Source: Lachnospiraceae bacterium
GTDB lineage: Bacteria; Bacillota; Clostridia; Lachnospirales; Lachnospiraceae
Direction of reading: 5' to 3'
NCBI GenBank assembly: GCA_016282915.1
Contig: JAEELW010000105.1
Span: 1 to 59,606 of the forward strand
Length of the DNA stretch: 59,606 bases
The notes below the pieces were generated by a model. The model saw nothing but the letters and a program-made list of their open reading frames with translations. It made no database searches and was not told the origin of the DNA. A program made the position numbers and the translations under genes. Shown here one piece after another: positions 1 through 59,606 of this stretch (the stretch's first letter is position 1; each line of letters starts with the position of its first letter).

Positions 1-7
1 AGCATGC

Positions 8-119
8 GGGATACCTAAAAAATATCCCATTTACTATCCCAGTGGCGCTACGCGCCAACATAGCGGTGCTTCGCACCGTTTAAAATGGAATGGCTGCACC
101 GCTCACGCGGAGCAGCGGT
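8..119. repeat. cluster of short palindromes at the window edge
   Basis: Four hairpins follow one another: GGGATA/TATCCC (8-13, 23-28), TGGCGC-tac-GCGCCA (43-57), CGGTGC-ttc-GCACCG (64-78) and ACCGCT/AGCGGT (98-103, 114-119). The stems are perfect with 3-10 base loops. The last one lies inside the 5' end of the next ORF. Such clusters resemble mobile intergenic palindromes; identity to a named family is not established here. Confidence 0.6.
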
Positions 120-609
120 TCCGTTTTACCGGAATTTGCATGCCGGGAGACAGGCACTGATAACGCCGGTTGAACCGACTGCAGAGCAGCTGGAGAAACA
201 ATGGTATGAGGAAGAATATACAGGCAAGCCGTTTAGGGAAGGAATGCCTGTTATCCTTACGGAAAGAGGAGAACGTGTAAGATCTAAATCAGAGAAAATA
301 CTTGCGGATCATTTCGACAGGAAATGTATTTTGTACAAATATGAAAAGCCTTTGCTTCTGGAGGGATACGGAACCGTATATCCTGATTTTACCTTTTTTT
401 CCCGGAAGCTGAGAAAAGAGATATATTGGGAGCATGAGGGAATGATGGATAAAGCGGAATACGCTTGTGCGGCTGTAAAAAAGATCAACAGCTACCAGCA
501 GAACGGGATTTATCCCGGTGAACGTCTGATCCTGACATATGAGACCGAGCAGGAGACGTTGAATTCGAAGGTGGTCAGCGGATTAGTGGAGAAGTACCTT
601 GGGATATAA
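85..609 (+). CDS. PD-(D/E)XK nuclease-like protein, probably N-terminally truncated
   Basis: The 174-residue product carries VRSKSE (about residues 65-70), then YPDF and YWEHEGMMD (about 94-121). This resembles the core of a hypothetical family common in Lachnospiraceae in which the Asp of PDF and Glu of WEH could form a PD-(D/E)XK-type metal site; that assignment is from memory. Family members normally have a longer N-terminal region. Here the first dozen codons come from palindromic repeat DNA, an in-frame stop lies at 61-63, and no ribosome-binding site precedes the ATG. I infer a gene whose 5' part was lost or replaced by a repeat, perhaps no longer expressed. Biological role unknown. The 190 bases after it hold no convincing gene. 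Confidence 0.5.
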   Translation: MEWLHRSRGAAVPFYRNLHAGRQALITPVEPTAEQLEKQWYEEEYTGKPFREGMPVILTERGERVRSKSEKILADHFDRKCILYKYEKPLLLEGYGTVYPDFTFFSRKLRKEIYWEHEGMMDKAEYACAAVKKINSYQQNGIYPGERLILTYETEQETLNSKVVSGLVEKYLGI

Positions 610-799
610 GATGCCGAAATGCCATCGGATGGTAGATGATCGAAAGACCGCCCTTACTTCGGCAGAGGAATTTCATAGACAGATCTTGCCGAATATCGAA
701 ACGAAGATGGTCCTGGATTTGTGGATCAGAACCGGAGTGGCCTTTTTCACCCGACTCTAACACCGTATGAAAGTATATGCTTTTTTATGGAGGATTGCC

Positions 800-1432
800 A
801 TGGATATGATCACATCAGTAAACGCAGGCTCTTATGCGTTGAGAGCATCTATGATTACGGCTGTTCGTACTGAAAGCACGGAAGAAACGGCATTTATGTC
901 TGAAGATGATAAATTAGAAGCCTTTAAGAAAGAAATATGGAAAGAACTGGATTCTCTGCCCTGGAACAGCAGTGTTAATGTATCTGTCCGGATTACGGAT
1001 CCGGCATTCAAACGTATGATGACGGATGAGGATTTTAAGAAGCGGATGATGAAGATCATGCACGAGGAAGCTTCGGTGTGCAGACCGCCTATAGTATCCA
1101 GCTTAACCTGCATTGATGAGAATGGATATAAGGGTGTTTCCTACAATGATCATGATATGGCAAAAACGGCATTTAAGGCACATTCAAAGCACAAGGACAG
1201 CTTCTATGTGAAAAGAGCAAAGGCAAAGGAAGTAAATGATGCCTGGGAACAAGCTCGAATAAGACGGGATAAACAAAGAGAAGTTCGAGAAGAAGAATAC
1301 TGGAGTAAGTATTTTTCAAATAAAGCATTCGTGCATCAGAAACAGCTTGCATGTCTTTATGAAAGCAGTATTCCTGAAGTGAAAATGCAAGATATGACTA
1401 ACATGGAGCTAATAACTGAGGAATTAGGGTAA
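800..1432 (+). CDS. uncharacterised protein, first of a tandem paralog pair (DUF6033-like)
   Basis: The 210-residue protein has no signal peptide or membrane segment. It is charged and Lys-rich. Landmarks shared with the next gene are AFKKEIWKE (about residue 43), a DxxFKxRM segment and AHSKHKDSFYVK (about 136). The C-terminal third is a basic helical stretch rich in Arg, Glu and Lys. The organisation recalls DUF6033, a family of unknown function in Lachnospiraceae, but this is a tentative match. I chose ATG 800 because GGAGG lies at 789-793; the upstream ATG at 767 has no such site. The next gene starts 31 bases downstream, so both are probably cotranscribed. Confidence 0.75.
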   Translation: MDMITSVNAGSYALRASMITAVRTESTEETAFMSEDDKLEAFKKEIWKELDSLPWNSSVNVSVRITDPAFKRMMTDEDFKKRMMKIMHEEASVCRPPIVSSLTCIDENGYKGVSYNDHDMAKTAFKAHSKHKDSFYVKRAKAKEVNDAWEQARIRRDKQREVREEEYWSKYFSNKAFVHQKQLACLYESSIPEVKMQDMTNMELITEELG

Positions 1433-1463
1433 GTAATCTTATATTTGGAGGAACGATACGGAT

Positions 1464-2063
1464 ATGATTTCAGTTATGGAAAATCAAAGGAGTTATATTA
1501 CAAAGACTTCCTATACAACTGCAGTTCGGACAAAGTTTACGGAATCTGTTAATACAGTGTCTGAAGAGGAAAAGATGGCGGTCTTTAAGAAAGAAGTGTG
1601 GAAAGAGATTGATGCTATGCCATGGAATTCCTGCATGAATACTTCTGTCCAAATATCGGATAAGGCAATTGAGCGCATGATGAATGATAAAGATTTCAAA
1701 GATCGGATGATAAGTGCGTTGCATAGAGAGGCTGTAGGCGGACGACATCCTGGAGACACTACACTGATTTGGGTTAATGAGGATGGATTAAAGGCATTTG
1801 CCTATTTGGATATCGAGGCAGGTCATCAGGCATTTGCTGCACATTCCAAGCACAAAGACAGCTTTTATGTGAAGAAGGCGAAATCTCAGGAAATCGATGA
1901 TGCCTGGAAAAAATCACAACAGAGAAGGAACAAGCAACGGGAAATCAGAGAAGAGGCATATTGGAATAAATACTTTGCCCGTAAAGCATTCGTACATCAG
2001 GAGCAGCTTGCTGATCTCTACTATGATAACGTTCCTATAATAGATACTCCATCACCCTTCTGA
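1464..2063 (+). CDS. uncharacterised protein, second of a tandem paralog pair (DUF6033-like)
   Basis: The 199-residue product is a clear paralog of the gene just upstream: both contain AVRT(E/K), VFKKEVWKE or AFKKEIWKE, PWNS, AHSKHKDSFYVKKAK and KAFVHQ near the end. The most conserved block is SKHKDSFYVK, so it is probably functionally important. No enzyme motif, signal peptide or membrane helix is visible. GGAGG at 1447-1451 precedes ATG 1464 with a rather long 12-base gap. The stop codon sits inside the loop of a transcription terminator, which ends the two-gene unit. Function unknown; DUF6033 membership is a tentative reading. Confidence 0.75.
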   Translation: MISVMENQRSYITKTSYTTAVRTKFTESVNTVSEEEKMAVFKKEVWKEIDAMPWNSCMNTSVQISDKAIERMMNDKDFKDRMISALHREAVGGRHPGDTTLIWVNEDGLKAFAYLDIEAGHQAFAAHSKHKDSFYVKKAKSQEIDDAWKKSQQRRNKQREIREEAYWNKYFARKAFVHQEQLADLYYDNVPIIDTPSPF

Positions 2064-2130
2064 AGGGATTTTTTGTATATATGCCGCTGTTGTCCGGCAG
2101 AATGTCAGAGGACGGCGGATTTTTTTCGCC
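2055..2130 (+). terminator. two successive terminator-like hairpins
   Basis: CCCTT-ctg-AAGGG (2055-2067) followed by ATTTTTT contains the TGA stop of the preceding gene in its loop. A second, less perfect stem (CCG..GTCC against GGAC..CGG, about 2083-2119) is followed by a run of seven T. Together they should end the paralog-pair transcript. Confidence 0.65.
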
Positions 2131-2219
2131 TTCTTCCGTTCCCTGAAAAAATCGCTTGTTTGCTTCCCTGCAGACAGGGGACGGGTATAAGAAATATAAT
2201 ATATAACTGAGATATTGTC

Positions 2220-2250
2220 TTGACATTGACGTAACGTCAAGTGATAAAAT
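2220..2250 (+). promoter_or_regulatory. MerR-type promoter with operator in a 19-bp spacer
   Basis: TTGACA (2220-2225) and TAAAAT (2245-2250) are separated by 19 bases, the overlong spacing typical of promoters controlled by MerR-family proteins. The spacer contains the perfect palindrome TTGACGTAACGTCAA (2226-2240). GAGGTG at 2259-2264 is the ribosome-binding site of the MerR gene at 2273. Autoregulation by that protein is the simplest inference. Confidence 0.8.
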
Positions 2251-2272
2251 ATCATACAGAGGTGATACCAGG

Positions 2273-2995
2273 ATGGAGAATGCGGATACTTTCGATATTA
2301 CTGCGGTATGTAAGGAGCTGGGTATTTCTTCAAGAACACTCAGATATTATGAGGAAGTCGGCTTGATTGAAAGTACAAAAAATAACGCTTCGAAGCGTAG
2401 GCGTTATACCAAAGAACAGATTGAGCAAATAAGATATATATTATCATTGCGATCTATAGGTCTTTCGATCAAGGCAATTCAGGAATACCTGAACGGAGAC
2501 GGATCAATAAAGGAAATCGTCAATCTGCACAGAGCACAGATCGAGGCCTCGATCTATGATAAACTGAATGAGGTAAATATGCTTAATGCGGTTCTTGACT
2601 CATTGGATGAGGGAAGGGGATTGGCTGCGCTTAAAGCGCAGGATGAGCGGGTATCGGGAGGCAGCAAGGCCGAACTTACGCGGGAATGTTCCATGTATAT
2701 TGTTAACGGGGAGCTTGATCGTCTGTACTCCTGTTTTAGTCAGAGACTGAAAGACTATATGCCGCAGGAGGCATTCGGAAAGATATGGGAAGATACGGTG
2801 ACCGGGCTGGGAGCTTTCCTCGGACTCGGAGAAAGCTCACGGGATACCGTAAGCAATGGCGCTTATGAAATCTATTATCAGGTTCTTGTTTTTGAAAAAA
2901 TGAAAACGCAGCTGAAGTTTGTTTATAACGGCGAAATGATCGCAGGATTGTGGGTGAACTACATCGGAGCAGAAAAAAATATGCATAAGGATTAA
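2273..2995 (+). CDS. MerR-family regulator with DUF3887-like C-terminal domain
   Basis: A DNA-binding transcriptional regulator. Residues about 8-75 form a winged helix of the MerR type (GISSRTLRYYEEVGLI), followed by a dimerisation helix to about residue 115. The C-terminal part (about 140-235, ending in KFVYNGEMIAGLWVNYI) resembles DUF3887, a small fold that could serve as a ligand-sensing module; this is inferred from pattern only. Its own promoter has the 19-bp spacer and central palindrome expected for MerR control. The small membrane protein gene begins 33 bases after the stop and is probably in the same unit. The effector molecule is unknown. Confidence 0.88.
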   Translation: MENADTFDITAVCKELGISSRTLRYYEEVGLIESTKNNASKRRRYTKEQIEQIRYILSLRSIGLSIKAIQEYLNGDGSIKEIVNLHRAQIEASIYDKLNEVNMLNAVLDSLDEGRGLAALKAQDERVSGGSKAELTRECSMYIVNGELDRLYSCFSQRLKDYMPQEAFGKIWEDTVTGLGAFLGLGESSRDTVSNGAYEIYYQVLVFEKMKTQLKFVYNGEMIAGLWVNYIGAEKNMHKD

Positions 2996-3028
2996 AGAAA
3001 GCAATCATGATCTCATGGGAGAATGGTT

Positions 3029-3379
3029 ATGAAAGCAAAGACGATGAAAAGGATAAGAAACATCATTATGGTGGCCGCGGTAGTCATAGCTTTTCTTTTG
3101 TGGCTTGCGGTCCCGTATGAATTTAAAAATACTTCTTTCTTTCACGTCGGGACAGGCGAATATGGTACGAAGGCAGGGGCGCTCATTCTGCTGCTTCTCC
3201 CTTTATTTGCGCTGATCCCTCATAAAAATGCAGCTGAGGTTCACACGGATGATCCTGCAGAACGTGAAAAGATAATGGAAGAAAATGCGCTGCGTGAAGC
3301 AAAAACCCAGGTATTGATCGCGATATTTCTGGGAATAACGGTAGTTCTGATCATGGGGATCGCAGCATTGATCCTTTAG
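3029..3379 (+). CDS. small three-helix membrane protein
   Basis: The 116-residue protein has three hydrophobic stretches (about residues 8-26, 49-63 and 94-114 from the chosen start), joined by a charged loop containing DDPAEREK. I recognise no family with confidence. ATG 3029 is preferred because GGGAG (3017-3021) is seven bases away; the ATG two codons upstream is too close to it. Its position right after the MerR regulator and before a terminator suggests it is that regulator's target, possibly a membrane stress or transport accessory protein. Confidence 0.65.
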   Translation: MKAKTMKRIRNIIMVAAVVIAFLLWLAVPYEFKNTSFFHVGTGEYGTKAGALILLLLPLFALIPHKNAAEVHTDDPAEREKIMEENALREAKTQVLIAIFLGITVVLIMGIAALIL

Positions 3380-3412
3380 CGTCCGTTCATAAAAACAGAT
3401 ACAATACTACAC

Positions 3413-3445
3413 TCCCCCGGATGCCTGTATCCGAGGGATTTTTTG
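3413..3445 (+). terminator. rho-independent terminator
   Basis: CCC-CGGAT pairs with ATCCG-a-GGG across a six-base loop, with one bulged A, followed by ATTTTTTG. It closes the MerR and membrane-protein unit before the TetR promoter. Confidence 0.8.
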
Positions 3446-3491
3446 TCTGCTTTCATCCGGTGGCGCACCGGCGGCGGCAATAACAAACTTA

Positions 3492-3548
3492 TTGACAGGA
3501 AACAAAGAAGGATTTATAATGACGTTAAGTCAAAATGACGATGTGTCA
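3492..3548 (+). promoter_or_regulatory. consensus sigma-A promoter with two TGAC-N5-GTCA operators
   Basis: TTGACA (3492-3497), 17 bases, TATAAT (3515-3520) is a perfect consensus promoter. TGACGTTAAGTCA (3520-3532) overlaps the last base of the -10 element, and TGACGATGTGTCA (3536-3548) follows 16 bases on. Both fit TGAC-N5-GTCA and sit where a bound repressor would block initiation. The TetR protein encoded directly downstream is the likely ligand. Confidence 0.8.
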
Positions 3549-3574
3549 CGATAAAACGAAAGCGGGGAATATAA

Positions 3575-4276
3575 ATGGCAAGAGTGAGTCAGGATTACTA
3601 TGAAAAAAAGCGTAGTGAGATAATGGAAGCTGCCTACAGGGTATGCATCAGAAAGCCCATTACATCCGTTGCGATGAAGGACATCATTGAGGAGGCGGGG
3701 TATTCGCACGGTGCGATCTATAAGTATTACAAGGACCTTGATGAAGTGATCTGCGATCTGATGATAAGAGTCAACCGGCAGTATTCATTCGATGAAGATC
3801 TGAAGGAGATCATCGGCAGATACGGAAGCGCCGGATGGCAGAATGCCATCCGGGAGATCTGCGCATTGCTTGCAGAACACATGGTTCGGATGGGAACGGA
3901 TCTGGTCAGGATGTCCCTCTACTGTGCAGTGTTTACGGTAAGTGAACCGGAGAGGACACGGCAGATACTGGAAAAGGCCGGCGAGGAAAGCATAAGCCCG
4001 CTGCTTGACTCCGTAAGCACGTTGAAGAAATATCTGGAGGCGCTCATAAAAGAATGCAGGCTTCATCCGGTCAGGTCCGCGGATGAGATCATCCGATTCA
4101 TCGTAACTTATTACAGCGGAGTGGAGGATTCCTATGTGCTGAGCGAAGCCGGAAACGATCCGGGAGAGAGCGTTGACAGCGTCCCCGGCCAGCTGTTTTC
4201 CGTGCTGGCGGATGCGCTGATACCGATGCTGACAGGTATCGGAAATGATAAGAAACAAAAAGGGGAAAAGAAATGA
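3575..4276 (+). CDS. TetR/AcrR-family transcriptional regulator
   Basis: The 233-residue protein has an N-terminal TetR DNA-binding domain (about residues 10-57; the HTH includes AMKDIIEEAGYSHGAIYKYY) and a helical ligand-binding and dimerisation domain to the C-terminus. GGGGAA lies just upstream of the ATG. The stop overlaps the next start by four bases (ATGA), so the hydrolase is translationally coupled. With the two operator-like palindromes at its promoter, it most likely represses its own operon until an inducer, perhaps a hydrolase substrate, binds. The inducer cannot be told from sequence. Confidence 0.9.
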   Translation: MARVSQDYYEKKRSEIMEAAYRVCIRKPITSVAMKDIIEEAGYSHGAIYKYYKDLDEVICDLMIRVNRQYSFDEDLKEIIGRYGSAGWQNAIREICALLAEHMVRMGTDLVRMSLYCAVFTVSEPERTRQILEKAGEESISPLLDSVSTLKKYLEALIKECRLHPVRSADEIIRFIVTYYSGVEDSYVLSEAGNDPGESVDSVPGQLFSVLADALIPMLTGIGNDKKQKGEKK

Positions 4277-5367
4277 GGATGAAGAAATTGATGTTAACGA
4301 TATTGAAATGGACAGGCATAACCGTGGCCGGTATAGTGATACTATTTTTCGTTGTACGCTTTATAGGACAGCGGATCGTTGCCCGGACGCCTGAAGGCGG
4401 GATCAACGAATCCCTCTATGTGGACATCAACGGATCCAAACAGTGGATAAACATATACGGACAGAAGAAGGATAATCCCATACTCCTGTTTCTGCACGGC
4501 GGGCCCGGCGGAGCAATGAGCGCGCAGGCATACCCGGTACTGCGGAAACTGAGCGATATCTATACCGTGGTCAACTGGGATCAGCGGGGCTGCGGCCTCA
4601 GCTGGACAGAAGACATGAAGGGCACGCATGTAACGTTTGAGCAGCTTTTTGAAGACGGAGAAGCAATGACAGCGTATCTTCTCGACCGCTTCGGAGTTGA
4701 CAGGATCTCTGTGATGGGGATTTCATGGGGAGCCGTATTTGGTGCCAATCTGGTCCTTGACCATCCCGAACATTATGATAAGCTGATCGCACTGAGCATG
4801 ATAGTGGACGGTATGGAGACTCAAAAGGCATATAAGGAAAAGGCACTCGAACTGACAAAAGACGATCCCGAACTGCATAGGATCGCCGAGAATATTATGA
4901 CAGAGCAGTCGGAATATGACAGCCTGCCGTATGAAGAACTGATAAAAAGGGAAATAGAGGCAATGTCTCTAAATGAAAAGTGCATGCCTCAGGATACGTA
5001 TAAGGGAGATTTCAACCAGCTGCTGGCGTTGATCTTTAATCCGGATTATACGCTTAAGGCATATTTCAATGTTCTGGCTTCGCTGCCGAAAGATCTTGAA
5101 AGCATTGATGACAGCTTTTGTTATTATTACTGCATCAGCAGCGGCTCGTATAAAGCATTTTCCGTGCTCAAGAGGACCGAGTATAAGGTTCCCGTATATA
5201 TAGTCATGGGCAATAAAGATTATACTGTTATGACTTCCGTTACAAAAAAATACTTTGACAGCATTACTGCACCACATAAAGAGTATTACGAAGTGGAGGG
5301 AGGGCATGATGCTCCGATGCTCAGATCGGAGGAGCTTTCCGGGATCGTTCACAGCATACCGCAATGA
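4273..5367 (+). CDS. membrane-anchored alpha/beta hydrolase, proline-iminopeptidase-like (S33)
   Basis: An N-terminal hydrophobic helix (about residues 8-30) should anchor the enzyme, with the catalytic domain outside the membrane. HGGPGG (75-80) is the oxyanion-hole motif of the S33 prolyl aminopeptidase group, and NWDQRGCGLS (101-110) is another hallmark. The nucleophile elbow is GISWG with Ser151. The rest of the triad is probably the Asp in GNKDYT and the His in EGGHDAP near the C-terminus. It may cleave N-terminal residues from peptides or hydrolyse a small ester or amide; substrate unknown. It is the last gene of the TetR operon. Confidence 0.87.
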   Translation: MRMKKLMLTILKWTGITVAGIVILFFVVRFIGQRIVARTPEGGINESLYVDINGSKQWINIYGQKKDNPILLFLHGGPGGAMSAQAYPVLRKLSDIYTVVNWDQRGCGLSWTEDMKGTHVTFEQLFEDGEAMTAYLLDRFGVDRISVMGISWGAVFGANLVLDHPEHYDKLIALSMIVDGMETQKAYKEKALELTKDDPELHRIAENIMTEQSEYDSLPYEELIKREIEAMSLNEKCMPQDTYKGDFNQLLALIFNPDYTLKAYFNVLASLPKDLESIDDSFCYYYCISSGSYKAFSVLKRTEYKVPVYIVMGNKDYTVMTSVTKKYFDSITAPHKEYYEVEGGHDAPMLRSEELSGIVHSIPQ

Positions 5368-5544
5368 TAAAGTTCAGGCATGTCCGGAGGTGTTGTGTTG
5401 CTGATCCGCCTGTATTTCATATCTTTAACGGAAAACTATCGGGATATTGCGGGAACTTTGAGCAGTTTACTCATTTTATCAAGAATTATATCTGCCGTAT
5501 TTGTATAATAAGATTACGATATCGTTATGGAAAGGATGATGGGC

Positions 5545-6378
5545 ATGGAGAATATTGAACTCCTTATAAAGGCTTTGGAATATATCGAGAACAATCTCAC
5601 GGAGCCGATTAAAACGGAGTCCATAGCCGAACATCTGTATTGCTCAAAGTCCACGATTGAAAAGCTTTTCAGGTACATCAACAACATCAGTATCAGGGAT
5701 TATATCATCCGGAGGCGTATGAGCAAAGCGTCTGTGGAAATGGTCAGGAATCCGGAAAAATCTTTGCTGGATATAGGCATAGAGTACGGATACGGCAGCA
5801 ACGAAGCCTTCACCAGAGCATTTTTCAGCGTGTGGCAGGTATCGCCGTCGGAGTTCAGAAAGAATCCCTCAGCATTTGAACTGTTTCCCGGCTATCGGCT
5901 TGACCGGGAACTGATGGAGGAAAAGGATATGACAGACAGAAAAAAAGTAGATATCAGTGAGTTGTACGACTGCATTAAGGAGAGAACGGGGTGCTTTCTG
6001 ATCCTCGGGGATATTAAAAGGCTTATCCCGATAAACGAGATTTCCCATAAAGCGGGTGATCTTGCGATCATTACTTCCATGAAACGCATGGAGCAGGCAG
6101 CTGGAGCGGAAGATATTGTTTTCAGGATCGGCGGGGATGAATTTGTGATACTTACGAACTCTTCGGACGAGGATTACGCGAAGAAGGTCTGTAAGGAGAT
6201 CCTGAGCCATAATGATGAATGCATAAACTGGGAGGGCAGGGAGATCCCGCTGTCACTGTATGTCAAGGCCGTGCGCTATGAAGGCGGTACCACTCTGAGA
6301 TATTCCGATTTCTTTTCGATGCTGCATCATGAGCTCAGCGAGGAGTCTAAGATGCAATACCAGCCGGAGAAGTCCTGA
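5545..6378 (+). CDS. AraC-type HTH fused to a shortened GGDEF domain
   Basis: Residues 1-108 form an AraC/XylS double helix-turn-helix domain (IAEHLYCSKSTIEKLF; IGIEYGYGSNEAFTRAF; the closing VSPSEFRK). After a short linker, residues about 145-275 match the core of a GGDEF domain: ILGDIKRLIPINEISHKAGD, then a canonical RIGGDEFVIL with GGDEF at about 196-200. The usual N-terminal DxLTGLxNR segment is missing, so diguanylate cyclase activity is uncertain; nucleotide sensing is equally possible. ATG 5545 is preferred over 5527 because AAAGG lies nine bases before it. A weak TATAAT (5504-5509) precedes the gene. The fusion would link c-di-GMP or GTP directly to transcription. Confidence 0.85.
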   Translation: MENIELLIKALEYIENNLTEPIKTESIAEHLYCSKSTIEKLFRYINNISIRDYIIRRRMSKASVEMVRNPEKSLLDIGIEYGYGSNEAFTRAFFSVWQVSPSEFRKNPSAFELFPGYRLDRELMEEKDMTDRKKVDISELYDCIKERTGCFLILGDIKRLIPINEISHKAGDLAIITSMKRMEQAAGAEDIVFRIGGDEFVILTNSSDEDYAKKVCKEILSHNDECINWEGREIPLSLYVKAVRYEGGTTLRYSDFFSMLHHELSEESKMQYQPEKS

Positions 6379-6394
6379 TCGGGATCGGGGGAGG

Positions 6395-6423
6395 TTTACA
6401 ATACGGAAGCGATGTCTTATAAT
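6395..6423 (+). promoter_or_regulatory. sigma-A promoter for the YdcF-like gene
   Basis: TTTACA (6395-6400), 17 bases, TATAAT (6418-6423), about 30 bases before the proposed start codon. Confidence 0.7.
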
Positions 6424-6451
6424 GCTAATGCATAATAAGTAAAGGCGGGAC

Positions 6452-7477
6452 TTGGCTTTGCACAAACTTGTTTTTCTGGGGGCCGCGGCGGCATGCTGGG
6501 GCCTCTTTGCAATATTCTTTCACAGGGACAGGAGCAGATACAGGAACTGCTATCTGCTGATGATCGCATTGTTATCCCTCGTACCCTTCATATTAAGCCT
6601 GTTCGATGACAATATGGTTTATATGGCCATGTTAATGGTCTGTGCCGTCCTGCTGGCGATCCTGATCGTGCCCTTCTTCCTCATGTATAACGGTATCGTT
6701 ATGATGAAAAAAGAGGGGAAGCATATCTCGCATCTGCTGTCGCTGTTTTTTGGGATCGCGATACTGGCCGGGGAGATCGCAACGGTCATGCTTGTCCTTA
6801 AACTCGGCCTTTCCGGGGATGACGGACCCTTAGCGTCACCTTTCACCATCGCGGTGGCTTTTGTGAGCATGACCATGATCTACATATCCGTATCGTTTCT
6901 TGTATTTATGCTGTACACGATCTTTCTCCAGATCGTGCCGATCAAGAAGGATTTTGATTATGTGATAATACTCGGAGCCGGGCTCCTGCATGGAGATCAG
7001 CTGTCAAAGCTTTTGAAGGACAGACTGGATAAAGCGATCGAGATCTACCGGAAAGATCCGACGCCGCCTGTAATGGTGCCGTCCGGAGGACAGGGCAGCG
7101 ACGAGACGATCGCGGAAGCCAGAGCGATGAAAAAATACCTGCTGGAAAAAGGTATACCGGAAAAGGACATAATGCCGGAAATGCGCTCAACCAGCACTTT
7201 TGAGAATTTGAAGTTTTCCAAGGAACTGATCGATGCACGCGGCGGAAGAAAATATACGGCGCTTGTAACCAGTAATTATCATGTCTACAGGGCGCTGCGC
7301 TATTCAAAGAAAAACGCTCTGGCCTGTACAGGTGTGGGGAGCCGCGTGGCATTTTACTACTGGCCCAGCGCGCTGATCCGGGAGTACATAGCCATACATT
7401 CCGAGAAAAAACATGCGCTGATATTTATCTGCGGCTGGCTGCTCAATGCTGCATTGCTTATATACTTCATAACATGA
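6452..7477 (+). CDS. YdcF-like (DUF218) membrane protein
   Basis: The 341-residue protein has about five N-terminal membrane helices (to residue 165) and one C-terminal helix (about 320-340). Between them lies a DUF218/YdcF domain: DYVIILGAGL, VPSGGQGSDETIAEA, MRSTSTFENLKFS and TSNYHVYRA. These motifs define the ElyC/SanA/YdcF group, linked in other bacteria to envelope integrity; the reaction is not settled. The best start is TTG 6452 behind a GGCGGG stretch; TTG 6458 is possible. No nearby ATG in this frame fits, so a TTG start is used. The gene has its own promoter and stands alone. Confidence 0.85.
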   Translation: MALHKLVFLGAAAACWGLFAIFFHRDRSRYRNCYLLMIALLSLVPFILSLFDDNMVYMAMLMVCAVLLAILIVPFFLMYNGIVMMKKEGKHISHLLSLFFGIAILAGEIATVMLVLKLGLSGDDGPLASPFTIAVAFVSMTMIYISVSFLVFMLYTIFLQIVPIKKDFDYVIILGAGLLHGDQLSKLLKDRLDKAIEIYRKDPTPPVMVPSGGQGSDETIAEARAMKKYLLEKGIPEKDIMPEMRSTSTFENLKFSKELIDARGGRKYTALVTSNYHVYRALRYSKKNALACTGVGSRVAFYYWPSALIREYIAIHSEKKHALIFICGWLLNAALLIYFIT

Positions 7478-7522
7478 TCCTGTGTTTGAAAAGGTCTGCA
7501 GGATGGATATTCAAGAAACTGA

Positions 7523-7663
7523 TTACTATTCACAGCCGAAGCGGACACTCGTTGCGCGATTACGGCCCCAATTTATAGCACGAGATGGGTTTTGCCCATC
7601 GCCGTAGGCGATCTTAAATGGCAAAACCCGTTAAAATCAAGGCCTGAGTGCCGTGAATAGTAA
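7523..7663. repeat. 141-bp nested palindrome, MITE-like intergenic element
   Basis: Terminal inverted repeats TTACTATTCAC (7523-7533) and GTGAATAGTAA (7653-7663) enclose a second pair, GGGTTTTGCC (7587-7596) and GGCAAAACCC (7620-7629), which enclose a perfect ATCGCC-gta-GGCGAT hairpin (7598-7612). The whole unit could fold into one long stem. It encodes no protein. I believe similar TTACTATTCAC-bounded elements are common in Lachnospiraceae, which is a recollection and not a search result. It lies in the 436-base gap before the second TetR gene. Confidence 0.8.
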
Positions 7664-7680
7664 CAAAACCTGGGCTCTGT

Positions 7681-7726
7681 ACGGCAAGGGAAGGATAATA
7701 TGTACGGCGGGGGAAGGATAATATGC
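7681..7726. repeat. imperfect 23-bp tandem duplication
   Basis: Two head-to-tail copies of ACGGC-N5-AAGGATAATATG (7681-7703 and 7704-7726) differ at only a few positions. The second copy ends directly before the -35 element of the TetR promoter, so it may be an extra regulator site or only slippage. Confidence 0.7.
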
Positions 7727-7727
7727 C

Positions 7728-7781
7728 TTGACAGGCGTACGACGGGTATGGTATAAAAAGATTGACCGACAATCTGTCGGT
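7728..7781 (+). promoter_or_regulatory. promoter and TetR operator (copy 1)
   Basis: TTGACA (7728-7733), 18 bases, TATAAA (7752-7757). The palindrome ACCGACAATCTGTCGGT (7765-7781; seven-base arms, three-base centre) covers the expected transcription start. The same 17 bases recur at 8785. The leader to the TetR start is about 140 bases, contains GGAGG at 7791-7795 with no ATG behind it, and a ten-codon ORF from 7838 of unknown meaning. Confidence 0.85.
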
Positions 7782-7913
7782 TACGTCACAGGAGGAAAGA
7801 ACGCATACGGGAATCAGCTGAATGAGGATTGAGGTGTTATGTTCAGTGGCTGGCAGGCAACCGAACAGTAACAATGAGATTCTCCGAAGTAACTTTCGAA
7901 CGGATGAAGGGTC

Positions 7914-8642
7914 ATGAGGGTTGTAAAGTCTGCGGAAGAAAGAAAAAACGAGATACTGGACGTTGCCGAACAGTTATTTGCGGAAAAAGGTTTTGATAAT
8001 GCCAGCACGAATGACATCATCAAACAGATCGGTATCGCCAGGGGGACGCTCTATCATCATTTTTCGTCGAAGGAAGATATCCTGGATGCGATCGTTGAAC
8101 GGATAACGCGAAACGGGATCGCGCGCGCTAGAGCCATCATTTCAAATACAGACATGCCGCTGCAGGAACGCCTTACCGGGGCCGTACTGGCGTTAAACAT
8201 CAGCGGTGAGGCGGGAGAGGAAGTTTTTGAGCAGATCCATAAGCCGCAGAATGCGCTGCTTCATCAGAAAATGCAGGAGAGGCTTTTAGGCGGCGTCGTA
8301 CCGCTGATCGCAGCGCTGATCGAAGAGGGAAACAGGTCAGGGATCTTTGAATCGGAATACCCGGCCGAAGCGGCCGAGATGATCATGATCTATGCAAGCG
8401 CAGCATTTGACGAACATCTGGATCTGAAAGCGGAAGAGATCGAAAGGAAAGGAAGGGCGTTTATCCTGCATATTGAGAGGATACTCGGGGCAGAAGAAGG
8501 CATACTGCGGGAAGCGATCATGAAAATACTACTGAGGCAGATGAAGAGTGCGGAGCGGAAAAAAGCCGGAACAGAAAAAGAGGAGAAGCAGAGAAGAACC
8601 CATCGGAAGCCCTGCCGGGAAGGAAAAAGAAGTGATCCGTGA
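7914..8642 (+). CDS. TetR/AcrR-family regulator of the adjacent efflux gene
   Basis: The N-terminal HTH (about residues 9-56; NDIIKQIGIARGTLYHHF) is followed by a helical sensor domain to about residue 205. The last 35 residues are a Lys/Arg/Glu-rich tail derived from DNA that is duplicated just downstream, and the tail is probably altered by that duplication. ATG 7914 follows AAGGG by a short gap. Identical 17-bp palindromes lie at its own promoter and at the promoter before the MFS gene, which points to repression of itself and of the transporter, as in many TetR-efflux pairs. Likely inducers are transporter substrates. Confidence 0.9.
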   Translation: MRVVKSAEERKNEILDVAEQLFAEKGFDNASTNDIIKQIGIARGTLYHHFSSKEDILDAIVERITRNGIARARAIISNTDMPLQERLTGAVLALNISGEAGEEVFEQIHKPQNALLHQKMQERLLGGVVPLIAALIEEGNRSGIFESEYPAEAAEMIMIYASAAFDEHLDLKAEEIERKGRAFILHIERILGAEEGILREAIMKILLRQMKSAERKKAGTEKEEKQRRTHRKPCREGKRSDP

Positions 8643-8740
8643 AGAGAAGCGGATCAGATAAGAAAAAAGCCGGAACAGAAAAAGAAGCGGAACAGAGAAG
8701 AGCCGCATTGGAAGATCTGCAGGGAAGGAAAAAGAAGTGA
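8559..8740. repeat. direct duplication covering the TetR C-terminal tail
   Basis: Copy 1 (8559-8635) is inside the TetR gene; copy 2 (8663-8740) lies after its stop at an offset of 104-105 bases. Both begin AAAAAAGCCGGAACAG and end GGGAAGGAAAAAGAAGTGA. Read in the TetR phase, copy 2 gives a regular charged helix ending in GRKK and a stop, whereas copy 1 has shifted frame and ends REGKRSDP. Copy 2 probably preserves the ancestral end of the gene. Confidence 0.8.
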
Positions 8741-8768
8741 GATTTAAAGGGATCTGATAAGGATCCCC

Positions 8769-8801
8769 TATATTATACACAACGACCGACAATCTGTCGG
8801 T
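8769..8801 (+). promoter_or_regulatory. TetR operator (copy 2) with -10 element, upstream of the MFS gene
   Basis: ACCGACAATCTGTCGGT (8785-8801) is identical to the operator before the TetR gene and lies 7-8 bases after TATTAT (8771-8776), almost the same geometry as copy 1. It should make the downstream transporter transcript repressible by the TetR protein. Confidence 0.85.
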
Positions 8802-8892
8802 GTGGCGCGGTTATAAGAGAGAACGCATGTAATACTACACAGCAATATATGTGCCTGCAGAAAATGTAAGCATCAGGCGGATGACGAACAGC

Positions 8893-9008
8893 CCGCGCCC
8901 CGGGCGAAGCAGAAACAGAAGACAAAGACGAGGAGTCGCCGGAACAAAGGCCGCGCCCCGGGCGAAACGGGAATACGTAACAAAGACGAGACCCCGCAGA
9001 AAAAAACG
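8893..9008. repeat. 58-bp degenerate GC-rich tandem repeat in the efflux leader
   Basis: CCGCGCCCCGGGCGAA occurs at 8893-8908 and 8951-8966, and ACAAAGACGAG at 8922-8932 and 8980-8990, both with a 58-base period. The CCCCGGGC core is self-complementary. Open frames on both strands cross the region, but none has a convincing ribosome-binding site, so I treat 8802-9276 as a long leader rather than a gene. Confidence 0.6.
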
Positions 9009-9276
9009 GAGTTTTCGCCCTCGTAAAATAGCCTTGTCAGGATGTAAATATATCAGCCCTGCACGAAGGACCTGGATCAGGAAGCTTTTACACAAAAGGA
9101 ATAATAAAGCATGGAGAGAGGCGCAGCTGCACATCAACAGCAAAACGGGTGGGTGCATCCGTATTGATGCCGGGATGCCTTAATAATTCATTTTGTTGTT
9201 ACACGGGAACCTGAGGGCGGAAATACTTTCATTACTATTTGTGCCGCCGGATAAAGGCGGAGGAATGGAGATTATC

Positions 9277-10515
9277 ATGGAAAAAAGATCAAATTACAGA
9301 AAATTTCTGCTGCTGTGGAGCGGTGAGTTCATTTCGTCCATCGGCGGAGGCCTGAGCAGCTTCGGACTCAGCGTATATGTTTTTCAGCAGACGGGAAGCG
9401 CCGCGAGCACGGCGCTTGTCGCACTGCTTGCCTTCCTGCCGGTCCTTCTGCTGAGCCCGGTCGCCGGCGTTTTTGCCGACCGCTATGACCGCTGTCTCAT
9501 GATGATGATCGGGGACGGGATGTCGGGACTGGGCCTGGTCTATATCCTCGTATGCATGTTTACGGGCAACGCCGGACTGAGTCAGATCTGCACCGGCGTT
9601 TTTATCAGCGCGGTCTTTTCGTCGCTGTTGGAGCCCTCGTACAGAGCGGTCGTTACGGACATGCTGACAAAGGAAGAATACTCCAAAGCCGGCGGCATGA
9701 TCAGCCTCGCCGGGAGCGCGAGATATCTGATCTCGCCCATGATCGCCGGTTTCCTTCTTACGGTAAGCGACATCCGCCTGCTCCTCATCATTGACGTCTG
9801 TACCTTTATCCTGACCGTGATCTGCACGGCGCTTGTCAGAAGCAGCTATATCGAAAAAGTGAAAAAAGATCCCGATCCATTTTTGAAGAGTTTTAAGGAA
9901 GGCTGGAAAGCGATCAGTAAAAAGAAAGGCATCTTCGTTGTGATCCTCGTCTCCTCCGTGATGACCTGTTTCATGGGCGCCATCCAGATCCTGGTCGAGC
10001 CTATGATACTCGATTTTCAGTCCGGTAAAGTGCTGGGGATCGCCGAGACGGTCTGCGCAAGCGGCATGCTCGTATCCGGCGTGATCATAGGGATCTTCGG
10101 ACTGAAGAAGAATTATATCAGGAAATTATGCCTTGCACTGACTGTCTGCGGGCTTGCAATGGTGGGCTTCGGGATAAAGGAAGACATCTATGTGATCTGC
10201 GCGTTTGGTTTCCTTTTCTTCTTTATGCTTCCCTTTGCGAACAACTGTCTCGATTATCTGGCGAGGACCAACATCGATGCGGATAAACAGGGCAGGGCCT
10301 GGGGGCTGATCAGTTTTCTGTCACAGCTCGGATATGTATTTGCCTACGGAGGAGCGGGCCTGCTTGCAGATAAGATCGCGGAAGTAAGGCATACGGGAGT
10401 GGGCCGCGGCGCGGCGGTCGTTATCATGGCGTCGGGGATCATGCTGGCGCTGCTTGCCATATTGCTCTCACGCTTCCGCTCCGTCAGGGAATTGGAAGGG
10501 GGCGAAGTAAAATGA
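9277..10515 (+). CDS. MFS drug-efflux-type transporter
   Basis: The 412-residue protein has about twelve hydrophobic helices. It begins RKFLLLWSGEFISSIGGGLS, typical of the macrolide-efflux (Mef-like, MFS_3) branch, and has the loop 2-3 signature GVFADRYDRCLM. It should export a small molecule by proton antiport; the substrate is not predictable. ATG 9277 is chosen because GGAG (9267-9270) is six bases upstream; ATG 9265 is immediately next to GGAGG and too close. The TetR operator at 8785 indicates repression by the regulator at 7914. A broken ABC ATPase follows. Confidence 0.88.
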   Translation: MEKRSNYRKFLLLWSGEFISSIGGGLSSFGLSVYVFQQTGSAASTALVALLAFLPVLLLSPVAGVFADRYDRCLMMMIGDGMSGLGLVYILVCMFTGNAGLSQICTGVFISAVFSSLLEPSYRAVVTDMLTKEEYSKAGGMISLAGSARYLISPMIAGFLLTVSDIRLLLIIDVCTFILTVICTALVRSSYIEKVKKDPDPFLKSFKEGWKAISKKKGIFVVILVSSVMTCFMGAIQILVEPMILDFQSGKVLGIAETVCASGMLVSGVIIGIFGLKKNYIRKLCLALTVCGLAMVGFGIKEDIYVICAFGFLFFFMLPFANNCLDYLARTNIDADKQGRAWGLISFLSQLGYVFAYGGAGLLADKIAEVRHTGVGRGAAVVIMASGIMLALLAILLSRFRSVRELEGGEVK

Positions 10516-10544
10516 TCCGTCGTTTATGAATAATATACAGGTTA

Positions 10545-10805
10545 ACGGTCTGGGCCGTCAGGGCCGGCGCTCATCATCACGGCGGCGCAGGAAGTGATGG
10601 ACGCCTTTCCGAAGATCAACCGGGAAGGAGCGACGATCCTGATGGTCACGCATGACAGCCGGATCGCAGCGATGTGTGACAGGATCAAATATCTCTTGGA
10701 CGGGGAGATACGGGGGGGAAACTGGTATTGGGGAAGGATGCGGAGGGAGAAACAAAGGAACGCGGGCAGTGCTTATCCCGCTGGCCGGAAGCGTTCGGCC
10801 GGTAA
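10545..10805 (+). pseudogene. remnant of an ABC transporter ATPase (MacB/BceA-like), frameshifted
   Basis: Only the last third of an ATPase is left. One frame reads GPALIITAAQEVMDAF, then INREGATILMVTHDSRIAA with the H-loop His, then CDRIKYLLDGEIRG. At a run of seven G (10712-10718) the frame must shift by one base to continue as KLVLGKDAEGETKERG and end at TAA 10803-10805. This matches the C-terminus of bacitracin or peptide-type exporter ATPases. Walker A, signature and Walker B motifs are absent. It fills most of the 450-base gap after the MFS gene and shows past loss of an ABC exporter here. Confidence 0.8.
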
Positions 10806-10883
10806 AAACTCCAAGCCCTGCGGCAGGAGGTACGAGATACAATAAAATCGTCATCAATTATTGAAACATTTTCCCGTGCATTG

Positions 10884-10892
10884 TGTTAAAAT
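10884..10892 (+). promoter_or_regulatory. extended -10 promoter of the GGDEF-EAL gene
   Basis: TGT-TAAAAT is an extended -10 element. TTGAAA at 10861-10866 is a possible -35 but 20 bases away. The same TGTGTTAAAAT string precedes the EAL-kinase gene at 38697. Confidence 0.5.
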
Positions 10893-10965
10893 GTAGGTGG
10901 TATTGTGCTCTTTTCAGGGCAGAGGGAGCGGGGGACCCCGCACATACAGTGCATATGAGGGAAAT

Positions 10966-13900
10966 ATGAAAGTAACAGCGATCTGTATCGGAAGTGTCTT
11001 TGACAGGGAAAAGTATCTGATGGCGGTCCGTCTGACGGAAAGCCGGATCCGGAAGGGAGAGCATGTGCTGCTCCTGCCGCTCGGCATGGCAAAGAAGGCC
11101 ATCAAAGCGGATAAAAATACGGATTTTCTTTATTTTCTGTCCGCCGAGCACATCAGTGAGTGTATCACCGTATCCGGCGACAGTCTGGACGCCGCTTTTA
11201 TCGAGGCTCTCCGGAAACGTATGGAAGAGCTTCAGATCCCGTTTTCGGTGATCCGGCCGGAGGAGATCCCTGCCGCCACCGAGAATATGAAAAAGAAGGC
11301 GGATGAATGGCAATTCAAAGAGGTGCTCCTGAACGAGCGCATCGCAGGCGATATCTTCGGTTTCATGGAAAGATTTCTGGCTTCCGATCATGTGGAACAG
11401 GTGAGCGAAGCCATTTCCGGCATGATCCCGAAGGAAAGCTTTATGTGTATACGCGACAGTTTTCTTCAGGATCTTTATTCGGATCAGCTGACGCCGCCGA
11501 GGAGCTCCGAGAAATACTTTATCCTCTGTGACAGCCGGAAGGAATCCCGCTGCTGGGAAAGCTATACCCTGGAGGAAATGTTCCCGGATGCGGAGCAGGT
11601 CCTGGAAGCCACGCCGGTAACGACCCTGATCCCGATCCACTGCAAGCAGGCCTATGTCGGCTACATGGTCCATCTTTCCAGACATGTGGATGAATACAGC
11701 GGCGTGATGGAGCTCTGCACGGTCATCCTGGATATGCTGACGGCCCGCTATATCACGGAACGGAAACTGACCTTTGCGAATCATGAGCTGCTGAACGCCA
11801 ATGAGAATGTGGCAAGGCTGCAGGAGACGGATGTGCTCACGGGACTGCGCAACAGCATGGGCTTCATGAAGGATGCGGAGGATATGCTGAAACGCTGCAA
11901 AGCGGCGGGACAGAGGATCACCACGGTCTGCGTGGATCTGGACCGGCTGGGCAATATCAACGAGATCTACGGGCATCTGGAAGGGGATATCGCCATACAG
12001 ATGCTGGCACAGATCATTGCCGACAGTGTGGGAAAGGATGTGCTGTCGGCCCGTATGGGCAGTGATGAATTTATCGTACTCTTTCCCGAGAACGAAGAGG
12101 GAAACGCGGCGGAACAGCTTGTGGAACTGCTGCGCGCCCGCCTGCAGACCTATAACCGTGTTTCCGGAAAAGAATATACACTGGAAGCCAATATCTCTTC
12201 CCTTACGATCACCCCCGACAAAAAGATGGTCGTTGAGGATCTGCTTGATGAAGCCTTCACCAGAAAGCGCATGCTCAAGGAAAGCCGTACCGGCCGGAGG
12301 AGCATGGCGCATCCGGACGGGATCGGCATCAACGAAAAGGAACACGGCGTGGTACGCGGTATCATGGATGAAAACGCATTCCTGTATGCCTTCCAGCCCA
12401 TCATCTCGGCACGTACCGGCGAGATCGTCGCATATGAAGCGCTGATGCGCACACAGCAGGCGCCGAAGCTTTCGCCGCTTACGATACTGAAATATGCGAC
12501 GATGGATGAACGGCTTTACGATATCGAGCTTTCCACCTTCAACAACGTTCTGCGTCAGGTGGAGCAGTTTAAGAGCGTGCTCGGGGACAAAAAACTCTTT
12601 ATCAATTCCATTCCCGGGCATTTCCTCACGGATACGGATTATAAAAAATTCCGCCGCCGCTATAAGGATTTCCTGCCGAATCTGGTGGTGGAGATCACGG
12701 AAGAAACAGAGTTTGAGACACATACGGCCGAGATCCTGCGGGCCCGCAGCGACCAGGATCATTTTGAGGTGGCGATCGACGATTTCGGCTCGGGTTATTC
12801 CAATATGTCCAATCTGCTGAAATTCCTTCCGAATTACGTCAAGATCGACCGGACACTGATCGAGAATGTCCATGAGGATCCGAAGAAGCAGCATTTCGTG
12901 AAGACGATCATCGAGTTTGCCCATGACAACGGCTTCCAGGCGCTGGCGGAAGGCGTGGAGACCAGCCGTGAGCTATCGGCCGTGGTGCGTATGGGAGTCG
13001 ACCTGATCCAGGGCTATTACACGGCGAAACCTTCCTTCATTCTTGCGGAGACCATCGCGGCACCCGTGCGGGACGAGATCGTCAGGGCCAATGTCGCCAG
13101 CCTGCACGAGCTGAGCAAGAAGATCTATCTGGTGAACCGCGAAAAGGAACTCTTCCTGATACAGCTCGCGATGGAGCATTATACGGGGATGATCCTGTCG
13201 CAGTCGGAGCTGGTGCTGCACGGCAATCCGGATCTGACGGCCGGGATCAGCATCAAGATCAAGGACGGCTGCAGCTGCAGACTGCGGATCAGCAATGTGC
13301 GTCTGGGAGATCTGGATAACCAGCCCTGCATCGATATCGGAAAAGGGGCGAGCCTTACCCTGATCGTGGAAGGCAATAATGAATTTGAAGGAAACGGAAT
13401 TCATGTGCCCGAGGATGCGTCCCTGAGGCTGGAAGGAAGCGGGAGCCTGAAGATCAGTCCGATCCTTTCCGACGCCTATTGCATCGGGGCGGACTCGGCT
13501 TCGGCATTCGGACGTATCGAGTGCGCGATGAGCGGCGCGCTGGAGCTCAGCGCGGAAGGAAACCACTGTATCGCCATCGGTGGCGGACGCTGCCAGTCCG
13601 GCGACGGAATACGCCTGACCGCCGGCAGATACGATCTGTCCCTGTCCGGGGACGAGTGCGTGGGCATAGGCTGTTTTAACGGGGAAGTACCCATTTCCAT
13701 CACGGATGTTGCGATGGAAGCAGAGGCAATGGTCGGTGAAGGCGCTGTGATCGGCGCGCTTCACGGGCGGCAGAATATCGAGATCCGCAATGCGGGCATC
13801 AAGATCGTGGGCAGCGGGAGCAGCGTTACCGGGATCGGCACTTCCTATGAGACCGGCGGCAGCATACGTATCGATGACGCCAGCATACGCATGAAGTTTA

Positions 13901-14181
13901 ACGGGCGCAAGCTGTATATGATGGGCGGGGAGAGCGGAAAGCTCTACATCTCCGTCTCGACCTCGGATATCGAGCTTCTGGCGGAAGGCAATATGGCACT
14001 CGGGATCGGAACCCTGAAGCAGGATTCGGAGCTGCGGCTGATCCGTTCAAGACTGGGCGTGGTGATGCGTGTCGGAGACCCGACGGTCATCGGCGTAAAG
14101 AAGGATATGCTGCTCCTGGTGGAAGTGGCGCAGCATATGAGCATAAATGATGAAGACGCGGATCTGTATGATCTCGTCTGA
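10966..14181 (+). CDS. GGDEF-EAL c-di-GMP protein with C-terminal beta-helix-like domain
   Basis: The 1071-residue protein has no membrane helix and should be cytoplasmic. Residues 1-280 form an uncharacterised N-terminal region. A GGDEF domain (about 285-440) has DVLTGLRN but MGSDEF at 364-369 instead of GGDEF, so cyclase activity is doubtful. An EAL domain (about 465-690) looks catalytically complete: YEAL (490-493), the Asn of LFINS, VEITEE, IDDFGSGYS with Asp605 and Asp606, VKIDR, AEGVE and QGYY. It should hydrolyse c-di-GMP. Residues about 720-1045 repeat Gly-rich beta strands (ITLxGxG-like turns, several GIG motifs) like the right-handed helices usually found in secreted carbohydrate-binding proteins. 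GAGGG lies just before ATG 10966. Confidence 0.88.
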   Translation: MKVTAICIGSVFDREKYLMAVRLTESRIRKGEHVLLLPLGMAKKAIKADKNTDFLYFLSAEHISECITVSGDSLDAAFIEALRKRMEELQIPFSVIRPEEIPAATENMKKKADEWQFKEVLLNERIAGDIFGFMERFLASDHVEQVSEAISGMIPKESFMCIRDSFLQDLYSDQLTPPRSSEKYFILCDSRKESRCWESYTLEEMFPDAEQVLEATPVTTLIPIHCKQAYVGYMVHLSRHVDEYSGVMELCTVILDMLTARYITERKLTFANHELLNANENVARLQETDVLTGLRNSMGFMKDAEDMLKRCKAAGQRITTVCVDLDRLGNINEIYGHLEGDIAIQMLAQIIADSVGKDVLSARMGSDEFIVLFPENEEGNAAEQLVELLRARLQTYNRVSGKEYTLEANISSLTITPDKKMVVEDLLDEAFTRKRMLKESRTGRRSMAHPDGIGINEKEHGVVRGIMDENAFLYAFQPIISARTGEIVAYEALMRTQQAPKLSPLTILKYATMDERLYDIELSTFNNVLRQVEQFKSVLGDKKLFINSIPGHFLTDTDYKKFRRRYKDFLPNLVVEITEETEFETHTAEILRARSDQDHFEVAIDDFGSGYSNMSNLLKFLPNYVKIDRTLIENVHEDPKKQHFVKTIIEFAHDNGFQALAEGVETSRELSAVVRMGVDLIQGYYTAKPSFILAETIAAPVRDEIVRANVASLHELSKKIYLVNREKELFLIQLAMEHYTGMILSQSELVLHGNPDLTAGISIKIKDGCSCRLRISNVRLGDLDNQPCIDIGKGASLTLIVEGNNEFEGNGIHVPEDASLRLEGSGSLKISPILSDAYCIGADSASAFGRIECAMSGALELSAEGNHCIAIGGGRCQSGDGIRLTAGRYDLSLSGDECVGIGCFNGEVPISITDVAMEAEAMVGEGAVIGALHGRQNIEIRNAGIKIVGSGSSVTGIGTSYETGGSIRIDDASIRMKFNGRKLYMMGGESGKLYISVSTSDIELLAEGNMALGIGTLKQDSELRLIRSRLGVVMRVGDPTVIGVKKDMLLLVEVAQHMSINDEDADLYDLV

Positions 14182-14193
14182 AGGAAACTTTAA

Positions 14194-14910
14194 CTAATAC
14201 CAGCCGCCGTCCAGACCGATGATCTGGCCGGTAAGATAATATGGCGCACGGGCAAGGAGCCAAACGCATTCCGCCACTTCGGTGACGGAGCCGGCACGGC
14301 CGGCAGGGATCTCCTCCGCCAGCGCCTTTTTTTCTTCTCCGGAAAGATGGCCGTTCATCTTTGTATCGATATAGCCACAGGCGAGAGCGTTTACGGCGAT
14401 ACTGCTCGGAGCCAGCTCTTTGGCCAGGGCGCGGGTCAGTGCGTCCACGCCGCCTTTGGAAGCGGAATAGGCACATTCCATGGAGGCACCCACGCGTCCC
14501 CAGACGGATGAGATGTTTATGATGCGGCCGCTGCCGGCCTTCAGCATGGAGGGGATCACGGCGCGGCAGAAGGCAAAGACACTGTCCAGATTAACGGCCA
14601 GGATGCGCCGCCATTCTTCGCCGCTCATGTCCTGGAGCAGGGAGAAATGCGCGATCCCCGCGGCGTTGACGAGCAGGGAGGGCGCGGGAAAAGCCTCCGC
14701 GCAGGAGACGGCAAAGGAAGGATCCGCGGCGTCCCCGTAAAAACACTGCACTTTTTTGCCGGAGGCACGGAGCTCGCCGGCCAGTTTTTCCAGCGCTTCT
14801 TTATTACTGTATCCGCAAAGCCCCAGTTCATAGCCTTCAGCGGCCAGCCTTCCGGCGATGGCGCCGCCGATCTCTCCCGAGGCACCCGTGATCAGCGCTT
14901 TCTTTTCCAT
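14194..14910 (-). CDS. short-chain dehydrogenase/reductase, FabG-like
   Basis: A classical SDR of 238 residues. The NAD(P)-binding TGASGEIG is at about residues 8-15, NAAG near 85, the catalytic Ser in INISSVWG, and the YSASK Tyr/Lys pair near 148. LDGGWY closes the protein, as in 3-oxoacyl-ACP reductases. It reduces or oxidises a keto or hydroxy group; a fatty-acid synthesis role is possible, but no fab genes are nearby, so the substrate is open. The start at 14910 is chosen because GGAGG lies eight bases upstream. It converges on the GGDEF-EAL gene with only 12 bases between stops and no obvious terminator. Confidence 0.88.
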   Translation of the reverse strand: MEKKALITGASGEIGGAIAGRLAAEGYELGLCGYSNKEALEKLAGELRASGKKVQCFYGDAADPSFAVSCAEAFPAPSLLVNAAGIAHFSLLQDMSGEEWRRILAVNLDSVFAFCRAVIPSMLKAGSGRIINISSVWGRVGASMECAYSASKGGVDALTRALAKELAPSSIAVNALACGYIDTKMNGHLSGEEKKALAEEIPAGRAGSVTEVAECVWLLARAPYYLTGQIIGLDGGWY

Positions 14911-15266
14911 ATCGATCATCCTCCGTCATTCTGTAAGCGGTATAACGCTTCTTATATATTCCCGGACCCGATGCCTGCCGGCTTATCCCGATCGCATACA
15001 GCGGAAAGTCTCAGCGTAACAGGAAATACACGGCTCATGTGATCCCACGTACAATTGCGAGCCGTTGAAAGGCTGCCTGCACAGCGGTTTCGTTACAAGG
15101 CATCATACAATAGACCTTCCCGTACTGTCAAATCCTGCGGGCGTGTTTCCTTCAGGCTTCCACGGGAGCCCGGCGGTCCGGAAGCGGAACTGCTGAATAC
15201 GGCCCGGAAGGCGGACCCTGCTCTGCGTTCTGCGCAGCGGATCCTGCAGCCGGAATTGCGGCATGC
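14911..15266. other. intergenic region without a recognised gene
   Basis: About 350 bases between the divergent dehydrogenase and NlpC/P60 genes. It contains a short palindrome GCGGTATAACGC (about 14938-14949). I see no ORF with a ribosome-binding site, no tRNA and no riboswitch fold that I recognise. Confidence 0.5.
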
Positions 15267-15295
15267 TTGACATAAATGTACGCGGATGTTATCAT
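15267..15295 (+). promoter_or_regulatory. sigma-A promoter of the NlpC/P60 gene
   Basis: TTGACA (15267-15272), 17 bases, TATCAT (15290-15295). The predicted start of transcription, near 15302, falls inside the first WalR-box match. Confidence 0.75.
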
Positions 15296-15297
15296 GA

Positions 15298-15334
15298 TGT
15301 AACAATTTTGTAACAATTGTAATCTTTATGTAAA
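15298..15334 (+). promoter_or_regulatory. two perfect WalR-box matches
   Basis: The WalR (YycF) consensus is two TGTWAH hexamers 5 bases apart. TGTAAC-AATTT-TGTAAC (15298-15314) and TGTAAT-CTTTA-TGTAAA (15318-15334) both match in full. They lie at and just after the predicted transcription start, a position where WalR represses in B. subtilis. The downstream gene is a cell-wall hydrolase, the normal WalR target class. No WalRK genes are in the window. Confidence 0.75.
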
Positions 15335-15358
15335 CATTGGGATGTATTACCGCAGAAG

Positions 15359-16306
15359 ATGAAGAACGCGCTTGTACGCACAATCGTATATACGCTCTCG
15401 ATCGGCCTTTCGGTCGGTACCGTTGCGAGCCGCACGGTTTCGGCCGGGGAGCTTTATCCTGCGGAGGAGAGCGCTGAAGAGTGGGAGTTCAGCCTGTACG
15501 GAGGAGCCGCGCTTTCCCTCGGGGAAGATATCGAAGCGGAAAGCGGTCTGCCCGTATGCGGAGCGGCACTGAGCCTCGGAGAGGATCTGACGGCAGGGCA
15601 GCTTCCTTATATCCCTGCGGAGAAAAGCGAAGCGCAGGAAGAGGAAAGCGGCGCGGAGGAAGAGCCGGCGGAAGCGGAGAACGCGGACAGGACGGAAGCC
15701 GTGGCGGCGGAGGCCGCTGTAAGCGTGACAGCGGAAGCACCTGCAGCAGCAGCAGCGCCTGCGGCGGAAGAGCCGGCGGCAGCGGCAGCGGCGGAACAGC
15801 CCGCAGCGGAGCCGGCAGCAGCGGAACAGCCTGCAGCAGAGCCGGAAGAATCCGTGGCGGAGCCGGAAGAGCCTGCAGCAGAGCCGGAACTTCCCGCGGA
15901 AGAGCCGGAAGTGCCTGTGCCGGAAGAAGAAACGCCTGCGGAAGAAGTGCCGGGGAGCGTGAGTGGACAGCAGGTGGCGGATTTTGCCTGCCAGTTCATC
16001 GGCGGACCCTATAAATACGGAGGCTGCAGCCTGACCGAAGGGGCGGACTGCTCCGGTTTTGTGATGGCGGTGTATGCGCATTTCGGTGTATCCCTCCCAC
16101 ATTCTTCCACGTCCGACAGAGGCGTGGGACGCCATGTGGATGGTGGCTTGACGGGCGCGGTTCCCGGTGATATCATCTGTTACGGCGGCCATGTTGGGAT
16201 CTATATCGGAAACGGTCAGATCGTCCATGCGTTCAATTCCCGCAAGGGCATCGTGACCACAAACGCGGATTATGATACGGTTCTTGAAGTCCGACGGATC
16301 TTCTGA
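15359..16306 (+). CDS. secreted NlpC/P60 cell-wall endopeptidase with Ala/Pro/Glu linker
   Basis: A signal peptide (about residues 1-29) is followed by a short duplicated segment, GGAALSLGED and CGAALSLGED (48-57, 67-76), then about 110 residues of Ala, Glu and Pro. That linker probably spans the wall. The NlpC/P60 domain occupies 200-315: catalytic Cys231 in GADCSGF, His278 in GGHVGIYIG, and His290 as the likely third residue. It should cut peptide cross-links or stems in peptidoglycan. The upstream ribosome-binding site is weak. Expression is probably under WalR control through the boxes at 15298-15334. The end overlaps the YfhO gene by 35 bases. Confidence 0.9.
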   Translation: MKNALVRTIVYTLSIGLSVGTVASRTVSAGELYPAEESAEEWEFSLYGGAALSLGEDIEAESGLPVCGAALSLGEDLTAGQLPYIPAEKSEAQEEESGAEEEPAEAENADRTEAVAAEAAVSVTAEAPAAAAAPAAEEPAAAAAAEQPAAEPAAAEQPAAEPEESVAEPEEPAAEPELPAEEPEVPVPEEETPAEEVPGSVSGQQVADFACQFIGGPYKYGGCSLTEGADCSGFVMAVYAHFGVSLPHSSTSDRGVGRHVDGGLTGAVPGDIICYGGHVGIYIGNGQIVHAFNSRKGIVTTNADYDTVLEVRRIF

Positions 16307-18824
16307 AAAAACGATCTTTAGGCATATGCTCGTAACGGCTGCCGTTGCGGGCTTTTTTTTCGTCCTTTTTGTGATCTTCTGCGGGATCACGCCGGCCGGT
16401 GATTCCACCTGGTCGGTCTTTGACATGAAGATGCAGTATCTGGATTTTTATTCCTATTATAAATCGGTGCTGGAAGGAAAGAACGATCTGTTCTATTCGC
16501 CTGCCATGACCATGGGCAGCGGTGCCGTAGGCTTCTTTTCCTATTATCTCTCCAGCCCTCTGCTGCTGATCCTGGCCTTTACCGACAGGCTGTACCTGCC
16601 GGAGGCGGTAACGCTCATGAACGGTCTGAAGCTGATGCTCACGGCGGCCTGTGCCGACGGGATGCTGCGGGCGCATTTTCTGCGGGAAGGTTTTGGCGGA
16701 AAAAAACTGCATACGCGGATCTTTGCCCTGTCCTACGCTCTTTGCGCCTATATGATGGCCTATTGCGTCAATCCCATGTGGCTGGAGGTCTTCGCGCTGG
16801 CGCCGCTCTGTCTGTGGATGCTGGAGCGTCTGCTGAAGGAGGGAAAATGCGCCGGCTATGTGATCTGTCTGGGGCTGGCGTTCTGGTGTAATTATTATAT
16901 AACGTATATGCTCTGCATATTTATCGTATTCTGGACCGTGATCTGTCTGGTCCGGGAGCCGGAGCAGTGGTTTAAGAAGCTCCTGCGGACGGGACTCTGT
17001 TCCTTATGGGGCGTGGCGCTGGCAGCGGTATCGCTGATCCCGACCTTCCTGGAACTCTTCGGCAGCCCCAAGGATGTGAGCCTGATGGGAGCGGAAGTGC
17101 AGGGAGCAGATATCGGGATAAGGCAGATCTTTTCAAAAGCCTGGCTTCTGGCCTTTGATCCGGAGCAGACCTTCTGGGGGACGCCACTCTTATTCGCGGG
17201 CAGCCTGATCTTTCTGCTGACGATCCTTTATTTCCTTAACCGGAAGATCGCGTGGAAGGACAAACTCTGCGCGGGCATCCTGCTCGTCATTTTCGGGATC
17301 TCCTATGCGCTGGATAAACTGAACCTTCTGTGGCATGCGGGGATGGAACCCTCCGGCTATCCGTACCGTGAGGTCTTTCTCGCGGTCCTGCTCTGCTGCG
17401 TCTGCGCCTGCCGCGCATATGCCCTTCTGAAGGAAGGTACAAAAGTGTGGCACATCGCTGCTGCGGCGCTTCTGATGCTGGGGCTCTTTGCCATTACGAT
17501 CGATTCGGCGTATCCGATGAAGCTTGTGGTGCTGGCCAATGTGGGGACGATCCTCTGCTGCGCGCTCCTGCTCGCCGCACATATATTGTTTAAGGAGAAA
17601 GGGCCTGACCTGCTCTGGACAGCGCTTCCCTGCGCGCTGGCGCTCCTTCAGCTTCTGGAACTTTTTGCCGGAGCTGCCGGGATATATAAAATGCAGACAT
17701 CAAACGGAATGCTGGGCGCGCAGGAATACCGCAGGATCTACAGCGCCATGAGGGAGACCGTTGACGAACTGCCGGAGGACGGCTTTTACCGTACCGAGAA
17801 TATGAAGCCCCGCGAGCAGAACGACGGCATGATGTATGATTACAACAGTCTGACACATTACAGTTCCGCAGGGCTGGTGGGACCACGCTTTTATCTGCAG
17901 CGTCTGGGCTACAATGACGACGGTCTGTATGTGGCCTACGGAAAAGATAATACCTGCACCGCGGATTCGCTCCTGGGAGTGCGCTTTGTGATCGGCGCCG
18001 AAAACAGGGAGGAGTATACACTCCGAAAAGACGGGGAATACAGTCTGCGCGAGAATCCTTATGCCCTGTCTGTGGCCCTGGTGACGGATGAGATCCCGCA
18101 GACGGATGCGGAGGACCCGTTCTCACTGCAGGAAGAGATCTATGAGTCTTTATGCGGGGAAGAACTCACGCTTTTTGTCCCGCTGGAGGCTGTTGAGGAA
18201 GAAAGGGGCCGGGATACGGTCTGGGAGTGCACGACGGAAGCGGAGGGCTGCGTATATCTCTACCTGGACGGGATCGAGGATAAGATACAGAATCTTTCAA
18301 TCTATGTCGATGATAAGTTTAAGTCCGCATTCGGAAACCGCAGCTGCCTGAAAGTGCTGAATCTCGGGCATTATGATGCCAGAGAGCATTTCAGCCTGCG
18401 TGTACACGCGGAAAACGGGGAAGAAACGGGCAGGCTCCTGCTTGTGACGGAGGATATGGCGGCGCTGGCCGAGGCCTATAAAAAAGCATCCGCAAAGGAG
18501 GCTTTGGTGGAACGTCTGAGTTCTTCGCACTTCCGGATCACGATCCCGGAAACTGCCGGCACTAAGGAGCTTTTGACAGGCATTCCCTATGAGGATTCCT
18601 GGCAGATCTCCGTGGACGGAAAAAGCGTGGAAGCGCAAAAGCTCCTGGATACCTTTATCTCTGTGCCGGATGTTGCGGCGTCCTCCGTGGTGGAACTGCG
18701 CTATGTGCCGCAGGGGCTGATTCCCGGGGCACTGATCAGTCTTGCGGCGCTGATCCTTCTGATCGTGCTCCGTCTCCGGGGCAGAAAGTGCGGAAAAGAA
18801 AAAACGCCGGAAACGGAGAACTGA
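16272..18824 (+). CDS. YfhO-family multi-pass membrane protein
   Basis: The 850-residue protein has about a dozen hydrophobic segments up to residue 480, a large extracytoplasmic region, and a final helix near the C-terminus (LISLAALILLIVLRL). The early signature DMKMQYLDFYSYY, followed by GAVGFFSYYLSSP, is typical of YfhO (PF09586), a GT-C-like group. Characterised relatives help glycosylate lipoteichoic or wall polymers. ATG 16272 overlaps the preceding gene by 35 bases without a clear ribosome-binding site; ATG 16326 is an alternative start. Coupling with a cell-wall hydrolase gene fits an envelope role. Confidence 0.85.
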   Translation: MIRFLKSDGSSEKTIFRHMLVTAAVAGFFFVLFVIFCGITPAGDSTWSVFDMKMQYLDFYSYYKSVLEGKNDLFYSPAMTMGSGAVGFFSYYLSSPLLLILAFTDRLYLPEAVTLMNGLKLMLTAACADGMLRAHFLREGFGGKKLHTRIFALSYALCAYMMAYCVNPMWLEVFALAPLCLWMLERLLKEGKCAGYVICLGLAFWCNYYITYMLCIFIVFWTVICLVREPEQWFKKLLRTGLCSLWGVALAAVSLIPTFLELFGSPKDVSLMGAEVQGADIGIRQIFSKAWLLAFDPEQTFWGTPLLFAGSLIFLLTILYFLNRKIAWKDKLCAGILLVIFGISYALDKLNLLWHAGMEPSGYPYREVFLAVLLCCVCACRAYALLKEGTKVWHIAAAALLMLGLFAITIDSAYPMKLVVLANVGTILCCALLLAAHILFKEKGPDLLWTALPCALALLQLLELFAGAAGIYKMQTSNGMLGAQEYRRIYSAMRETVDELPEDGFYRTENMKPREQNDGMMYDYNSLTHYSSAGLVGPRFYLQRLGYNDDGLYVAYGKDNTCTADSLLGVRFVIGAENREEYTLRKDGEYSLRENPYALSVALVTDEIPQTDAEDPFSLQEEIYESLCGEELTLFVPLEAVEEERGRDTVWECTTEAEGCVYLYLDGIEDKIQNLSIYVDDKFKSAFGNRSCLKVLNLGHYDAREHFSLRVHAENGEETGRLLLVTEDMAALAEAYKKASAKEALVERLSSSHFRITIPETAGTKELLTGIPYEDSWQISVDGKSVEAQKLLDTFISVPDVAASSVVELRYVPQGLIPGALISLAALILLIVLRLRGRKCGKEKTPETEN

Positions 18825-18841
18825 GAGTTCCGTTTCCGGCG
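18805..18841 (-). terminator. intrinsic terminator between convergent genes
   Basis: CGCCGGAAACGGA and TCCGTTTCCGGCG form a perfect 13-bp stem with an 11-base loop. The T-rich tail (GTTTTTTCTTTT) lies on the minus-strand side, so it best serves the lipoprotein gene at 18911-20275, though it sits at the end of the YfhO gene. Confidence 0.8.
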
Positions 18842-18910
18842 GGGATCATTCCTGGCTTCATAATAACTCAGTGAGAAAAGCCCTTCCGGCGTATGTCGCT
18901 TGCGGGTGGT

Positions 18911-20275
18911 TCATTCTCTCACAGTATAAACATAAATGCTGTCCGGAGTGATATATTCAAACTCCGATTCCGTGATCGTCAGCACCAGATCTCCCTGTTC
19001 GTTGATCTCAAGCACGCCTCCGATCGGTTTTTCGTTGATGAAACCCTGGTTGATGGAAAGCCGGTCACCGTCTATGTTTGCATAGCACTCGGCTTCACCG
19101 ATACGGTAGAAACCGATCGTGACAGAATAGCCGCCGGTCTGGGGATCGGCGGGAAGGATGCTGATCGTTTCCTGCCGGCCGCCGTCATTCCATTCACCGA
19201 GAAAGCGCTCATCCGTTGCCTGATAGATGGCGGGATCCCTTGCGACATCGGGAGCACCGGACGCCGTGATACCGAAGTATCCCTGAACTGTCTTTTCATA
19301 TACGGTGAGGCTTGTGATCTCTCCGTTGGCATCCGTATCCACTTCGACAAGGTCGAGAGCATAGCCGCCGGAATGCGCGAGCATTTCCTTGCCCTTATAG
19401 TTGTAGTTCACGGTCTCAAAAGGATGACCGTTATCCGCATATCCGTATGCGATCAGGTTTTCGCCGGCGCCGGACGAAATGCTGTCCCCGGGAACACATT
19501 CCACTTCCTGCAGGGTGCATCCCGAACCGTAGTCATTAAAGCGAAGCGCATAGAAATGGGAATCCGTTCTTACGGCGCTCATCTGGTCAAAGCCGTCGAT
19601 TTTTATGCGTGAACGGTGATCTCCCTCAAAGCTTCTGTGGAAATACCAGAAATCTCCGACACCGCGCTCGGCATTCAGGGCTTCCGTGAGGAAGCGGGAC
19701 GGGCTTTTGCCGGCGTCTCCGAGGACGAGGGCATCGGAGCCCCAGTTGCTTGCCAGCCAGACAGAGAGCTCGATCCGCTTATTCCCGTCACTGTAGGGAT
19801 AGTCCGGGGAAGTGCCGCACTCTTGAAGGATCAGCTTGTTATACTGGCCCGGTACATCCGGAAACAGATCCTCCAGTTCGAAATCGTAATAGACTTCTTC
19901 GCCGGCATAGGCCATGTGATAAGTGGCTTTGTGGGCGGCGGCGTCAAAGCTCAGCGTGTCATAGAGCATCTGCGGGGGCTCGATCATGTTCTCGCCTTCG
20001 TGCAATTCCCATTCGCCATCCAGGTATGAGAGTATTTCGGCTTCGCTGCTTTCATAGCCTGCAAAAAGCGTGACCGGCCGGGTTTCCGCTGTGGGTGTGT
20101 CCGGAAGGTCGCTTACGGGATCCGGAGCTTTTGTAGGGCTTGCTTTTTTCGTCGGAGCAGCTTCTTTTACGGCGGCGGTCGGCTCGGCCGTCTGTCCACG
20201 GTCCGGGCTCTTGTCCGCGCAGCCCGCAAGTACCGCCAGGCTTAAAAATGCAGCCGTAACGATTCTTCTTTTCAT
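18911..20275 (-). CDS. uncharacterised lipoprotein
   Basis: A lipoprotein signal (VLAGC, lipidated Cys19) is followed by about 45 residues rich in Thr, Pro, Lys and Ala, a typical surface tether. The body (residues 70-454) is rich in beta-prone, acidic and aromatic residues. It seems to contain a repeated motif of the DGEW or GEWN type (about 87 and 375), suggesting two related lipocalin-like sheets. No enzyme motif is visible and I do not recognise a family. AAGGAG lies upstream of the ATG. The terminator at 18805-18841 closes the unit. Confidence 0.85.
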   Translation of the reverse strand: MKRRIVTAAFLSLAVLAGCADKSPDRGQTAEPTAAVKEAAPTKKASPTKAPDPVSDLPDTPTAETRPVTLFAGYESSEAEILSYLDGEWELHEGENMIEPPQMLYDTLSFDAAAHKATYHMAYAGEEVYYDFELEDLFPDVPGQYNKLILQECGTSPDYPYSDGNKRIELSVWLASNWGSDALVLGDAGKSPSRFLTEALNAERGVGDFWYFHRSFEGDHRSRIKIDGFDQMSAVRTDSHFYALRFNDYGSGCTLQEVECVPGDSISSGAGENLIAYGYADNGHPFETVNYNYKGKEMLAHSGGYALDLVEVDTDANGEITSLTVYEKTVQGYFGITASGAPDVARDPAIYQATDERFLGEWNDGGRQETISILPADPQTGGYSVTIGFYRIGEAECYANIDGDRLSINQGFINEKPIGGVLEINEQGDLVLTITESEFEYITPDSIYVYTVRE

Positions 20276-20392
20276 GGGTTTATTCTCCTTGTTATCATTT
20301 TATTATCAGATGAAAATAGTTATGTCGGATGCAAAAACGGAAACGACGCATGCCTTATATCCGTGAGAATCGTCAGCGCAGCGGCAGAAAGA

Positions 20393-21295
20393 TCAGCTTC
20401 TCGGAATCTCCGGGCTGATGAGCATCGTATATTCCAGGTCGCGGTCGGCGGAATAAAAGGCTTTGATATCGTCGGGACCGTATTCCGAACGGGGCTTTTC
20501 GCTCACGCGGCCGGGGTGGGAGAGTATCTCCAGGCGGCAGTCCTTCTTTTTTGCGTATTTTTCCATCTTCGGCAGCAGTTTCGCCACTCTTGTCTCGTCC
20601 ATGTGGCCGGTCATGGCCACGCCGAAGAGGCGTCCCGTTTCGATATCCAGCTTCCCGAGTTTCTTGCGTATGGTATGGCTCAGAAAGTGCAGGGTGACGT
20701 TTTTGAACAGATTGATCGGAGCGATGGTCCCCGCGATCCCCGGTGTAAAGAGGAACATGGCCAGCGGTTCCGTGGAACAGCGGATGAAGCGGACCTCGTC
20801 CTTAAGACTGCTGCGTTCCAGCGCTTCCATTAAAGAGTCATAGACCAGCGGGATCATGTGCGTGTGCACATGGCTGTCGATACGCAGGGGCAGAGCCTTT
20901 CCTTCATCGTCCGTCAGTTTTGCGGTCTCGTCGCGGAAAGCGGAAAGCTGCGCGGCGATCTCGGCGCTGAAAGCTTTTTTCAGCTTTTTCTTTTTCCCTC
21001 CGGGAATGGCGGAATGAAGGAAGATCTTCTCCCAGGAATTGTGTATGATATGCTCGCTGCCGCGCCTTGCCGAAAGCCAGTGGCCGTCGATCAGATTGAT
21101 ATGCAGGGAAAGCAGCGGCTTCTTTTTTAAGGAAGGCCAGGCCTCCTTCAGCAGTTTCATGCACTCTTTATAGCAGCCCATATTTGTAAGGATGCTGATG
21201 CTGTCGACCCGTTCTGCACGGATCAGTTCCAGGATGCGTTTTGAATTTTCGACGGAAGCGGCATAGTCGTCCGCATGAAAGTCTATACAATACAT
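20393..21295 (-). CDS. YdjC/ChbG-family deacetylase-like hydrolase
   Basis: The 300-residue protein begins with FHADDYAAS, whose Asp pair is a metal site in YdjC/ChbG enzymes. LSLHINLIDG and RIDSHVHTHM supply further metal ligands and catalytic His residues, and LEILSHPG lies near the C-terminus. ChbG removes acetyl groups from chito-oligosaccharides, so action on an acetylated sugar is a reasonable guess; the substrate is unknown. No signal peptide is seen, so it should be cytoplasmic. GAGAGGGA precedes the ATG, and a minus-strand promoter lies at 21329-21357. Confidence 0.87.
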   Translation of the reverse strand: MYCIDFHADDYAASVENSKRILELIRAERVDSISILTNMGCYKECMKLLKEAWPSLKKKPLLSLHINLIDGHWLSARRGSEHIIHNSWEKIFLHSAIPGGKKKKLKKAFSAEIAAQLSAFRDETAKLTDDEGKALPLRIDSHVHTHMIPLVYDSLMEALERSSLKDEVRFIRCSTEPLAMFLFTPGIAGTIAPINLFKNVTLHFLSHTIRKKLGKLDIETGRLFGVAMTGHMDETRVAKLLPKMEKYAKKKDCRLEILSHPGRVSEKPRSEYGPDDIKAFYSADRDLEYTMLISPEIPRS

Positions 21296-21328
21296 AGCTC
21301 TGTCCCTCTCGGATGCACAATATATTGT

Positions 21329-21357
21329 ATAATATCACAGAAGGCCGCCGGAAACAA
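21329..21357 (-). promoter_or_regulatory. promoter of the YdjC-like gene
   Basis: On the minus strand TTGTTT (21357-21352), 17 bases, TATTAT (21334-21329). It is back to back with the tRNA promoter. Confidence 0.6.
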
Positions 21358-21374
21358 GGAGATGTTTTTTCTTC

Positions 21375-21403
21375 TTGCAATCTGGTGGAAAATAAGATAA
21401 AAT
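21375..21403 (+). promoter_or_regulatory. promoter of tRNA-Val
   Basis: TTGCAA (21375-21380), 17 bases, TAAAAT (21398-21403), about 30 bases before the tRNA. Confidence 0.7.
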
Positions 21404-21432
21404 AATACAGTCAGCATGGGAAATGACGATTT

Positions 21433-21506
21433 GGGATCATAGCTCAGCTGGGATGAGCGTCCGCTTGACGTGCGGGAGGTCACAGGTTCGAACCCTGTTG
21501 GTCCCA
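21433..21506 (+). tRNA. tRNA-Val (anticodon GAC)
   Basis: A 74-base cloverleaf. The acceptor stem is GGGATCA with TGGTCCC and discriminator A. The D-arm contains AGCTCAGCTGGGA, the anticodon loop is TTGACGT with anticodon GAC, and the T-arm is ACAGG-TTCGAAC-CCTGT. No 3' CCA is encoded, so it is added after transcription. It stands alone between its own promoter and a terminator. Confidence 0.95.
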
Positions 21507-21513
21507 TGAATAA

Positions 21514-21550
21514 AGGGAAGTTCCTGATTCTTACAGGAACTTCCTTTTGT
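21514..21550 (+). terminator. terminator of the tRNA transcript
   Basis: GGAAGTTCCTG and CAGGAACTTCC pair perfectly across a seven-base loop and are followed by TTTTGTTT. Confidence 0.9.
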
Positions 21551-21738
21551 TTATAGTCATTTATGATCATACGGCGGATTGGAGGATGTCATAAAAAGCT
21601 CTGTAAGATGATCCTCAGTTACCGGCCGGAGCACGGGATATACTGATGGATGAAACACAAATAGGACGCAGGGAACGTCGATTTGAATGCGCCTCCCCGA
21701 GCGCAACCAAAGAGTGCGGAAATGCGCGGAATATACGC

Positions 21739-21766
21739 TTGCATTTCGGAGCGGTTCTGTTATAAT
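21739..21766 (+). promoter_or_regulatory. promoter of the oligopeptide transporter operon
   Basis: TTGCAT (21739-21744), 16 bases, TATAAT (21761-21766), then a leader of about 65 bases ending in GAAGGAGGAGAG before ATG 21838. The rest of the gap 21551-21738 shows nothing recognisable. Confidence 0.75.
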
Positions 21767-21837
21767 GCAATTGCCATGGACGGAGGCTTTCCGTCCGGAA
21801 CCTTAAAAACCAAATATCCAGAAGGAGGAGAGTAGCA

Positions 21838-23355
21838 ATGAAGAAAGCAGGAGTGTTTCTTGCAGGGTTGCTCGCGACAATGGCTGTTGCACTGGGCGGA
21901 TGCGCAGGCGGCAAGGCAGAGGAGGTTTCCTCCGGACAGATCACCATCGGTATTCCACAGGATTTGGAAGACGGACTTGACCCGCATAAGGTAAGCGCGG
22001 CAGGCACCAAAGAGATCCTGTTCAATATCTATGAAGGCCTGGTCAAGTATGACGAGAGCGGTGATCTGAAGCCGGCCATTGCCAGCGATACGCAGGTAAG
22101 CGGAGATGGGTTGACCTATACCTTTACACTGCGTGACGGGGTAAAATTTCATAATGGCAATACGGTGACGGCTGAGGATGTGATATATTCCATTGAACGC
22201 TGTGCCGACACGTCGGGGGGAGATGCCCTGGTGCCGGCATTTTCCAATATTGCCGACATTAAGAAGCAGGACGACCATACCGTCGTGATCACACTGAACA
22301 CGCCGGATTCGGATTTCCTGGCCTCCATGACCACGGCGATCCTTCCCAAAGACAATGCGGATCCGCAGAAGAACGTGATCGGTACGGGACCCTACCGTTT
22401 CGTGGAACGTTCTCCGCAGGAATCCATCACCCTGGAAGCCTTTGATGATTACTGGGGCGAAAAAGCACACATCAAAACGGTGCTGCTTAAGGTCATCGCC
22501 GATCCGGATATGATCGTGATGGAGCTGCGCGGCGGGAGCATCGACCTGATCTGCCGTATCACCGATACGCAGGCTGCCGAGCTTCAGGGCGGCGACTTCG
22601 ATGTGCTGGAAGGCACCATGAATCTGGTACAGGCTCTGTACCTGAACAATAATGTGGAACCCTTTGACAACGTGCAGGTACGTAAGGCGCTCTGCTACGC
22701 CATCGATCCCAAGGAGATCATGAACTTCGTGTCCGGCGGCAAGGGGACTGAGCTCGGCAGCAGCATGTTCCCGGCGTTCGGAAAGTATTATGACGAGAGC
22801 CTGAACCATACCTATGACCAGAATATCGAGAAGGCAAAAGAGCTTCTGGCCGACGCCGGATACCCGAACGGCTTTTCCTTTACGATGACCGTTCCTTCCA
22901 ATTATCAGCAGCACATCTCTACCGCGGAGGTTCTGAGAGAGCAGTTCAAGAAGATCGGCGTAGATGCAAAGATCGAGCTGATCGAGTGGGACAGCTGGGT
23001 ATCGGACGTATACCTGGGCAGAAACTTCACCTCCACCGTGGTGGGCGTGGATGCTTCCGTACTGACCGCCCGCGCCCTGCTGGAGCGTTTTGTGTCGGAT
23101 AACGGCAAGAATTTCATCAATTTTGCATCTCCGGATTATGACATCGCCTTCAAGGAGGCGGTCTCCCTGACGGATGATGCGGCGCAGACGGCGAAGTATA
23201 AGGAATGCCTGCGTATCCTCTCCGAGGAAGCGGCCAACGTATACATCCAGGATCTGCCCACCTTTGTGGCGGTGCGGAAGAATATCGGCGGCTACAAGTT
23301 CTACCCGCTGTATGTGCAGGATTTTGCTAGTCTTTATCTGAAGGAAGCCGAATAA
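21838..23355 (+). CDS. oligopeptide/dipeptide ABC transporter substrate-binding lipoprotein
   Basis: A lipoprotein signal ends in LGGC with lipidated Cys22. The 505-residue body is a family 5 extracellular solute-binding protein: DPHKVSAAG near residue 52, LKPAIASD, and the VKFHNGNTVTAEDVIYSIER block typical of DppA/OppA. It should capture peptides, or possibly nickel or opine-like ligands, outside the membrane and deliver them to the permeases encoded next. It is the first gene of a five-gene operon with own promoter. Ligand class cannot be fixed from sequence. Confidence 0.93.
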   Translation: MKKAGVFLAGLLATMAVALGGCAGGKAEEVSSGQITIGIPQDLEDGLDPHKVSAAGTKEILFNIYEGLVKYDESGDLKPAIASDTQVSGDGLTYTFTLRDGVKFHNGNTVTAEDVIYSIERCADTSGGDALVPAFSNIADIKKQDDHTVVITLNTPDSDFLASMTTAILPKDNADPQKNVIGTGPYRFVERSPQESITLEAFDDYWGEKAHIKTVLLKVIADPDMIVMELRGGSIDLICRITDTQAAELQGGDFDVLEGTMNLVQALYLNNNVEPFDNVQVRKALCYAIDPKEIMNFVSGGKGTELGSSMFPAFGKYYDESLNHTYDQNIEKAKELLADAGYPNGFSFTMTVPSNYQQHISTAEVLREQFKKIGVDAKIELIEWDSWVSDVYLGRNFTSTVVGVDASVLTARALLERFVSDNGKNFINFASPDYDIAFKEAVSLTDDAAQTAKYKECLRILSEEAANVYIQDLPTFVAVRKNIGGYKFYPLYVQDFASLYLKEAE

Positions 23356-24300
23356 GTGAAATACTTTTTTCGCAAACTGATATCGATGCTGCTGACCCTT
23401 CTTGCGGTCAGCTTCATCGTGTTTGCGGCATTTGCCGTGATCCCCGGCGATGCTGCGGTATCGCGCCTCGGAAGCAATGCAACCGAGGAGTCCGTGGCTG
23501 CGCTGCGCGCCGAGATGGGGCTGGACCGGCCTTTTCTCGAGCGTTATCTCAGCTGGCTTGGCGACTGCGTCAAAGGGGATTTCGGCACTTCGATCAGTTA
23601 CGGCATGCCGGTGGGGCAGCTCATACTTGACAAGCTGCCCATCACCCTGACCATGACCGTTCTTTCGCTGATACTCACCGTGGGGCTTTCCGTCCCGATC
23701 GCACTGCTCATGTGTAAATATGCCCGAAGCCGCTTCGACCGCAGCATGTACGGGCTGAACCAGTTTGTCATGTCGATCCCGGCGTTTTTCCTGGGTATCC
23801 TGCTGACCTGGTTTTTCGGCATGGTCCTTAAATGGTTCCGGCCGGGAGGCTATGTTTCTTATAAGAAGGATTTCGGCGCGTTCCTCGGCTATCTGCTGCT
23901 GCCGGCCATTGCCATCGCCATCCCGAAATGCGCGATGTCGGTCAAGCTGCTGCGCAGCGCCGTTCTTACGGAAGCCGATAAGGAATACGTGCGCACGGCC
24001 TACAGCCGCGGCATGTCGACCATGGAGGTGCTGTACCGGCATGTATTGAAAAACGCCCTGATCCCGCTCATCACCTTCTGGGGGATGACGGTGGCCGATA
24101 TGATCGCGGGTTCCATCGTCGTGGAGCAGGTATTCAATATCCCGGGACTCGGACGCATCCTGCTCACCTCCATTTCCAGGCGTGATTATCCGGTGGTGGA
24201 AGGGATCATCCTGCTCATCGCCGTGGTGGTGCTGCTCGTCAATTTCCTTGTGGATATCCTTTACCGCAAGGTGGATCCGAGACTGGAGGATCAGGGATGA
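23356..24300 (+). CDS. oligopeptide ABC transporter permease, DppB-like
   Basis: A 314-residue inner-membrane protein with about six helices. The start is GTG, directly after the TAA of the preceding gene, with AAGGAAG nine bases upstream. The N-terminal FIVFAAFAVIPGDAA and the cytoplasmic EAxxRGMSTMEVLYRHVLKNALIP loop, which docks to the ATPase, mark it as the DppB/OppB permease. It forms the translocation path with the DppC-like subunit, whose start overlaps its stop by four bases. Confidence 0.93.
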   Translation: MKYFFRKLISMLLTLLAVSFIVFAAFAVIPGDAAVSRLGSNATEESVAALRAEMGLDRPFLERYLSWLGDCVKGDFGTSISYGMPVGQLILDKLPITLTMTVLSLILTVGLSVPIALLMCKYARSRFDRSMYGLNQFVMSIPAFFLGILLTWFFGMVLKWFRPGGYVSYKKDFGAFLGYLLLPAIAIAIPKCAMSVKLLRSAVLTEADKEYVRTAYSRGMSTMEVLYRHVLKNALIPLITFWGMTVADMIAGSIVVEQVFNIPGLGRILLTSISRRDYPVVEGIILLIAVVVLLVNFLVDILYRKVDPRLEDQG

Positions 24301-25103
24301 AAGCGTTGAAGAAGCTGAGTCGGAATCCCTATCTCTTTGTCGGCCTGATCCTGACGGTCTTTATGTGCCTGGTGACCCTTGTGGGGCTGGTCTATACCCC
24401 TTATGACACGACGGCCATGGATCTTTCGGATAAACTGGCGGGACCGTCGCTGCGGCATCTGATGGGCTGCGACAATTACGGCAGGGATATATTAAGCCGC
24501 GTGATGGAAGGGATGCGCAACACCTTTGTGATCGCGCTGCTCACGGTATTGATCGGGACCGTCTTCGGCGTGCTCGTCGGCGCGCTCTGCGGCTATTTCG
24601 GCGGCCTGCTGGACGATATCCTCATGCGTATCAACGACGTGCTCTTTTCTTTCCCGAGCATCCTGCTCGCATTGGTGATCATCAGCCTCCTCGGTACCGG
24701 GAGCTTCAATGTGGTGCTGGCGCTGGGGATCGCTTTTATCCCGAGTTTTGCGCGTATCGTGCGCTCCGAAGTGAAAAAACAGGCGGCCCTTGACTATGTG
24801 CAGAGCGCGCGTCTGATGGGGGCGGGCCATGCGCGGACGATCTTTGTACATATCCTGCCGAATATCGTGCCGGTGCTCTTAAGCTCGGTCATGATCGGCT
24901 TTAACAACGCCGTGCTGGCGGAAGCGGGGCTGAGCTATCTCGGGATCGGCGTGCAGCCGCCCGACGCGTCGCTGGGCCGTATGCTCTCCGAGGCGCAGTC
25001 CTATCTGTTCACGGCTCCCTGGTACGCGCTGTTCCCGGGACTGACCATCGTGCTCACGGTGCTGGGCTTTGCACTTCTGGCGGAGGGAATGTCGGAAAAA
25101 TGA
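24297..25103 (+). CDS. oligopeptide ABC transporter permease, DppC-like
   Basis: The 268-residue protein has about six membrane helices. An N-terminal helix is followed by HLMGCDNYGRDILSRVMEG, a signature of DppC/OppC subunits. The coupling loop reads QSARLMGAGHARTIFVHILPNIVP. It overlaps both neighbours by four bases (ATGA), indicating tight translational coupling. It pairs with the DppB-like subunit. Confidence 0.93.
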   Translation: MKALKKLSRNPYLFVGLILTVFMCLVTLVGLVYTPYDTTAMDLSDKLAGPSLRHLMGCDNYGRDILSRVMEGMRNTFVIALLTVLIGTVFGVLVGALCGYFGGLLDDILMRINDVLFSFPSILLALVIISLLGTGSFNVVLALGIAFIPSFARIVRSEVKKQAALDYVQSARLMGAGHARTIFVHILPNIVPVLLSSVMIGFNNAVLAEAGLSYLGIGVQPPDASLGRMLSEAQSYLFTAPWYALFPGLTIVLTVLGFALLAEGMSEK

Positions 25104-25891
25104 AGCTTTTGGAAGTAGTTGATTTCGGGATCGAGTTTCACGACCACGACCGGCCGGAGCAGGTGGTGGAAGGCGTGAACTTTTCACTCGAACAGGGCGG
25201 GATCCTTGGGATCGTGGGAGAATCCGGTTCCGGCAAATCCATGACGGCTCTGGCCATCGCGGGCCTGCTCCCTAGGAAAAAGCTGAAGAAGGAAGGGCAT
25301 ATCTATTTTGAAGGCAAGGATGTGCTCAGGATGGACCGTACGGAGCTGCGCGAGCTGCAGGGCGACGAGATCTGCATGATCTTCCAGGAACCGCAGAGCT
25401 GCTTAAATCCCGTGATGCGCATCGGTCCCCAGGTGGAAGAGGCGCTGCGGGTACACCGTAAGGAGATGAGCGCGGAGGAGCGCAGGGCGCGGGCCCTGGA
25501 ACGCCTCCGGGATGTGGAGCTTACGGATGCGGAGCGCGTCTATGATTCCTATCCGCACGAGCTTTCCGGCGGTATGCGGCAGCGCGTGATGATCGCGGCG
25601 GCCATGGTGGGGAGCCCGCATCTGCTCATCGCCGACGAGCCTACCACGGCGCTGGACGTGACGGTGCAGGCCCAGATCATACAGCTTCTGAAGCGCCTGA
25701 ACGAGGACGAAAAACTGGCGATCCTCTTTATCTCCCATGACCTGTCCCTGATCCGGCAGATCTCCCACAGCGTGCTGGTGATGCAGCATGGGAAACTGGT
25801 GGAATCCGGCCCTGTGGAGCGTATCTTCGAGGATCCGCAGGAAGAATATACGAAGAATCTGATCGCAGCCATACCGAAGGTGAAACTATGA
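25100..25891 (+). CDS. oligopeptide ABC transporter ATPase, DppD-like
   Basis: A 263-residue cytoplasmic ATPase. Walker A is GESGSGKS (about residue 40), the Q-loop is in FQEPQSCLNP, the ABC signature LSGGMRQR, Walker B LLIADEPT and the H-loop SHD. The SCLNP segment after the Q-loop is typical of DppD/OppD. The C-terminal Cys-rich cluster of some family members is missing. It energises uptake together with the next protein, whose gene overlaps by four bases. Confidence 0.93.
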   Translation: MKLLEVVDFGIEFHDHDRPEQVVEGVNFSLEQGGILGIVGESGSGKSMTALAIAGLLPRKKLKKEGHIYFEGKDVLRMDRTELRELQGDEICMIFQEPQSCLNPVMRIGPQVEEALRVHRKEMSAEERRARALERLRDVELTDAERVYDSYPHELSGGMRQRVMIAAAMVGSPHLLIADEPTTALDVTVQAQIIQLLKRLNEDEKLAILFISHDLSLIRQISHSVLVMQHGKLVESGPVERIFEDPQEEYTKNLIAAIPKVKL

Positions 25892-26628
25892 GCGAAGCGA
25901 TGATCGAGATGAAAAACGTAGAGATGAGTTTTGCCGCGCGCGGAAAACGCGGGGAGCGCAAGCAGGTCTTAAACGGCGTGAACCTTACGGTCGCGCCCGG
26001 AGAGATCGTGGGGCTGGCGGGCGAAAGCGGCAGCGGAAAGACCACCATCGCCAAGCTGATCCTCGGCATGCACAGGCCTGTGGGCGGCAGCATCGAGTGC
26101 AGGGAGAAAGCGCCGCAGATGGTCTTTCAGGATCCCTATGCGTCCCTGAACCCGGCCTACAGCATCTCCTGGATCATGCAGGAGCCCCTGCGCCTGAATA
26201 CAAAGCTGAAGGCGGCGGAGCGGCTGGAGCGCGTCACGCAGATGCTTCACGAAGTGGGGCTGGATGAGACTTATCTGGAACGTAAGCCGAAAGAGCTTTC
26301 CGGCGGGCAGCGGCAGCGGATCTGTATCGGAACGGCTTTGATGCTGGATACAAAGCTTCTGATCGCGGATGAGCCGGTATCCGCGCTGGATGTGACCGTG
26401 GCGGCCCAGGTGCTGAGCCTGCTGCGCCGCATGCAGGAGGAGAGAGGCCTTTCCATGCTCTTTATCTCGCATGACCTGCGCACCATGTATCATTTCTGCC
26501 ATCGTATCCTGATCCTCCGTGAAGGACGCATCATCGAGGAAGGCGAACCCGCAAAGCTCTACCGCGAACCGAAGGAGGAATATACGAAGCTTTTGCTTCA
26601 GAGTGCCGGGATCAAAGCCCGGGAATAA
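25888..26628 (+). CDS. oligopeptide ABC transporter ATPase, DppF-like
   Basis: The second ATPase of the importer, 246 residues. Walker A GESGSGKTT, QDPYASLNP after the Q-loop, signature LSGGQRQR, Walker B LLIADEPVSALDVT and H-loop SHDLRT are all intact. At 246 residues it is shorter than many DppF proteins (about 310-330), lacking their C-terminal extension. It is the last gene of the operon; hairpins follow at 26680-26758. Confidence 0.93.
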   Translation: MSEAMIEMKNVEMSFAARGKRGERKQVLNGVNLTVAPGEIVGLAGESGSGKTTIAKLILGMHRPVGGSIECREKAPQMVFQDPYASLNPAYSISWIMQEPLRLNTKLKAAERLERVTQMLHEVGLDETYLERKPKELSGGQRQRICIGTALMLDTKLLIADEPVSALDVTVAAQVLSLLRRMQEERGLSMLFISHDLRTMYHFCHRILILREGRIIEEGEPAKLYREPKEEYTKLLLQSAGIKARE

Positions 26629-26679
26629 GCTTCGTGTTGCCTGCTTTTTTGCCCGTTTGGGTGTATATTGGACATACAA

Positions 26680-26758
26680 AAGCGCTACCCGTATTGCAGC
26701 GCTTAGCCTGTAGTTTTAGTCAGAAAGACCGTCGCTTACGAGGCTGGGCGGTCTTTTC
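26680..26758 (+). terminator. hairpin pair ending the transporter operon
   Basis: AAGCGCT/AGCGCTT (26680-26704) is followed by AAAGACCG/CGGTCTTT (26724-26756) with a 17-base loop, ending TTTTCTGTTT. The second stem is the likelier terminator. Confidence 0.6.
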
Positions 26759-26777
26759 TGTTTCTGCCGACAGGAGT

Positions 26778-26807
26778 TTGACAAGCCGGCTTATTTCATG
26801 GTAGAAT
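26778..26807 (+). promoter_or_regulatory. promoter of the phosphodiester glycosidase gene
   Basis: TTGACA (26778-26783), 18 bases, TAGAAT (26802-26807), about 70 bases before the start codon. Confidence 0.65.
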
Positions 26808-26877
26808 AATACGGATTTTATGTTAACCGATACGGACGCTGCCGAAAGGCGGATCTTTTTGCTGACATAATTAAAGG

Positions 26878-28479
26878 ATGAGCTGGAAAGAAAAGAGAAA
26901 AAGACAGATAAGACGGAGAGTGGCGGCGTTTTTCTGCCTGCCGCTGTCCCTGCTCCTGATGGTGCTCCTGGGGCGCGGGATGAAGAACCGTGTTTCCGCG
27001 GAGGACAGCGCAACGAAGCTTGAGCCCGCACAGGAACCCACGCTTTCGGTGCAGGAAGCGGGAGATGATGTCTACCGTTTTACGCCGGAAGAACTGGAAG
27101 AAGCCAGGGAAGAGCTGGAAGAACAGGGAGCAGAGGACGCGGATGCGGAGGAAGAGCTTCCCGTACCTACGCAGGCACCGGTAAGGCCGCACCAGGACTG
27201 GCTCGTGGATGTGAGCGATGAATACGACAAGACCCTCGGAAACTATGAGGTGATCTCCATTTCGGGCTTTCATCCCTATGTTTTTGCACCCGACGGCGCC
27301 GGCAGCGGAGTGATCCGCGACGTGAGCAGCGTGACCAGACTCGTGGAGGACTACGGGGAAGGCCAGCATGTGGCGGTGGCACTGAATGCAGGGATTTTTT
27401 ATGACAGCCTGGCTTCCAGGGTGTACTGCTTCGGCGGCAAGCAGGCGGACGGGATACTGATCGCCGGCGGCACCGTGCTCAAGAGCGTGGAGACCGTGGA
27501 TCATACGGAATGCGAACCTCTCGTGATCGATGAGGACGGCAACGTGGGCTGGACCGATTTCTATGCGGACGCCGATGCGCTGGCCCGCGGAAACGGGTAT
27601 TATTACGATATTCACGGTAATAAAGTGACCGGGAAAAAGATCGTATCGGCGGTGACCGGTTTCGTGCCGATCCTGGTGAACGGGAAAAATCTCTACGACG
27701 CTTCGGCAGCGCCGCTTTACGGTTACGGCAACTATGTAAATCATTATTTCGGCCGCTGGGGGCGGCAGGTCTTTGGCGTGCGCGAGGACGGAAGCTTTGT
27801 GATCCTTACCGTGACGACCAAGAGCTGGACGCTGAAAAACGCGGCGGATGCGGCGCTGAAGCACGGCTGTGTCTTTGCCTATAACCTGGACGGCGGCAAC
27901 AGCATCGAGACCGTGGTGTCCGATTTTACCGGAGGAGAGCGCAGGATCGAGACCCTCAACAAAGTGAACTGGGGCAACCAGATCCCGGCCTGCATCGTGT
28001 TTACGGATGACAGTATCGCGCCGGTCAGCGCCGTTCCGGAAGAGATCACGGTAACGGCACCGGAGGAGAGCATACCGGCAGGTACGAGCTGGGCCGGCAT
28101 CGCGGAGCGCCTGGTCGTGGAAGAACGCTTTACAAACGCCAACGGCCACGATTCGAAGCGCCGCGTCTACAGTTATCTTTCGGCTCTGCAGGAACCGGTG
28201 GAACGCGCGGTGATGTGCGTATCCGGAACAAAGAAAAAACAGACGCTGATCTCCGGCGGAAACCTCGCCTATACCAAGACCAAGGGCGAAGCCTGGGGAA
28301 ATCTCCGTATGAATGACAATACCCGCTATGACGGAAAATACTATGATTTCGGCACGGGCTTTACACTGGAGAGCGAAGACGATCTGACGACGCCCGGGAA
28401 AAAGACCGTGACGGTAAGCTACAATCCGGGCGGCGGCTGGCGGGATCTGACGACGGAAGTCAGCTTTACGATGGAGTGA
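26878..28479 (+). CDS. membrane-anchored phosphodiester glycosidase (NAGPA domain)
   Basis: A basic N-terminus and a helix (about residues 14-34) should act as an uncleaved anchor or signal. An acidic linker follows to residue 100. The NAGPA domain (PF09992) covers about 120-390: VALNAGIF, YCFGGKQADGILI, GFVPILVNG and YNLDGGNSIETV, the last being the conserved acidic motif near the active site. In other bacteria such domains remove phosphodiester-linked sugars or take part in exopolysaccharide turnover. The C-terminal 130 residues are unassigned. The stop overlaps the upstream end of the YqeG gene region, so the two are cotranscribed. Confidence 0.85.
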   Translation: MSWKEKRKRQIRRRVAAFFCLPLSLLLMVLLGRGMKNRVSAEDSATKLEPAQEPTLSVQEAGDDVYRFTPEELEEAREELEEQGAEDADAEEELPVPTQAPVRPHQDWLVDVSDEYDKTLGNYEVISISGFHPYVFAPDGAGSGVIRDVSSVTRLVEDYGEGQHVAVALNAGIFYDSLASRVYCFGGKQADGILIAGGTVLKSVETVDHTECEPLVIDEDGNVGWTDFYADADALARGNGYYYDIHGNKVTGKKIVSAVTGFVPILVNGKNLYDASAAPLYGYGNYVNHYFGRWGRQVFGVREDGSFVILTVTTKSWTLKNAADAALKHGCVFAYNLDGGNSIETVVSDFTGGERRIETLNKVNWGNQIPACIVFTDDSIAPVSAVPEEITVTAPEESIPAGTSWAGIAERLVVEERFTNANGHDSKRRVYSYLSALQEPVERAVMCVSGTKKKQTLISGGNLAYTKTKGEAWGNLRMNDNTRYDGKYYDFGTGFTLESEDDLTTPGKKTVTVSYNPGGGWRDLTTEVSFTME

Positions 28480-28484
28480 ATGTG

Positions 28485-29000
28485 ATGTTTGGGGCACTGT
28501 TACCGGAGCGTTTTGTAAAGAGCGCATATAAGGTGGATTATGATGATCTGTACCGGCGGGGCTACCGCGGACTGATCTTTGATATCGACAATACGCTGGT
28601 CCCGCATGATGCGCCCGCCACGGCGCGGGCGGCGATGCTGGTGCGGAAGCTCAGAAAAAGAGGCTTTTGCGTTGAGATCGTTTCCAATAATGAGGAACCG
28701 CGCGTAAAGAGCTTTGCGGAAGGCGTCGGCTGCGATTATGTTTACAAGGCCGGCAAGCCGAAGTGCGGCGGCTATCTGGAAGCCGTGCGGAAGATGGGGC
28801 TGCGCCGCGAAGCGGTCATGGTGATCGGCGACCAGCTGTTTACGGATATCTGGGGAGCCAACCGCAGCCGCATGCATAATATCCTGGTTGGACGGATCTC
28901 CTTTCGGGAGCCGCCCCATATCCATCTGAAACGTATTCTGGAATACCCCCTGCTCCTTGCTTTTTTTGCACGTGAGAAAAAGCGTACAAAAAGCTCTTAG
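28485..29000 (+). CDS. YqeG-family HAD phosphatase
   Basis: A 171-residue HAD superfamily IIIA enzyme. FDIDNTLV (about residues 32-39) holds the nucleophile and acid Asp. EIVSNN is motif II, the Lys in AGKPK is motif III, and VIGDQLFTDIWGANR is motif IV. The family acts on small phosphorylated substrates; one relative is a mitochondrial phosphatidylglycerophosphatase, so phospholipid synthesis is possible. ATG 28485 has GGAG eight bases upstream and is preferred over GTG 28476. Confidence 0.88.
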   Translation: MFGALLPERFVKSAYKVDYDDLYRRGYRGLIFDIDNTLVPHDAPATARAAMLVRKLRKRGFCVEIVSNNEEPRVKSFAEGVGCDYVYKAGKPKCGGYLEAVRKMGLRREAVMVIGDQLFTDIWGANRSRMHNILVGRISFREPPHIHLKRILEYPLLLAFFAREKKRTKSS

Positions 29001-29045
29001 GATATCCGGCAGGGTTTACCCCAAAAAAGAAAAGGACAAAGGAAA

Positions 29046-29933
29046 ATGGAAAGAGAGATCAGCGCGCATACGGGAATGCTGGGCCTTCTGGGGCATCCGG
29101 TGGGACATTCGGTCTCGCCTTACCTGCAGAACCGTCTGGCGGCGCTTCACGGCCTGGACCTCTGTTATCTGGCCTGGGATGTGGAAGCGGAAAAGCTGGA
29201 GGATGCTCTGCGCGGTGCCCGGGCGATGGGCGTGCGCGGGATGAACGTGACCGTACCGCACAAGCAGGCGGTACGTGCATTCCTCGCGGCGGAAGATGAG
29301 AGCGCCGCAAGGATCGGGGCGGTCAATACCCTGAAAAATGAGCCGGACGGCTGGCACGGGTACAATACGGACATGCCCGGTTTCCTGGATGCGCTGGCCG
29401 ATGACGGTGTGGAGCTGAAGGGCAGGAGAGTGGTGGTGCTGGGAGCCGGCGGCGCTGCCAATGCCATACTCTGCGGAGTGCTTGCTTCGGCACCGGAACA
29501 GGTCCTTCTGTATAACCGCAGCGCGGACAAGGCGGAAGCGCTGCTCGGGCGTCTGTCCCCTTTTTATCCCGGCGTGAAGGCGGCCGTGGTCAGGGTGGCA
29601 GAGGAGCTGCCTGCGGCGATGGAAGGCGGCGCGGACGACTGGATCGCTGTCCAGACCACCAGCCTGGGAATGGCGCCGCATACGGAGACGAAACTGATCG
29701 CTGACAATGCTTTTTACAGCCGCATAGAGACCGGCTATGATATCGTTTTCAATCCGGCGGATACGGCCTTTATGAAGGCGGTGCGCGCGGCCGGTGCGGG
29801 AAAGATGAGCTTTAACGGGCTGAAGATGCTCCTGTATCAGGGAATACGTTCGTTTGAGATATGGACCGGGGCGTCGACGGGGCGCGATGAGGCGCGGAAA
29901 CTGCTTCCGGGAATGGCGGAGAGGATAGGATGA
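29046..29933 (+). CDS. aroE: shikimate dehydrogenase
   Basis: Reduces 3-dehydroshikimate to shikimate with NADPH. The substrate-binding domain shows GHPVGHSVSPYLQN (residues about 14-27), with the shikimate-contacting Ser pair, and NVTVPHKQAV with the catalytic Lys. GYNTDMPGF and the Rossmann motif VLGAGGAANAI follow. The length of 295 residues is normal. It heads an aroE-aroQ-aroK run, with the next gene's in-frame leader overlapping its stop. No other shikimate genes are in the window. Confidence 0.94.
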   Translation: MEREISAHTGMLGLLGHPVGHSVSPYLQNRLAALHGLDLCYLAWDVEAEKLEDALRGARAMGVRGMNVTVPHKQAVRAFLAAEDESAARIGAVNTLKNEPDGWHGYNTDMPGFLDALADDGVELKGRRVVVLGAGGAANAILCGVLASAPEQVLLYNRSADKAEALLGRLSPFYPGVKAAVVRVAEELPAAMEGGADDWIAVQTTSLGMAPHTETKLIADNAFYSRIETGYDIVFNPADTAFMKAVRAAGAGKMSFNGLKMLLYQGIRSFEIWTGASTGRDEARKLLPGMAERIG

Positions 29934-29983
29934 AGCTCTTCCGCCGCGGGAAGCTTCTAAAAAACGCAGATGGAGGACAGACT

Positions 29984-30430
29984 ATGAAGATACTGATCAT
30001 CAACGGACCGAATATCAATTTCCTGGGGATACGCGAAAAGGCGGTATACGGGACGGAGAATTATGATGAGCTGCTTCGGCGCATTGAAAAGAAGGCGCAG
30101 GAAACGGACTGCAGCGTGGAAGTATTCCAGTCCAATCACGAGGGTGCGATCATCGACCGTATCCAGGATGCCTATTCCGACGGGAGCGAGGGCATCATCA
30201 TCAATCCCGGCGCCTATACCCATTACAGCTATGCCATACGTGATGCGCTGGCTTCGGTAGATATGCCGAAGATCGAGCTGCATATCTCGGACATCTCCGT
30301 CCGTGAAGAATTCCGGCATATCTCCGTTACGGCGGAAGTCTGTGACGAGCAGATCAAGGGCCTGGGGCTGGACGGCTATCTCGTGGCCATCGATCACATG
30401 CGTCAGAGGATCGCGGAGAGGAAAGCCTGA
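29984..30430 (+). CDS. aroQ: 3-dehydroquinate dehydratase, type II
   Basis: Converts 3-dehydroquinate to 3-dehydroshikimate by an enolate mechanism. INGPNINFLG is the N-terminal signature, the catalytic Tyr is in VYGTE, NPGAYTHYSYAIRDAL contains the substrate-binding Asn and His region, and ELHISDI follows. The length of 148 residues is normal for the dodecameric type II enzyme. The start is taken at 29984 because GGAGG (29971-29975) is eight bases upstream; an 18-codon in-frame extension to 29930 is not conserved in the family. The next gene starts at the base after the stop. Confidence 0.94.
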   Translation: MKILIINGPNINFLGIREKAVYGTENYDELLRRIEKKAQETDCSVEVFQSNHEGAIIDRIQDAYSDGSEGIIINPGAYTHYSYAIRDALASVDMPKIELHISDISVREEFRHISVTAEVCDEQIKGLGLDGYLVAIDHMRQRIAERKA

Positions 30431-30952
30431 ATGGAAAACATCGTTCTGATCGGCTATATGGGCTGCGGGAAGAGCAGCACGGCGTCGGCCCTTTCAAAGA
30501 AGAGCGGTCTGAGCGTGCTGGATACGGATGCGGCCATCGCCGCCCATATGGGGATGAGCATCACGGACATTTTTGAGAGATACGGCGAGGAACGTTTCCG
30601 CAGCGAGGAGACGGAGCTTCTGAAAAGGCTTGTGCGGGAGGGCTTCCGCGGCATCCTTTCGGCCGGCGGAGGAACGCCTTTAAGAGAGGAGAACCGCGGC
30701 CTTTTAAGACAGCTGGGAACCGTGGTCTGGCTCACTGCGGAGCCCGCTACCATCGCGGACCGTCTGAAATATGACAGCAGCCGGCCGCTGCTGGCCGGGG
30801 CCTCCGGCAGGGAGGAAAGGATCTCCCGCATACGGAATATGCTCGATCAGCGGGAAGCCGCCTATGCTGCGGCAGCCATGCGGCGGATCGCCACGGACGG
30901 TCTCGACGTGAATGCGGTCGCGGAGCAGATCCTCGGGAGCTTTTCCGCCTGA
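30431..30952 (+). CDS. aroK: shikimate kinase
   Basis: Phosphorylates shikimate at O3 with ATP. GYMGCGKSS (about residues 8-16) is the Walker A loop, LDTDAAI holds the magnesium and shikimate Asp, FRSEE the shikimate-binding Arg, AGGGTPL the conserved GGG loop, and SSRPLL the lid Arg. It is 173 residues long and follows aroQ with no gap. With AroE and AroQ it covers three consecutive steps from 3-dehydroquinate to shikimate 3-phosphate. Confidence 0.93.
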   Translation: MENIVLIGYMGCGKSSTASALSKKSGLSVLDTDAAIAAHMGMSITDIFERYGEERFRSEETELLKRLVREGFRGILSAGGGTPLREENRGLLRQLGTVVWLTAEPATIADRLKYDSSRPLLAGASGREERISRIRNMLDQREAAYAAAAMRRIATDGLDVNAVAEQILGSFSA

Positions 30953-30981
30953 TACGGTGCGGACTGCCCGTATCGTAACTC

Positions 30982-31010
30982 TTGCACAAATCCGCGAGAT
31001 AAGATATACT
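30982..31010 (+). promoter_or_regulatory. promoter of the Nudix gene unit
   Basis: TTGCAC (30982-30987), 17 bases, TATACT (31005-31010), about 38 bases before ATG 31048. Confidence 0.7.
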
Positions 31011-31047
31011 GTATTTCAAGTATGCACATCCACAGGAGGACTAGGCG

Positions 31048-31488
31048 ATGATCGAGGCAGTCAGCTGCGGTGGTGTGGTGATCTTTCGGGGAAAAATACT
31101 GTTGCTGTACAAAAACTACAGGAACCGTTATGAAGGATGGGTCCTGCCCAAGGGGACAGTGGAAAAAGGCGAGGAGTTCCCGCAGACCGCTTTGCGGGAG
31201 GTCCAGGAAGAGACCGGCGTAAAGGCAAGGATCATCAAGTACATCGGAAAGAGCGATTACAGCTTCAGCGTGCCCGAAGATGTGGTGGAAAAAGAAGTCC
31301 ACTGGTATCTGATGAGGGCCGACAGTTATTATTCCAGACCGCAGCGGGAAGAATATTTTTGCGATTCCGGCTACTACAAGTACCACGAAGCCTGGCATTT
31401 ACTGAAATTTGCCAACGAAAAACAGATCCTTGAGAGCGCCTACAGCGATTATCAGAGCCTGTATCGCGCCAGGTTGTGGAACGGGTGA
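31048..31488 (+). CDS. Nudix hydrolase
   Basis: The Nudix box is complete: G-x5-E-x7-REVxEETGV (about residues 36-59), which binds metal and the pyrophosphate of the substrate. The N-terminus SCGGVVIFRGKILLLYK is the usual first strand. Substrates may be nucleotide sugars, diadenosine polyphosphates or mutagenic nucleotides; sequence does not decide. The 146-residue protein starts the unit that continues with the unknown 31493 gene, DUF2953 and YtfJ genes, all in the same direction with short gaps. Confidence 0.92.
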   Translation: MIEAVSCGGVVIFRGKILLLYKNYRNRYEGWVLPKGTVEKGEEFPQTALREVQEETGVKARIIKYIGKSDYSFSVPEDVVEKEVHWYLMRADSYYSRPQREEYFCDSGYYKYHEAWHLLKFANEKQILESAYSDYQSLYRARLWNG

Positions 31489-31492
31489 AGCG

Positions 31493-31765
31493 ATGTATAC
31501 CTTTGATCCGGGACTTTTTGTCAGCAAGGGGCTGAAAAAGAACAAAATGAAGCTGTGCGAAAGCTTTATGCAGGGCAGGGTGGTTCCGGACGTCTTTGTG
31601 ATCTACCGGAACGAAAATACGGGCCGGGCAGAGTTTACCAGCGGCAAGTATCTGAAGCAGCGCTATTATGCGGATAAGGACATGCATATCCTGGGACTGA
31701 CGGAGGATTACGAAACGGCGCTGCATTATCTGGCGCTTTCCGCGGCAGAAAGTGTGGGAGAGTAG
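31493..31765 (+). CDS. small uncharacterised protein
   Basis: A 90-residue soluble protein beginning MYTFDPGLFVSKGL, with no signal peptide or recognisable motif. It has a moderate charge and a possible alpha/beta fold. The ATG at 31493 lies four bases after the Nudix stop, with GGTGAAG just upstream; the longer frame back to 31409 overlaps the Nudix gene and is unlikely. Neighbours suggest a conserved small partner of the Nudix/DUF2953 unit. Confidence 0.75.
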   Translation: MYTFDPGLFVSKGLKKNKMKLCESFMQGRVVPDVFVIYRNENTGRAEFTSGKYLKQRYYADKDMHILGLTEDYETALHYLALSAAESVGE

Positions 31766-31767
31766 AG

Positions 31768-32817
31768 ATGGCGGTGTTTCTGTCGGTTCTCAGGATCATC
31801 GGCATCGTTCTTTTATGTATTCTCGGCCTGATCCTGCTCATGATCCTCTGTGTGCTCTTTGTTCCCTTCCGCTACCGGGTGGATGCGGGCAAGGAGGAGA
31901 GCCTGCGTGCCCGCGCGCGCGTTCACTGGCTTTTGTATTTTGTGATCGTTGATCTTCTGTATGACGACGGGATCAATATGCGGCTGCGTATCCTGGGCAT
32001 TCCTTTTTACGATAAAAAGAAAAAGGAAGCAAAGGCCGCACGGAAGCGCGAGAAGGAAGAAGCGCGCAGAAAGAAAAAGGGCGAGAAGGACAATGACGCG
32101 GCAGCGGAGAACGCAGCGGAAAGCGGTACGGAAGAAGCTGCCGGAGACGGGATAGAAGAAGAGAAAGCGGCGGAAAATACCGCCGGACAGGCGGCCGCGG
32201 ACAAGCCGGAAGAAAAGCCGGCAGAAAGCACGGAAGCGGCAGAGGAAGAGAGCGCGGACGAAGGCGGAGAAAAAGAAAAGAAGCCGCATATCCCTCTCGG
32301 AAAAAGGATCGAGGCTGCCTGGGATGCCTTTACGGACTTCCTCTGGGAACTGCCGGATAAGGCGGACGAAGGCATAGACGGGCTGCTTGAAAAAGCGGAA
32401 GCCCTTAAGGATAAGGTTTCGGAACTGTGGGATACGGTGGATTACTACCAGAGGCTGCTCGGCAGCGACGGTACGGCCTGGGTCATCGAGTATGTCAAAA
32501 AACGTATCCTTAAGATACTGAAGGGGATACGTCCCCGGAAGATCAGGGCGTATCTGGAGATCCGGGATGACGATCCCGGTCAGGTGGCGAAGTTCTGGCA
32601 GTATTATGCGATGGCACTGCCCGTGCTGGATCACATTCCGGGCAGGGTGGAGCTGGACGCGCAGCAGGATGAAAAATCCTTCCGCTTCAAGGCTATGGTC
32701 AAGGGAAGGGTATTTGTCATCACCCTGGTCAAAAACGGACTTGCATTACTCTTAAACCGCAAGGTGAAGAGATTTATCAAGCTGCTCAAAAGAGAAGATG
32801 AGCAAGGAAAGGAGTAA
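31768..32817 (+). CDS. DUF2953 membrane protein (YtfI-like)
   Basis: The N-terminal helix (about residues 8-34) is followed by FVPFRYRVD, typical of the DUF2953 group. A long Lys/Glu/Ala-rich insert (about 80-175) splits the domain. The remainder resembles the C-terminal beta region of YtfI-like proteins. In Bacillus the ytfI and ytfJ genes are adjacent, as here, and YtfJ/GerW is needed for normal spore germination. A role with the YtfJ protein at the spore or cell membrane is likely but not shown. Confidence 0.82.
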   Translation: MAVFLSVLRIIGIVLLCILGLILLMILCVLFVPFRYRVDAGKEESLRARARVHWLLYFVIVDLLYDDGINMRLRILGIPFYDKKKKEAKAARKREKEEARRKKKGEKDNDAAAENAAESGTEEAAGDGIEEEKAAENTAGQAAADKPEEKPAESTEAAEEESADEGGEKEKKPHIPLGKRIEAAWDAFTDFLWELPDKADEGIDGLLEKAEALKDKVSELWDTVDYYQRLLGSDGTAWVIEYVKKRILKILKGIRPRKIRAYLEIRDDDPGQVAKFWQYYAMALPVLDHIPGRVELDAQQDEKSFRFKAMVKGRVFVITLVKNGLALLLNRKVKRFIKLLKREDEQGKE

Positions 32818-32819
32818 TT

Positions 32820-33257
32820 ATGGCGGAGAATGACAACAGTATCTCAAATGTGATGGGGTCGATGCTCCAGAATGTGGAACATCTGGTAGGCTCCAAGACG
32901 GTGATCGGGGAACCGGTAAAGGTCGGCGATACCACGATCATCCCGCTGGTTGACGTATCCTTCGGGCTGGCTGCAGGCGCCGGATCGAAAAAGAACGGCA
33001 ACAGCAAGAACAGCGGTATGGGAGGCATGAACGCAAAGCTTTCGCCGTCGGCGATCCTTGTCATCCAGGACGGTCATTCCCGTCTGATCAGCGTAAAGGA
33101 ATCCTCCAGCGTTTCCAAACTGGCGGATCTGATCCCCGAGCTCATCGACAAATTCAAGGCCCGCAAAGCCGTGAAGGTGGACGGTGATGAGGCAAAGGAG
33201 GCAGCGTTCCCCGAAGGGGAAGACGTTTCGTCGTCAGCGTCATTCGATAAGAAATAA
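32820..33257 (+). CDS. YtfJ/GerW-family sporulation protein
   Basis: The 145-residue protein has the family pattern: NVMGSMLQNVEHLVGSKTVIGEPVKVGDTTIIPLVDVSFGLAAG, a Gly/Asn/Lys loop, then AKLSPSAILVIQDGHSRLISV. YtfJ (GerW) is a spore protein required for proper germination in B. subtilis, although family members occur widely, including in non-sporulating species. Two bases separate it from the DUF2953 gene, as in the ytfI-ytfJ pair. A Ser/Asp-rich tail ends the protein. Confidence 0.88.
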   Translation: MAENDNSISNVMGSMLQNVEHLVGSKTVIGEPVKVGDTTIIPLVDVSFGLAAGAGSKKNGNSKNSGMGGMNAKLSPSAILVIQDGHSRLISVKESSSVSKLADLIPELIDKFKARKAVKVDGDEAKEAAFPEGEDVSSSASFDKK

Positions 33258-33274
33258 GCCGGGACGGAGGCAGT

Positions 33275-33871
33275 ATGGAGCACTTTGATCAGCGCCTTGA
33301 GCCGGCCGGACGCAGGGAGCTGGAGGAAATGAAGCACCAGCTCTTCCGGGAAAATGTGCGCCTGCAGGCAGAGCAGGCAAGGCTGAATGCCGATGCCGAT
33401 GCGCTGCGCCGCGAGCGGCGGGAGATGGCGGAGGAACGCCGTCAGCTACAGCGGGAAAAGCGCCAGCTCTCCATCGAGATGAACGAACTGCGCGAGGCTG
33501 TGGAATACGAGCGGAAACGTCTGAAGGATGACGAGCGCCTGCTGGACAAAAAACAGAAGATCATCCAGCGTTCCTATGCGCTGCTTGAAGAGGACCGCAG
33601 CAGGCTTCGCAGGGATCTCGAAGACGTGGCGGAAGAGCGGGCGAGGCTCCGCAGGGCCACAGCCTCGGTGCGTAAAGAGGTTTATGCTGCCGGACTTTTC
33701 TTCCGCGGGGTGGATAACGCGGTGGCATTGAAAAAGCGCTACAAACAGCTGATGCAGATCTATCATCCGGACAACAGCTGCGGCGACCAGGAGATCCTGA
33801 TCAAGATCAATGAGGAATACGAAGAACTGAAGCTGCAGTTCGTTACAGCACAGCGTCAGACAGGAAATTGA
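33275..33871 (+). CDS. coiled-coil protein with C-terminal J-like domain
   Basis: Residues about 15-135 form one long, highly charged coiled coil rich in Arg, Glu and Leu. The last 60 residues resemble a J domain: a helix LKKRYKQLMQIYHPDNS with the HPD tripeptide, then ILIKINEEYEELK as helix III. Helix I is short and unusual. J domains recruit Hsp70 (DnaK), and HPD is the key contact, so it may act as a DnaK co-chaperone carried on a coiled-coil rod. It is the last gene before the structured repeat upstream of rpmB. Confidence 0.75.
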   Translation: MEHFDQRLEPAGRRELEEMKHQLFRENVRLQAEQARLNADADALRRERREMAEERRQLQREKRQLSIEMNELREAVEYERKRLKDDERLLDKKQKIIQRSYALLEEDRSRLRRDLEDVAEERARLRRATASVRKEVYAAGLFFRGVDNAVALKKRYKQLMQIYHPDNSCGDQEILIKINEEYEELKLQFVTAQRQTGN

Positions 33872-33880
33872 ACGATGCCA

Positions 33881-34040
33881 GGGTCAAAAGCTCATATGAC
33901 GGTCATGCTTGCATGAATCGGCATATGAGTTTGGGACCCGTCCGAACATGAGCAAGTAGCGAAATGCTTGTGCAGCAAGCATTTCAGCAGATTGCGAATG
34001 TTCGTAGAATTGCGGGAGTTGCGAAGCGACGAAGCAATTC
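33881..34040. repeat. three-hairpin structured intergenic repeat
   Basis: Hairpin A joins GGGTC and CTCATATG (33881-33898) with CATATGAG and GACCC (33922-33939). Hairpin B joins CGAACAT (33943-33949) with ATGTTCG (33998-34004) around a perfect 10-bp stem GAAATGCTTG/CAAGCATTTC (33961-33985). Hairpin C joins GAATTGC (34007-34013) with GCAATTC (34034-34040). The unit lies between the J-like gene and the rpmB promoter. I recall similar sequences as dispersed repeats in Lachnospiraceae; that is memory, not a search. Confidence 0.7.
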
Positions 34041-34069
34041 GTAGGCATCACATTAAATAAAAAAAATGC

Positions 34070-34098
34070 TTGCAATTTAGCAGAACTTTTGCTAATAT
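34070..34098 (+). promoter_or_regulatory. promoter of rpmB
   Basis: TTGCAA (34070-34075), 17 bases, TAATAT (34093-34098). A small GCGGG-tttt-g-CCCGC hairpin lies in the leader before the GAAGGAGG site. Confidence 0.75.
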
Positions 34099-34153
34099 AT
34101 GAGCGTTGCGGGTTTTGCCCGCTGACCGTAAGGCAAGAAGGAGGTGTTGAAAG

Positions 34154-34339
34154 ATGGCAAGATGTGATATTTGTGGTAAGGGTGCACATTTCGGAAACAA
34201 TGTCAGCCACTCACACAGAAGATCCAATCATGTGTGGAATGCAAATATAAAGAACGTTAAATGCAAGGTGGGTGGTACGCCGAAGCGTCTGCATGTTTGC
34301 ACGACCTGCCTGAAGAGCGGCGCAGTAGAGCGCGCATAA
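34154..34339 (+). CDS. rpmB: 50S ribosomal protein L28
   Basis: A 61-residue basic protein of the large ribosomal subunit. It begins MARCDICGKG and later has HVCTTCLKSG, so it carries both Cys pairs of the zinc-binding form. The SHSHRRSNHVWNAN segment is typical of bacterial L28. AAGGAGG lies nine bases before the ATG, and it has its own promoter and terminator. It is followed by the Asp23, FakA and recG genes, an order found in many Firmicutes. Confidence 0.97.
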   Translation: MARCDICGKGAHFGNNVSHSHRRSNHVWNANIKNVKCKVGGTPKRLHVCTTCLKSGAVERA

Positions 34340-34394
34340 GCGTGTTTTGTGTCTGCGTTGCCGGCATAGCAATGCTCCGATAAGTAAGGATCAG

Positions 34395-34427
34395 AAAACC
34401 ACCTTTCTATGGGGTGGTTTTATTATT
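34395..34427 (+). terminator. terminator of rpmB
   Basis: AAAACCACC and GGTGGTTTT (9-bp perfect stem, nine-base loop) followed by ATTATT. Its tail overlaps the -35 box of the next promoter. Confidence 0.9.
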
Positions 34428-34454
34428 GCAAACAGAAGGCTTTTCGGCTATAAT
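34426..34454 (+). promoter_or_regulatory. promoter of the Asp23-fakA-recG unit
   Basis: TTGCAA (34426-34431), 17 bases, TATAAT (34449-34454), about 88 bases before ATG 34542. Confidence 0.8.
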
Positions 34455-34541
34455 CATCACGATGGTTTTCAGAGATAATTCTGCCCCGGCAGCCTGCGCG
34501 GCGGACGGGCGGCAGACATATAACGGATCGGAGGTAGGGGG

Positions 34542-34898
34542 ATGAAGAGTTCGGTTGATACACATCTTGGAAGTATTCAGATCGATAAAAGGGTGATCGC
34601 GCAGTACGCCGGCACCGTGGCCAACGAGTGCTTCGGCATTGTCGGCATGGCCAGTGTCAATCCGAAAGAGGGCCTGGTAAGGATCCTGAAAAAAGAAAAG
34701 GTGGATCACGGGATCTCGGTGAAGGGATCGGGCGGAAAGCTGATCCTTGATTTTCATGTGATCATCGCATACGGTGTGAGCATTATGGCTGTGACGGAAA
34801 ACCTGATCAGCAATGTAAAGTATAAAGTGGAGAGTTACACGGGCCTGGAAGTGGAAAAGATCAATATCTTTGTTGAAGGCGTCCGGGTGATCGACTGA
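34542..34898 (+). CDS. Asp23/Gls24-family envelope stress protein (YloU-like)
   Basis: The 118-residue protein has the family pattern IDKRVIAQYAGTVANECFGIVGM in the first third and a beta-alpha-beta core ending in VEKINIFVEGVRVI. Asp23 proteins bind the membrane in staphylococci and respond to envelope or alkaline stress. Here, as in other Firmicutes (yloU-yloV), it lies directly before the FakA-type kinase gene. It may be part of a membrane or lipid stress response. GGAGGTAGGGGG precedes the ATG. Confidence 0.9.
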   Translation: MKSSVDTHLGSIQIDKRVIAQYAGTVANECFGIVGMASVNPKEGLVRILKKEKVDHGISVKGSGGKLILDFHVIIAYGVSIMAVTENLISNVKYKVESYTGLEVEKINIFVEGVRVID

Positions 34899-34917
34899 TT
34901 TAAGGGAGGAAAGGATC

Positions 34918-36606
34918 GTGGCAGAAAACTGTTTGGATGCGGCGCGCATTGCAAAAATCTTCCTTGCGGGTGCAAAAAAGCTGGAATCGCAGAAGGATCA
35001 TATCAATGAGCTGAATGTTTTTCCCGTACCGGACGGCGATACAGGAACCAATATGACGATGACGATCATGAGCGCGGCGAAGGATGTATACGCGCTTCAG
35101 GATCCCGATATGGCGTCGCTGTGCAAGAGCATCTCCTCCGGCTCCCTCCGTGGAGCACGCGGTAATTCCGGTGTGATCTTAAGCCAGCTTTTCCGCGGTT
35201 TTACCAAAGTGATCAAGACTACGGATCATATCGATGTGGCGGTGATCAGCGCCGGCTGCGATAAGGCTGTGGAGTCGGCATATAAGGCGGTCATGCAGCC
35301 GAAGGAAGGAACGATACTTACGGTAGCGCGAGCCATTGCGGAAAAGGCGAACAGCGTTTTTGAGCGCGGTGAGGAAGATCTGGATGTACTTTTTAAAGAA
35401 GTGATCGCGCATGCAAAGGCGGTGCTGGAGCGCACGCCCGAGATGCTTCCGGTACTGAAGGAAGCCGGTGTTGTGGATTCGGGCGGCTGCGGTCTGGTGG
35501 CAGTGCTGGAAGGCTTTTACGAAGGCTATCAGGGCAAGGGCATCGAGTTTACGATGGACGATGAGACCTCCCAGGCGGCCGGCGAGGTGCGCCATTTCTC
35601 GGGTGAGGACAGTCCGGCGCCGGAGTACCGTTATCTCTACCATACGACGATCTCACTGATCCTGGACAAGATCTTCCATCTGCAGCGTGAGCAGGAAGTG
35701 AGGAAATATCTGGAGAGCGTCGGCGACGAAGTGGCGCTGGCGGTCGATGACAATATCGTAAACGTATCCGTAAATACCAACGATCCCGGTATGGTGCTGC
35801 AGAAAGCACTGAAATTCGGCGAGCTGGTGGATGTGCAGGTGGTAAACCGCAGCAGACCCGTGAGAGAGAAGCAGGCTGCCGCCCCCACGGAGGCGAAAAA
35901 GGAGCCGGAGAAGGCCGAGGAAGCAAAGAAGCCGGAAGAGCCGGCGAAGCCCGTGGGCTTTGTGGCGGTATCCGCAGGCGCCGGCCTGGGCGAAATCTTT
36001 AAGAACCTGGGCGTAGACCGTCTGATCGAAGGCGGCCAGACCATGAATCCGAGCACCGAGGATGTGCTGAATGCCATTGCCGAGGTCAACGCGGAGACGG
36101 TGTTTGTATATCCGAATAATAAGAATATCATACTCGCGGCCAATCAGGCGAGAGACCTGACGAAGGACAAGAAGGTCATTGTTGTTCCCAGCAAGACGGT
36201 TCCCCAGGGGATCTCGGCGCTGCTGGCCTATATGCCGGACCAGTCCGTAAGGGCAAACGAGGGACTGATGAACGAGGCGCTCGGCTGCGTGCAGACCGGA
36301 TCCGTGACTTATGCGGTGCGCGATACCACCGTGGACGGTGTGGAGATCCATCAGGACGATTACATGGGCATCGGCGACAGCGGTATCCTTTCCAACGGCA
36401 GGGATATCTCCGAAGTCATGACCGGGATGCTTGAAAAGATGGTAAAGGAAGATTCCGAGCTGATCAGCGTCTACTACGGGCAGGAGGTGGAAGAAGCCGC
36501 TGCCGACATGATGCGCGACCGCCTTACGGAGCGTTTCCCGGAGCTGGATGTTGAATTCCAGCGCGGCGGCCAGCCGGTATATTATTATATCGTATCCGTG
36601 GAATAA
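34918..36606 (+). CDS. fakA: fatty acid kinase catalytic subunit, FakA-like (DAK2/YloV)
   Basis: The N-terminal DAK2 domain (about residues 1-200) has NVFPVPDGDTGTNMTMT, the ATP/Mg-binding motif, and SLRGARGNSGVILSQ. The C-terminal part (from about 345) matches the YloV/FakA region that works with FakB. The enzyme phosphorylates FakB-bound fatty acid for membrane phospholipid synthesis; no fakB is in the window. A Lys/Glu/Pro/Ala-rich segment of about 30 residues (about 315-345) splits the protein. GTG start with GGGAGGAAAGG upstream. The stop overlaps the recG start by one base. Confidence 0.9.
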   Translation: MAENCLDAARIAKIFLAGAKKLESQKDHINELNVFPVPDGDTGTNMTMTIMSAAKDVYALQDPDMASLCKSISSGSLRGARGNSGVILSQLFRGFTKVIKTTDHIDVAVISAGCDKAVESAYKAVMQPKEGTILTVARAIAEKANSVFERGEEDLDVLFKEVIAHAKAVLERTPEMLPVLKEAGVVDSGGCGLVAVLEGFYEGYQGKGIEFTMDDETSQAAGEVRHFSGEDSPAPEYRYLYHTTISLILDKIFHLQREQEVRKYLESVGDEVALAVDDNIVNVSVNTNDPGMVLQKALKFGELVDVQVVNRSRPVREKQAAAPTEAKKEPEKAEEAKKPEEPAKPVGFVAVSAGAGLGEIFKNLGVDRLIEGGQTMNPSTEDVLNAIAEVNAETVFVYPNNKNIILAANQARDLTKDKKVIVVPSKTVPQGISALLAYMPDQSVRANEGLMNEALGCVQTGSVTYAVRDTTVDGVEIHQDDYMGIGDSGILSNGRDISEVMTGMLEKMVKEDSELISVYYGQEVEEAAADMMRDRLTERFPELDVEFQRGGQPVYYYIVSVE

Positions 36607-38675
36607 TGCTGCGTCTTTCGGATCCCCTTACAGAACTGAAGGGTATCGGGGATAAAACGGCACAGGCCTTTACGGCGGCCGGGCTCCTCAATGTGAACGA
36701 TCTTCTGCATCATTTTCCCGCTTCTTATGAAAGGCTTCCCGAACTGCGCCCTATGGCGGAGATCGGCGGGGAAGGAAAAGTATGTGTGTGCGGCAGGGCT
36801 TCGGGCTTTGCCGCTCTTTTTCATAAAAACGGCCGGAGCCTTCTGCAGTTCCCGTTTGAGGACGGCAGCGCCCGTGCAAAGGTCACGGTCTTCGGCATGC
36901 CCTATCTGAAAAAACAGATCGTCCCGGGAAGAGAGCTGCTGCTCTTCGCTTACGCAAAACGTAAGGGGGAGCAGCTTTTTCTGACGCAGCCGCGCTTTCT
37001 GAGCCGCGAGGAATACGAAAGCGGGATACGGAAGCTTACGCCGCGCTATCCGCTCAGCGGGGCACTCACGCAGAACCAGCTGCGAAAGGCGGTATCGCAG
37101 GCGCTGGAAGCGGCGGAGCAGATCGGAGAATACCTGCCGGAACAGATTCTGAAGGAGCGGAAGCTTCCGGGCATTTCCGCGGCCATACGCGGGATGCATG
37201 CCCCGGCGGATATGGAAGAAGTATATGCGGCGAGGCGGCGTCTTGCCTTTGATGAATTCTTCCTTTTCCTGGCCCGTATGGAGCTTTTGAAGGAGGGGAC
37301 GGAGAAGGAGGAGAGCGCATACCGTATATGCGGGGGGCGTGCTGCGGCGGAGGAATATGTTTCCGGCCTGCCCTATGAACTGACCGCTGCGCAGCGGCGC
37401 TCGATCGACGAGATCCTCGGCGATATGGAAAGCGGCTATATGATGAACCGCCTGCTTCAGGGGGATGTAGGCAGCGGCAAGACTGCCGTGGCATTCGCAG
37501 CGGCAGCAGCGGTGATCGCTGAGGGGCATCAGGCGGTGCTCATGGCACCGACGGAAGTGCTTGCGGCGCAGCACTACCGTGACGCCCGGAAGCTGGCGGA
37601 GGAACGGCCGGAGCTCTCTTTCCGTCCGGTGCTGCTCTCGTCCTCGCTGAAGGCGGCGGAGAAGAGAGAAGCAAAAAAACGTATGGAAAGCGGTGAGGCC
37701 AATCTGCTGATCGGTACCCATGCGCTGATCCAGGAAGCGGTTGTGATGAAGGATGCGGCACTGGTCATCACGGATGAGCAGCACCGTTTTGGTGTGCGGC
37801 AGAGGATGAGCCTCAGCGAAAAAGGAAAAGGCCCTCATGTGCTGGTCATGAGCGCTACGCCCATACCCCGTACGCTGGGCCTGATCCTCTACGGTGATCT
37901 GGATATCTCGCTGATCGACGAGCTGCCGGCGAGACGCCTGCCGGTAAAAAACGCCCTGGTGGACGAGAGCTGGCGGGAGAAGCTGTATCAGTTCATGTAC
38001 AAGAGGATCCTTGAAGGGAGGCAGGTCTATGTGATCTGCCCGCAGGTGGAAGAAGGAGAGGACGCGGAGATCCGCAGTGTGGGCGAATACGGCGCGGAGC
38101 TGCGGGAACGTTTCCCGGAACAGGTACGTATCGCCATCCTTCACGGCCGTATGAAAGCGGCAGAGAAAAATGCCGTAATGGAGAGTTTTGCCGCCGGAGA
38201 AACGGATATCCTCGTATCCACTACCGTGGTGGAAGTGGGCGTGAACGTGCCGAACGCCACGGTCATGGTGGTGGAAAACGCGGAACGCTTCGGACTCTCA
38301 CAGCTGCATCAGCTGCGCGGGCGCGTGGGGCGCGGCGAGCACCAGTCCTACTGCGTTTTTGTCGCGGGCGGGAGTGCCGAGCTCAGCAGGCGGACACAGG
38401 AGCGCCTGAATATCCTGAAGGAGACCAACGACGGTTTCCGTATCGCCGAGGAAGATCTGAAACAGAGAGGCCCCGGGGATTTCTTCGGGCTTCGGCAGTC
38501 CGGAACGCCGATGTTCTGTATCGCCGATATTTTCACGGATGCACAGCTTCTGACCGAGACGAAGCAGAGCATTCAGACGCTGTCCCGGGATAAGGATCAA
38601 AGCTTCCGGAAACTCAGGGATATCCTGAAGGAACGGGATCTCACTTATTCGGAATTTCATGGAATTTGTCTCTGA
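36606..38675 (+). CDS. recG: ATP-dependent DNA helicase RecG
   Basis: The 689-residue protein reverses stalled replication forks and unwinds branched DNA. The N-terminal wedge (OB) domain begins LTELKGIGDKTA. The helicase motifs are complete: GDVGSGKTAVA (motif I), MAPTEVLAAQH (Ia), DEQHRFG (II), SATPIPRT (III), then ATVMVVENAERFGLSQLHQLRGRVGRG (V/VI). Length and order match the family. The ATG overlaps the fakA stop (TAATG), so the genes are coupled. A signalling gene begins 21 bases downstream. Confidence 0.96.
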   Translation: MLRLSDPLTELKGIGDKTAQAFTAAGLLNVNDLLHHFPASYERLPELRPMAEIGGEGKVCVCGRASGFAALFHKNGRSLLQFPFEDGSARAKVTVFGMPYLKKQIVPGRELLLFAYAKRKGEQLFLTQPRFLSREEYESGIRKLTPRYPLSGALTQNQLRKAVSQALEAAEQIGEYLPEQILKERKLPGISAAIRGMHAPADMEEVYAARRRLAFDEFFLFLARMELLKEGTEKEESAYRICGGRAAAEEYVSGLPYELTAAQRRSIDEILGDMESGYMMNRLLQGDVGSGKTAVAFAAAAAVIAEGHQAVLMAPTEVLAAQHYRDARKLAEERPELSFRPVLLSSSLKAAEKREAKKRMESGEANLLIGTHALIQEAVVMKDAALVITDEQHRFGVRQRMSLSEKGKGPHVLVMSATPIPRTLGLILYGDLDISLIDELPARRLPVKNALVDESWREKLYQFMYKRILEGRQVYVICPQVEEGEDAEIRSVGEYGAELRERFPEQVRIAILHGRMKAAEKNAVMESFAAGETDILVSTTVVEVGVNVPNATVMVVENAERFGLSQLHQLRGRVGRGEHQSYCVFVAGGSAELSRRTQERLNILKETNDGFRIAEEDLKQRGPGDFFGLRQSGTPMFCIADIFTDAQLLTETKQSIQTLSRDKDQSFRKLRDILKERDLTYSEFHGICL

Positions 38676-38696
38676 TCTGTGTTAAAATCTCCATAT

Positions 38697-41600
38697 ATGC
38701 TCAATGTTGAACTGCTAAACAAGGCATCATTCTATCTCACAGGCTTTTTCATATGCCTGGCGTGCTTTATTTGCGCTTTTACCAGAAAAAAGACGCGGCG
38801 TCTGCAGAACCGTATCTATATCTGTCTCATACTCGACGTGATGATCGATGCAGGACTGGCTGTCATCGGGGTTTTTGCCGAGCCTTACTGGATGGTTTCC
38901 GACGGGGCGCGGATCTTTGTCGATACGGTCCGTTTTCTGTATTTCCTTGTGCATGCGGCGCTGGCACCGATCTTCTTCGTCTTTATGCTCTATGTGAGCG
39001 CCTCGATCAGCGTACACCGCAGGCACCGCTGGCGTTTCACCTTTTCCATGTTCCCCTTCCTGATCACCGAGATCCTTGTAGCGGTCAACCTTTTCAGCGG
39101 CTGTCTGTATTATACGGATGAGGCGCATGTCTATCACCGCGGTCCGCTCATGTGGGTGTTTTACGCATCGGCGGTGATCTATTTCATTCTGGCGCTGATC
39201 AGTATATTCCGTTACTGGTATGCGATCACGCCGAAACGCAGAAAGGGCGTTCTCTGTCTGTATATACTTACGATCTTCGGGATCGTGATGCAGCTGGTGG
39301 AACCGGATCTGCAGGTCGAGATCTTTGCGGAATCCATCGGGCTGGTATGCGCGATGATCTTCCTGGAAAGCGATGAAGAACGGACGGATGTGGGCAGCGG
39401 CCTGTTAAACCGCGGTGCGCTTACCCTGGATCTGAACAGTTTCATCCGCATGCATCAGCCCTTTTACGCATTTGTGATCTATGTAGCCAATCCGGATTCC
39501 CTGAACAAGCTGACGGCTGCGGTCTCTTCCGAGAGGCTTTTGGGGGAGGTGGCGAAATATCTTGGAAACCTCAATCCGCTCTATAACGTCTACAGGACTT
39601 CGCCGAACTGCTTCGTGCTGCTGGGGCTGAATTTGAGTGAGAGGGAGGCGGAAAAGCTCGAGGAGACGATACGGGGACGTTTTTCCGAAAACTGGTGCTG
39701 CGAAGGCGGAGAACTGATCCTTCGCGCGCTGGTCATGAGATCCGCATATCCCGGCGGGATCTCCACGGCGGAGGAAGTCTTCCTCATGAGCGATTCCCCC
39801 AAGCCCGTGGATGAGGCAGGGCATCTCCGGGAGGATGCGGGCCTGGAGGAGATCAAACGCAGCATCAATGTGGAACAGGCGCTGCGAAGGGGCTTTGAGG
39901 ATCACAATTTCGAGGTATATTACCAGCCGGTGTATACGATGGAAAACCTGAGCATCCATTCGGCAGAGGCGCTCATCCGTCTGCATGATCCCGAGCTCGG
40001 GGAGATCCAGCCAGTTGAGTTCATCCGTGTGGCGGAGAACGACGGCGCGATCGACAGGATCGGCAGCCTTGTCCTGGAGGAGGTCTGCCTCTTCCTTTCC
40101 AGCGGTCTGCCCGTGGAGATGGGGATCGAATACATCTGTGTCAATCTTTCGATCCTGCAGTGCATGCGGCCTAGCTTTGTCCATTACGTAAGGGATCTGG
40201 CGCTGCGTTATGACGTCTCGCCTTCCCTGATCTGCTTTGAGATCAAGGAATCGGCTGCGGCAAATGATTTCGTTGTGCTGCAGGATACCATCAGCGAACT
40301 GAAGCAATACGGTTTCCGTTTTTCCATGGACAGCTACGGGACCGGCTTTTCCGATATGCACGCCCTTTATGCGCTGGATTTCGATCTGATCAAGATCGAC
40401 CACAGCCTGCTGCAGAGGGCGGAGCCGGGCAGCATGGGCGAGATCATCTTAAGATCCTGTGTACGCATGCTGCGGCAGATGCGCAGAAGGATACTTGTGG
40501 AAGGCGCGGAGACCAGGGAGCAGATCGAGCTCCTCAAGCAGCTCGAGGTGGATTATGTGCAGGGCTATTATTCCTCAAAACCCATCACGAAGAATGAGCT
40601 GCTCGGTATCCTGCGCGTGACCGAACTGGCGCGTATGGAGGAACGGCGGGCCATCGCTGCCAGCGAAGCGAAATCCAGCTTTCTTGCCAATATGTCACAT
40701 GAGATCCGCACCCCCATCAACGCGGTGCTCGGCATGAACGCGATGATCCTGCGGGAATGCGATGAGGAGGCGGTCATGAATTACGCCCGCGAGATCGAAA
40801 CGGCAGGCCGTAATCTGCTGTCACTGATCAACAATATCCTGGATTATTCCAAGATCGAGGCGGGCGAGATGGAGATCGTCGAGGCAGAATACGATCTGAA
40901 GGAAAGCATAAGCGATGTGATACGCGACGCCTACCCGAAAACGGACCGGAAGCATCTGACCTTCCGCGTGGAGGTTTCCGAGGATCTGCCCGCGCGTCTG
41001 TACGGCGACGAATTCCGTATCAAACAGGTGCTGATCAACCTTCTGAACAATTCGGTGAAGTATACGGATGAGGGAAGCGTTCATCTGAGCGTGGAGGGAG
41101 AGAAGTATTCCGAGGATGAGCTGCTCCTGATCTTCCGCGTGGAGGATACGGGCCGGGGGATCCGGGAAGAGGATCAGAGCAAGCTTTATGAGATGTTCCA
41201 GCGCCTTGATATGGAGAGAAACCGTACCGTGGAAGGCACCGGGCTGGGACTGGCCATCAGCTATCACCTGCTGCAGATGATGCAGGGCGAGATCCAGGTG
41301 GAGAGCGAATACGGCGTCGGTTCTACCTTTACGGTGCAGTTATTGCAGAAGGTGGTGGGAGACAGGCGCATCCTTCCGTTTACGCCGGAGGAAATGAAGC
41401 AGATCATGCATACAAAGAATGAGCAGAGGGAATTTACCGCTGCGGATGCAAGAGTGCTGATCGTTGACGATACACCGATGAACCATACCGTATTGAAAGA
41501 GCTGCTCCGTAAAACGGGGATGCGGATCGAATCCGCACTGAACGGCGCGGACGGCCTGGAAATGGCGAGGGATCTTGCCTATGATCTGATCTTCATGGAT

Positions 41601-41852
41601 CAGCGCATGCCCGGAATGAACGGTTCCGAGGTGCTGAAGAAGCTGCGGGCATCGGAAGGAGCGAAGAGCCGCGATGCAAAGGTGATCAGCATGACGGCGA
41701 ACGCTTATCCCGGGATCCGGGAAGCGGAACGGAAAGAAGGCTTTGACGATTATATCGGAAAACCCGTGGATCGTGCGGAGCTGATGGAACTGGTACACAG
41801 ATATCTGCCGGAAGACAAGATCCATCCGGCCGGGGAACGGAATGATCATTGA
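38697..41852 (+). CDS. membrane sensor, degenerate GGDEF, degenerate EAL, histidine kinase, receiver
   Basis: A 1051-residue hybrid signalling protein. Residues 1-225 hold about seven membrane helices like the 7TM input region of some histidine kinases. About 230-385 is a GGDEF-like fold whose signature is replaced by RTSPNCF. The EAL domain (about 395-640) keeps Glu424 and the Asn, Lys, AEGxE-like and QGYY positions, but the Asp pair is Asp545-Ser546, so hydrolysis is doubtful. A kinase core follows with MSHEIRTP (His668), N-box, DTGRGI and GTGLGL, then a receiver with Asp968. No ribosome-binding site precedes ATG 38697, and TGT-TAAAAT (38680-38688) predicts a nearly leaderless message. The start overlaps nothing; the stop overlaps the next gene. 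Confidence 0.88.
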   Translation: MLNVELLNKASFYLTGFFICLACFICAFTRKKTRRLQNRIYICLILDVMIDAGLAVIGVFAEPYWMVSDGARIFVDTVRFLYFLVHAALAPIFFVFMLYVSASISVHRRHRWRFTFSMFPFLITEILVAVNLFSGCLYYTDEAHVYHRGPLMWVFYASAVIYFILALISIFRYWYAITPKRRKGVLCLYILTIFGIVMQLVEPDLQVEIFAESIGLVCAMIFLESDEERTDVGSGLLNRGALTLDLNSFIRMHQPFYAFVIYVANPDSLNKLTAAVSSERLLGEVAKYLGNLNPLYNVYRTSPNCFVLLGLNLSEREAEKLEETIRGRFSENWCCEGGELILRALVMRSAYPGGISTAEEVFLMSDSPKPVDEAGHLREDAGLEEIKRSINVEQALRRGFEDHNFEVYYQPVYTMENLSIHSAEALIRLHDPELGEIQPVEFIRVAENDGAIDRIGSLVLEEVCLFLSSGLPVEMGIEYICVNLSILQCMRPSFVHYVRDLALRYDVSPSLICFEIKESAAANDFVVLQDTISELKQYGFRFSMDSYGTGFSDMHALYALDFDLIKIDHSLLQRAEPGSMGEIILRSCVRMLRQMRRRILVEGAETREQIELLKQLEVDYVQGYYSSKPITKNELLGILRVTELARMEERRAIAASEAKSSFLANMSHEIRTPINAVLGMNAMILRECDEEAVMNYAREIETAGRNLLSLINNILDYSKIEAGEMEIVEAEYDLKESISDVIRDAYPKTDRKHLTFRVEVSEDLPARLYGDEFRIKQVLINLLNNSVKYTDEGSVHLSVEGEKYSEDELLLIFRVEDTGRGIREEDQSKLYEMFQRLDMERNRTVEGTGLGLAISYHLLQMMQGEIQVESEYGVGSTFTVQLLQKVVGDRRILPFTPEEMKQIMHTKNEQREFTAADARVLIVDDTPMNHTVLKELLRKTGMRIESALNGADGLEMARDLAYDLIFMDQRMPGMNGSEVLKKLRASEGAKSRDAKVISMTANAYPGIREAERKEGFDDYIGKPVDRAELMELVHRYLPEDKIHPAGERNDH

Positions 41853-43803
41853 ATTTATCAATAAAAATGCATTTCTGATCGCTTCGATCCTGATGTGCGG
41901 GCTGATGATCGGCTATACCGTGGCCATTCATCGTACGGACCGCAGCAGGAACCGCGTTTTTATGCTGCTCATGATCATTACGATGCTGAGCGCCGTGTGT
42001 GAAACGGGAAAGAGCGCCGTGCGGCTTGCCGGTCCGGGGACGACGGTATCCATGGTCCTGCTTGACGGGCTGGAATACCTGCATTCCGTCTTTCACCTGC
42101 TGATCCCGCTGTTCTTCTGTTTTTATGTCATACTGGTAAACGGCTCGCACCGCCATATGGGCCCGGGGAAAAGAGTGATCTTCTTTATGCCCTGCGTGCT
42201 GATGGAACTGCTGATCCTTACCAATCCTTTTCACCAGCTGGTCTATACCCATGACCGTGCGCTGGTATTCCATGGCGGCGTGGGGATGACGGCCTCCTAT
42301 GCAGTGGCTCTGGGCTATGCGTTCCTGGCGTTTTTCAATCTGATCCGCCACCGCAGGGCTCTCGCAGGGCGCCGTCTTACGACGATACTGTGCTTCCTGC
42401 CGGTCTCCGCCCTGGGGATCGCGGCGCAGCTGCTGGATCCGGCGATCAAGAGCGAGCTCTTTTCCGTAAGCCTGCTCCTGCTGGGCGTGATGCTCACGCT
42501 GGAGAATGAAGACGAGCGCATGGATGCGGCAACGGGCGTATACAACCGGACCACGCTGAAACAGTATCTGGACAACCTGTTCCGTCTGGGGCAGCATTAT
42601 CATGTGATCGCCGTGCGTATCACCAATTATGATATCCTGATGCGTCTGTCCGGCGGCAGGGGCGTGGACGCCGTGATGCAGTGCGTGGCCGATTATCTGA
42701 AGAAGGAATGTCCCTGGTACCGTATCTTCCGGGCTGACGCAACGGACTTCATGATCCTGACGGATCTGTCTTGTGAGGAAGTGGTGCGTCTTTCCGAGAG
42801 GATCTATGTGCGCTTCATGGACGGGCTTTACATCGAGGACTGTGACAAAGCCATCGCGGTGATGATCCTCAGAGCCGCGGTCCCGGAGGAGCTGGCAGCT
42901 CCCGGGAACGTGATGCTGATGGTGGATACGCCGATCCCGGAGAAGGAAGGAAAGGGGATCATCTGCGGAAAGCGCCTGGCCTATCTGACCCGCTCTGCGG
43001 ATCTGGGCGGCGCACTGGAAAGAGGGCTTAAGAACGGCGGCTTCTCGCTGGTATTCCAGCCGGTGCATATGCACGCCGACCTGGAACCCTGCGGGATGAA
43101 AGCGCTGCTGCGGCTCAACGATCCGGAGCTGGGGGCGCTGATGCCGGGAGAATTCATCCCGCAGGCAGAGCGTACGGGAATGATACAGGCCATCGGGGAG
43201 CTGGTGCTGGAGGAGAGCTGCCGCTTCCTGCAGAGCGGGGTGCCGGAAAAACTCGGATACCCCATGATGAGCATGAACCTGTCCCTGGTGCAGTGCCTGC
43301 AGCCGGATTTTGCGGAACGGGTATGCGCGATCCTGGATAAGTATAAGGTGGTTCCCCACAGGCTCATCTTTGAACTGCGGCGGCCGACCTCTCCCGAGGA
43401 TCACGAAGTGCTGTCACGGGTGATGAAGGTACTCAGGGAGCGGGGGATCCATTTTTCCCTTGAGGATTTCGGCGCGGGCTATGCAAATGTGGAAGCGATC
43501 CTGGAACTGGGCTTCGATGTGGTAAAGATCAACCGGAATATCCTCTGGGAGGCGATGGAAAGCGAGATGGGACGGATCGTTCTGCAGAATTCGATCCGGA
43601 TGATACAGGAACTGAAATGCGCCATCCTTGTGGAGGGCGTAGAGAGCCGGGAGCAGGTACGGATGCTGAGCGAACTGGCGGTGGACTTCATGCAGGGCTA
43701 TTATTTTTCAAAGCCCGTCACGAAGGAGGAACTCGAAAAGCTGGCAGCGGAGGGGAAAAAGATCCCCGGCACGGAGCATTTCGGACAGGTAAAGAATGGA
43801 TAA
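41842..43803 (+). CDS. membrane sensor with degenerate GGDEF and dead EAL domain
   Basis: A 653-residue paralog of its two neighbours, but without kinase or receiver. Residues 1-220 contain about seven membrane helices. The GGDEF-like part keeps ATGVYNR but has FRADATDF where GGDEF should be. The EAL domain (about 390-640) has Lys420-Ala-Leu instead of Glu-Ala-Leu, ELRRPT in place of ExTE, and Glu541-Asp542 instead of Asp-Asp. It should therefore bind c-di-GMP at most, not cleave it. It starts 11 bases inside the preceding gene and overlaps the next gene by eight, so all three are translationally coupled. A regulatory partner of the two kinases is a reasonable guess. Confidence 0.87.
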   Translation: MIIEFINKNAFLIASILMCGLMIGYTVAIHRTDRSRNRVFMLLMIITMLSAVCETGKSAVRLAGPGTTVSMVLLDGLEYLHSVFHLLIPLFFCFYVILVNGSHRHMGPGKRVIFFMPCVLMELLILTNPFHQLVYTHDRALVFHGGVGMTASYAVALGYAFLAFFNLIRHRRALAGRRLTTILCFLPVSALGIAAQLLDPAIKSELFSVSLLLLGVMLTLENEDERMDAATGVYNRTTLKQYLDNLFRLGQHYHVIAVRITNYDILMRLSGGRGVDAVMQCVADYLKKECPWYRIFRADATDFMILTDLSCEEVVRLSERIYVRFMDGLYIEDCDKAIAVMILRAAVPEELAAPGNVMLMVDTPIPEKEGKGIICGKRLAYLTRSADLGGALERGLKNGGFSLVFQPVHMHADLEPCGMKALLRLNDPELGALMPGEFIPQAERTGMIQAIGELVLEESCRFLQSGVPEKLGYPMMSMNLSLVQCLQPDFAERVCAILDKYKVVPHRLIFELRRPTSPEDHEVLSRVMKVLRERGIHFSLEDFGAGYANVEAILELGFDVVKINRNILWEAMESEMGRIVLQNSIRMIQELKCAILVEGVESREQVRMLSELAVDFMQGYYFSKPVTKEELEKLAAEGKKIPGTEHFGQVKNG

Positions 43804-46800
43804 GGGCTGGATCGTACAACTTCATGAATCGGCGATACTGATCGCGACCATGCTGGTCGGGCTGATCATCTATGTCTATACGCTGCTGCACCGCCGCACG
43901 TGGAAAAAGCAGAACAGTGCTTTTCTGCTGCTGGTGAGCTTTGTCATGTTCAACAGCCTGACGGAGACGATCCGTATCTTTCTGCTGCCGGATTTCCGCG
44001 ACAGCGTCGTCGCGCGCTGGCTCGTTCACTGCATGCAGTTTCTGTATTTTGCCACCCACAGTTTTCTGAGTTCGCTCTTTCTTTACTATGTGCTGCTGGC
44101 CAGCGGTGTCACGGAACGCAACAACAGGAAGGTGAACCGGCGGAAAGGGCAGATCTATATGATCCCCGTGATGATCTGCTTCCTGCTGGTACTGGTCAAC
44201 CCGTTTATCGGGCTGGTCTACCGCCTGAATGAGGGCGGGGCAATCATACGCCGCGCCGGGGAACTGGCGATCTATGCCATCGGGGCGTTCTATTTTATCG
44301 TGGCTGCCGCGACCCTGTTCCGTAACTGGCATTCCATCGAGACGCGGAAAAAATGGTCGATGCTGCTCTATTTTGTCTTCAGTCTGGGCGGGGTACTGCT
44401 GCAGTTCTACGATGTGAGGATACGCAGCGAGCTTTTCGGCGAGATGCTGGCTCTTCTGGGGATCATGCTCCTGGTGGAGAATGAGGATGAACGTTTCGAG
44501 GCGAAGACCGGCGTATACAACCGTGCCGCCCTTCTGGCGGATCTGAATACCAGCTTAAAGATCCTGGATTCCTTCCACGCGATCTGTGTCCGCATCACCA
44601 ACGCCGATATGCTGCAGCGTCTGCTGGGTACCGGAGATACCGACGAGCTGATCGGGATCGCGGCCGAGCGGCTCAAAAAAGAGCATCCCAGGCAGTTTAT
44701 CTACCGTACCTCGCCGGACAGCTTCATCCTGATCTGTACCGATTCCGAGGCGCAGGCGGCGGATCTGGCAAACCGTATTTATGAGAGCTTCCGCAGTACT
44801 TTTGATTACAGGGATGCAAAGCTCACGCTCAAGGCGGTGGTGATGCGCACCACGATCCCCGAGGTCTTTGAACGCCGTGAGGATGTGATGCTCCTTTCCG
44901 ACGGACCGCTGCCGCTGCGGGAGACGGAACATGTGCTCGAAGGGCGCGAACTGGATTATCTGGTAAGGCGCGCCGAGGTGGAAAGCGCTCTGCACCGCGG
45001 TCTCGAAGAGCAGCATTTTGAGGTCTATTACCAGCCTGTTTACCGGACAAAGGGAATGTCCATTTATTCCGCCGAAGCACTGCTGCGGCTGAAAGATTCA
45101 AAGATCGGCAATATCATGCCGGACGAGTTCATCCCGATCGCGGAACAGAGCGGCATGATCCACCGTCTGGGAGATTACGTGCTGGAAGAAGTGTGCCTGT
45201 TCCTTTCCAGCGGTATCCCTACCGAGATGGGGCTTGACTGCATCGAGATCAACCTTTCCGTGCTCCAGTGCCTGCAGCCGGGTTTTGTGGAGCGGGTCTG
45301 CGAGATCGTCCGGAAATATGATGTGGAACCCTGTTATATCAATTTTGAGGTGACGGAGTCGGCGGCTGCCGGCGATTACGCCGCGCTGGATACGGTCCTC
45401 AAGGATCTGAAGGGGCACGGCTTCCTGCTTTCACTGGATGATTACGGGATCGGTTATTCCAATGTGCGAAGCGTCTTCTCGATGGATTTCGAAATGGTCA
45501 AGATCGACAAGGCCATCCTCTGGGAGGTACAGAAGGACGGAAACGGCCGCGGCGGCGTGATCCTGGAAAACAGCGTGAACATGATACGCCAGATGAATTT
45601 CAAGATCCTGGTGGAGGGAGTGGAGACCCATGAGCAGCTGGAGCTTCTGGAGGAGCTGGACGTGGACTATCTGCAGGGCTATTATTTCTCGAGGCCCGTG
45701 AGCAAGAACGAGCTGCTCGGCATCCTGCGCGTTACCGAACTGGCCCGCATGGAGGAGCAGCGCGCCCGTGCCGCCAGCGATGCGAAATCAAATTTCCTTG
45801 CCAATATGTCCCACGAGATCCGCACGCCGATCAATGCGATCCTCGGCATGAACGAGATGATCCTCCGGGAGAGCAAAAACAGCCGCATCCTGGAATACGC
45901 CCAGAACATCGAAGGGGCCGGCCGCACACTGGTCTCGCTCATCAACGATATCCTGGATTTTTCAAAGATCGAGTCGGGAAGCATGGAGATCATGGAATCC
46001 GAATACGACCTGAGCTCTGTGGTAAATGATGTAGTCAATATGATACAGGTGAAGGCGCGGGAGAAAAATCTGGACTTCATCATCCATGTGGATCCGGATC
46101 TGCCGGATGCCCTGTACGGTGACGGCATGCGTCTGCGGCAGATCATGGTGAACATCCTGAACAATGCCGTAAAATACACACAGAAGGGCAGCGTGACCCT
46201 GGAGGTGAACGGAGAGCTCTGCGGCAGGGACCAGCTGAAGCTTGTGGTGGCGGTTGCGGATACCGGTATCGGCATACGTGAAGAGGATATCGGAAAACTC
46301 TTTAACAAGTTCCAGCGTTTCGACGAGGGGATGAACCGCGCCATCGAAGGCAGCGGACTGGGACTGGCGATTACCTGGAACCTGCTGCAGATCATGAAGG
46401 GCGAGATCAGCGCGCGTTCGGTCTACGGCAAGGGTTCCACCTTTACGGTGATGCTGCCCCAGCGCATCGTGCGCAAGGACGCTATCGGGGATTTCCGCCG
46501 CAAATATCTGCGCAATGTCAAAGAGAGGGAGATCTACCATGAGAGTTTCCGGGCACCGGAAGCCTGCATCCTGGTGGTGGACGATACACCGGTGAACCAT
46601 CTGGTGATCCGTGAACTGCTGAAAAAGACTAAGATACAGATCGATACGGCCATGAGCGGCAGGGAATGCCTGGAGATGGTGAGGAGACGGGGATATGACC
46701 TGATCTTCCTGGATTTCCGCATGCCGGAGATGGACGGGATCGAAACGCTGCACATCCTGCGCGGGATGGAGGAGCATCCCAACAGCAGCACGCCTGTGAT

Positions 46801-47569
46801 CGCGCTCACGGCCAATGCCGTGGCGGGAGCAAGGGAACGTTTCCTCGGAGAAGGCTTCGACGAATACATGATCAAGCCCGTGGATGGACGAAAGCTCGAA
46901 GAGATGCTGCTTCGGTTCCTTCCGCCGGTGAAGATACAGCATGGTGGCGCTGAGGACGAAGAGGCGGAGGAGAACGCGGAAGCCGAAGACTGGATGAAGG
47001 AACTATCGGATATCGATTACCGGACAGGCCTGAAGAACTGCGGATCGGCCGATGGATACCGCAGCGTGCTGAAGATCTACTATGAGGGCATGCATGCCAA
47101 GGCAGACGAGATCGAGCGGCTGTATCGGAGCGCCGACTGGGAGAATTACACGATACAGGTGCATGCGCTGAAGAGCTCCTCCCGCGTGATCGGTGCGACG
47201 GAGCTGGGGGAGGAGGCCTGGACGCTGGAGCAGGCCGGCAATGCGCTGGATCTCGATACGATACGGGAAAAAACGGAAGCATTGCTGACCCATTACCGTT
47301 CCTATGAAAAAGTTCTGGCGGGACTTTTCGGGGAAGACAGCGAAGACGCCGCGGAAGAGGAACTGCCGGAGATCTCGGCAGCGGAATTAAAAGATGCTTA
47401 TGAAACCATGAAAGATTTTGCAAATCTCTACGATTATGATAATATGTTATTTATACTTGATTCGTTAAAAGGCTACCGCCTGCCCGCTGAGGACAGGGAG
47501 AAGCTTCGGAACATACGCACCTGGGCGGAGAATTTCCAATGGGAAGAGATCGCCGGGATACTTGGCTGA
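43796..47569 (+). CDS. membrane sensor, degenerate GGDEF, EAL, histidine kinase, receiver, HPt
   Basis: The largest member, 1257 residues. Seven or so membrane helices (1-225) precede a GGDEF-like fold with YRTSPDSF instead of GGDEF. The EAL domain (about 400-640) looks fully active: Glu427, Asn486, FEVTES, Asp548-Asp549, VKIDK, VEGVE and QGYYFSRP. Then come MSHEIRTP (His673), DTGIGI and GSGLGL of a kinase core, a receiver with Asp973, and an HPt domain with His1123 in VHALKSSS. A last segment of about 90 residues is unassigned. All phosphorelay elements lie in one chain, next to a c-di-GMP phosphodiesterase. The following gene encodes a response regulator. Confidence 0.9.
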   Translation: MDKGWIVQLHESAILIATMLVGLIIYVYTLLHRRTWKKQNSAFLLLVSFVMFNSLTETIRIFLLPDFRDSVVARWLVHCMQFLYFATHSFLSSLFLYYVLLASGVTERNNRKVNRRKGQIYMIPVMICFLLVLVNPFIGLVYRLNEGGAIIRRAGELAIYAIGAFYFIVAAATLFRNWHSIETRKKWSMLLYFVFSLGGVLLQFYDVRIRSELFGEMLALLGIMLLVENEDERFEAKTGVYNRAALLADLNTSLKILDSFHAICVRITNADMLQRLLGTGDTDELIGIAAERLKKEHPRQFIYRTSPDSFILICTDSEAQAADLANRIYESFRSTFDYRDAKLTLKAVVMRTTIPEVFERREDVMLLSDGPLPLRETEHVLEGRELDYLVRRAEVESALHRGLEEQHFEVYYQPVYRTKGMSIYSAEALLRLKDSKIGNIMPDEFIPIAEQSGMIHRLGDYVLEEVCLFLSSGIPTEMGLDCIEINLSVLQCLQPGFVERVCEIVRKYDVEPCYINFEVTESAAAGDYAALDTVLKDLKGHGFLLSLDDYGIGYSNVRSVFSMDFEMVKIDKAILWEVQKDGNGRGGVILENSVNMIRQMNFKILVEGVETHEQLELLEELDVDYLQGYYFSRPVSKNELLGILRVTELARMEEQRARAASDAKSNFLANMSHEIRTPINAILGMNEMILRESKNSRILEYAQNIEGAGRTLVSLINDILDFSKIESGSMEIMESEYDLSSVVNDVVNMIQVKAREKNLDFIIHVDPDLPDALYGDGMRLRQIMVNILNNAVKYTQKGSVTLEVNGELCGRDQLKLVVAVADTGIGIREEDIGKLFNKFQRFDEGMNRAIEGSGLGLAITWNLLQIMKGEISARSVYGKGSTFTVMLPQRIVRKDAIGDFRRKYLRNVKEREIYHESFRAPEACILVVDDTPVNHLVIRELLKKTKIQIDTAMSGRECLEMVRRRGYDLIFLDFRMPEMDGIETLHILRGMEEHPNSSTPVIALTANAVAGARERFLGEGFDEYMIKPVDGRKLEEMLLRFLPPVKIQHGGAEDEEAEENAEAEDWMKELSDIDYRTGLKNCGSADGYRSVLKIYYEGMHAKADEIERLYRSADWENYTIQVHALKSSSRVIGATELGEEAWTLEQAGNALDLDTIREKTEALLTHYRSYEKVLAGLFGEDSEDAAEEELPEISAAELKDAYETMKDFANLYDYDNMLFILDSLKGYRLPAEDREKLRNIRTWAENFQWEEIAGILG

Positions 47570-47581
47570 CGGAGGGAACAA

Positions 47582-48346
47582 ATGGCAAATAAGGTATTAT
47601 TGATCCGCCGGGAAGAGACCTTTCTGGTGAATACCATAAAAGCCCAGCTGAACAAGAACGGTTTTGAATTTATCGAGGCCGGAATGTTGCTGAAGGATAT
47701 CACGCGGCATAAGGATGAAGTGACACTGATGGTGCTTTACGCAGATGATACCATCGGGGAATCGAGGGACACGCTGGTCTATATCAAGGACCTGCTCCTT
47801 GAGGAAGAGAAGGAGCTGATCGTAGCCGGCGGCCGCAATGAGCTGGAAGAGGTGGAAAAGATCATTCCGCGCGAGCTGATCGAAGGAGTATACGAACGAC
47901 CTTTCGATATGCAGCGCATCATGGATCATATCGGTGACTTTCTTGATGACGAGCTCCTGCAGCAGCGCAAGAAGATGATACTCATCGTGGACGATGACCC
48001 GACCTACCTGAAGCTGATCAAGGAATGGCTGAAGGAGGATTACCGTGTGGGCATGGCCAGTTCCGGGATGCAGGCCATTACCTGGCTGGCAAATAACACG
48101 GCGGATCTGGTGCTCCTGGATTACGAAATGCCGACGATCAAAGGCTCGAAAGTGCTGGAGATGATGAAATCCGAGGCAAATTCCTCGACGATCCCCGTGA
48201 TGTTCCTGACCGGTAAAAGTGATAAGGAAGCTATCATGGAAGTGCTGGCGTTAAAACCTGCGGGCTATCTCTTAAAGACCATAGACCGTAAAACACTGCT
48301 GGATACACTGGAGAAATTCTTTGTGGAGCAGAAGTATAAAAAGTAA
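47582..48346 (+). CDS. response regulator with degenerate plus canonical receiver
   Basis: A 254-residue protein of two tandem receiver-like domains and no output domain. Residues about 1-120 follow the receiver fold but have lost the acidic pair (LIRREE) and carry Arg-Pro in place of the conserved Lys-Pro, so they should not be phosphorylated in the usual way. Residues 130-250 are a normal receiver: ILIVDDDP, the phospho-acceptor Asp in VLLDYEMP, Thr in FLTGKS and Lys in LLKTI. It lies 12 bases after the HPt-bearing kinase and is the obvious phosphoryl acceptor. Without an effector domain it likely acts through protein contacts. Confidence 0.9.
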   Translation: MANKVLLIRREETFLVNTIKAQLNKNGFEFIEAGMLLKDITRHKDEVTLMVLYADDTIGESRDTLVYIKDLLLEEEKELIVAGGRNELEEVEKIIPRELIEGVYERPFDMQRIMDHIGDFLDDELLQQRKKMILIVDDDPTYLKLIKEWLKEDYRVGMASSGMQAITWLANNTADLVLLDYEMPTIKGSKVLEMMKSEANSSTIPVMFLTGKSDKEAIMEVLALKPAGYLLKTIDRKTLLDTLEKFFVEQKYKK

Positions 48347-48360
48347 GGAGGTAAACGGCT

Positions 48361-49773
48361 GTGTGGGAATATCTGAGAAATCTCTGTGAGCGTCTTGTAA
48401 ACGGGCTGGGCGGAGTGATCGCGGCGATCCTGCTCCTGGTGCTGGCTTTTATCGTGAGCGCGATCGTGAAGGCGCTGATCACGGGCGCCCTGAAAAAGAC
48501 GAAACTCCGCTATCTCAATCAGAACCAGGTAAACCCCGACGGCTCGCCGGCACTGTCCAGCGGCCAGGGCCTGATCAATTACATCGGCAAGCTGGTCTAC
48601 CTTTGCGTATTCCTGCTTTTTGTACCCGGGATCTTTTCGACCCTGGGCGTCAATTCGGTGATGGAACCGCTGAACAGCCTGCTGCATACCGTATGGGGCT
48701 ATGTGCCCAATATCCTCGCGGCGGGGATCGTGCTCGTGGTGGGCTCGCTCATCGCCAAGCTGGTCCGTGAGCTGCTGGTCCCCGTATTCCAGAAGATCCG
48801 CCTGGATAAGATCCAGGAAAAGGCCGGCATAGAAGTGGATAATGAGTCGAAGCTTTCGGTCACGCTGGCCTATATCATTTATGTACTGATCATGATCCCC
48901 GTGGTGATCGTATCCCTGCAGGCGCTGAACATCACCGCCGTTTCCCAGCCCGCCGTGGAGATGCTGGGCGTTGTCTTCAGCTTTATCCCGCAGCTGGTCA
49001 TCGCCATCGTGCTGATCTGGGTCGGCGTGCTGATCGGCAAATACACCGGCCGCATCGTAGCGAAGCTCATCGCTTCGGCCGGCGCGGATGCAAAGATACG
49101 CGAACTGGCGGGAGAGAAGTCGAAGGATTTCCGTTTTTCCAAAACCGTCGGTACCGTGGTGACCGTGGTCCTGGATATCTTCTTCATCGTTGAGGGAATG
49201 AACGTGCTCAATCTGTCCGTGCTCACGGGCGTGGGCAGCCGGGTCATCTCCTATATGCCCAGCGTCCTGGCAAGCGTGCTGATCCTTGCCTGTGCATTCC
49301 TGATGCTGGCTGCAGTGGAGAAAGCGCTGAAAAAGAGCGGACTGGAACAGTATACTATCTTCTCCCGTGCGGCGATCCTCATCCTGGCGGCCTTTATGGT
49401 ACTGAATCAGCTGGGTATCGCAGCGACCATCGTCAATACGGCGTTTGTGATCATCCTGGCAGCCGTCGGTGTTGCCTTTGCGGTGGCCTTCGGGATCGGC
49501 GGGCGCAAGTTTGCTGCCGATACACTGGAAAAGCTGGAAAAGCGCGGAGCGGAGAGCGGAGAGAATACAGCAGCAGCGGAGAAAGCGGAGGAGAAGCCCG
49601 CCGTCGCAGCGGAAGTAAAGGAAGAAAAAGCGGAGAAGGCGGAGGAGAAGCCCGCCGCCGCAGCGGAAGTAAAGGAAGAAAAAACGGATGTGCCGGGTGA
49701 AAAGCCCGCCGCCGGGGAGAGTGCGGCAGAAGCTGCAGCAGACGAAAAAACTCCCGGAGATGAAAAGAAATAA
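48361..49773 (+). CDS. MscS-related membrane protein with repeated TM helices
   Basis: The 470-residue protein has about ten hydrophobic helices. Several repeat the pattern GxxIxxxVRxxL following a helix, as in the conserved TM helix group (PF05552) linked to mechanosensitive channels. VAFAVAFGIGGRKFAADTLEKL is its most typical segment. A final 85 residues are Ala/Glu/Lys-rich and contain an 18-residue tandem repeat; they should be cytoplasmic. GTG start, with AAGGAGG eight bases upstream. Only 14 bases separate it from the response regulator, so its expression may follow that cluster. Confidence 0.82.
   Translation: MWEYLRNLCERLVNGLGGVIAAILLLVLAFIVSAIVKALITGALKKTKLRYLNQNQVNPDGSPALSSGQGLINYIGKLVYLCVFLLFVPGIFSTLGVNSVMEPLNSLLHTVWGYVPNILAAGIVLVVGSLIAKLVRELLVPVFQKIRLDKIQEKAGIEVDNESKLSVTLAYIIYVLIMIPVVIVSLQALNITAVSQPAVEMLGVVFSFIPQLVIAIVLIWVGVLIGKYTGRIVAKLIASAGADAKIRELAGEKSKDFRFSKTVGTVVTVVLDIFFIVEGMNVLNLSVLTGVGSRVISYMPSVLASVLILACAFLMLAAVEKALKKSGLEQYTIFSRAAILILAAFMVLNQLGIAATIVNTAFVIILAAVGVAFAVAFGIGGRKFAADTLEKLEKRGAESGENTAAAEKAEEKPAVAAEVKEEKAEKAEEKPAAAAEVKEEKTDVPGEKPAAGESAAEAAADEKTPGDEKK
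49585..49683. repeat. 54-bp in-frame tandem repeat
   Basis: GCGGAGGAGAAGCCCGCCG begins copies at 49585 and 49639. The two agree except for isolated changes and encode AEEKPA(V/A)AAEVKEEK, expanding the C-terminal tail of the membrane protein. Confidence 0.85.
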
Positions 49774-49796
49774 ATGAGAAATAAAGAGGAAAAGAA

Positions 49797-50723
49797 ATGT
49801 CAGGCCTGTTAAACAAAGCGGAGCGAAAGCTCGGAAAATATGCAATACCCCATCTGCCTCTGGTAATGCTGATCATTTACGCCATAGGCTATCTGATGGA
49901 AAAGATCAATCCGGAGATCATCCTGTATCTGTCACTCAATCCTTATGCGATACTTCACGGCGAAGTATGGAGGATCATTTCCTGGGTGCTGATCCCGCCG
50001 GAATCGGACAATCTGTTCCTGGTTCTGATCATGCTGTATTTTTATTATTCGATCGGGACTACGCTGGAGCGGACCTGGGGGAATTTCTATTTCAACCTTT
50101 ATATTTTCTCGGGTATCCTGTTTACGGTGCTGGGAGCCTTCTGCTTTTACGGCTATGTCATGCTCTTTGGCGGCGGTGCGGAGGCGCTGGCTCTGGAGCA
50201 GCTGACCCTCGGCAGCGGGAACGCCGTTCCGGGAGGAAGCGTGCTCTTTGCCTATTCATCGCTGATGTTTTCCACCTATTACATCAACATGTCCATATTC
50301 CTTGCTTTTGCGGCGACCTATCCGGACATGCAGGTGCTTCTGATGTTCATCATTCCGATCAAGGTCAAGGTCCTGGGTGTGATCTATGCCATCTTCCTTG
50401 TGTATGAAGCCTGGGAGATGGGCGTGACGGGGCTTTTTGTGATCGGTGCATCGCTCTTAAACTTCCTGGTCTTCTTCCTGATGACAAGGAAGCGTCTGCG
50501 CCGCAGTCCGCAGATGCGGGCGCGCCAGCGGGCCTACAGGAGAGAAGTGCATGAGAGTATGAATACGAGGACCATCGCTAGACACAAATGCGCGATCTGC
50601 GGAAGGACCAGTGAAGAATATCCGGATCTGGAATTCCGTTTCTGCTCAAAATGTGAGGGGAATTATGAGTACTGCCAGGATCATCTCTTCTCCCACAAGC
50701 ATATCGTGAGGAACGAAAAGTGA
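49797..50723 (+). CDS. rhomboid-like membrane protein with C-terminal zinc ribbon, apparently non-catalytic
   Basis: About six helices are seen. GEVWRIISWVLIPP and IGTTLERTWGNFYFNLYIFSGI match the L1 loop and helix region of rhomboid proteases. The Gly-x-Ser-Gly active-site motif and the late catalytic His are missing, so it should not cleave. The C-terminal 60 residues contain CAICG, FCSKC, then a Cys-His-His set (EYCQDHLFSHKH), a likely zinc-binding ribbon on the cytoplasmic side. It may bind membrane or RNA partners. The stop overlaps the next start by four bases. Confidence 0.75.
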   Translation: MSGLLNKAERKLGKYAIPHLPLVMLIIYAIGYLMEKINPEIILYLSLNPYAILHGEVWRIISWVLIPPESDNLFLVLIMLYFYYSIGTTLERTWGNFYFNLYIFSGILFTVLGAFCFYGYVMLFGGGAEALALEQLTLGSGNAVPGGSVLFAYSSLMFSTYYINMSIFLAFAATYPDMQVLLMFIIPIKVKVLGVIYAIFLVYEAWEMGVTGLFVIGASLLNFLVFFLMTRKRLRRSPQMRARQRAYRREVHESMNTRTIARHKCAICGRTSEEYPDLEFRFCSKCEGNYEYCQDHLFSHKHIVRNEK

Positions 50724-51445
50724 AAGAACAGGAATTTCTGGAAAAGCTGCGCACGCTGAAAGAAACGGCCGTGCTGCAGGGCGGATATGTTGAGGAAGCG
50801 CAGATCGGGGAAAGCTTCCCGGGCCTGGATGAAAAGCAGAAAGCGCTGCTTTCTGCGTATTTTAAGGAAAACCACATCGGCATCGGCAAAGCGCTTCCGG
50901 AGGAGGAGCTGCTTTCTCCCGAGGAAGGGGAGCTCTTCCGCATCTATATGGATGAGCTGGAAGAAATGGAGGAGATCGACGAGTCGCTGAAACGTGTGCT
51001 GGTCATGAACGCACTGGCCGGGGACCGGACGGCACGGGAGAAACTGACGGGTTCCTATCTGCGTTCCGTGGTGGATATGGCAAGGCTTTATACCGGACAG
51101 GGTGTGGAGCTGGGAGACCTGATCGGCGAAGGTAATGTGGCACTGACCGCAGCCATGAGCATGCTCGAGAGCATTGAGACGCCGGATGACTGCGACGCGA
51201 TGGTGTCCCGCAGCGTGATGAACGCGATGGAAGAACTGATCCGCGCGGAAAATGAGGAGACGGAGGCTTTCGAGCGCTCCATGCTCCTGGTGATGCGCGT
51301 GATGGGAAAGGCAAAGGAACTTTCGGAGGAGCTGCGCCGTAAGGTATCGGTGGCAGAGCTTCTGGACGAGGGCGATATGAGCGAGGAAGAACTGCGTCAC
51401 GCCCTGCGTCTTTCGAAGGATCTGCAGGAATATATCGCATTATGA
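50720..51445 (+). CDS. sigma-70-like protein lacking region 4
   Basis: The 241-residue protein follows the domain order of primary sigma factors. Residues about 10-55 resemble region 1.1 (a short helix pattern ending FKENHIGI). About 75-140 resemble regions 1.2 and 2.1-2.2: a charged start, then LTGSYLRSVVDMARLYTGQGVELGDLIGEGNVALTAA, close to the core-binding segment of sigma-70. Region 2.3-2.4 is poorly conserved, and about 185-235 resembles region 3 (ELSEELRRKVSVAELLDEGDMS). There is no region 4, which contacts the -35 box. It may bind RNA polymerase core as a modulator. It overlaps both neighbours by four bases. Confidence 0.7.
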   Translation: MKEQEFLEKLRTLKETAVLQGGYVEEAQIGESFPGLDEKQKALLSAYFKENHIGIGKALPEEELLSPEEGELFRIYMDELEEMEEIDESLKRVLVMNALAGDRTAREKLTGSYLRSVVDMARLYTGQGVELGDLIGEGNVALTAAMSMLESIETPDDCDAMVSRSVMNAMEELIRAENEETEAFERSMLLVMRVMGKAKELSEELRRKVSVAELLDEGDMSEEELRHALRLSKDLQEYIAL

Positions 51446-51828
51446 ACGAAGACGATTATAAATTTGTATTGCAGGATCTGCGCGAAACCTGCATCGGCGC
51501 CCGATACAGCTACGAAGAACTGATGGGCGCGGAGCGCGTACCCTTTAAATTCCAGACGATCATCGAAAGGCTGATCCTTCCGGTCGCCGATGCGTCCCAG
51601 ACCATCGGCGGGCATCTGCTTGCGATCACGCCGAAGGATCCGTGCTACCGCATCTACGACAGTCTGAAGGCGGCGGTACGTTACTTCGTACCGAAGCCCG
51701 GCGGGGGTTTTAAGGAGAAAAAGGCAAAGCTTTCGGCTTTTGTGAAGAGCACAGACCGCGAGCTGGAGGGGATGCTGATCCAGGAAGTGATCATCTCCAA
51801 CCTGGCCCTGATGGGCTTTAAGCTCTGA
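51442..51828 (+). CDS. uncharacterised protein coupled to the sigma-like gene
   Basis: A 128-residue soluble protein without signal peptide, membrane helix or known motif. It is moderately basic toward the C-terminus. The ATG overlaps the preceding stop by four bases, so it is made with the sigma-like protein and could be its partner. About 60 bases and a fresh ribosome-binding site separate it from the protease gene. I do not recognise a family. Confidence 0.75.
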   Translation: MNEDDYKFVLQDLRETCIGARYSYEELMGAERVPFKFQTIIERLILPVADASQTIGGHLLAITPKDPCYRIYDSLKAAVRYFVPKPGGGFKEKKAKLSAFVKSTDRELEGMLIQEVIISNLALMGFKL

Positions 51829-51891
51829 GAAAGACATTCCGGGAAGCAGCTAAGCTGACGGGAAAAAGATAAACGATCAGGAGGACAGTAA

Positions 51892-54816
51892 ATGAAGGCA
51901 GAAAATCTTCAGGCCTACAGTATCATCGAACAGCATCATTCCGCGGATCTTAAGAGTGAGGCGTATCTTCTGGAGCATAAGAAGAGCGGAGCGCGTATCC
52001 TCGTGCTTGAAAACGACGACGAGAACAAGGTGTTCTATATCGGTTTCCGTACGCCGCCGAAGGATTCCACGGGCGTGGCGCATATCCTGGAGCATTCGGT
52101 GCTCTGCGGCTCCGAGGCGTTCCCGCTGAAGGATCCCTTTGTGGAGCTGGCCAAGGGCAGCCTCAACACCTTTCTCAATGCGATGACCTACCCCGACAAG
52201 ACGGTCTACCCCGTGGCTTCCTGCAACGATCAGGACTTCAAAAATCTGATGCATGTGTATATGGATGCGGTGTTCCATCCCAATATCTACCGGGAGGAAA
52301 AGATCTTTAGGCAGGAAGGCTGGCATTACGAGACCGATGAGGACGACAATATCGTCATCAACGGCGTGGTCTATAACGAGATGAAGGGCGCCTTTTCCTC
52401 GCCGGATGATGTGCTGAGCCGGGAGACCTTTTCCTCGCTTTATCCGGATACGACCTACGGCGTGGAGAGCGGCGGCGATCCCGCGGATATCCCGAAGCTG
52501 AGATATGAGGATTTCCTGGATTTTCACCGCCGTTATTATCATCCCGTCAATTCCTATATCTATCTGTACGGTAATGCGGATATGGAGGAGCGTCTCCGCT
52601 GGCTGGACGAAAACTATCTGTCGGCTTATGAGAAGATCAGCGTCGATTCGATGCCCGGGATGCAGAAGCCTTTTGATGAGGTAAAGGAGATCCGCAGGGA
52701 GTATCCGATCCCCGCCGACGATAAGGGCGAAAAGCAGACCTATCTGAGCTACAATGCGACCATAGGTACCGTGGATGATCCCGAACTTTATATCGCTTTC
52801 CAGATGATCGACTATGCGCTGGTGACCGCGGAGGGAACGCCGCTCCGCAAGGCGCTGCTGCAGGCCGAGATCGGGACCGAGATCTTTTCCGTTTATGAAA
52901 ACGGGATACGGCAGCCCTTCTTCAGCATCGTGGCGAAGAATGCGGAGGAGGCGGATAAGGAGCGCTTTGTGAGCGTCATCCGCGAGACACTGGAGCAGGT
53001 CGTAAAGGAAGGCTTTGACGAAAATGCACTGATGGCCTGCGTCAACGGCATGGAGTTCCGTTTCCGCGAAGGGGATACGGGGCGTTATCCGAAGGGACTG
53101 CTCTACGGCCTGAAAGCCCTGGACAGCTGGCTCTATGATGATAAGAAGCCGCTGATCCACCTGGAATCCCTTGCGATCTTTGCAAAGCTCCGGGAGAGGA
53201 TCGGCAGCAGCTATTATACGGAGCTGGTGAAGAAATATCTTCTGGACAATACCCACTGCACTGTGCTGGTGCTGGCGCCTTCGGCGGGCCTCACCGCCAA
53301 ACGCGATGCGGAACTGGCCGGCAGCCTGCAGAAATATAAAGACAGCCTTACTGCGGAAGGCTTTGAAAGGCTCAAAAAGGATGCAGAAGAGCTGAAAGCC
53401 TATCAGGCAGCGGAGGACGATGAAGAGGCAAAGGCCTGTCTGCCCCTGCTGAAGCGTTCCGACCTGCGCAGGGACATCCTGCCGATCATCAACGAGGAGA
53501 TCAGGCTGGAACCCTATCCCGGACTTTTCCATGAGGTGGAGACCAACGGGATCCTTTACCTGTATCTGCTCTTTGGACTGGACGGTCTGCCGCGGGCGCT
53601 CTATCCTTATCTGGGTCTGCTCTTAAGAGTATTTGCGGCGATGGATACCGATAATTACAGTTATGAACAGCTGGGGTATGAGATCGACAAGAACACCGGC
53701 AATATCACGATGGGGACGCTCGCAGCCTATCCGGTCAGTAAGGATCCGGATTACAAGACCTATGTCACGATCAATATGAGCTGTCTGCGTTCGGCGATCC
53801 CCGTGGGTACGGAGCTGATCAATGAAGTGATGCTCCATACGCGTCTGGAGGATAAGGCGCGTCTGAAGGAGATCATCGCCGAGTGCCGTTCGCGCATTGC
53901 GGGTTCGATGATGAGCAGCGGCCATACCGTGGCGGCATCCCGGGCCATGTCCTACATCTCCGAATTCGGCCTGCTCAAGGAACTGAGCGGCGGCATGGAT
54001 TTCTTCCGCTTTATCGAGGATGCGGAAGAGCATTTTGATGAAAGGGCGGACGAGATCATCGCAGGACTGAAGAAGCTGATGCGTTTTATCTTCCGCAGCG
54101 ACAATCTCCTGATCGATGTGACGGGGACGCGCGCGGAGCTGGATGCGCTCCGTCCGCATATCGCAAAGATGACCGAAGGCCTTTACGACGGCGAGGTGGA
54201 GAAAGAGGAAGTGAAGCTCGTTCCCGAAAAGAAGAACGAAGGCTTTACCTATCCCGGACAGGTACAGTATGTCTGCCGCGCCGGCAGTTATGCCAAAGGC
54301 GGCCTTGAATACACCGGCGCACTGAATGTGCTCCGGACGATCCTTTCCTACGGTTATCTCTGGAACGAGGTGCGTGTCAAAGGCGGCGCTTACGGCTGCA
54401 TGACCCGTTTCATGGCCCACGGGGAAGGCTATTTCGTCTCTTACCGTGATCCTCATTTGAAGAACACCGTCGGGATCTTTGAGAAGGTGGCGCAGAATAT
54501 CCGTGAGTTTACCGCATCCGAAAAGGACATGACCCGCTATATCATCGGTACCTTAAGCGACCTGGATACACCGCTGTCGCCGCGGGCAAAGGGAACACGT
54601 TCGCAGCAGATCTGGCTGGAGGGTGAAAGCAGGGAGCATCTTCAGATGTACCGCGATCAGGTGCTCGATGCGGATCAGGAGTCGATCCGCGCCCTGGCGG
54701 AATATGTGGAGGCGTTTATCTCCGACGGCGCTCTGTGCGTGGTCGGCAACGAAGAAAAGCTGAAGGCGGAGAGCGGGATGTTCGGAACCGTGCTTCCGCT
54801 GCTTACACAAAGGTGA
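51892..54816 (+). CDS. M16C zinc metalloprotease (presequence-protease-like)
   Basis: The 974-residue protein has the inverted zinc motif HxxEH as HILEH (His64, Glu67, His68). The nearby VLCGSEAFPLKDPFVELAKGS and NAMTYPDKTVYP segments are typical of the PreP/M16C branch, and VYNEMKGAFSSPD contains the third zinc ligand. The rest forms the second half of the clam-shell. It degrades short unstructured peptides; no signal peptide is present, so it should be cytoplasmic. AGGAGG lies before the ATG. Era follows four bases after the stop. Confidence 0.92.
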   Translation: MKAENLQAYSIIEQHHSADLKSEAYLLEHKKSGARILVLENDDENKVFYIGFRTPPKDSTGVAHILEHSVLCGSEAFPLKDPFVELAKGSLNTFLNAMTYPDKTVYPVASCNDQDFKNLMHVYMDAVFHPNIYREEKIFRQEGWHYETDEDDNIVINGVVYNEMKGAFSSPDDVLSRETFSSLYPDTTYGVESGGDPADIPKLRYEDFLDFHRRYYHPVNSYIYLYGNADMEERLRWLDENYLSAYEKISVDSMPGMQKPFDEVKEIRREYPIPADDKGEKQTYLSYNATIGTVDDPELYIAFQMIDYALVTAEGTPLRKALLQAEIGTEIFSVYENGIRQPFFSIVAKNAEEADKERFVSVIRETLEQVVKEGFDENALMACVNGMEFRFREGDTGRYPKGLLYGLKALDSWLYDDKKPLIHLESLAIFAKLRERIGSSYYTELVKKYLLDNTHCTVLVLAPSAGLTAKRDAELAGSLQKYKDSLTAEGFERLKKDAEELKAYQAAEDDEEAKACLPLLKRSDLRRDILPIINEEIRLEPYPGLFHEVETNGILYLYLLFGLDGLPRALYPYLGLLLRVFAAMDTDNYSYEQLGYEIDKNTGNITMGTLAAYPVSKDPDYKTYVTINMSCLRSAIPVGTELINEVMLHTRLEDKARLKEIIAECRSRIAGSMMSSGHTVAASRAMSYISEFGLLKELSGGMDFFRFIEDAEEHFDERADEIIAGLKKLMRFIFRSDNLLIDVTGTRAELDALRPHIAKMTEGLYDGEVEKEEVKLVPEKKNEGFTYPGQVQYVCRAGSYAKGGLEYTGALNVLRTILSYGYLWNEVRVKGGAYGCMTRFMAHGEGYFVSYRDPHLKNTVGIFEKVAQNIREFTASEKDMTRYIIGTLSDLDTPLSPRAKGTRSQQIWLEGESREHLQMYRDQVLDADQESIRALAEYVEAFISDGALCVVGNEEKLKAESGMFGTVLPLLTQR

Positions 54817-54820
54817 GCTT

Positions 54821-55732
54821 ATGGAAGAAGGAAAGAAATCCGGTTTCTGCGCGCTGATCGGGCGTCCCAATGTGGGAAAGTCCACTTTGATGAACCGTCT
54901 GATCGGCCAGAAGATCGCGATCACCTCGCCGCGTCCGCAGACGACGCGCATGCGCATACGCACGGTGCTGAACGATGAGCGCGGACAGGTCGTCTTTGTG
55001 GATACGCCGGGTATCCATGAGTCCAAGAACCGTCTGGGGGACTATATGCTCTCGGCGGTACAGAAGAGCTTAAAGGAGGCGGATCTGATCCTCTGGCTGG
55101 TAGAGCCGAGGCGCAGCGTTTCCGAAAAGGACAGGGATATCGCCGAACAGCTCGGCGCTCTGAAAGTGCCCTGCATCCTGGTGATCAACAAGACGGATAC
55201 GATCCCGCCGGCAGAACAGCTTCCGGTGATCGCCGCCTATAAGGAGCTCTGTGCTTTTACGGACATCGTGCCGTTGTCCGCCCTGAAGGGCGATAATGTG
55301 GATGTGCTGACCGACTGTATCTTCCGGGCGCTTCCGGTGGGACCCTACTATTTCGGTGAGGATGAAGTGACCGACCAGACCCAGCGTTCCATCGCGGCGG
55401 AACTGATCCGCGAAAAAGCCCTGCGCCTTCTGGATAAGGAGGTTCCCCACGGGATCGCGGTCGTTATAGAACGCTTCGAATACCGCCGGCGCAGCGGCGG
55501 GGGCATTTACGATATCGATGCCACCATCATCTGCGAGAAGGCTTCCCATAAGGGGATCATCATCGGCAAGGGCGGTGCGATGCTGAAAAAGATCGGTGAG
55601 CAGGCGCGGGCCGGGATCGAGGATATGACCGGCGAACAGGTCAATCTGAAACTCTGGGTCAAGCCGAAGGAAAACTGGCGGGACAGCGATTTCCTGATCG
55701 CCAATTTCGGATACCGGAAAGAGGATCAGTAA
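54821..55732 (+). CDS. era: GTPase Era
   Basis: The 303-residue protein assists maturation of the 30S subunit by binding the 3' end of 16S rRNA. GRPNVGKST is G1, the switch I threonine follows PRPQTTR, DTPG is G3 and NKTD is G4. The C-terminal KH domain has GIIIGKGGAMLKKIG. Length and motif order are normal. It precedes recO, an order common in Firmicutes. Confidence 0.96.
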   Translation: MEEGKKSGFCALIGRPNVGKSTLMNRLIGQKIAITSPRPQTTRMRIRTVLNDERGQVVFVDTPGIHESKNRLGDYMLSAVQKSLKEADLILWLVEPRRSVSEKDRDIAEQLGALKVPCILVINKTDTIPPAEQLPVIAAYKELCAFTDIVPLSALKGDNVDVLTDCIFRALPVGPYYFGEDEVTDQTQRSIAAELIREKALRLLDKEVPHGIAVVIERFEYRRRSGGGIYDIDATIICEKASHKGIIIGKGGAMLKKIGEQARAGIEDMTGEQVNLKLWVKPKENWRDSDFLIANFGYRKEDQ

Positions 55733-55733
55733 G

Positions 55734-56375
55734 TTGCAGGAAACGATATGGACGCCGGGGATGGTGCTGCGCACCGCGCCGGCTAACGAATATGACAGGC
55801 GCCTGGTGATCCTGTCCCGGGATCACGGAAGGATCACGGCTTTTGCCAAGGGGGCCAGGCGGCAGACCAATCATCTGCTCGCCGCCACGGATCTTTTTGT
55901 CTTTGCCGATTTCCGGCTTTTCCCGGGACGTAACGCCTATTCTCTCGTAGACGCCTCCGTGAAGAATTTTTTTGCGGAGCTGCGGAAGGATTTTGAGGCG
56001 GTCAGTCTCGGCATGTATTTCCTTGAGATGGCGGAATATTTTACCCGTGAGGAAAATGACGAGAGAGAGCTGCTGGCGCTTCTGTACCAGAGCTGCCGCG
56101 CACTGACGCATCCGGCATACGGCAAGAAGCTGCTGCGCGCGGTATTTGAACTGAAATGCGCGATGCTCGAAGGGAGTTTTCACCGTGGGGATTATGCGGA
56201 GGGCTATTCCTCGACGGCTCTGTATACCCTGGATTTTCTGCTCAAAACGCCAGCCGAAAAGCTTTTTACCTTCCGCGTGGAGGATGCGGTGACCGAGGAG
56301 CTGCTCTCCATCGCCGCCAGGGAGAGAAAGGTATACGGCGACGGGCATATCTTCAAGAGCGAAGAGTTTCTGTAG
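55734..56375 (+). CDS. recO: DNA repair protein RecO
   Basis: RecO loads RecA onto SSB-covered DNA together with RecR. The N-terminal OB domain begins WTPGMVLRTAPANEYDRRLVILSRDHGRITAFAKGARR, the family signature. The C-terminal helical part is shorter than usual (213 residues in total, about 240-250 in many relatives), and I see no zinc Cys cluster. The start is TTG 55734, one base after the era stop; no ATG precedes the conserved part in this frame, and GAGGAT lies upstream. The assignment rests on the N-terminus and its position after era. Confidence 0.87.
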   Translation: MQETIWTPGMVLRTAPANEYDRRLVILSRDHGRITAFAKGARRQTNHLLAATDLFVFADFRLFPGRNAYSLVDASVKNFFAELRKDFEAVSLGMYFLEMAEYFTREENDERELLALLYQSCRALTHPAYGKKLLRAVFELKCAMLEGSFHRGDYAEGYSSTALYTLDFLLKTPAEKLFTFRVEDAVTEELLSIAARERKVYGDGHIFKSEEFL

Positions 56376-56410
56376 GGAGCGGAGGCAGGCTTTATTTTTT
56401 TTGTCATTTA

Positions 56411-56419
56411 TGCTATAAT
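56411..56419 (+). promoter_or_regulatory. extended -10 promoter of apt
   Basis: TGC-TATAAT, about 36 bases before ATG 56455, with no clear -35 box. Confidence 0.6.
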
Positions 56420-56454
56420 CTTTCATCAGATATTCCTTCAGGGAGGAAAAACAG

Positions 56455-56979
56455 ATGAAAGAGATCAAAGATTATATACGCACGATACCGGATTTCCCGC
56501 AGAAGGGTGTGCAGTTTCGGGATATCACGACGCTGATCCAGGATGCGGACGGCCTGAAACTGGCTGTCGATACCATGTGCGATATGGTAAAGGATCTGGA
56601 CTATGATGTGATCGCCGGTGCCGAATCGAGGGGTTTTGTGTTCGGCGCACCTATGGCGTATAAGGAGCACAAGCCCTTTGTGCTGATCCGTAAAAAGGGA
56701 AAGCTGCCCGGAGAGACCGTTTCGCAGGCGTACGACCTGGAATACGGCAGCACCGAGATCGAGATGCATACCGGCAGTTTTGAGAAGGGTGCGCGGGTAC
56801 TGCTCGTTGACGACCTGATCGCTACCGGCGGCACCACGGAGGCGATGATACGTCTGGTGGAAAAGCTGGGCGGCGTGATCGCCGGCGTCTGTGTACTGAT
56901 CGAGCTTCCGGATCTGAAGGGAAGAGAAAAGATCGCGGGCTACCGTCTGGACAGCGCGGTATCTTTTGAAGGAGACTGA
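56455..56979 (+). CDS. apt: adenine phosphoribosyltransferase
   Basis: Salvages adenine to AMP using PRPP. The start IKDYIRTIPDFPQKGVQFRDITTL is the APRT signature. The PRPP-binding loop is VLLVDDLIATGGTT and the hood residues lie in RKKGKLPGETVSQAYDLEYG. The 174-residue length is normal. GGGAGG lies before the ATG. The stop overlaps the rel start by one base, and this pairing of apt with rel is common in Firmicutes. Confidence 0.96.
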   Translation: MKEIKDYIRTIPDFPQKGVQFRDITTLIQDADGLKLAVDTMCDMVKDLDYDVIAGAESRGFVFGAPMAYKEHKPFVLIRKKGKLPGETVSQAYDLEYGSTEIEMHTGSFEKGARVLLVDDLIATGGTTEAMIRLVEKLGGVIAGVCVLIELPDLKGREKIAGYRLDSAVSFEGD

Positions 56980-59396
56980 TGGGGAACGAAACTGAAAATA
57001 CAAGTTCAGAATCCAGGGAAAAACTCCTGAAGCGCGTTACCGTCACGGCTCCGCTGGGAGCGGCGGCACCGGTGAAGGCCAGCCAGGCGGCACCGGATGT
57101 GACGGACGAGCATGTTGCGGTGGTCATCGATGACGGCCGCATAGAGGATATTGCCGAATTCCAGTCCCCCGAGGATCTTTATAAAGAGCTGATCGAGCGT
57201 GTGCGCCGCTATCATCCTTCCGATGACATCTCTCTGATCGAGAAGGCGTATGAGACCGCGAGCCGTCTGCATAAGGATCAGAAGCGCAAATCCGGGGAAC
57301 CCTATATCATCCACCCGATCTGTGTTGCGATCATCCTTGCCGATATGGAGATGGACAAGGAGACCATCGCCGCGGGTATCCTGCATGATGTGGTGGAAGA
57401 TACGGTGATGACCGGCGAAGAGCTGACCGAGCTCTTCGGCGAGGATGTGGCCCTTCTGGTGGACGGCGTGACCAAGCTGTCCCAGATCCAGTATTCCTCG
57501 GACAAGCTGGATGTGCAGGCCGAGAACCTGCGCAAGATGTTCCTGGCTATGGCAAAGGATATCCGCGTCATCATGATCAAGCTGGCCGACCGTCTGCACA
57601 ATATGCGTACGCTTTCGCATATGCGCCCGGAGAAGCAGCAGGAGAAGGCGCGTGAGACCATCGATATCTATGCGCCCATCGCACAGCGTCTCGGTATCTC
57701 CAAGATCAAGGTGGAGCTGGAGGATCTGTGCCTGAAATATCTGGAGCCGGAAGCCTACCAGAGCCTGGCGCGACAGATTGACGAGCGCAAATCCGTTCGT
57801 GAGCAGTACGTGCAGGATATCGTGGATGAGGTGCGCAAGCATATCAAGAACGCCGGGATCGAGGCGAGGATCGACGGCCGCGTCAAGCATTTCTTCAGTA
57901 TCTACAAGAAGATGAAGAACCAGGACAAGACCATCGACCAGATCTACGACCTCTTTGCGGTGCGTATCATCGTGGCTTCGGTCAAGGACTGCTATGCGGC
58001 GCTGGGCGTGATCCACGAGATCTACAAGCCTATCCCGGGGCGCTTTAAGGATTACATCGCCGTGCCGAAGGAGAATATGTACCAGTCCCTGCACACGACG
58101 CTGATCGGGCAGAACGGCGTGCCTTTCGAGATACAGATCCGTACCTACGAGATGCACCGCACCGCCGAATACGGTATCGCGGCGCACTGGAAATACAAGG
58201 AAGCCTCCGACGGGAAGAAACCCGAGCTGCAGGAGGAAGAGAAACTTGCCTGGCTGCGCCAGATCCTGGAGTGGCAGCGGGATATGTCGGACAACAAGGA
58301 GTTCATGAACATCTTAAAGAGCGATCTGGACCTCTTTTCCGACAGCGTATACTGTTTTACCCCGACCGGGGATGTGAAGAACCTGCCGGCCGGATCCACG
58401 CCCATCGATTTTGCCTACAGCATCCATTCGGCGGTGGGCAACAAGATGATCGGGGCGCGCGTCAACGGGAAGCTGGTGACGATCAACTACGAGATCAAGA
58501 ACGGGGACTGTATCGAGATCCTCACCTCCCAGAATTCCAAGGGGCCCAGCCGTGACTGGCTTGCCCTGGTGAAGTCGACCACGGCCCGCAGCAAGATCAA
58601 CCAGTGGTTCAAGAATGAATTCAAGGAAGATAATATCCTCCGCGGCAAGGAGCTTCTGAGCAATTACTGCAGGACCAAGGGGATCGAGCTTTCGTCCCTG
58701 ATGAAGCCCGCCTGGCAGGAAGTGCTCCTGCGTAAATACGGCTTCCGCGACTGGGAGAATCTGGTGGCTGCCGTCGGGCACGGCGCGCTGAAGGAAGGCC
58801 AGATCATCAACAAGATCCTTGAGCTGAGCGAGACCGAGAACCGGCGCATCCCCACGAACGAGGAAGTGCTGGCGGATATAAAGAAAAACGCGGAAGAGAC
58901 GAGACCCGCGCCGCAGATGCTGCCCCGCGGCAGCAGCGCCGGCATTGTCGTAAAGGGGCTGCGCGACATCGCGGTGCGTTTCCCGAAGTGCTGCAATCCG
59001 CTGCCCGGAGACGAGATCGTCGGTTTTGTCACCCGCGGAAAGGGCGTGACGATCCACAGGACCGACTGCACCAATGTGCTTTTGCTTCCGGAGGTGGAGC
59101 GTGAGCGTCTGGTGGAAGCCGAATGGGGAAGCGACGAGCCCGAAGAAGGAAAACGCTATACCGTGGGCGTCACGATGTTTGCCAACAACCGTCCGGGTCT
59201 GCTGGCGGATATCTCACGTACCATGACCGACAAGAACATCGATATCCTGAGCCTTTCGACCAAGGTGAGCAAGCAGGGAACGGCTACGCTTTCCATGAGC
59301 TTTGAAACGGCGGGGCGTGAGGAGTTTGACCGCATCGTGGAGCGCCTGCGCAGCATACCGGATGTGCTGGAGATCGAGCGTAATTCCAGCGGCTGA
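56979..59396 (+). CDS. relA: bifunctional (p)ppGpp synthetase/hydrolase Rel
   Basis: The 805-residue protein makes and degrades (p)ppGpp in the stringent response. An N-terminal extension of about 65 residues is unusual and poorly conserved. The HD hydrolase domain has ILHDVVEDT. The synthetase domain shows GRFKDYIA (the RxKD type of bifunctional enzymes), MYQSLHTT and EYGIAAHWKYKE. A TGS domain follows (CFTPTGDVKNLPAGSTPIDFAYSIH), then the zinc-finger-like CCNPLPGD region and a C-terminal ACT domain. Both activities should be present. Start overlaps the apt stop. Confidence 0.95.
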   Translation: MGNETENTSSESREKLLKRVTVTAPLGAAAPVKASQAAPDVTDEHVAVVIDDGRIEDIAEFQSPEDLYKELIERVRRYHPSDDISLIEKAYETASRLHKDQKRKSGEPYIIHPICVAIILADMEMDKETIAAGILHDVVEDTVMTGEELTELFGEDVALLVDGVTKLSQIQYSSDKLDVQAENLRKMFLAMAKDIRVIMIKLADRLHNMRTLSHMRPEKQQEKARETIDIYAPIAQRLGISKIKVELEDLCLKYLEPEAYQSLARQIDERKSVREQYVQDIVDEVRKHIKNAGIEARIDGRVKHFFSIYKKMKNQDKTIDQIYDLFAVRIIVASVKDCYAALGVIHEIYKPIPGRFKDYIAVPKENMYQSLHTTLIGQNGVPFEIQIRTYEMHRTAEYGIAAHWKYKEASDGKKPELQEEEKLAWLRQILEWQRDMSDNKEFMNILKSDLDLFSDSVYCFTPTGDVKNLPAGSTPIDFAYSIHSAVGNKMIGARVNGKLVTINYEIKNGDCIEILTSQNSKGPSRDWLALVKSTTARSKINQWFKNEFKEDNILRGKELLSNYCRTKGIELSSLMKPAWQEVLLRKYGFRDWENLVAAVGHGALKEGQIINKILELSETENRRIPTNEEVLADIKKNAEETRPAPQMLPRGSSAGIVVKGLRDIAVRFPKCCNPLPGDEIVGFVTRGKGVTIHRTDCTNVLLLPEVERERLVEAEWGSDEPEEGKRYTVGVTMFANNRPGLLADISRTMTDKNIDILSLSTKVSKQGTATLSMSFETAGREEFDRIVERLRSIPDVLEIERNSSG

Positions 59397-59452
59397 GCCT
59401 GTGTTCTTCCGTAAGGGACAGCGCTCACAGGGCGGATATGAGCGGTAAAAGC

Positions 59453-59488
59453 GTTACTGTCACGGCAAAGGGCTGTGGCAGTAACTTT
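59453..59488 (+). terminator. likely terminator after rel
   Basis: GTTACTGTCAC pairs with GTGGCAGTAAC (one G-T pair) across an 11-base loop, followed by TTTGT. The T-run is short. Confidence 0.55.
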
Positions 59489-59536
59489 GTATGAGGGCAA
59501 AACCCGGGAGTATGTGGTGATCACAGAGGTGGAAAA

Positions 59537-59606
59537 ATGGCGGATGTAAAGATCGGAAAGATCTGTCTGGGACAGATGCAGACCAACTGTTATTTTGTAT
59601 ATCGCG
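59537..59606 (+). CDS. MBL-fold hydrolase, glyoxalase II-like (5' end only)
   Basis: The frame starts at ATG 59537 behind GAGGTGG (59526-59532) and runs open to the window end. The first 23 residues include GQMQTNCYFV, which matches the N-terminal strand of YcbL/GloB-type metallo-beta-lactamase-fold hydrolases. The zinc motif HxHxDH would lie outside the window, so activity cannot be judged. Confidence 0.65.
   Translation, partial: MADVKIGKICLGQMQTNCYFVYR

Follow-up and report, generated by a model that had tools for sequence, protein, structure and literature searches.

A conserved gene set of rumen Lachnospiraceae places EAL domains at the input end of a putative phosphorelay

c-di-GMP enzymes and phosphorelays are usually joined at the output end, where a GGDEF or EAL domain is controlled by a receiver. 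In the DNA analysed here, a stretch of 59,606 nucleotides from a Lachnospiraceae bacterium (hereafter the window), the c-di-GMP enzyme domain lies at the kinase's input end, in a four-gene set whose source group is uncultured rumen bacteria. A preliminary description proposed that a membrane signal or the c-di-GMP level gates phosphoryl flow in this set. We asked whether the genes form a unit, whether phosphate could pass through it and whether c-di-GMP could control this passage.

The locus consists of four consecutive plus-strand genes, A to D (Table 1). A and B overlap by 11 bp and B and C by 8 bp, and 12 bp separate C from D. The architecture of A is 7TM-degenerate GGDEF-EAL-kinase-REC. 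B ends after the EAL, C runs through kinase and REC into an HPt, and D comprises two receivers, the first of them degenerate-looking. Coordinates and architecture, with kinase and receiver in two paralogs (A and C) and an HPt in one (C), agreed with the preliminary description when checked against open reading frames and Pfam. The proposed membrane sensor scored above the PF16927 cut-off in B only, and the N-terminus of B was modelled as seven long helices (AlphaFold predictions cover B and D). The label 'GGDEF-like' is apt, as aligning the three paralogs revealed no GG(D/E)EF signature of diguanylate cyclases. Between EAL and HisKA, A and C each have a linker of 28 residues, almost identical in sequence, in which no PAS or HAMP domain was found.

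Table 1. Positions in the window of the four genes, their domains and the gene downstream
Feature	Position	Strand	Remark
Gene A	38697-41852	+	In-frame GTG also at 38679
A 7TM	38697-39350	+	PF16927 score 24.4, cut-off 28.6
A degenerate GGDEF	39369-39869	+	Pfam GGDEF not reported in A
A EAL	39876-40583	+	Pfam EAL, E 6e-55
A HisKA-HATPase	40668-41342	+	Pfam HisKA and HATPase_c; His668 present
A REC	41454-41795	+	Pfam Response_reg; Asp968 present
Gene B	41842-43803	+	No kinase domain
B 7TM	41842-42504	+	PF16927 HisKA_7TM 39.8, cut-off 28.6
B degenerate GGDEF	42505-43002	+	Pfam GGDEF 22.2, cut-off 23.8
B EAL	43012-43716	+	Pfam EAL, E 1.6e-55
Gene C	43796-47569	+	Pfam EAL, HisKA, HATPase_c, Response_reg, Hpt
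C 7TM	43796-44461	+	PF16927 not listed in Pfam output
C degenerate GGDEF	44480-44977	+	Pfam GGDEF 27.1, cut-off 23.8
C EAL, full catalytic set	44987-45697	+	Pfam EAL, E 2.3e-57
C HisKA-HATPase	45782-46465	+	Pfam
C REC	46568-46909	+	Pfam Response_reg
C HPt	47066-47260	+	Pfam Hpt, E 2e-7; His1123 at 47162-47164
Gene D	47582-48346	+	Pfam: one Response_reg; no output domain
D first receiver, degenerate-looking	47582-47947	+	Tyr53 aligned with phosphosite
D second receiver, canonical	47978-48310	+	Asp180 at 48119-48121
MS_channel_1st_1 protein	48361-49773	+	Mechanosensitive-channel helix (Pfam); downstream of D

Conservation of the gene set had been named beforehand as a test of the preliminary description, and it was borne out. 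Close orthologues of B and D occurred together in 11 of 34 congeners (identity 43-58% for B and 69-83% for D), and neither was found in the remaining 23, which hold distant relatives at best (B-type at most 31% and D-type at most 52% identity). All nine uncut loci retained the order A-B-C-D. Genome G020, nested among the carriers, lost the four genes together, and A is split in G031 (locus L045), where the frame that encodes the G2 box differs from that of the REC. Because gene order and residues are kept in sister genomes, the observation is not due to chance, and A to D are a real unit.

The MS-channel gene is judged an older neighbour outside this module. It was considered as an effector and rejected, since it follows D, ahead of the next gene, in only four of nine orthologous loci and adjoins recG where A to D are absent (directly after recG in G020). 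The gene at 49797-50723, provisionally labelled 'rhomb', had no Pfam match; that at 34918-36606 is provisionally labelled 'DAK'. No c-di-GMP riboswitch was found in the window at the Rfam gathering thresholds, which only a Clostridiales-1 RNA and tRNA passed.

The claim that every phosphorelay step is present was upheld by a residue check of A, C and D. The kinase His (His668 in A and His673 in C of the window) and the N boxes occur in all A and C of the window and nine congeners, the HPt His occurs in 10 of 10 C, and kinase, REC and HPt residues are intact in A and C except in the split A of G031. D was predicted to fold as two receiver domains, as the preliminary description had it, and all 32 sequences in the alignment share D137, D138, D180, T210 and K232. 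The first receiver has Tyr53 where the second has its phosphosite, Asp180, and lacks the usual pair of acidic residues in the alignment; it looks degenerate, with a slight doubt left by D55, two places on. An output domain in D was rejected, as none appeared in the Pfam scan or the predicted fold.

Of 117 genes of the pREC-REC type of D, 87 adjoin an HPt protein or form a fusion with one (86 of 114 once the set is thinned at 95% identity), and 26 have no HPt neighbour and lie away from the upstream contig edge. For this count the repeats L082, L083, L092, L122 and L054 were left out and L041 was unused; the ORF filter missed copies in L101, L107, L110, L139, L156 and L163, and the L040 copy was added manually. 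A natural REC-HPt-pREC-REC fusion also exists. Together with the intact residues, this pairing and the fusion support the reading of A to D as a His-Asp-His-Asp phosphorelay, in which phosphate would pass from the His of A and C to their RECs, then to the HPt of C, the single one in the cluster, and on to the second receiver of D. The pREC-REC protein thus often accompanies hybrid kinases that end in an HPt, chiefly in Lachnospiraceae and also in some Selenomonadales; our literature search found no description of it as an output class. For solitary pREC-REC loci (L055-L058 and L060), the neighbours, listed for L055, L056, L057 and L060, pointed to no function; in L057, what we take to be a FlgK-like frame lies ~3.5 kb from the pREC-REC gene.

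A, B and C might instead be independent paralogous sensors, brought into one operon by duplication, with C-D as the only pathway and no joint complex or relay. Loci with C and D but no adjacent A and B (e.g. L053, L085, L088, L090 and L095) would fit this. However, A itself carries no HPt, the four genes keep their order and are present all or none in congeners, and at other loci (L098, L102, L105, L108, L121 and L134) HPt-less HK-REC genes are again found next to an HPt-hybrid or a REC-HPt gene together with pREC-REC, so that we consider independence very improbable.

Whether c-di-GMP could act on this relay depends on the EAL domains. The 'one apparently active phosphodiesterase' of the preliminary description is, judged by sequence, C, which keeps E175, N233, E265, D295, D296, K316 and E352 (RocR numbers) in 12 of 12 genomes (11 genomes and L195 as the twelfth). 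The same seven-residue set is incomplete in every A, where D296 is replaced by Ser in ten genomes (Ser546 of the window, 40332-40334), Gly in one and Arg in one. It is also incomplete in every B, with Lys at E175 and Glu at D295 in 12 of 12 (Lys420, 43099-43101, and Glu541, 43462-43464). The EAL of C would hydrolyse c-di-GMP, and those of A and B may bind it without cutting, because A is without the metal ligand D296 and B carries LapD's E-to-K change and D295E.

B shares with LapD a degenerate GGDEF and KxL in place of ExL; a HAMP and a periplasmic output domain are absent, Pfam giving only HisKA_7TM, GGDEF and EAL. Relatives of B with solved structures include the c-di-GMP GGDEF-EAL proteins MorA, DosP, PA0575 and LapD. 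The EAL of LapD, with the same change (KVL), was seen with c-di-GMP bound (PMC3032553). The ExLxR motif is reported to decide c-di-GMP binding (PMC10333796); B is without its first residue, which counts against binding. Since the genome gave 57 GGDEF matches (two of them in B and C themselves), five flagellin and four PilZ matches, c-di-GMP signalling is likely in use. As all three EALs retain most pocket residues and B has the LapD-like change, it is plausible that c-di-GMP gates phosphoryl flow.

The GGDEF-EAL part could also be only a structural dimer and transmission module between 7TM and kinase, with no c-di-GMP gating, its residues being a relic of an ancestral enzyme. The GGDEF is degenerate in A, B and C, and kinase-fused Butyrivibrio relatives, whose EAL pocket is eroded and has lost most of its residues, retain kinase, REC, HPt and D. 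The fold can thus serve without c-di-GMP, which is unlikely as an input throughout the wider family. In the window clade, however, active-site columns, including the substituted ones, vary less than the other positions of the EAL (hypergeometric p 8e-5 for B, 0.002 for A and 0.002 for C; ten genomes), the catalytic set of C is complete in all 12 genomes, and it is hard to see how drift alone could have fixed K and E in each B when the B proteins share only 43-58% identity. A purely structural role is therefore unlikely here.

Among relatives, the seven residues are complete in 14 of 14 stand-alone EALs and in only one of 19 kinase-fused EALs outside the window clade, the other 18 having lost at least one. 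'Stand-alone' means no pREC-REC gene within the 6-16 kb of sequence taken for each locus; these loci were drawn from the better matches of the relatives search, with G185 and G108 left out, and include three rows without a 7TM or GG profile match. Identical EAL stretches were removed, and the near-identical pairs L053/L054, L097/L183 and L181/L182 were still counted; L180 is the contig of L085 and L184 that of L097. Relays of this type thus mostly seem to run without hydrolysis. This, and the place of the EAL upstream of the kinase, where an input domain belongs, argue against a reversed flow in which the kinases or the relay set C's phosphodiesterase through its REC or DHp state, with local c-di-GMP removal as the output and D as a sink or feedback. 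Such a flow would suit a complete EAL found only in C, in all 12 genomes, a D without output domain, and the HD-GYP-type protein (PF13487) directly downstream of pREC-REC at other loci in three of nine neighbours picked for scanning; on balance we think it improbable.

Catalytic loss occurred in 0 of 14 unlinked and 45 of 57 linked rows (Fisher p 4e-8), rows that share few tree events: on the tree, the catalytic state shifts only four times and linkage twice. With so few independent events, an association of catalytic loss with capture by kinases is not statistically supported and is not used as proof. This analysis was made without L073, L146, L150, L054, L137 and L138, and the tree set for the AU test without L082, L083, L054, L150, L137, L138 and L073; L082, L083, L054 and L150 had been left out of an earlier count as well. 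The best tree does not unite A, B and C in one expansion, and a single expansion is not rejected either (AU p 0.08). Butyrivibrio B', which belongs to the C-D-B' arrangement of strains AE3009 and AE2015 (L094 and L097), was ruled out as an orthologue of B (AU p 8.7e-26).

The explanation that we favour, and to which we give an even chance, builds on architecture, co-conservation, residue patterns and the folds predicted for B and D. In this view hybrid kinases would have acquired their input module by capturing a membrane-bound phosphodiesterase for c-di-GMP (7TM-degenerate GGDEF-EAL), here in three copies, of which C would erase the messenger and A and B would sense it. The 7TM part would receive a membrane signal, and the ligand or dimer state of the EAL would be relayed through the short linker to the dimeric HisKA domains of the two kinases, A and C. 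The kinase-less B may be a receptor subunit, in complex with A and C, or a decoy setting them, and D, reached by phosphate through C's HPt, would act by binding a target. A more tentative extension, which we hold to be rather doubtful, is that the A and B EALs read local c-di-GMP and set the kinases and C's EAL removes the ligand, so that the relay reports membrane-near pulses and adapts, an adaptation we liken to chemoreceptor methylation. If true, the family would show how a bacterial phosphodiesterase turns stepwise into a kinase sensor. As relatives range from the complete stand-alone enzyme to the eroded kinase-linked form, this change is testable, and so are altered EAL domains as controllers of kinases.

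The preliminary description knew of no described system with this combination. This held for the combination itself, of which the literature search found no description; it did not hold for c-di-GMP control of a hybrid-kinase phosphorelay as such. In ShkA-ShpA-TacA of Caulobacter, a hybrid kinase under direct c-di-GMP control likewise feeds a phosphotransferase step and a receiver protein, the ligand binding at a pseudo-receiver of the kinase (PMC7010744). In A and C, the HATPase_c and REC domains are only 34-37 residues apart, which leaves no room for such a pseudo-receiver. The candidate ligand domain here is instead the EAL that precedes HisKA, and one of the EALs may cleave its ligand; D, in contrast to the transcription factor TacA, shows no output domain. 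LapD resembles B as a membrane protein with a degenerate GGDEF and Lys for the first catalytic Glu of the EAL, but it controls periplasmic proteolysis, whereas B has a 7TM head and adjoins kinases. The Roc systems of Pseudomonas (RocS/RocA/RocR) also join an HPt-type phosphorelay and an EAL phosphodiesterase in one network; there the EAL is the output of a response regulator (PMC12051241), unlike the input position found here. CckA, SgmT, RavS and PdtaS are likewise kinases governed by c-di-GMP, but the descriptions consulted do not include an EAL as kinase input. PleD, with tandem receivers, is the best Foldseek match of D; both have two receiver folds, and the second receiver of D matches PleD residues 4-115. 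D is without the GGDEF output, and its canonical receiver is the second, whereas that of PleD is the first.

Genes A to D, which follow recG in the window (genome assembly of 3.85 Mb in 181 contigs), encode three paralogs and a two-receiver protein with the domain make-up listed below. In the alignment, the GG(D/E)EF signature is absent from the degenerate GGDEF domains. For B, AlphaFold (mean pLDDT 87.6, 35 rows) predicts seven long helices at the N terminus, then GGDEF and EAL folds; Foldseek grouped the model with the GGDEF-EAL structures of MorA, DosP, PA0575 and LapD. The model of D (pLDDT 88.6, pTM 0.55) consists of two receiver folds in an unsure relative arrangement, with PleD as top structural match. 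Residues D137, D138, Asp180, Thr210 and Lys232 of the second receiver are kept in 32/32 aligned homologues, and a Tyr or Phe is aligned with the phosphosite of the first (alignment read by eye). The closest named D matches came from metagenome assemblies of rumen Lachnospiraceae, RGIG7963 from water buffalo (80%) and RGIG6971 from sheep (77%), which makes an uncultured rumen member of this family the most likely source. Elsewhere in the window, a Clostridiales-1 RNA (RF01699, 129 bits; 33873-34050) lies upstream of Asp23 and recG, and a 1094-aa protein (10897-14181) combines a GGDEF domain (84 bits) with an EAL domain whose catalytic set is intact.

Positions and domain make-up of genes A to D (window) and of HD-GYP-type neighbours in relatives. 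7TM, seven-helix membrane head; GG*, degenerate GGDEF; REC, receiver; HPt, phosphotransfer domain; pREC-REC, D-type two-receiver protein.
Feature	Position	Strand	Make-up or location	Basis
Gene A	38697-41852	+	7TM-GG*-EAL-HisKA-HATPase-REC	Pfam and custom profiles
Gene B	41842-43803	+	7TM-GG*-EAL	Pfam and custom profiles
Gene C	43796-47569	+	7TM-GG*-EAL-HisKA-HATPase-REC-HPt (A's architecture plus HPt)	Pfam and custom profiles
Gene D	47582-48346	+	degenerate REC and REC	Pfam and custom profiles
HD-GYP-type (PF13487) proteins	L080:13736-16120, L126:10765-13104, L098:9431-11560		directly downstream of pREC-REC	

We searched 60 relatives, 34 of them congeners. Close D orthologues (69-83% identity) were present in 11/34 congeners, and close B orthologues (43-58% identity) in exactly the same 11; the other 23 were without an equally close match, some holding D-type proteins of at most 52% and B-type proteins of at most 31% identity. 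In all nine congeners with an uncut contig the order was recG-A-B-C-D followed by a gene that we label 'rhomb', with an MS-channel gene between D and 'rhomb' in four. Contig ends split the set in the remaining two (A-B-C / D in G032; A-B / C-D in G010). Across species A, B and C form separate groups, each with 100% support (98-100% without the EAL columns). The four-gene observation of the preliminary description is confirmed. Gene A of G031 (L045:4948-8088) is broken into two frames within the kinase domain, by assembly error or decay, and C of G026 (L047:5737-9399) lacks part of the 7TM region in its reading frame.

One genome, G020, yielded no D match (E 1e-20) and, at the 1e-60 cut-off that A and C pass in the 12 cluster-bearing genomes, no B match; ~150 bp separate its recG and MS-channel gene. 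It is the sister of G031 and nested among cluster-bearing genomes (SH-aLRT 98) in a quick tree with many rows less than half filled. Since all four genes are absent from a genome inside the cluster-bearing group, the A-D block was most likely lost there as one piece.

EAL sites were compared in 12 genomes (the window genome and the 11 congeners) in RocR numbering, which was checked against PDB entry 3sy8, where the match is offset by 245-246 residues. C has the full catalytic set in 12/12 genomes. D296 is missing from A in 12/12 (Ser in 10, Gly in 1, Arg in 1), the other listed positions being kept, and B carries E175 to Lys and D295 to Glu in 12/12. Over 10 genomes, invariance was commoner among active-site columns than domain-wide: 11/12 in A (120/247 for the domain; p 0.002), 10/12 in B (70/248; p 8e-5) and 12/12 in C (153/250; p 0.002). 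One intact and two altered EAL domains, plus the joint loss, exceed what the preliminary description could see. K316 is an important EAL residue. The importance of the others is described in PMC7911125. According to a review (PMC10333796), an EAL domain that lacks catalytic activity may retain c-di-GMP binding, for which ExLxR is the deciding motif. This motif is complete in A, and B retains all but its first residue, the position at which the KVL motif of LapD (PMC3032553) also departs from ExLxR.

Among relatives, 7TM-GG*-EAL proteins whose retrieved surroundings contained no pREC-REC gene kept the seven key residues in 14/14 cases and twelve active-site positions in 13/14. Outside the clade of the 12 genomes, the seven residues were kept in 0/11 7TM-GG*-EAL proteins of pREC-REC loci and 1/19 kinase-fused EALs (L090). 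E352, replaced by Ser, Thr or Ala, was the sole key change in 7/19 kinase-fused EALs (L085, L086, L053, L054, L091, L095 and L104), and those of Butyrivibrio had lost most pocket residues; the routes of loss vary (E352; D296; E175 with D295; erosion). Because the tree has four changes of loss state and two of linkage, the association of kinase linkage with catalytic loss appears as a trend with few independent events. A single clade of B and the kinase-less Butyrivibrio partner B' was rejected (AU p 8.7e-26), so kinase-less partners apparently have more than one origin. Contiguous EAL-kinase matches occurred in at least 2/398 sampled phylum genomes (the window genome and G063), a lower bound with at most three candidates scored per genome.

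The preliminary description proposed that a membrane signal or c-di-GMP level gates phosphoryl flow. This interpretation is partly supported: the phosphorelay reading is backed by HPt adjoining or fused to pREC-REC, and gating by c-di-GMP is plausible. Among 117 pREC-REC copies found by similarity to D, an HPt-ended protein lies directly upstream in 83 and directly downstream in 3; 4 copies are at the upstream contig edge, and in 26 that place is empty or taken by something different. The remaining copy is a REC-HPt-pREC-REC fusion (L162:3345-5009; two receivers and Hpt by Pfam), the best single hint that HPt gives phosphate to the receiver pair. After thinning at 95% identity the pairing holds in 86/114, which are not independent events, as the copies are kin and were gathered by D similarity. 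At other loci, HK-REC genes without HPt recur next to HPt-hybrids or REC-HPt genes. HD-GYP-type proteins directly downstream of pREC-REC, in 3/9 chosen neighbours scanned (L080, L126, L098), are possibly another c-di-GMP link. L163:18-3814 is a hybrid kinase-REC-HPt with an apparent DegV-like stretch between REC and HPt (sequence reading) and a pREC-REC-like gene downstream. Solitary pREC-REC genes with no kinase match adjoining occur in L055, L056, L057 and L060; in L055 Pfam assigns a DUF4236 domain to the adjoining gene, which has a similar start in the others.

The EAL-HisKA spacing is 28 residues in both A and C, with nearly identical linker letters, so that the state of the EAL domain might be passed straight on to the DHp helices through this short linker. 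A's REC would hand its phosphate to C's HPt, since the cluster holds no other HPt.

In searches of the open-licence PMC literature, we found no description of an EAL domain as histidine kinase input module or of the A-D gene set. Kinases governed by c-di-GMP are already known: ShkA with its relay (PMC7010744), and CckA, SgmT, RavS and PdtaS (PMC10333796, PMC9600515, PMC10519070). EAL and HPt relays are also joined in the Roc systems, at the output side (PMC12051241).
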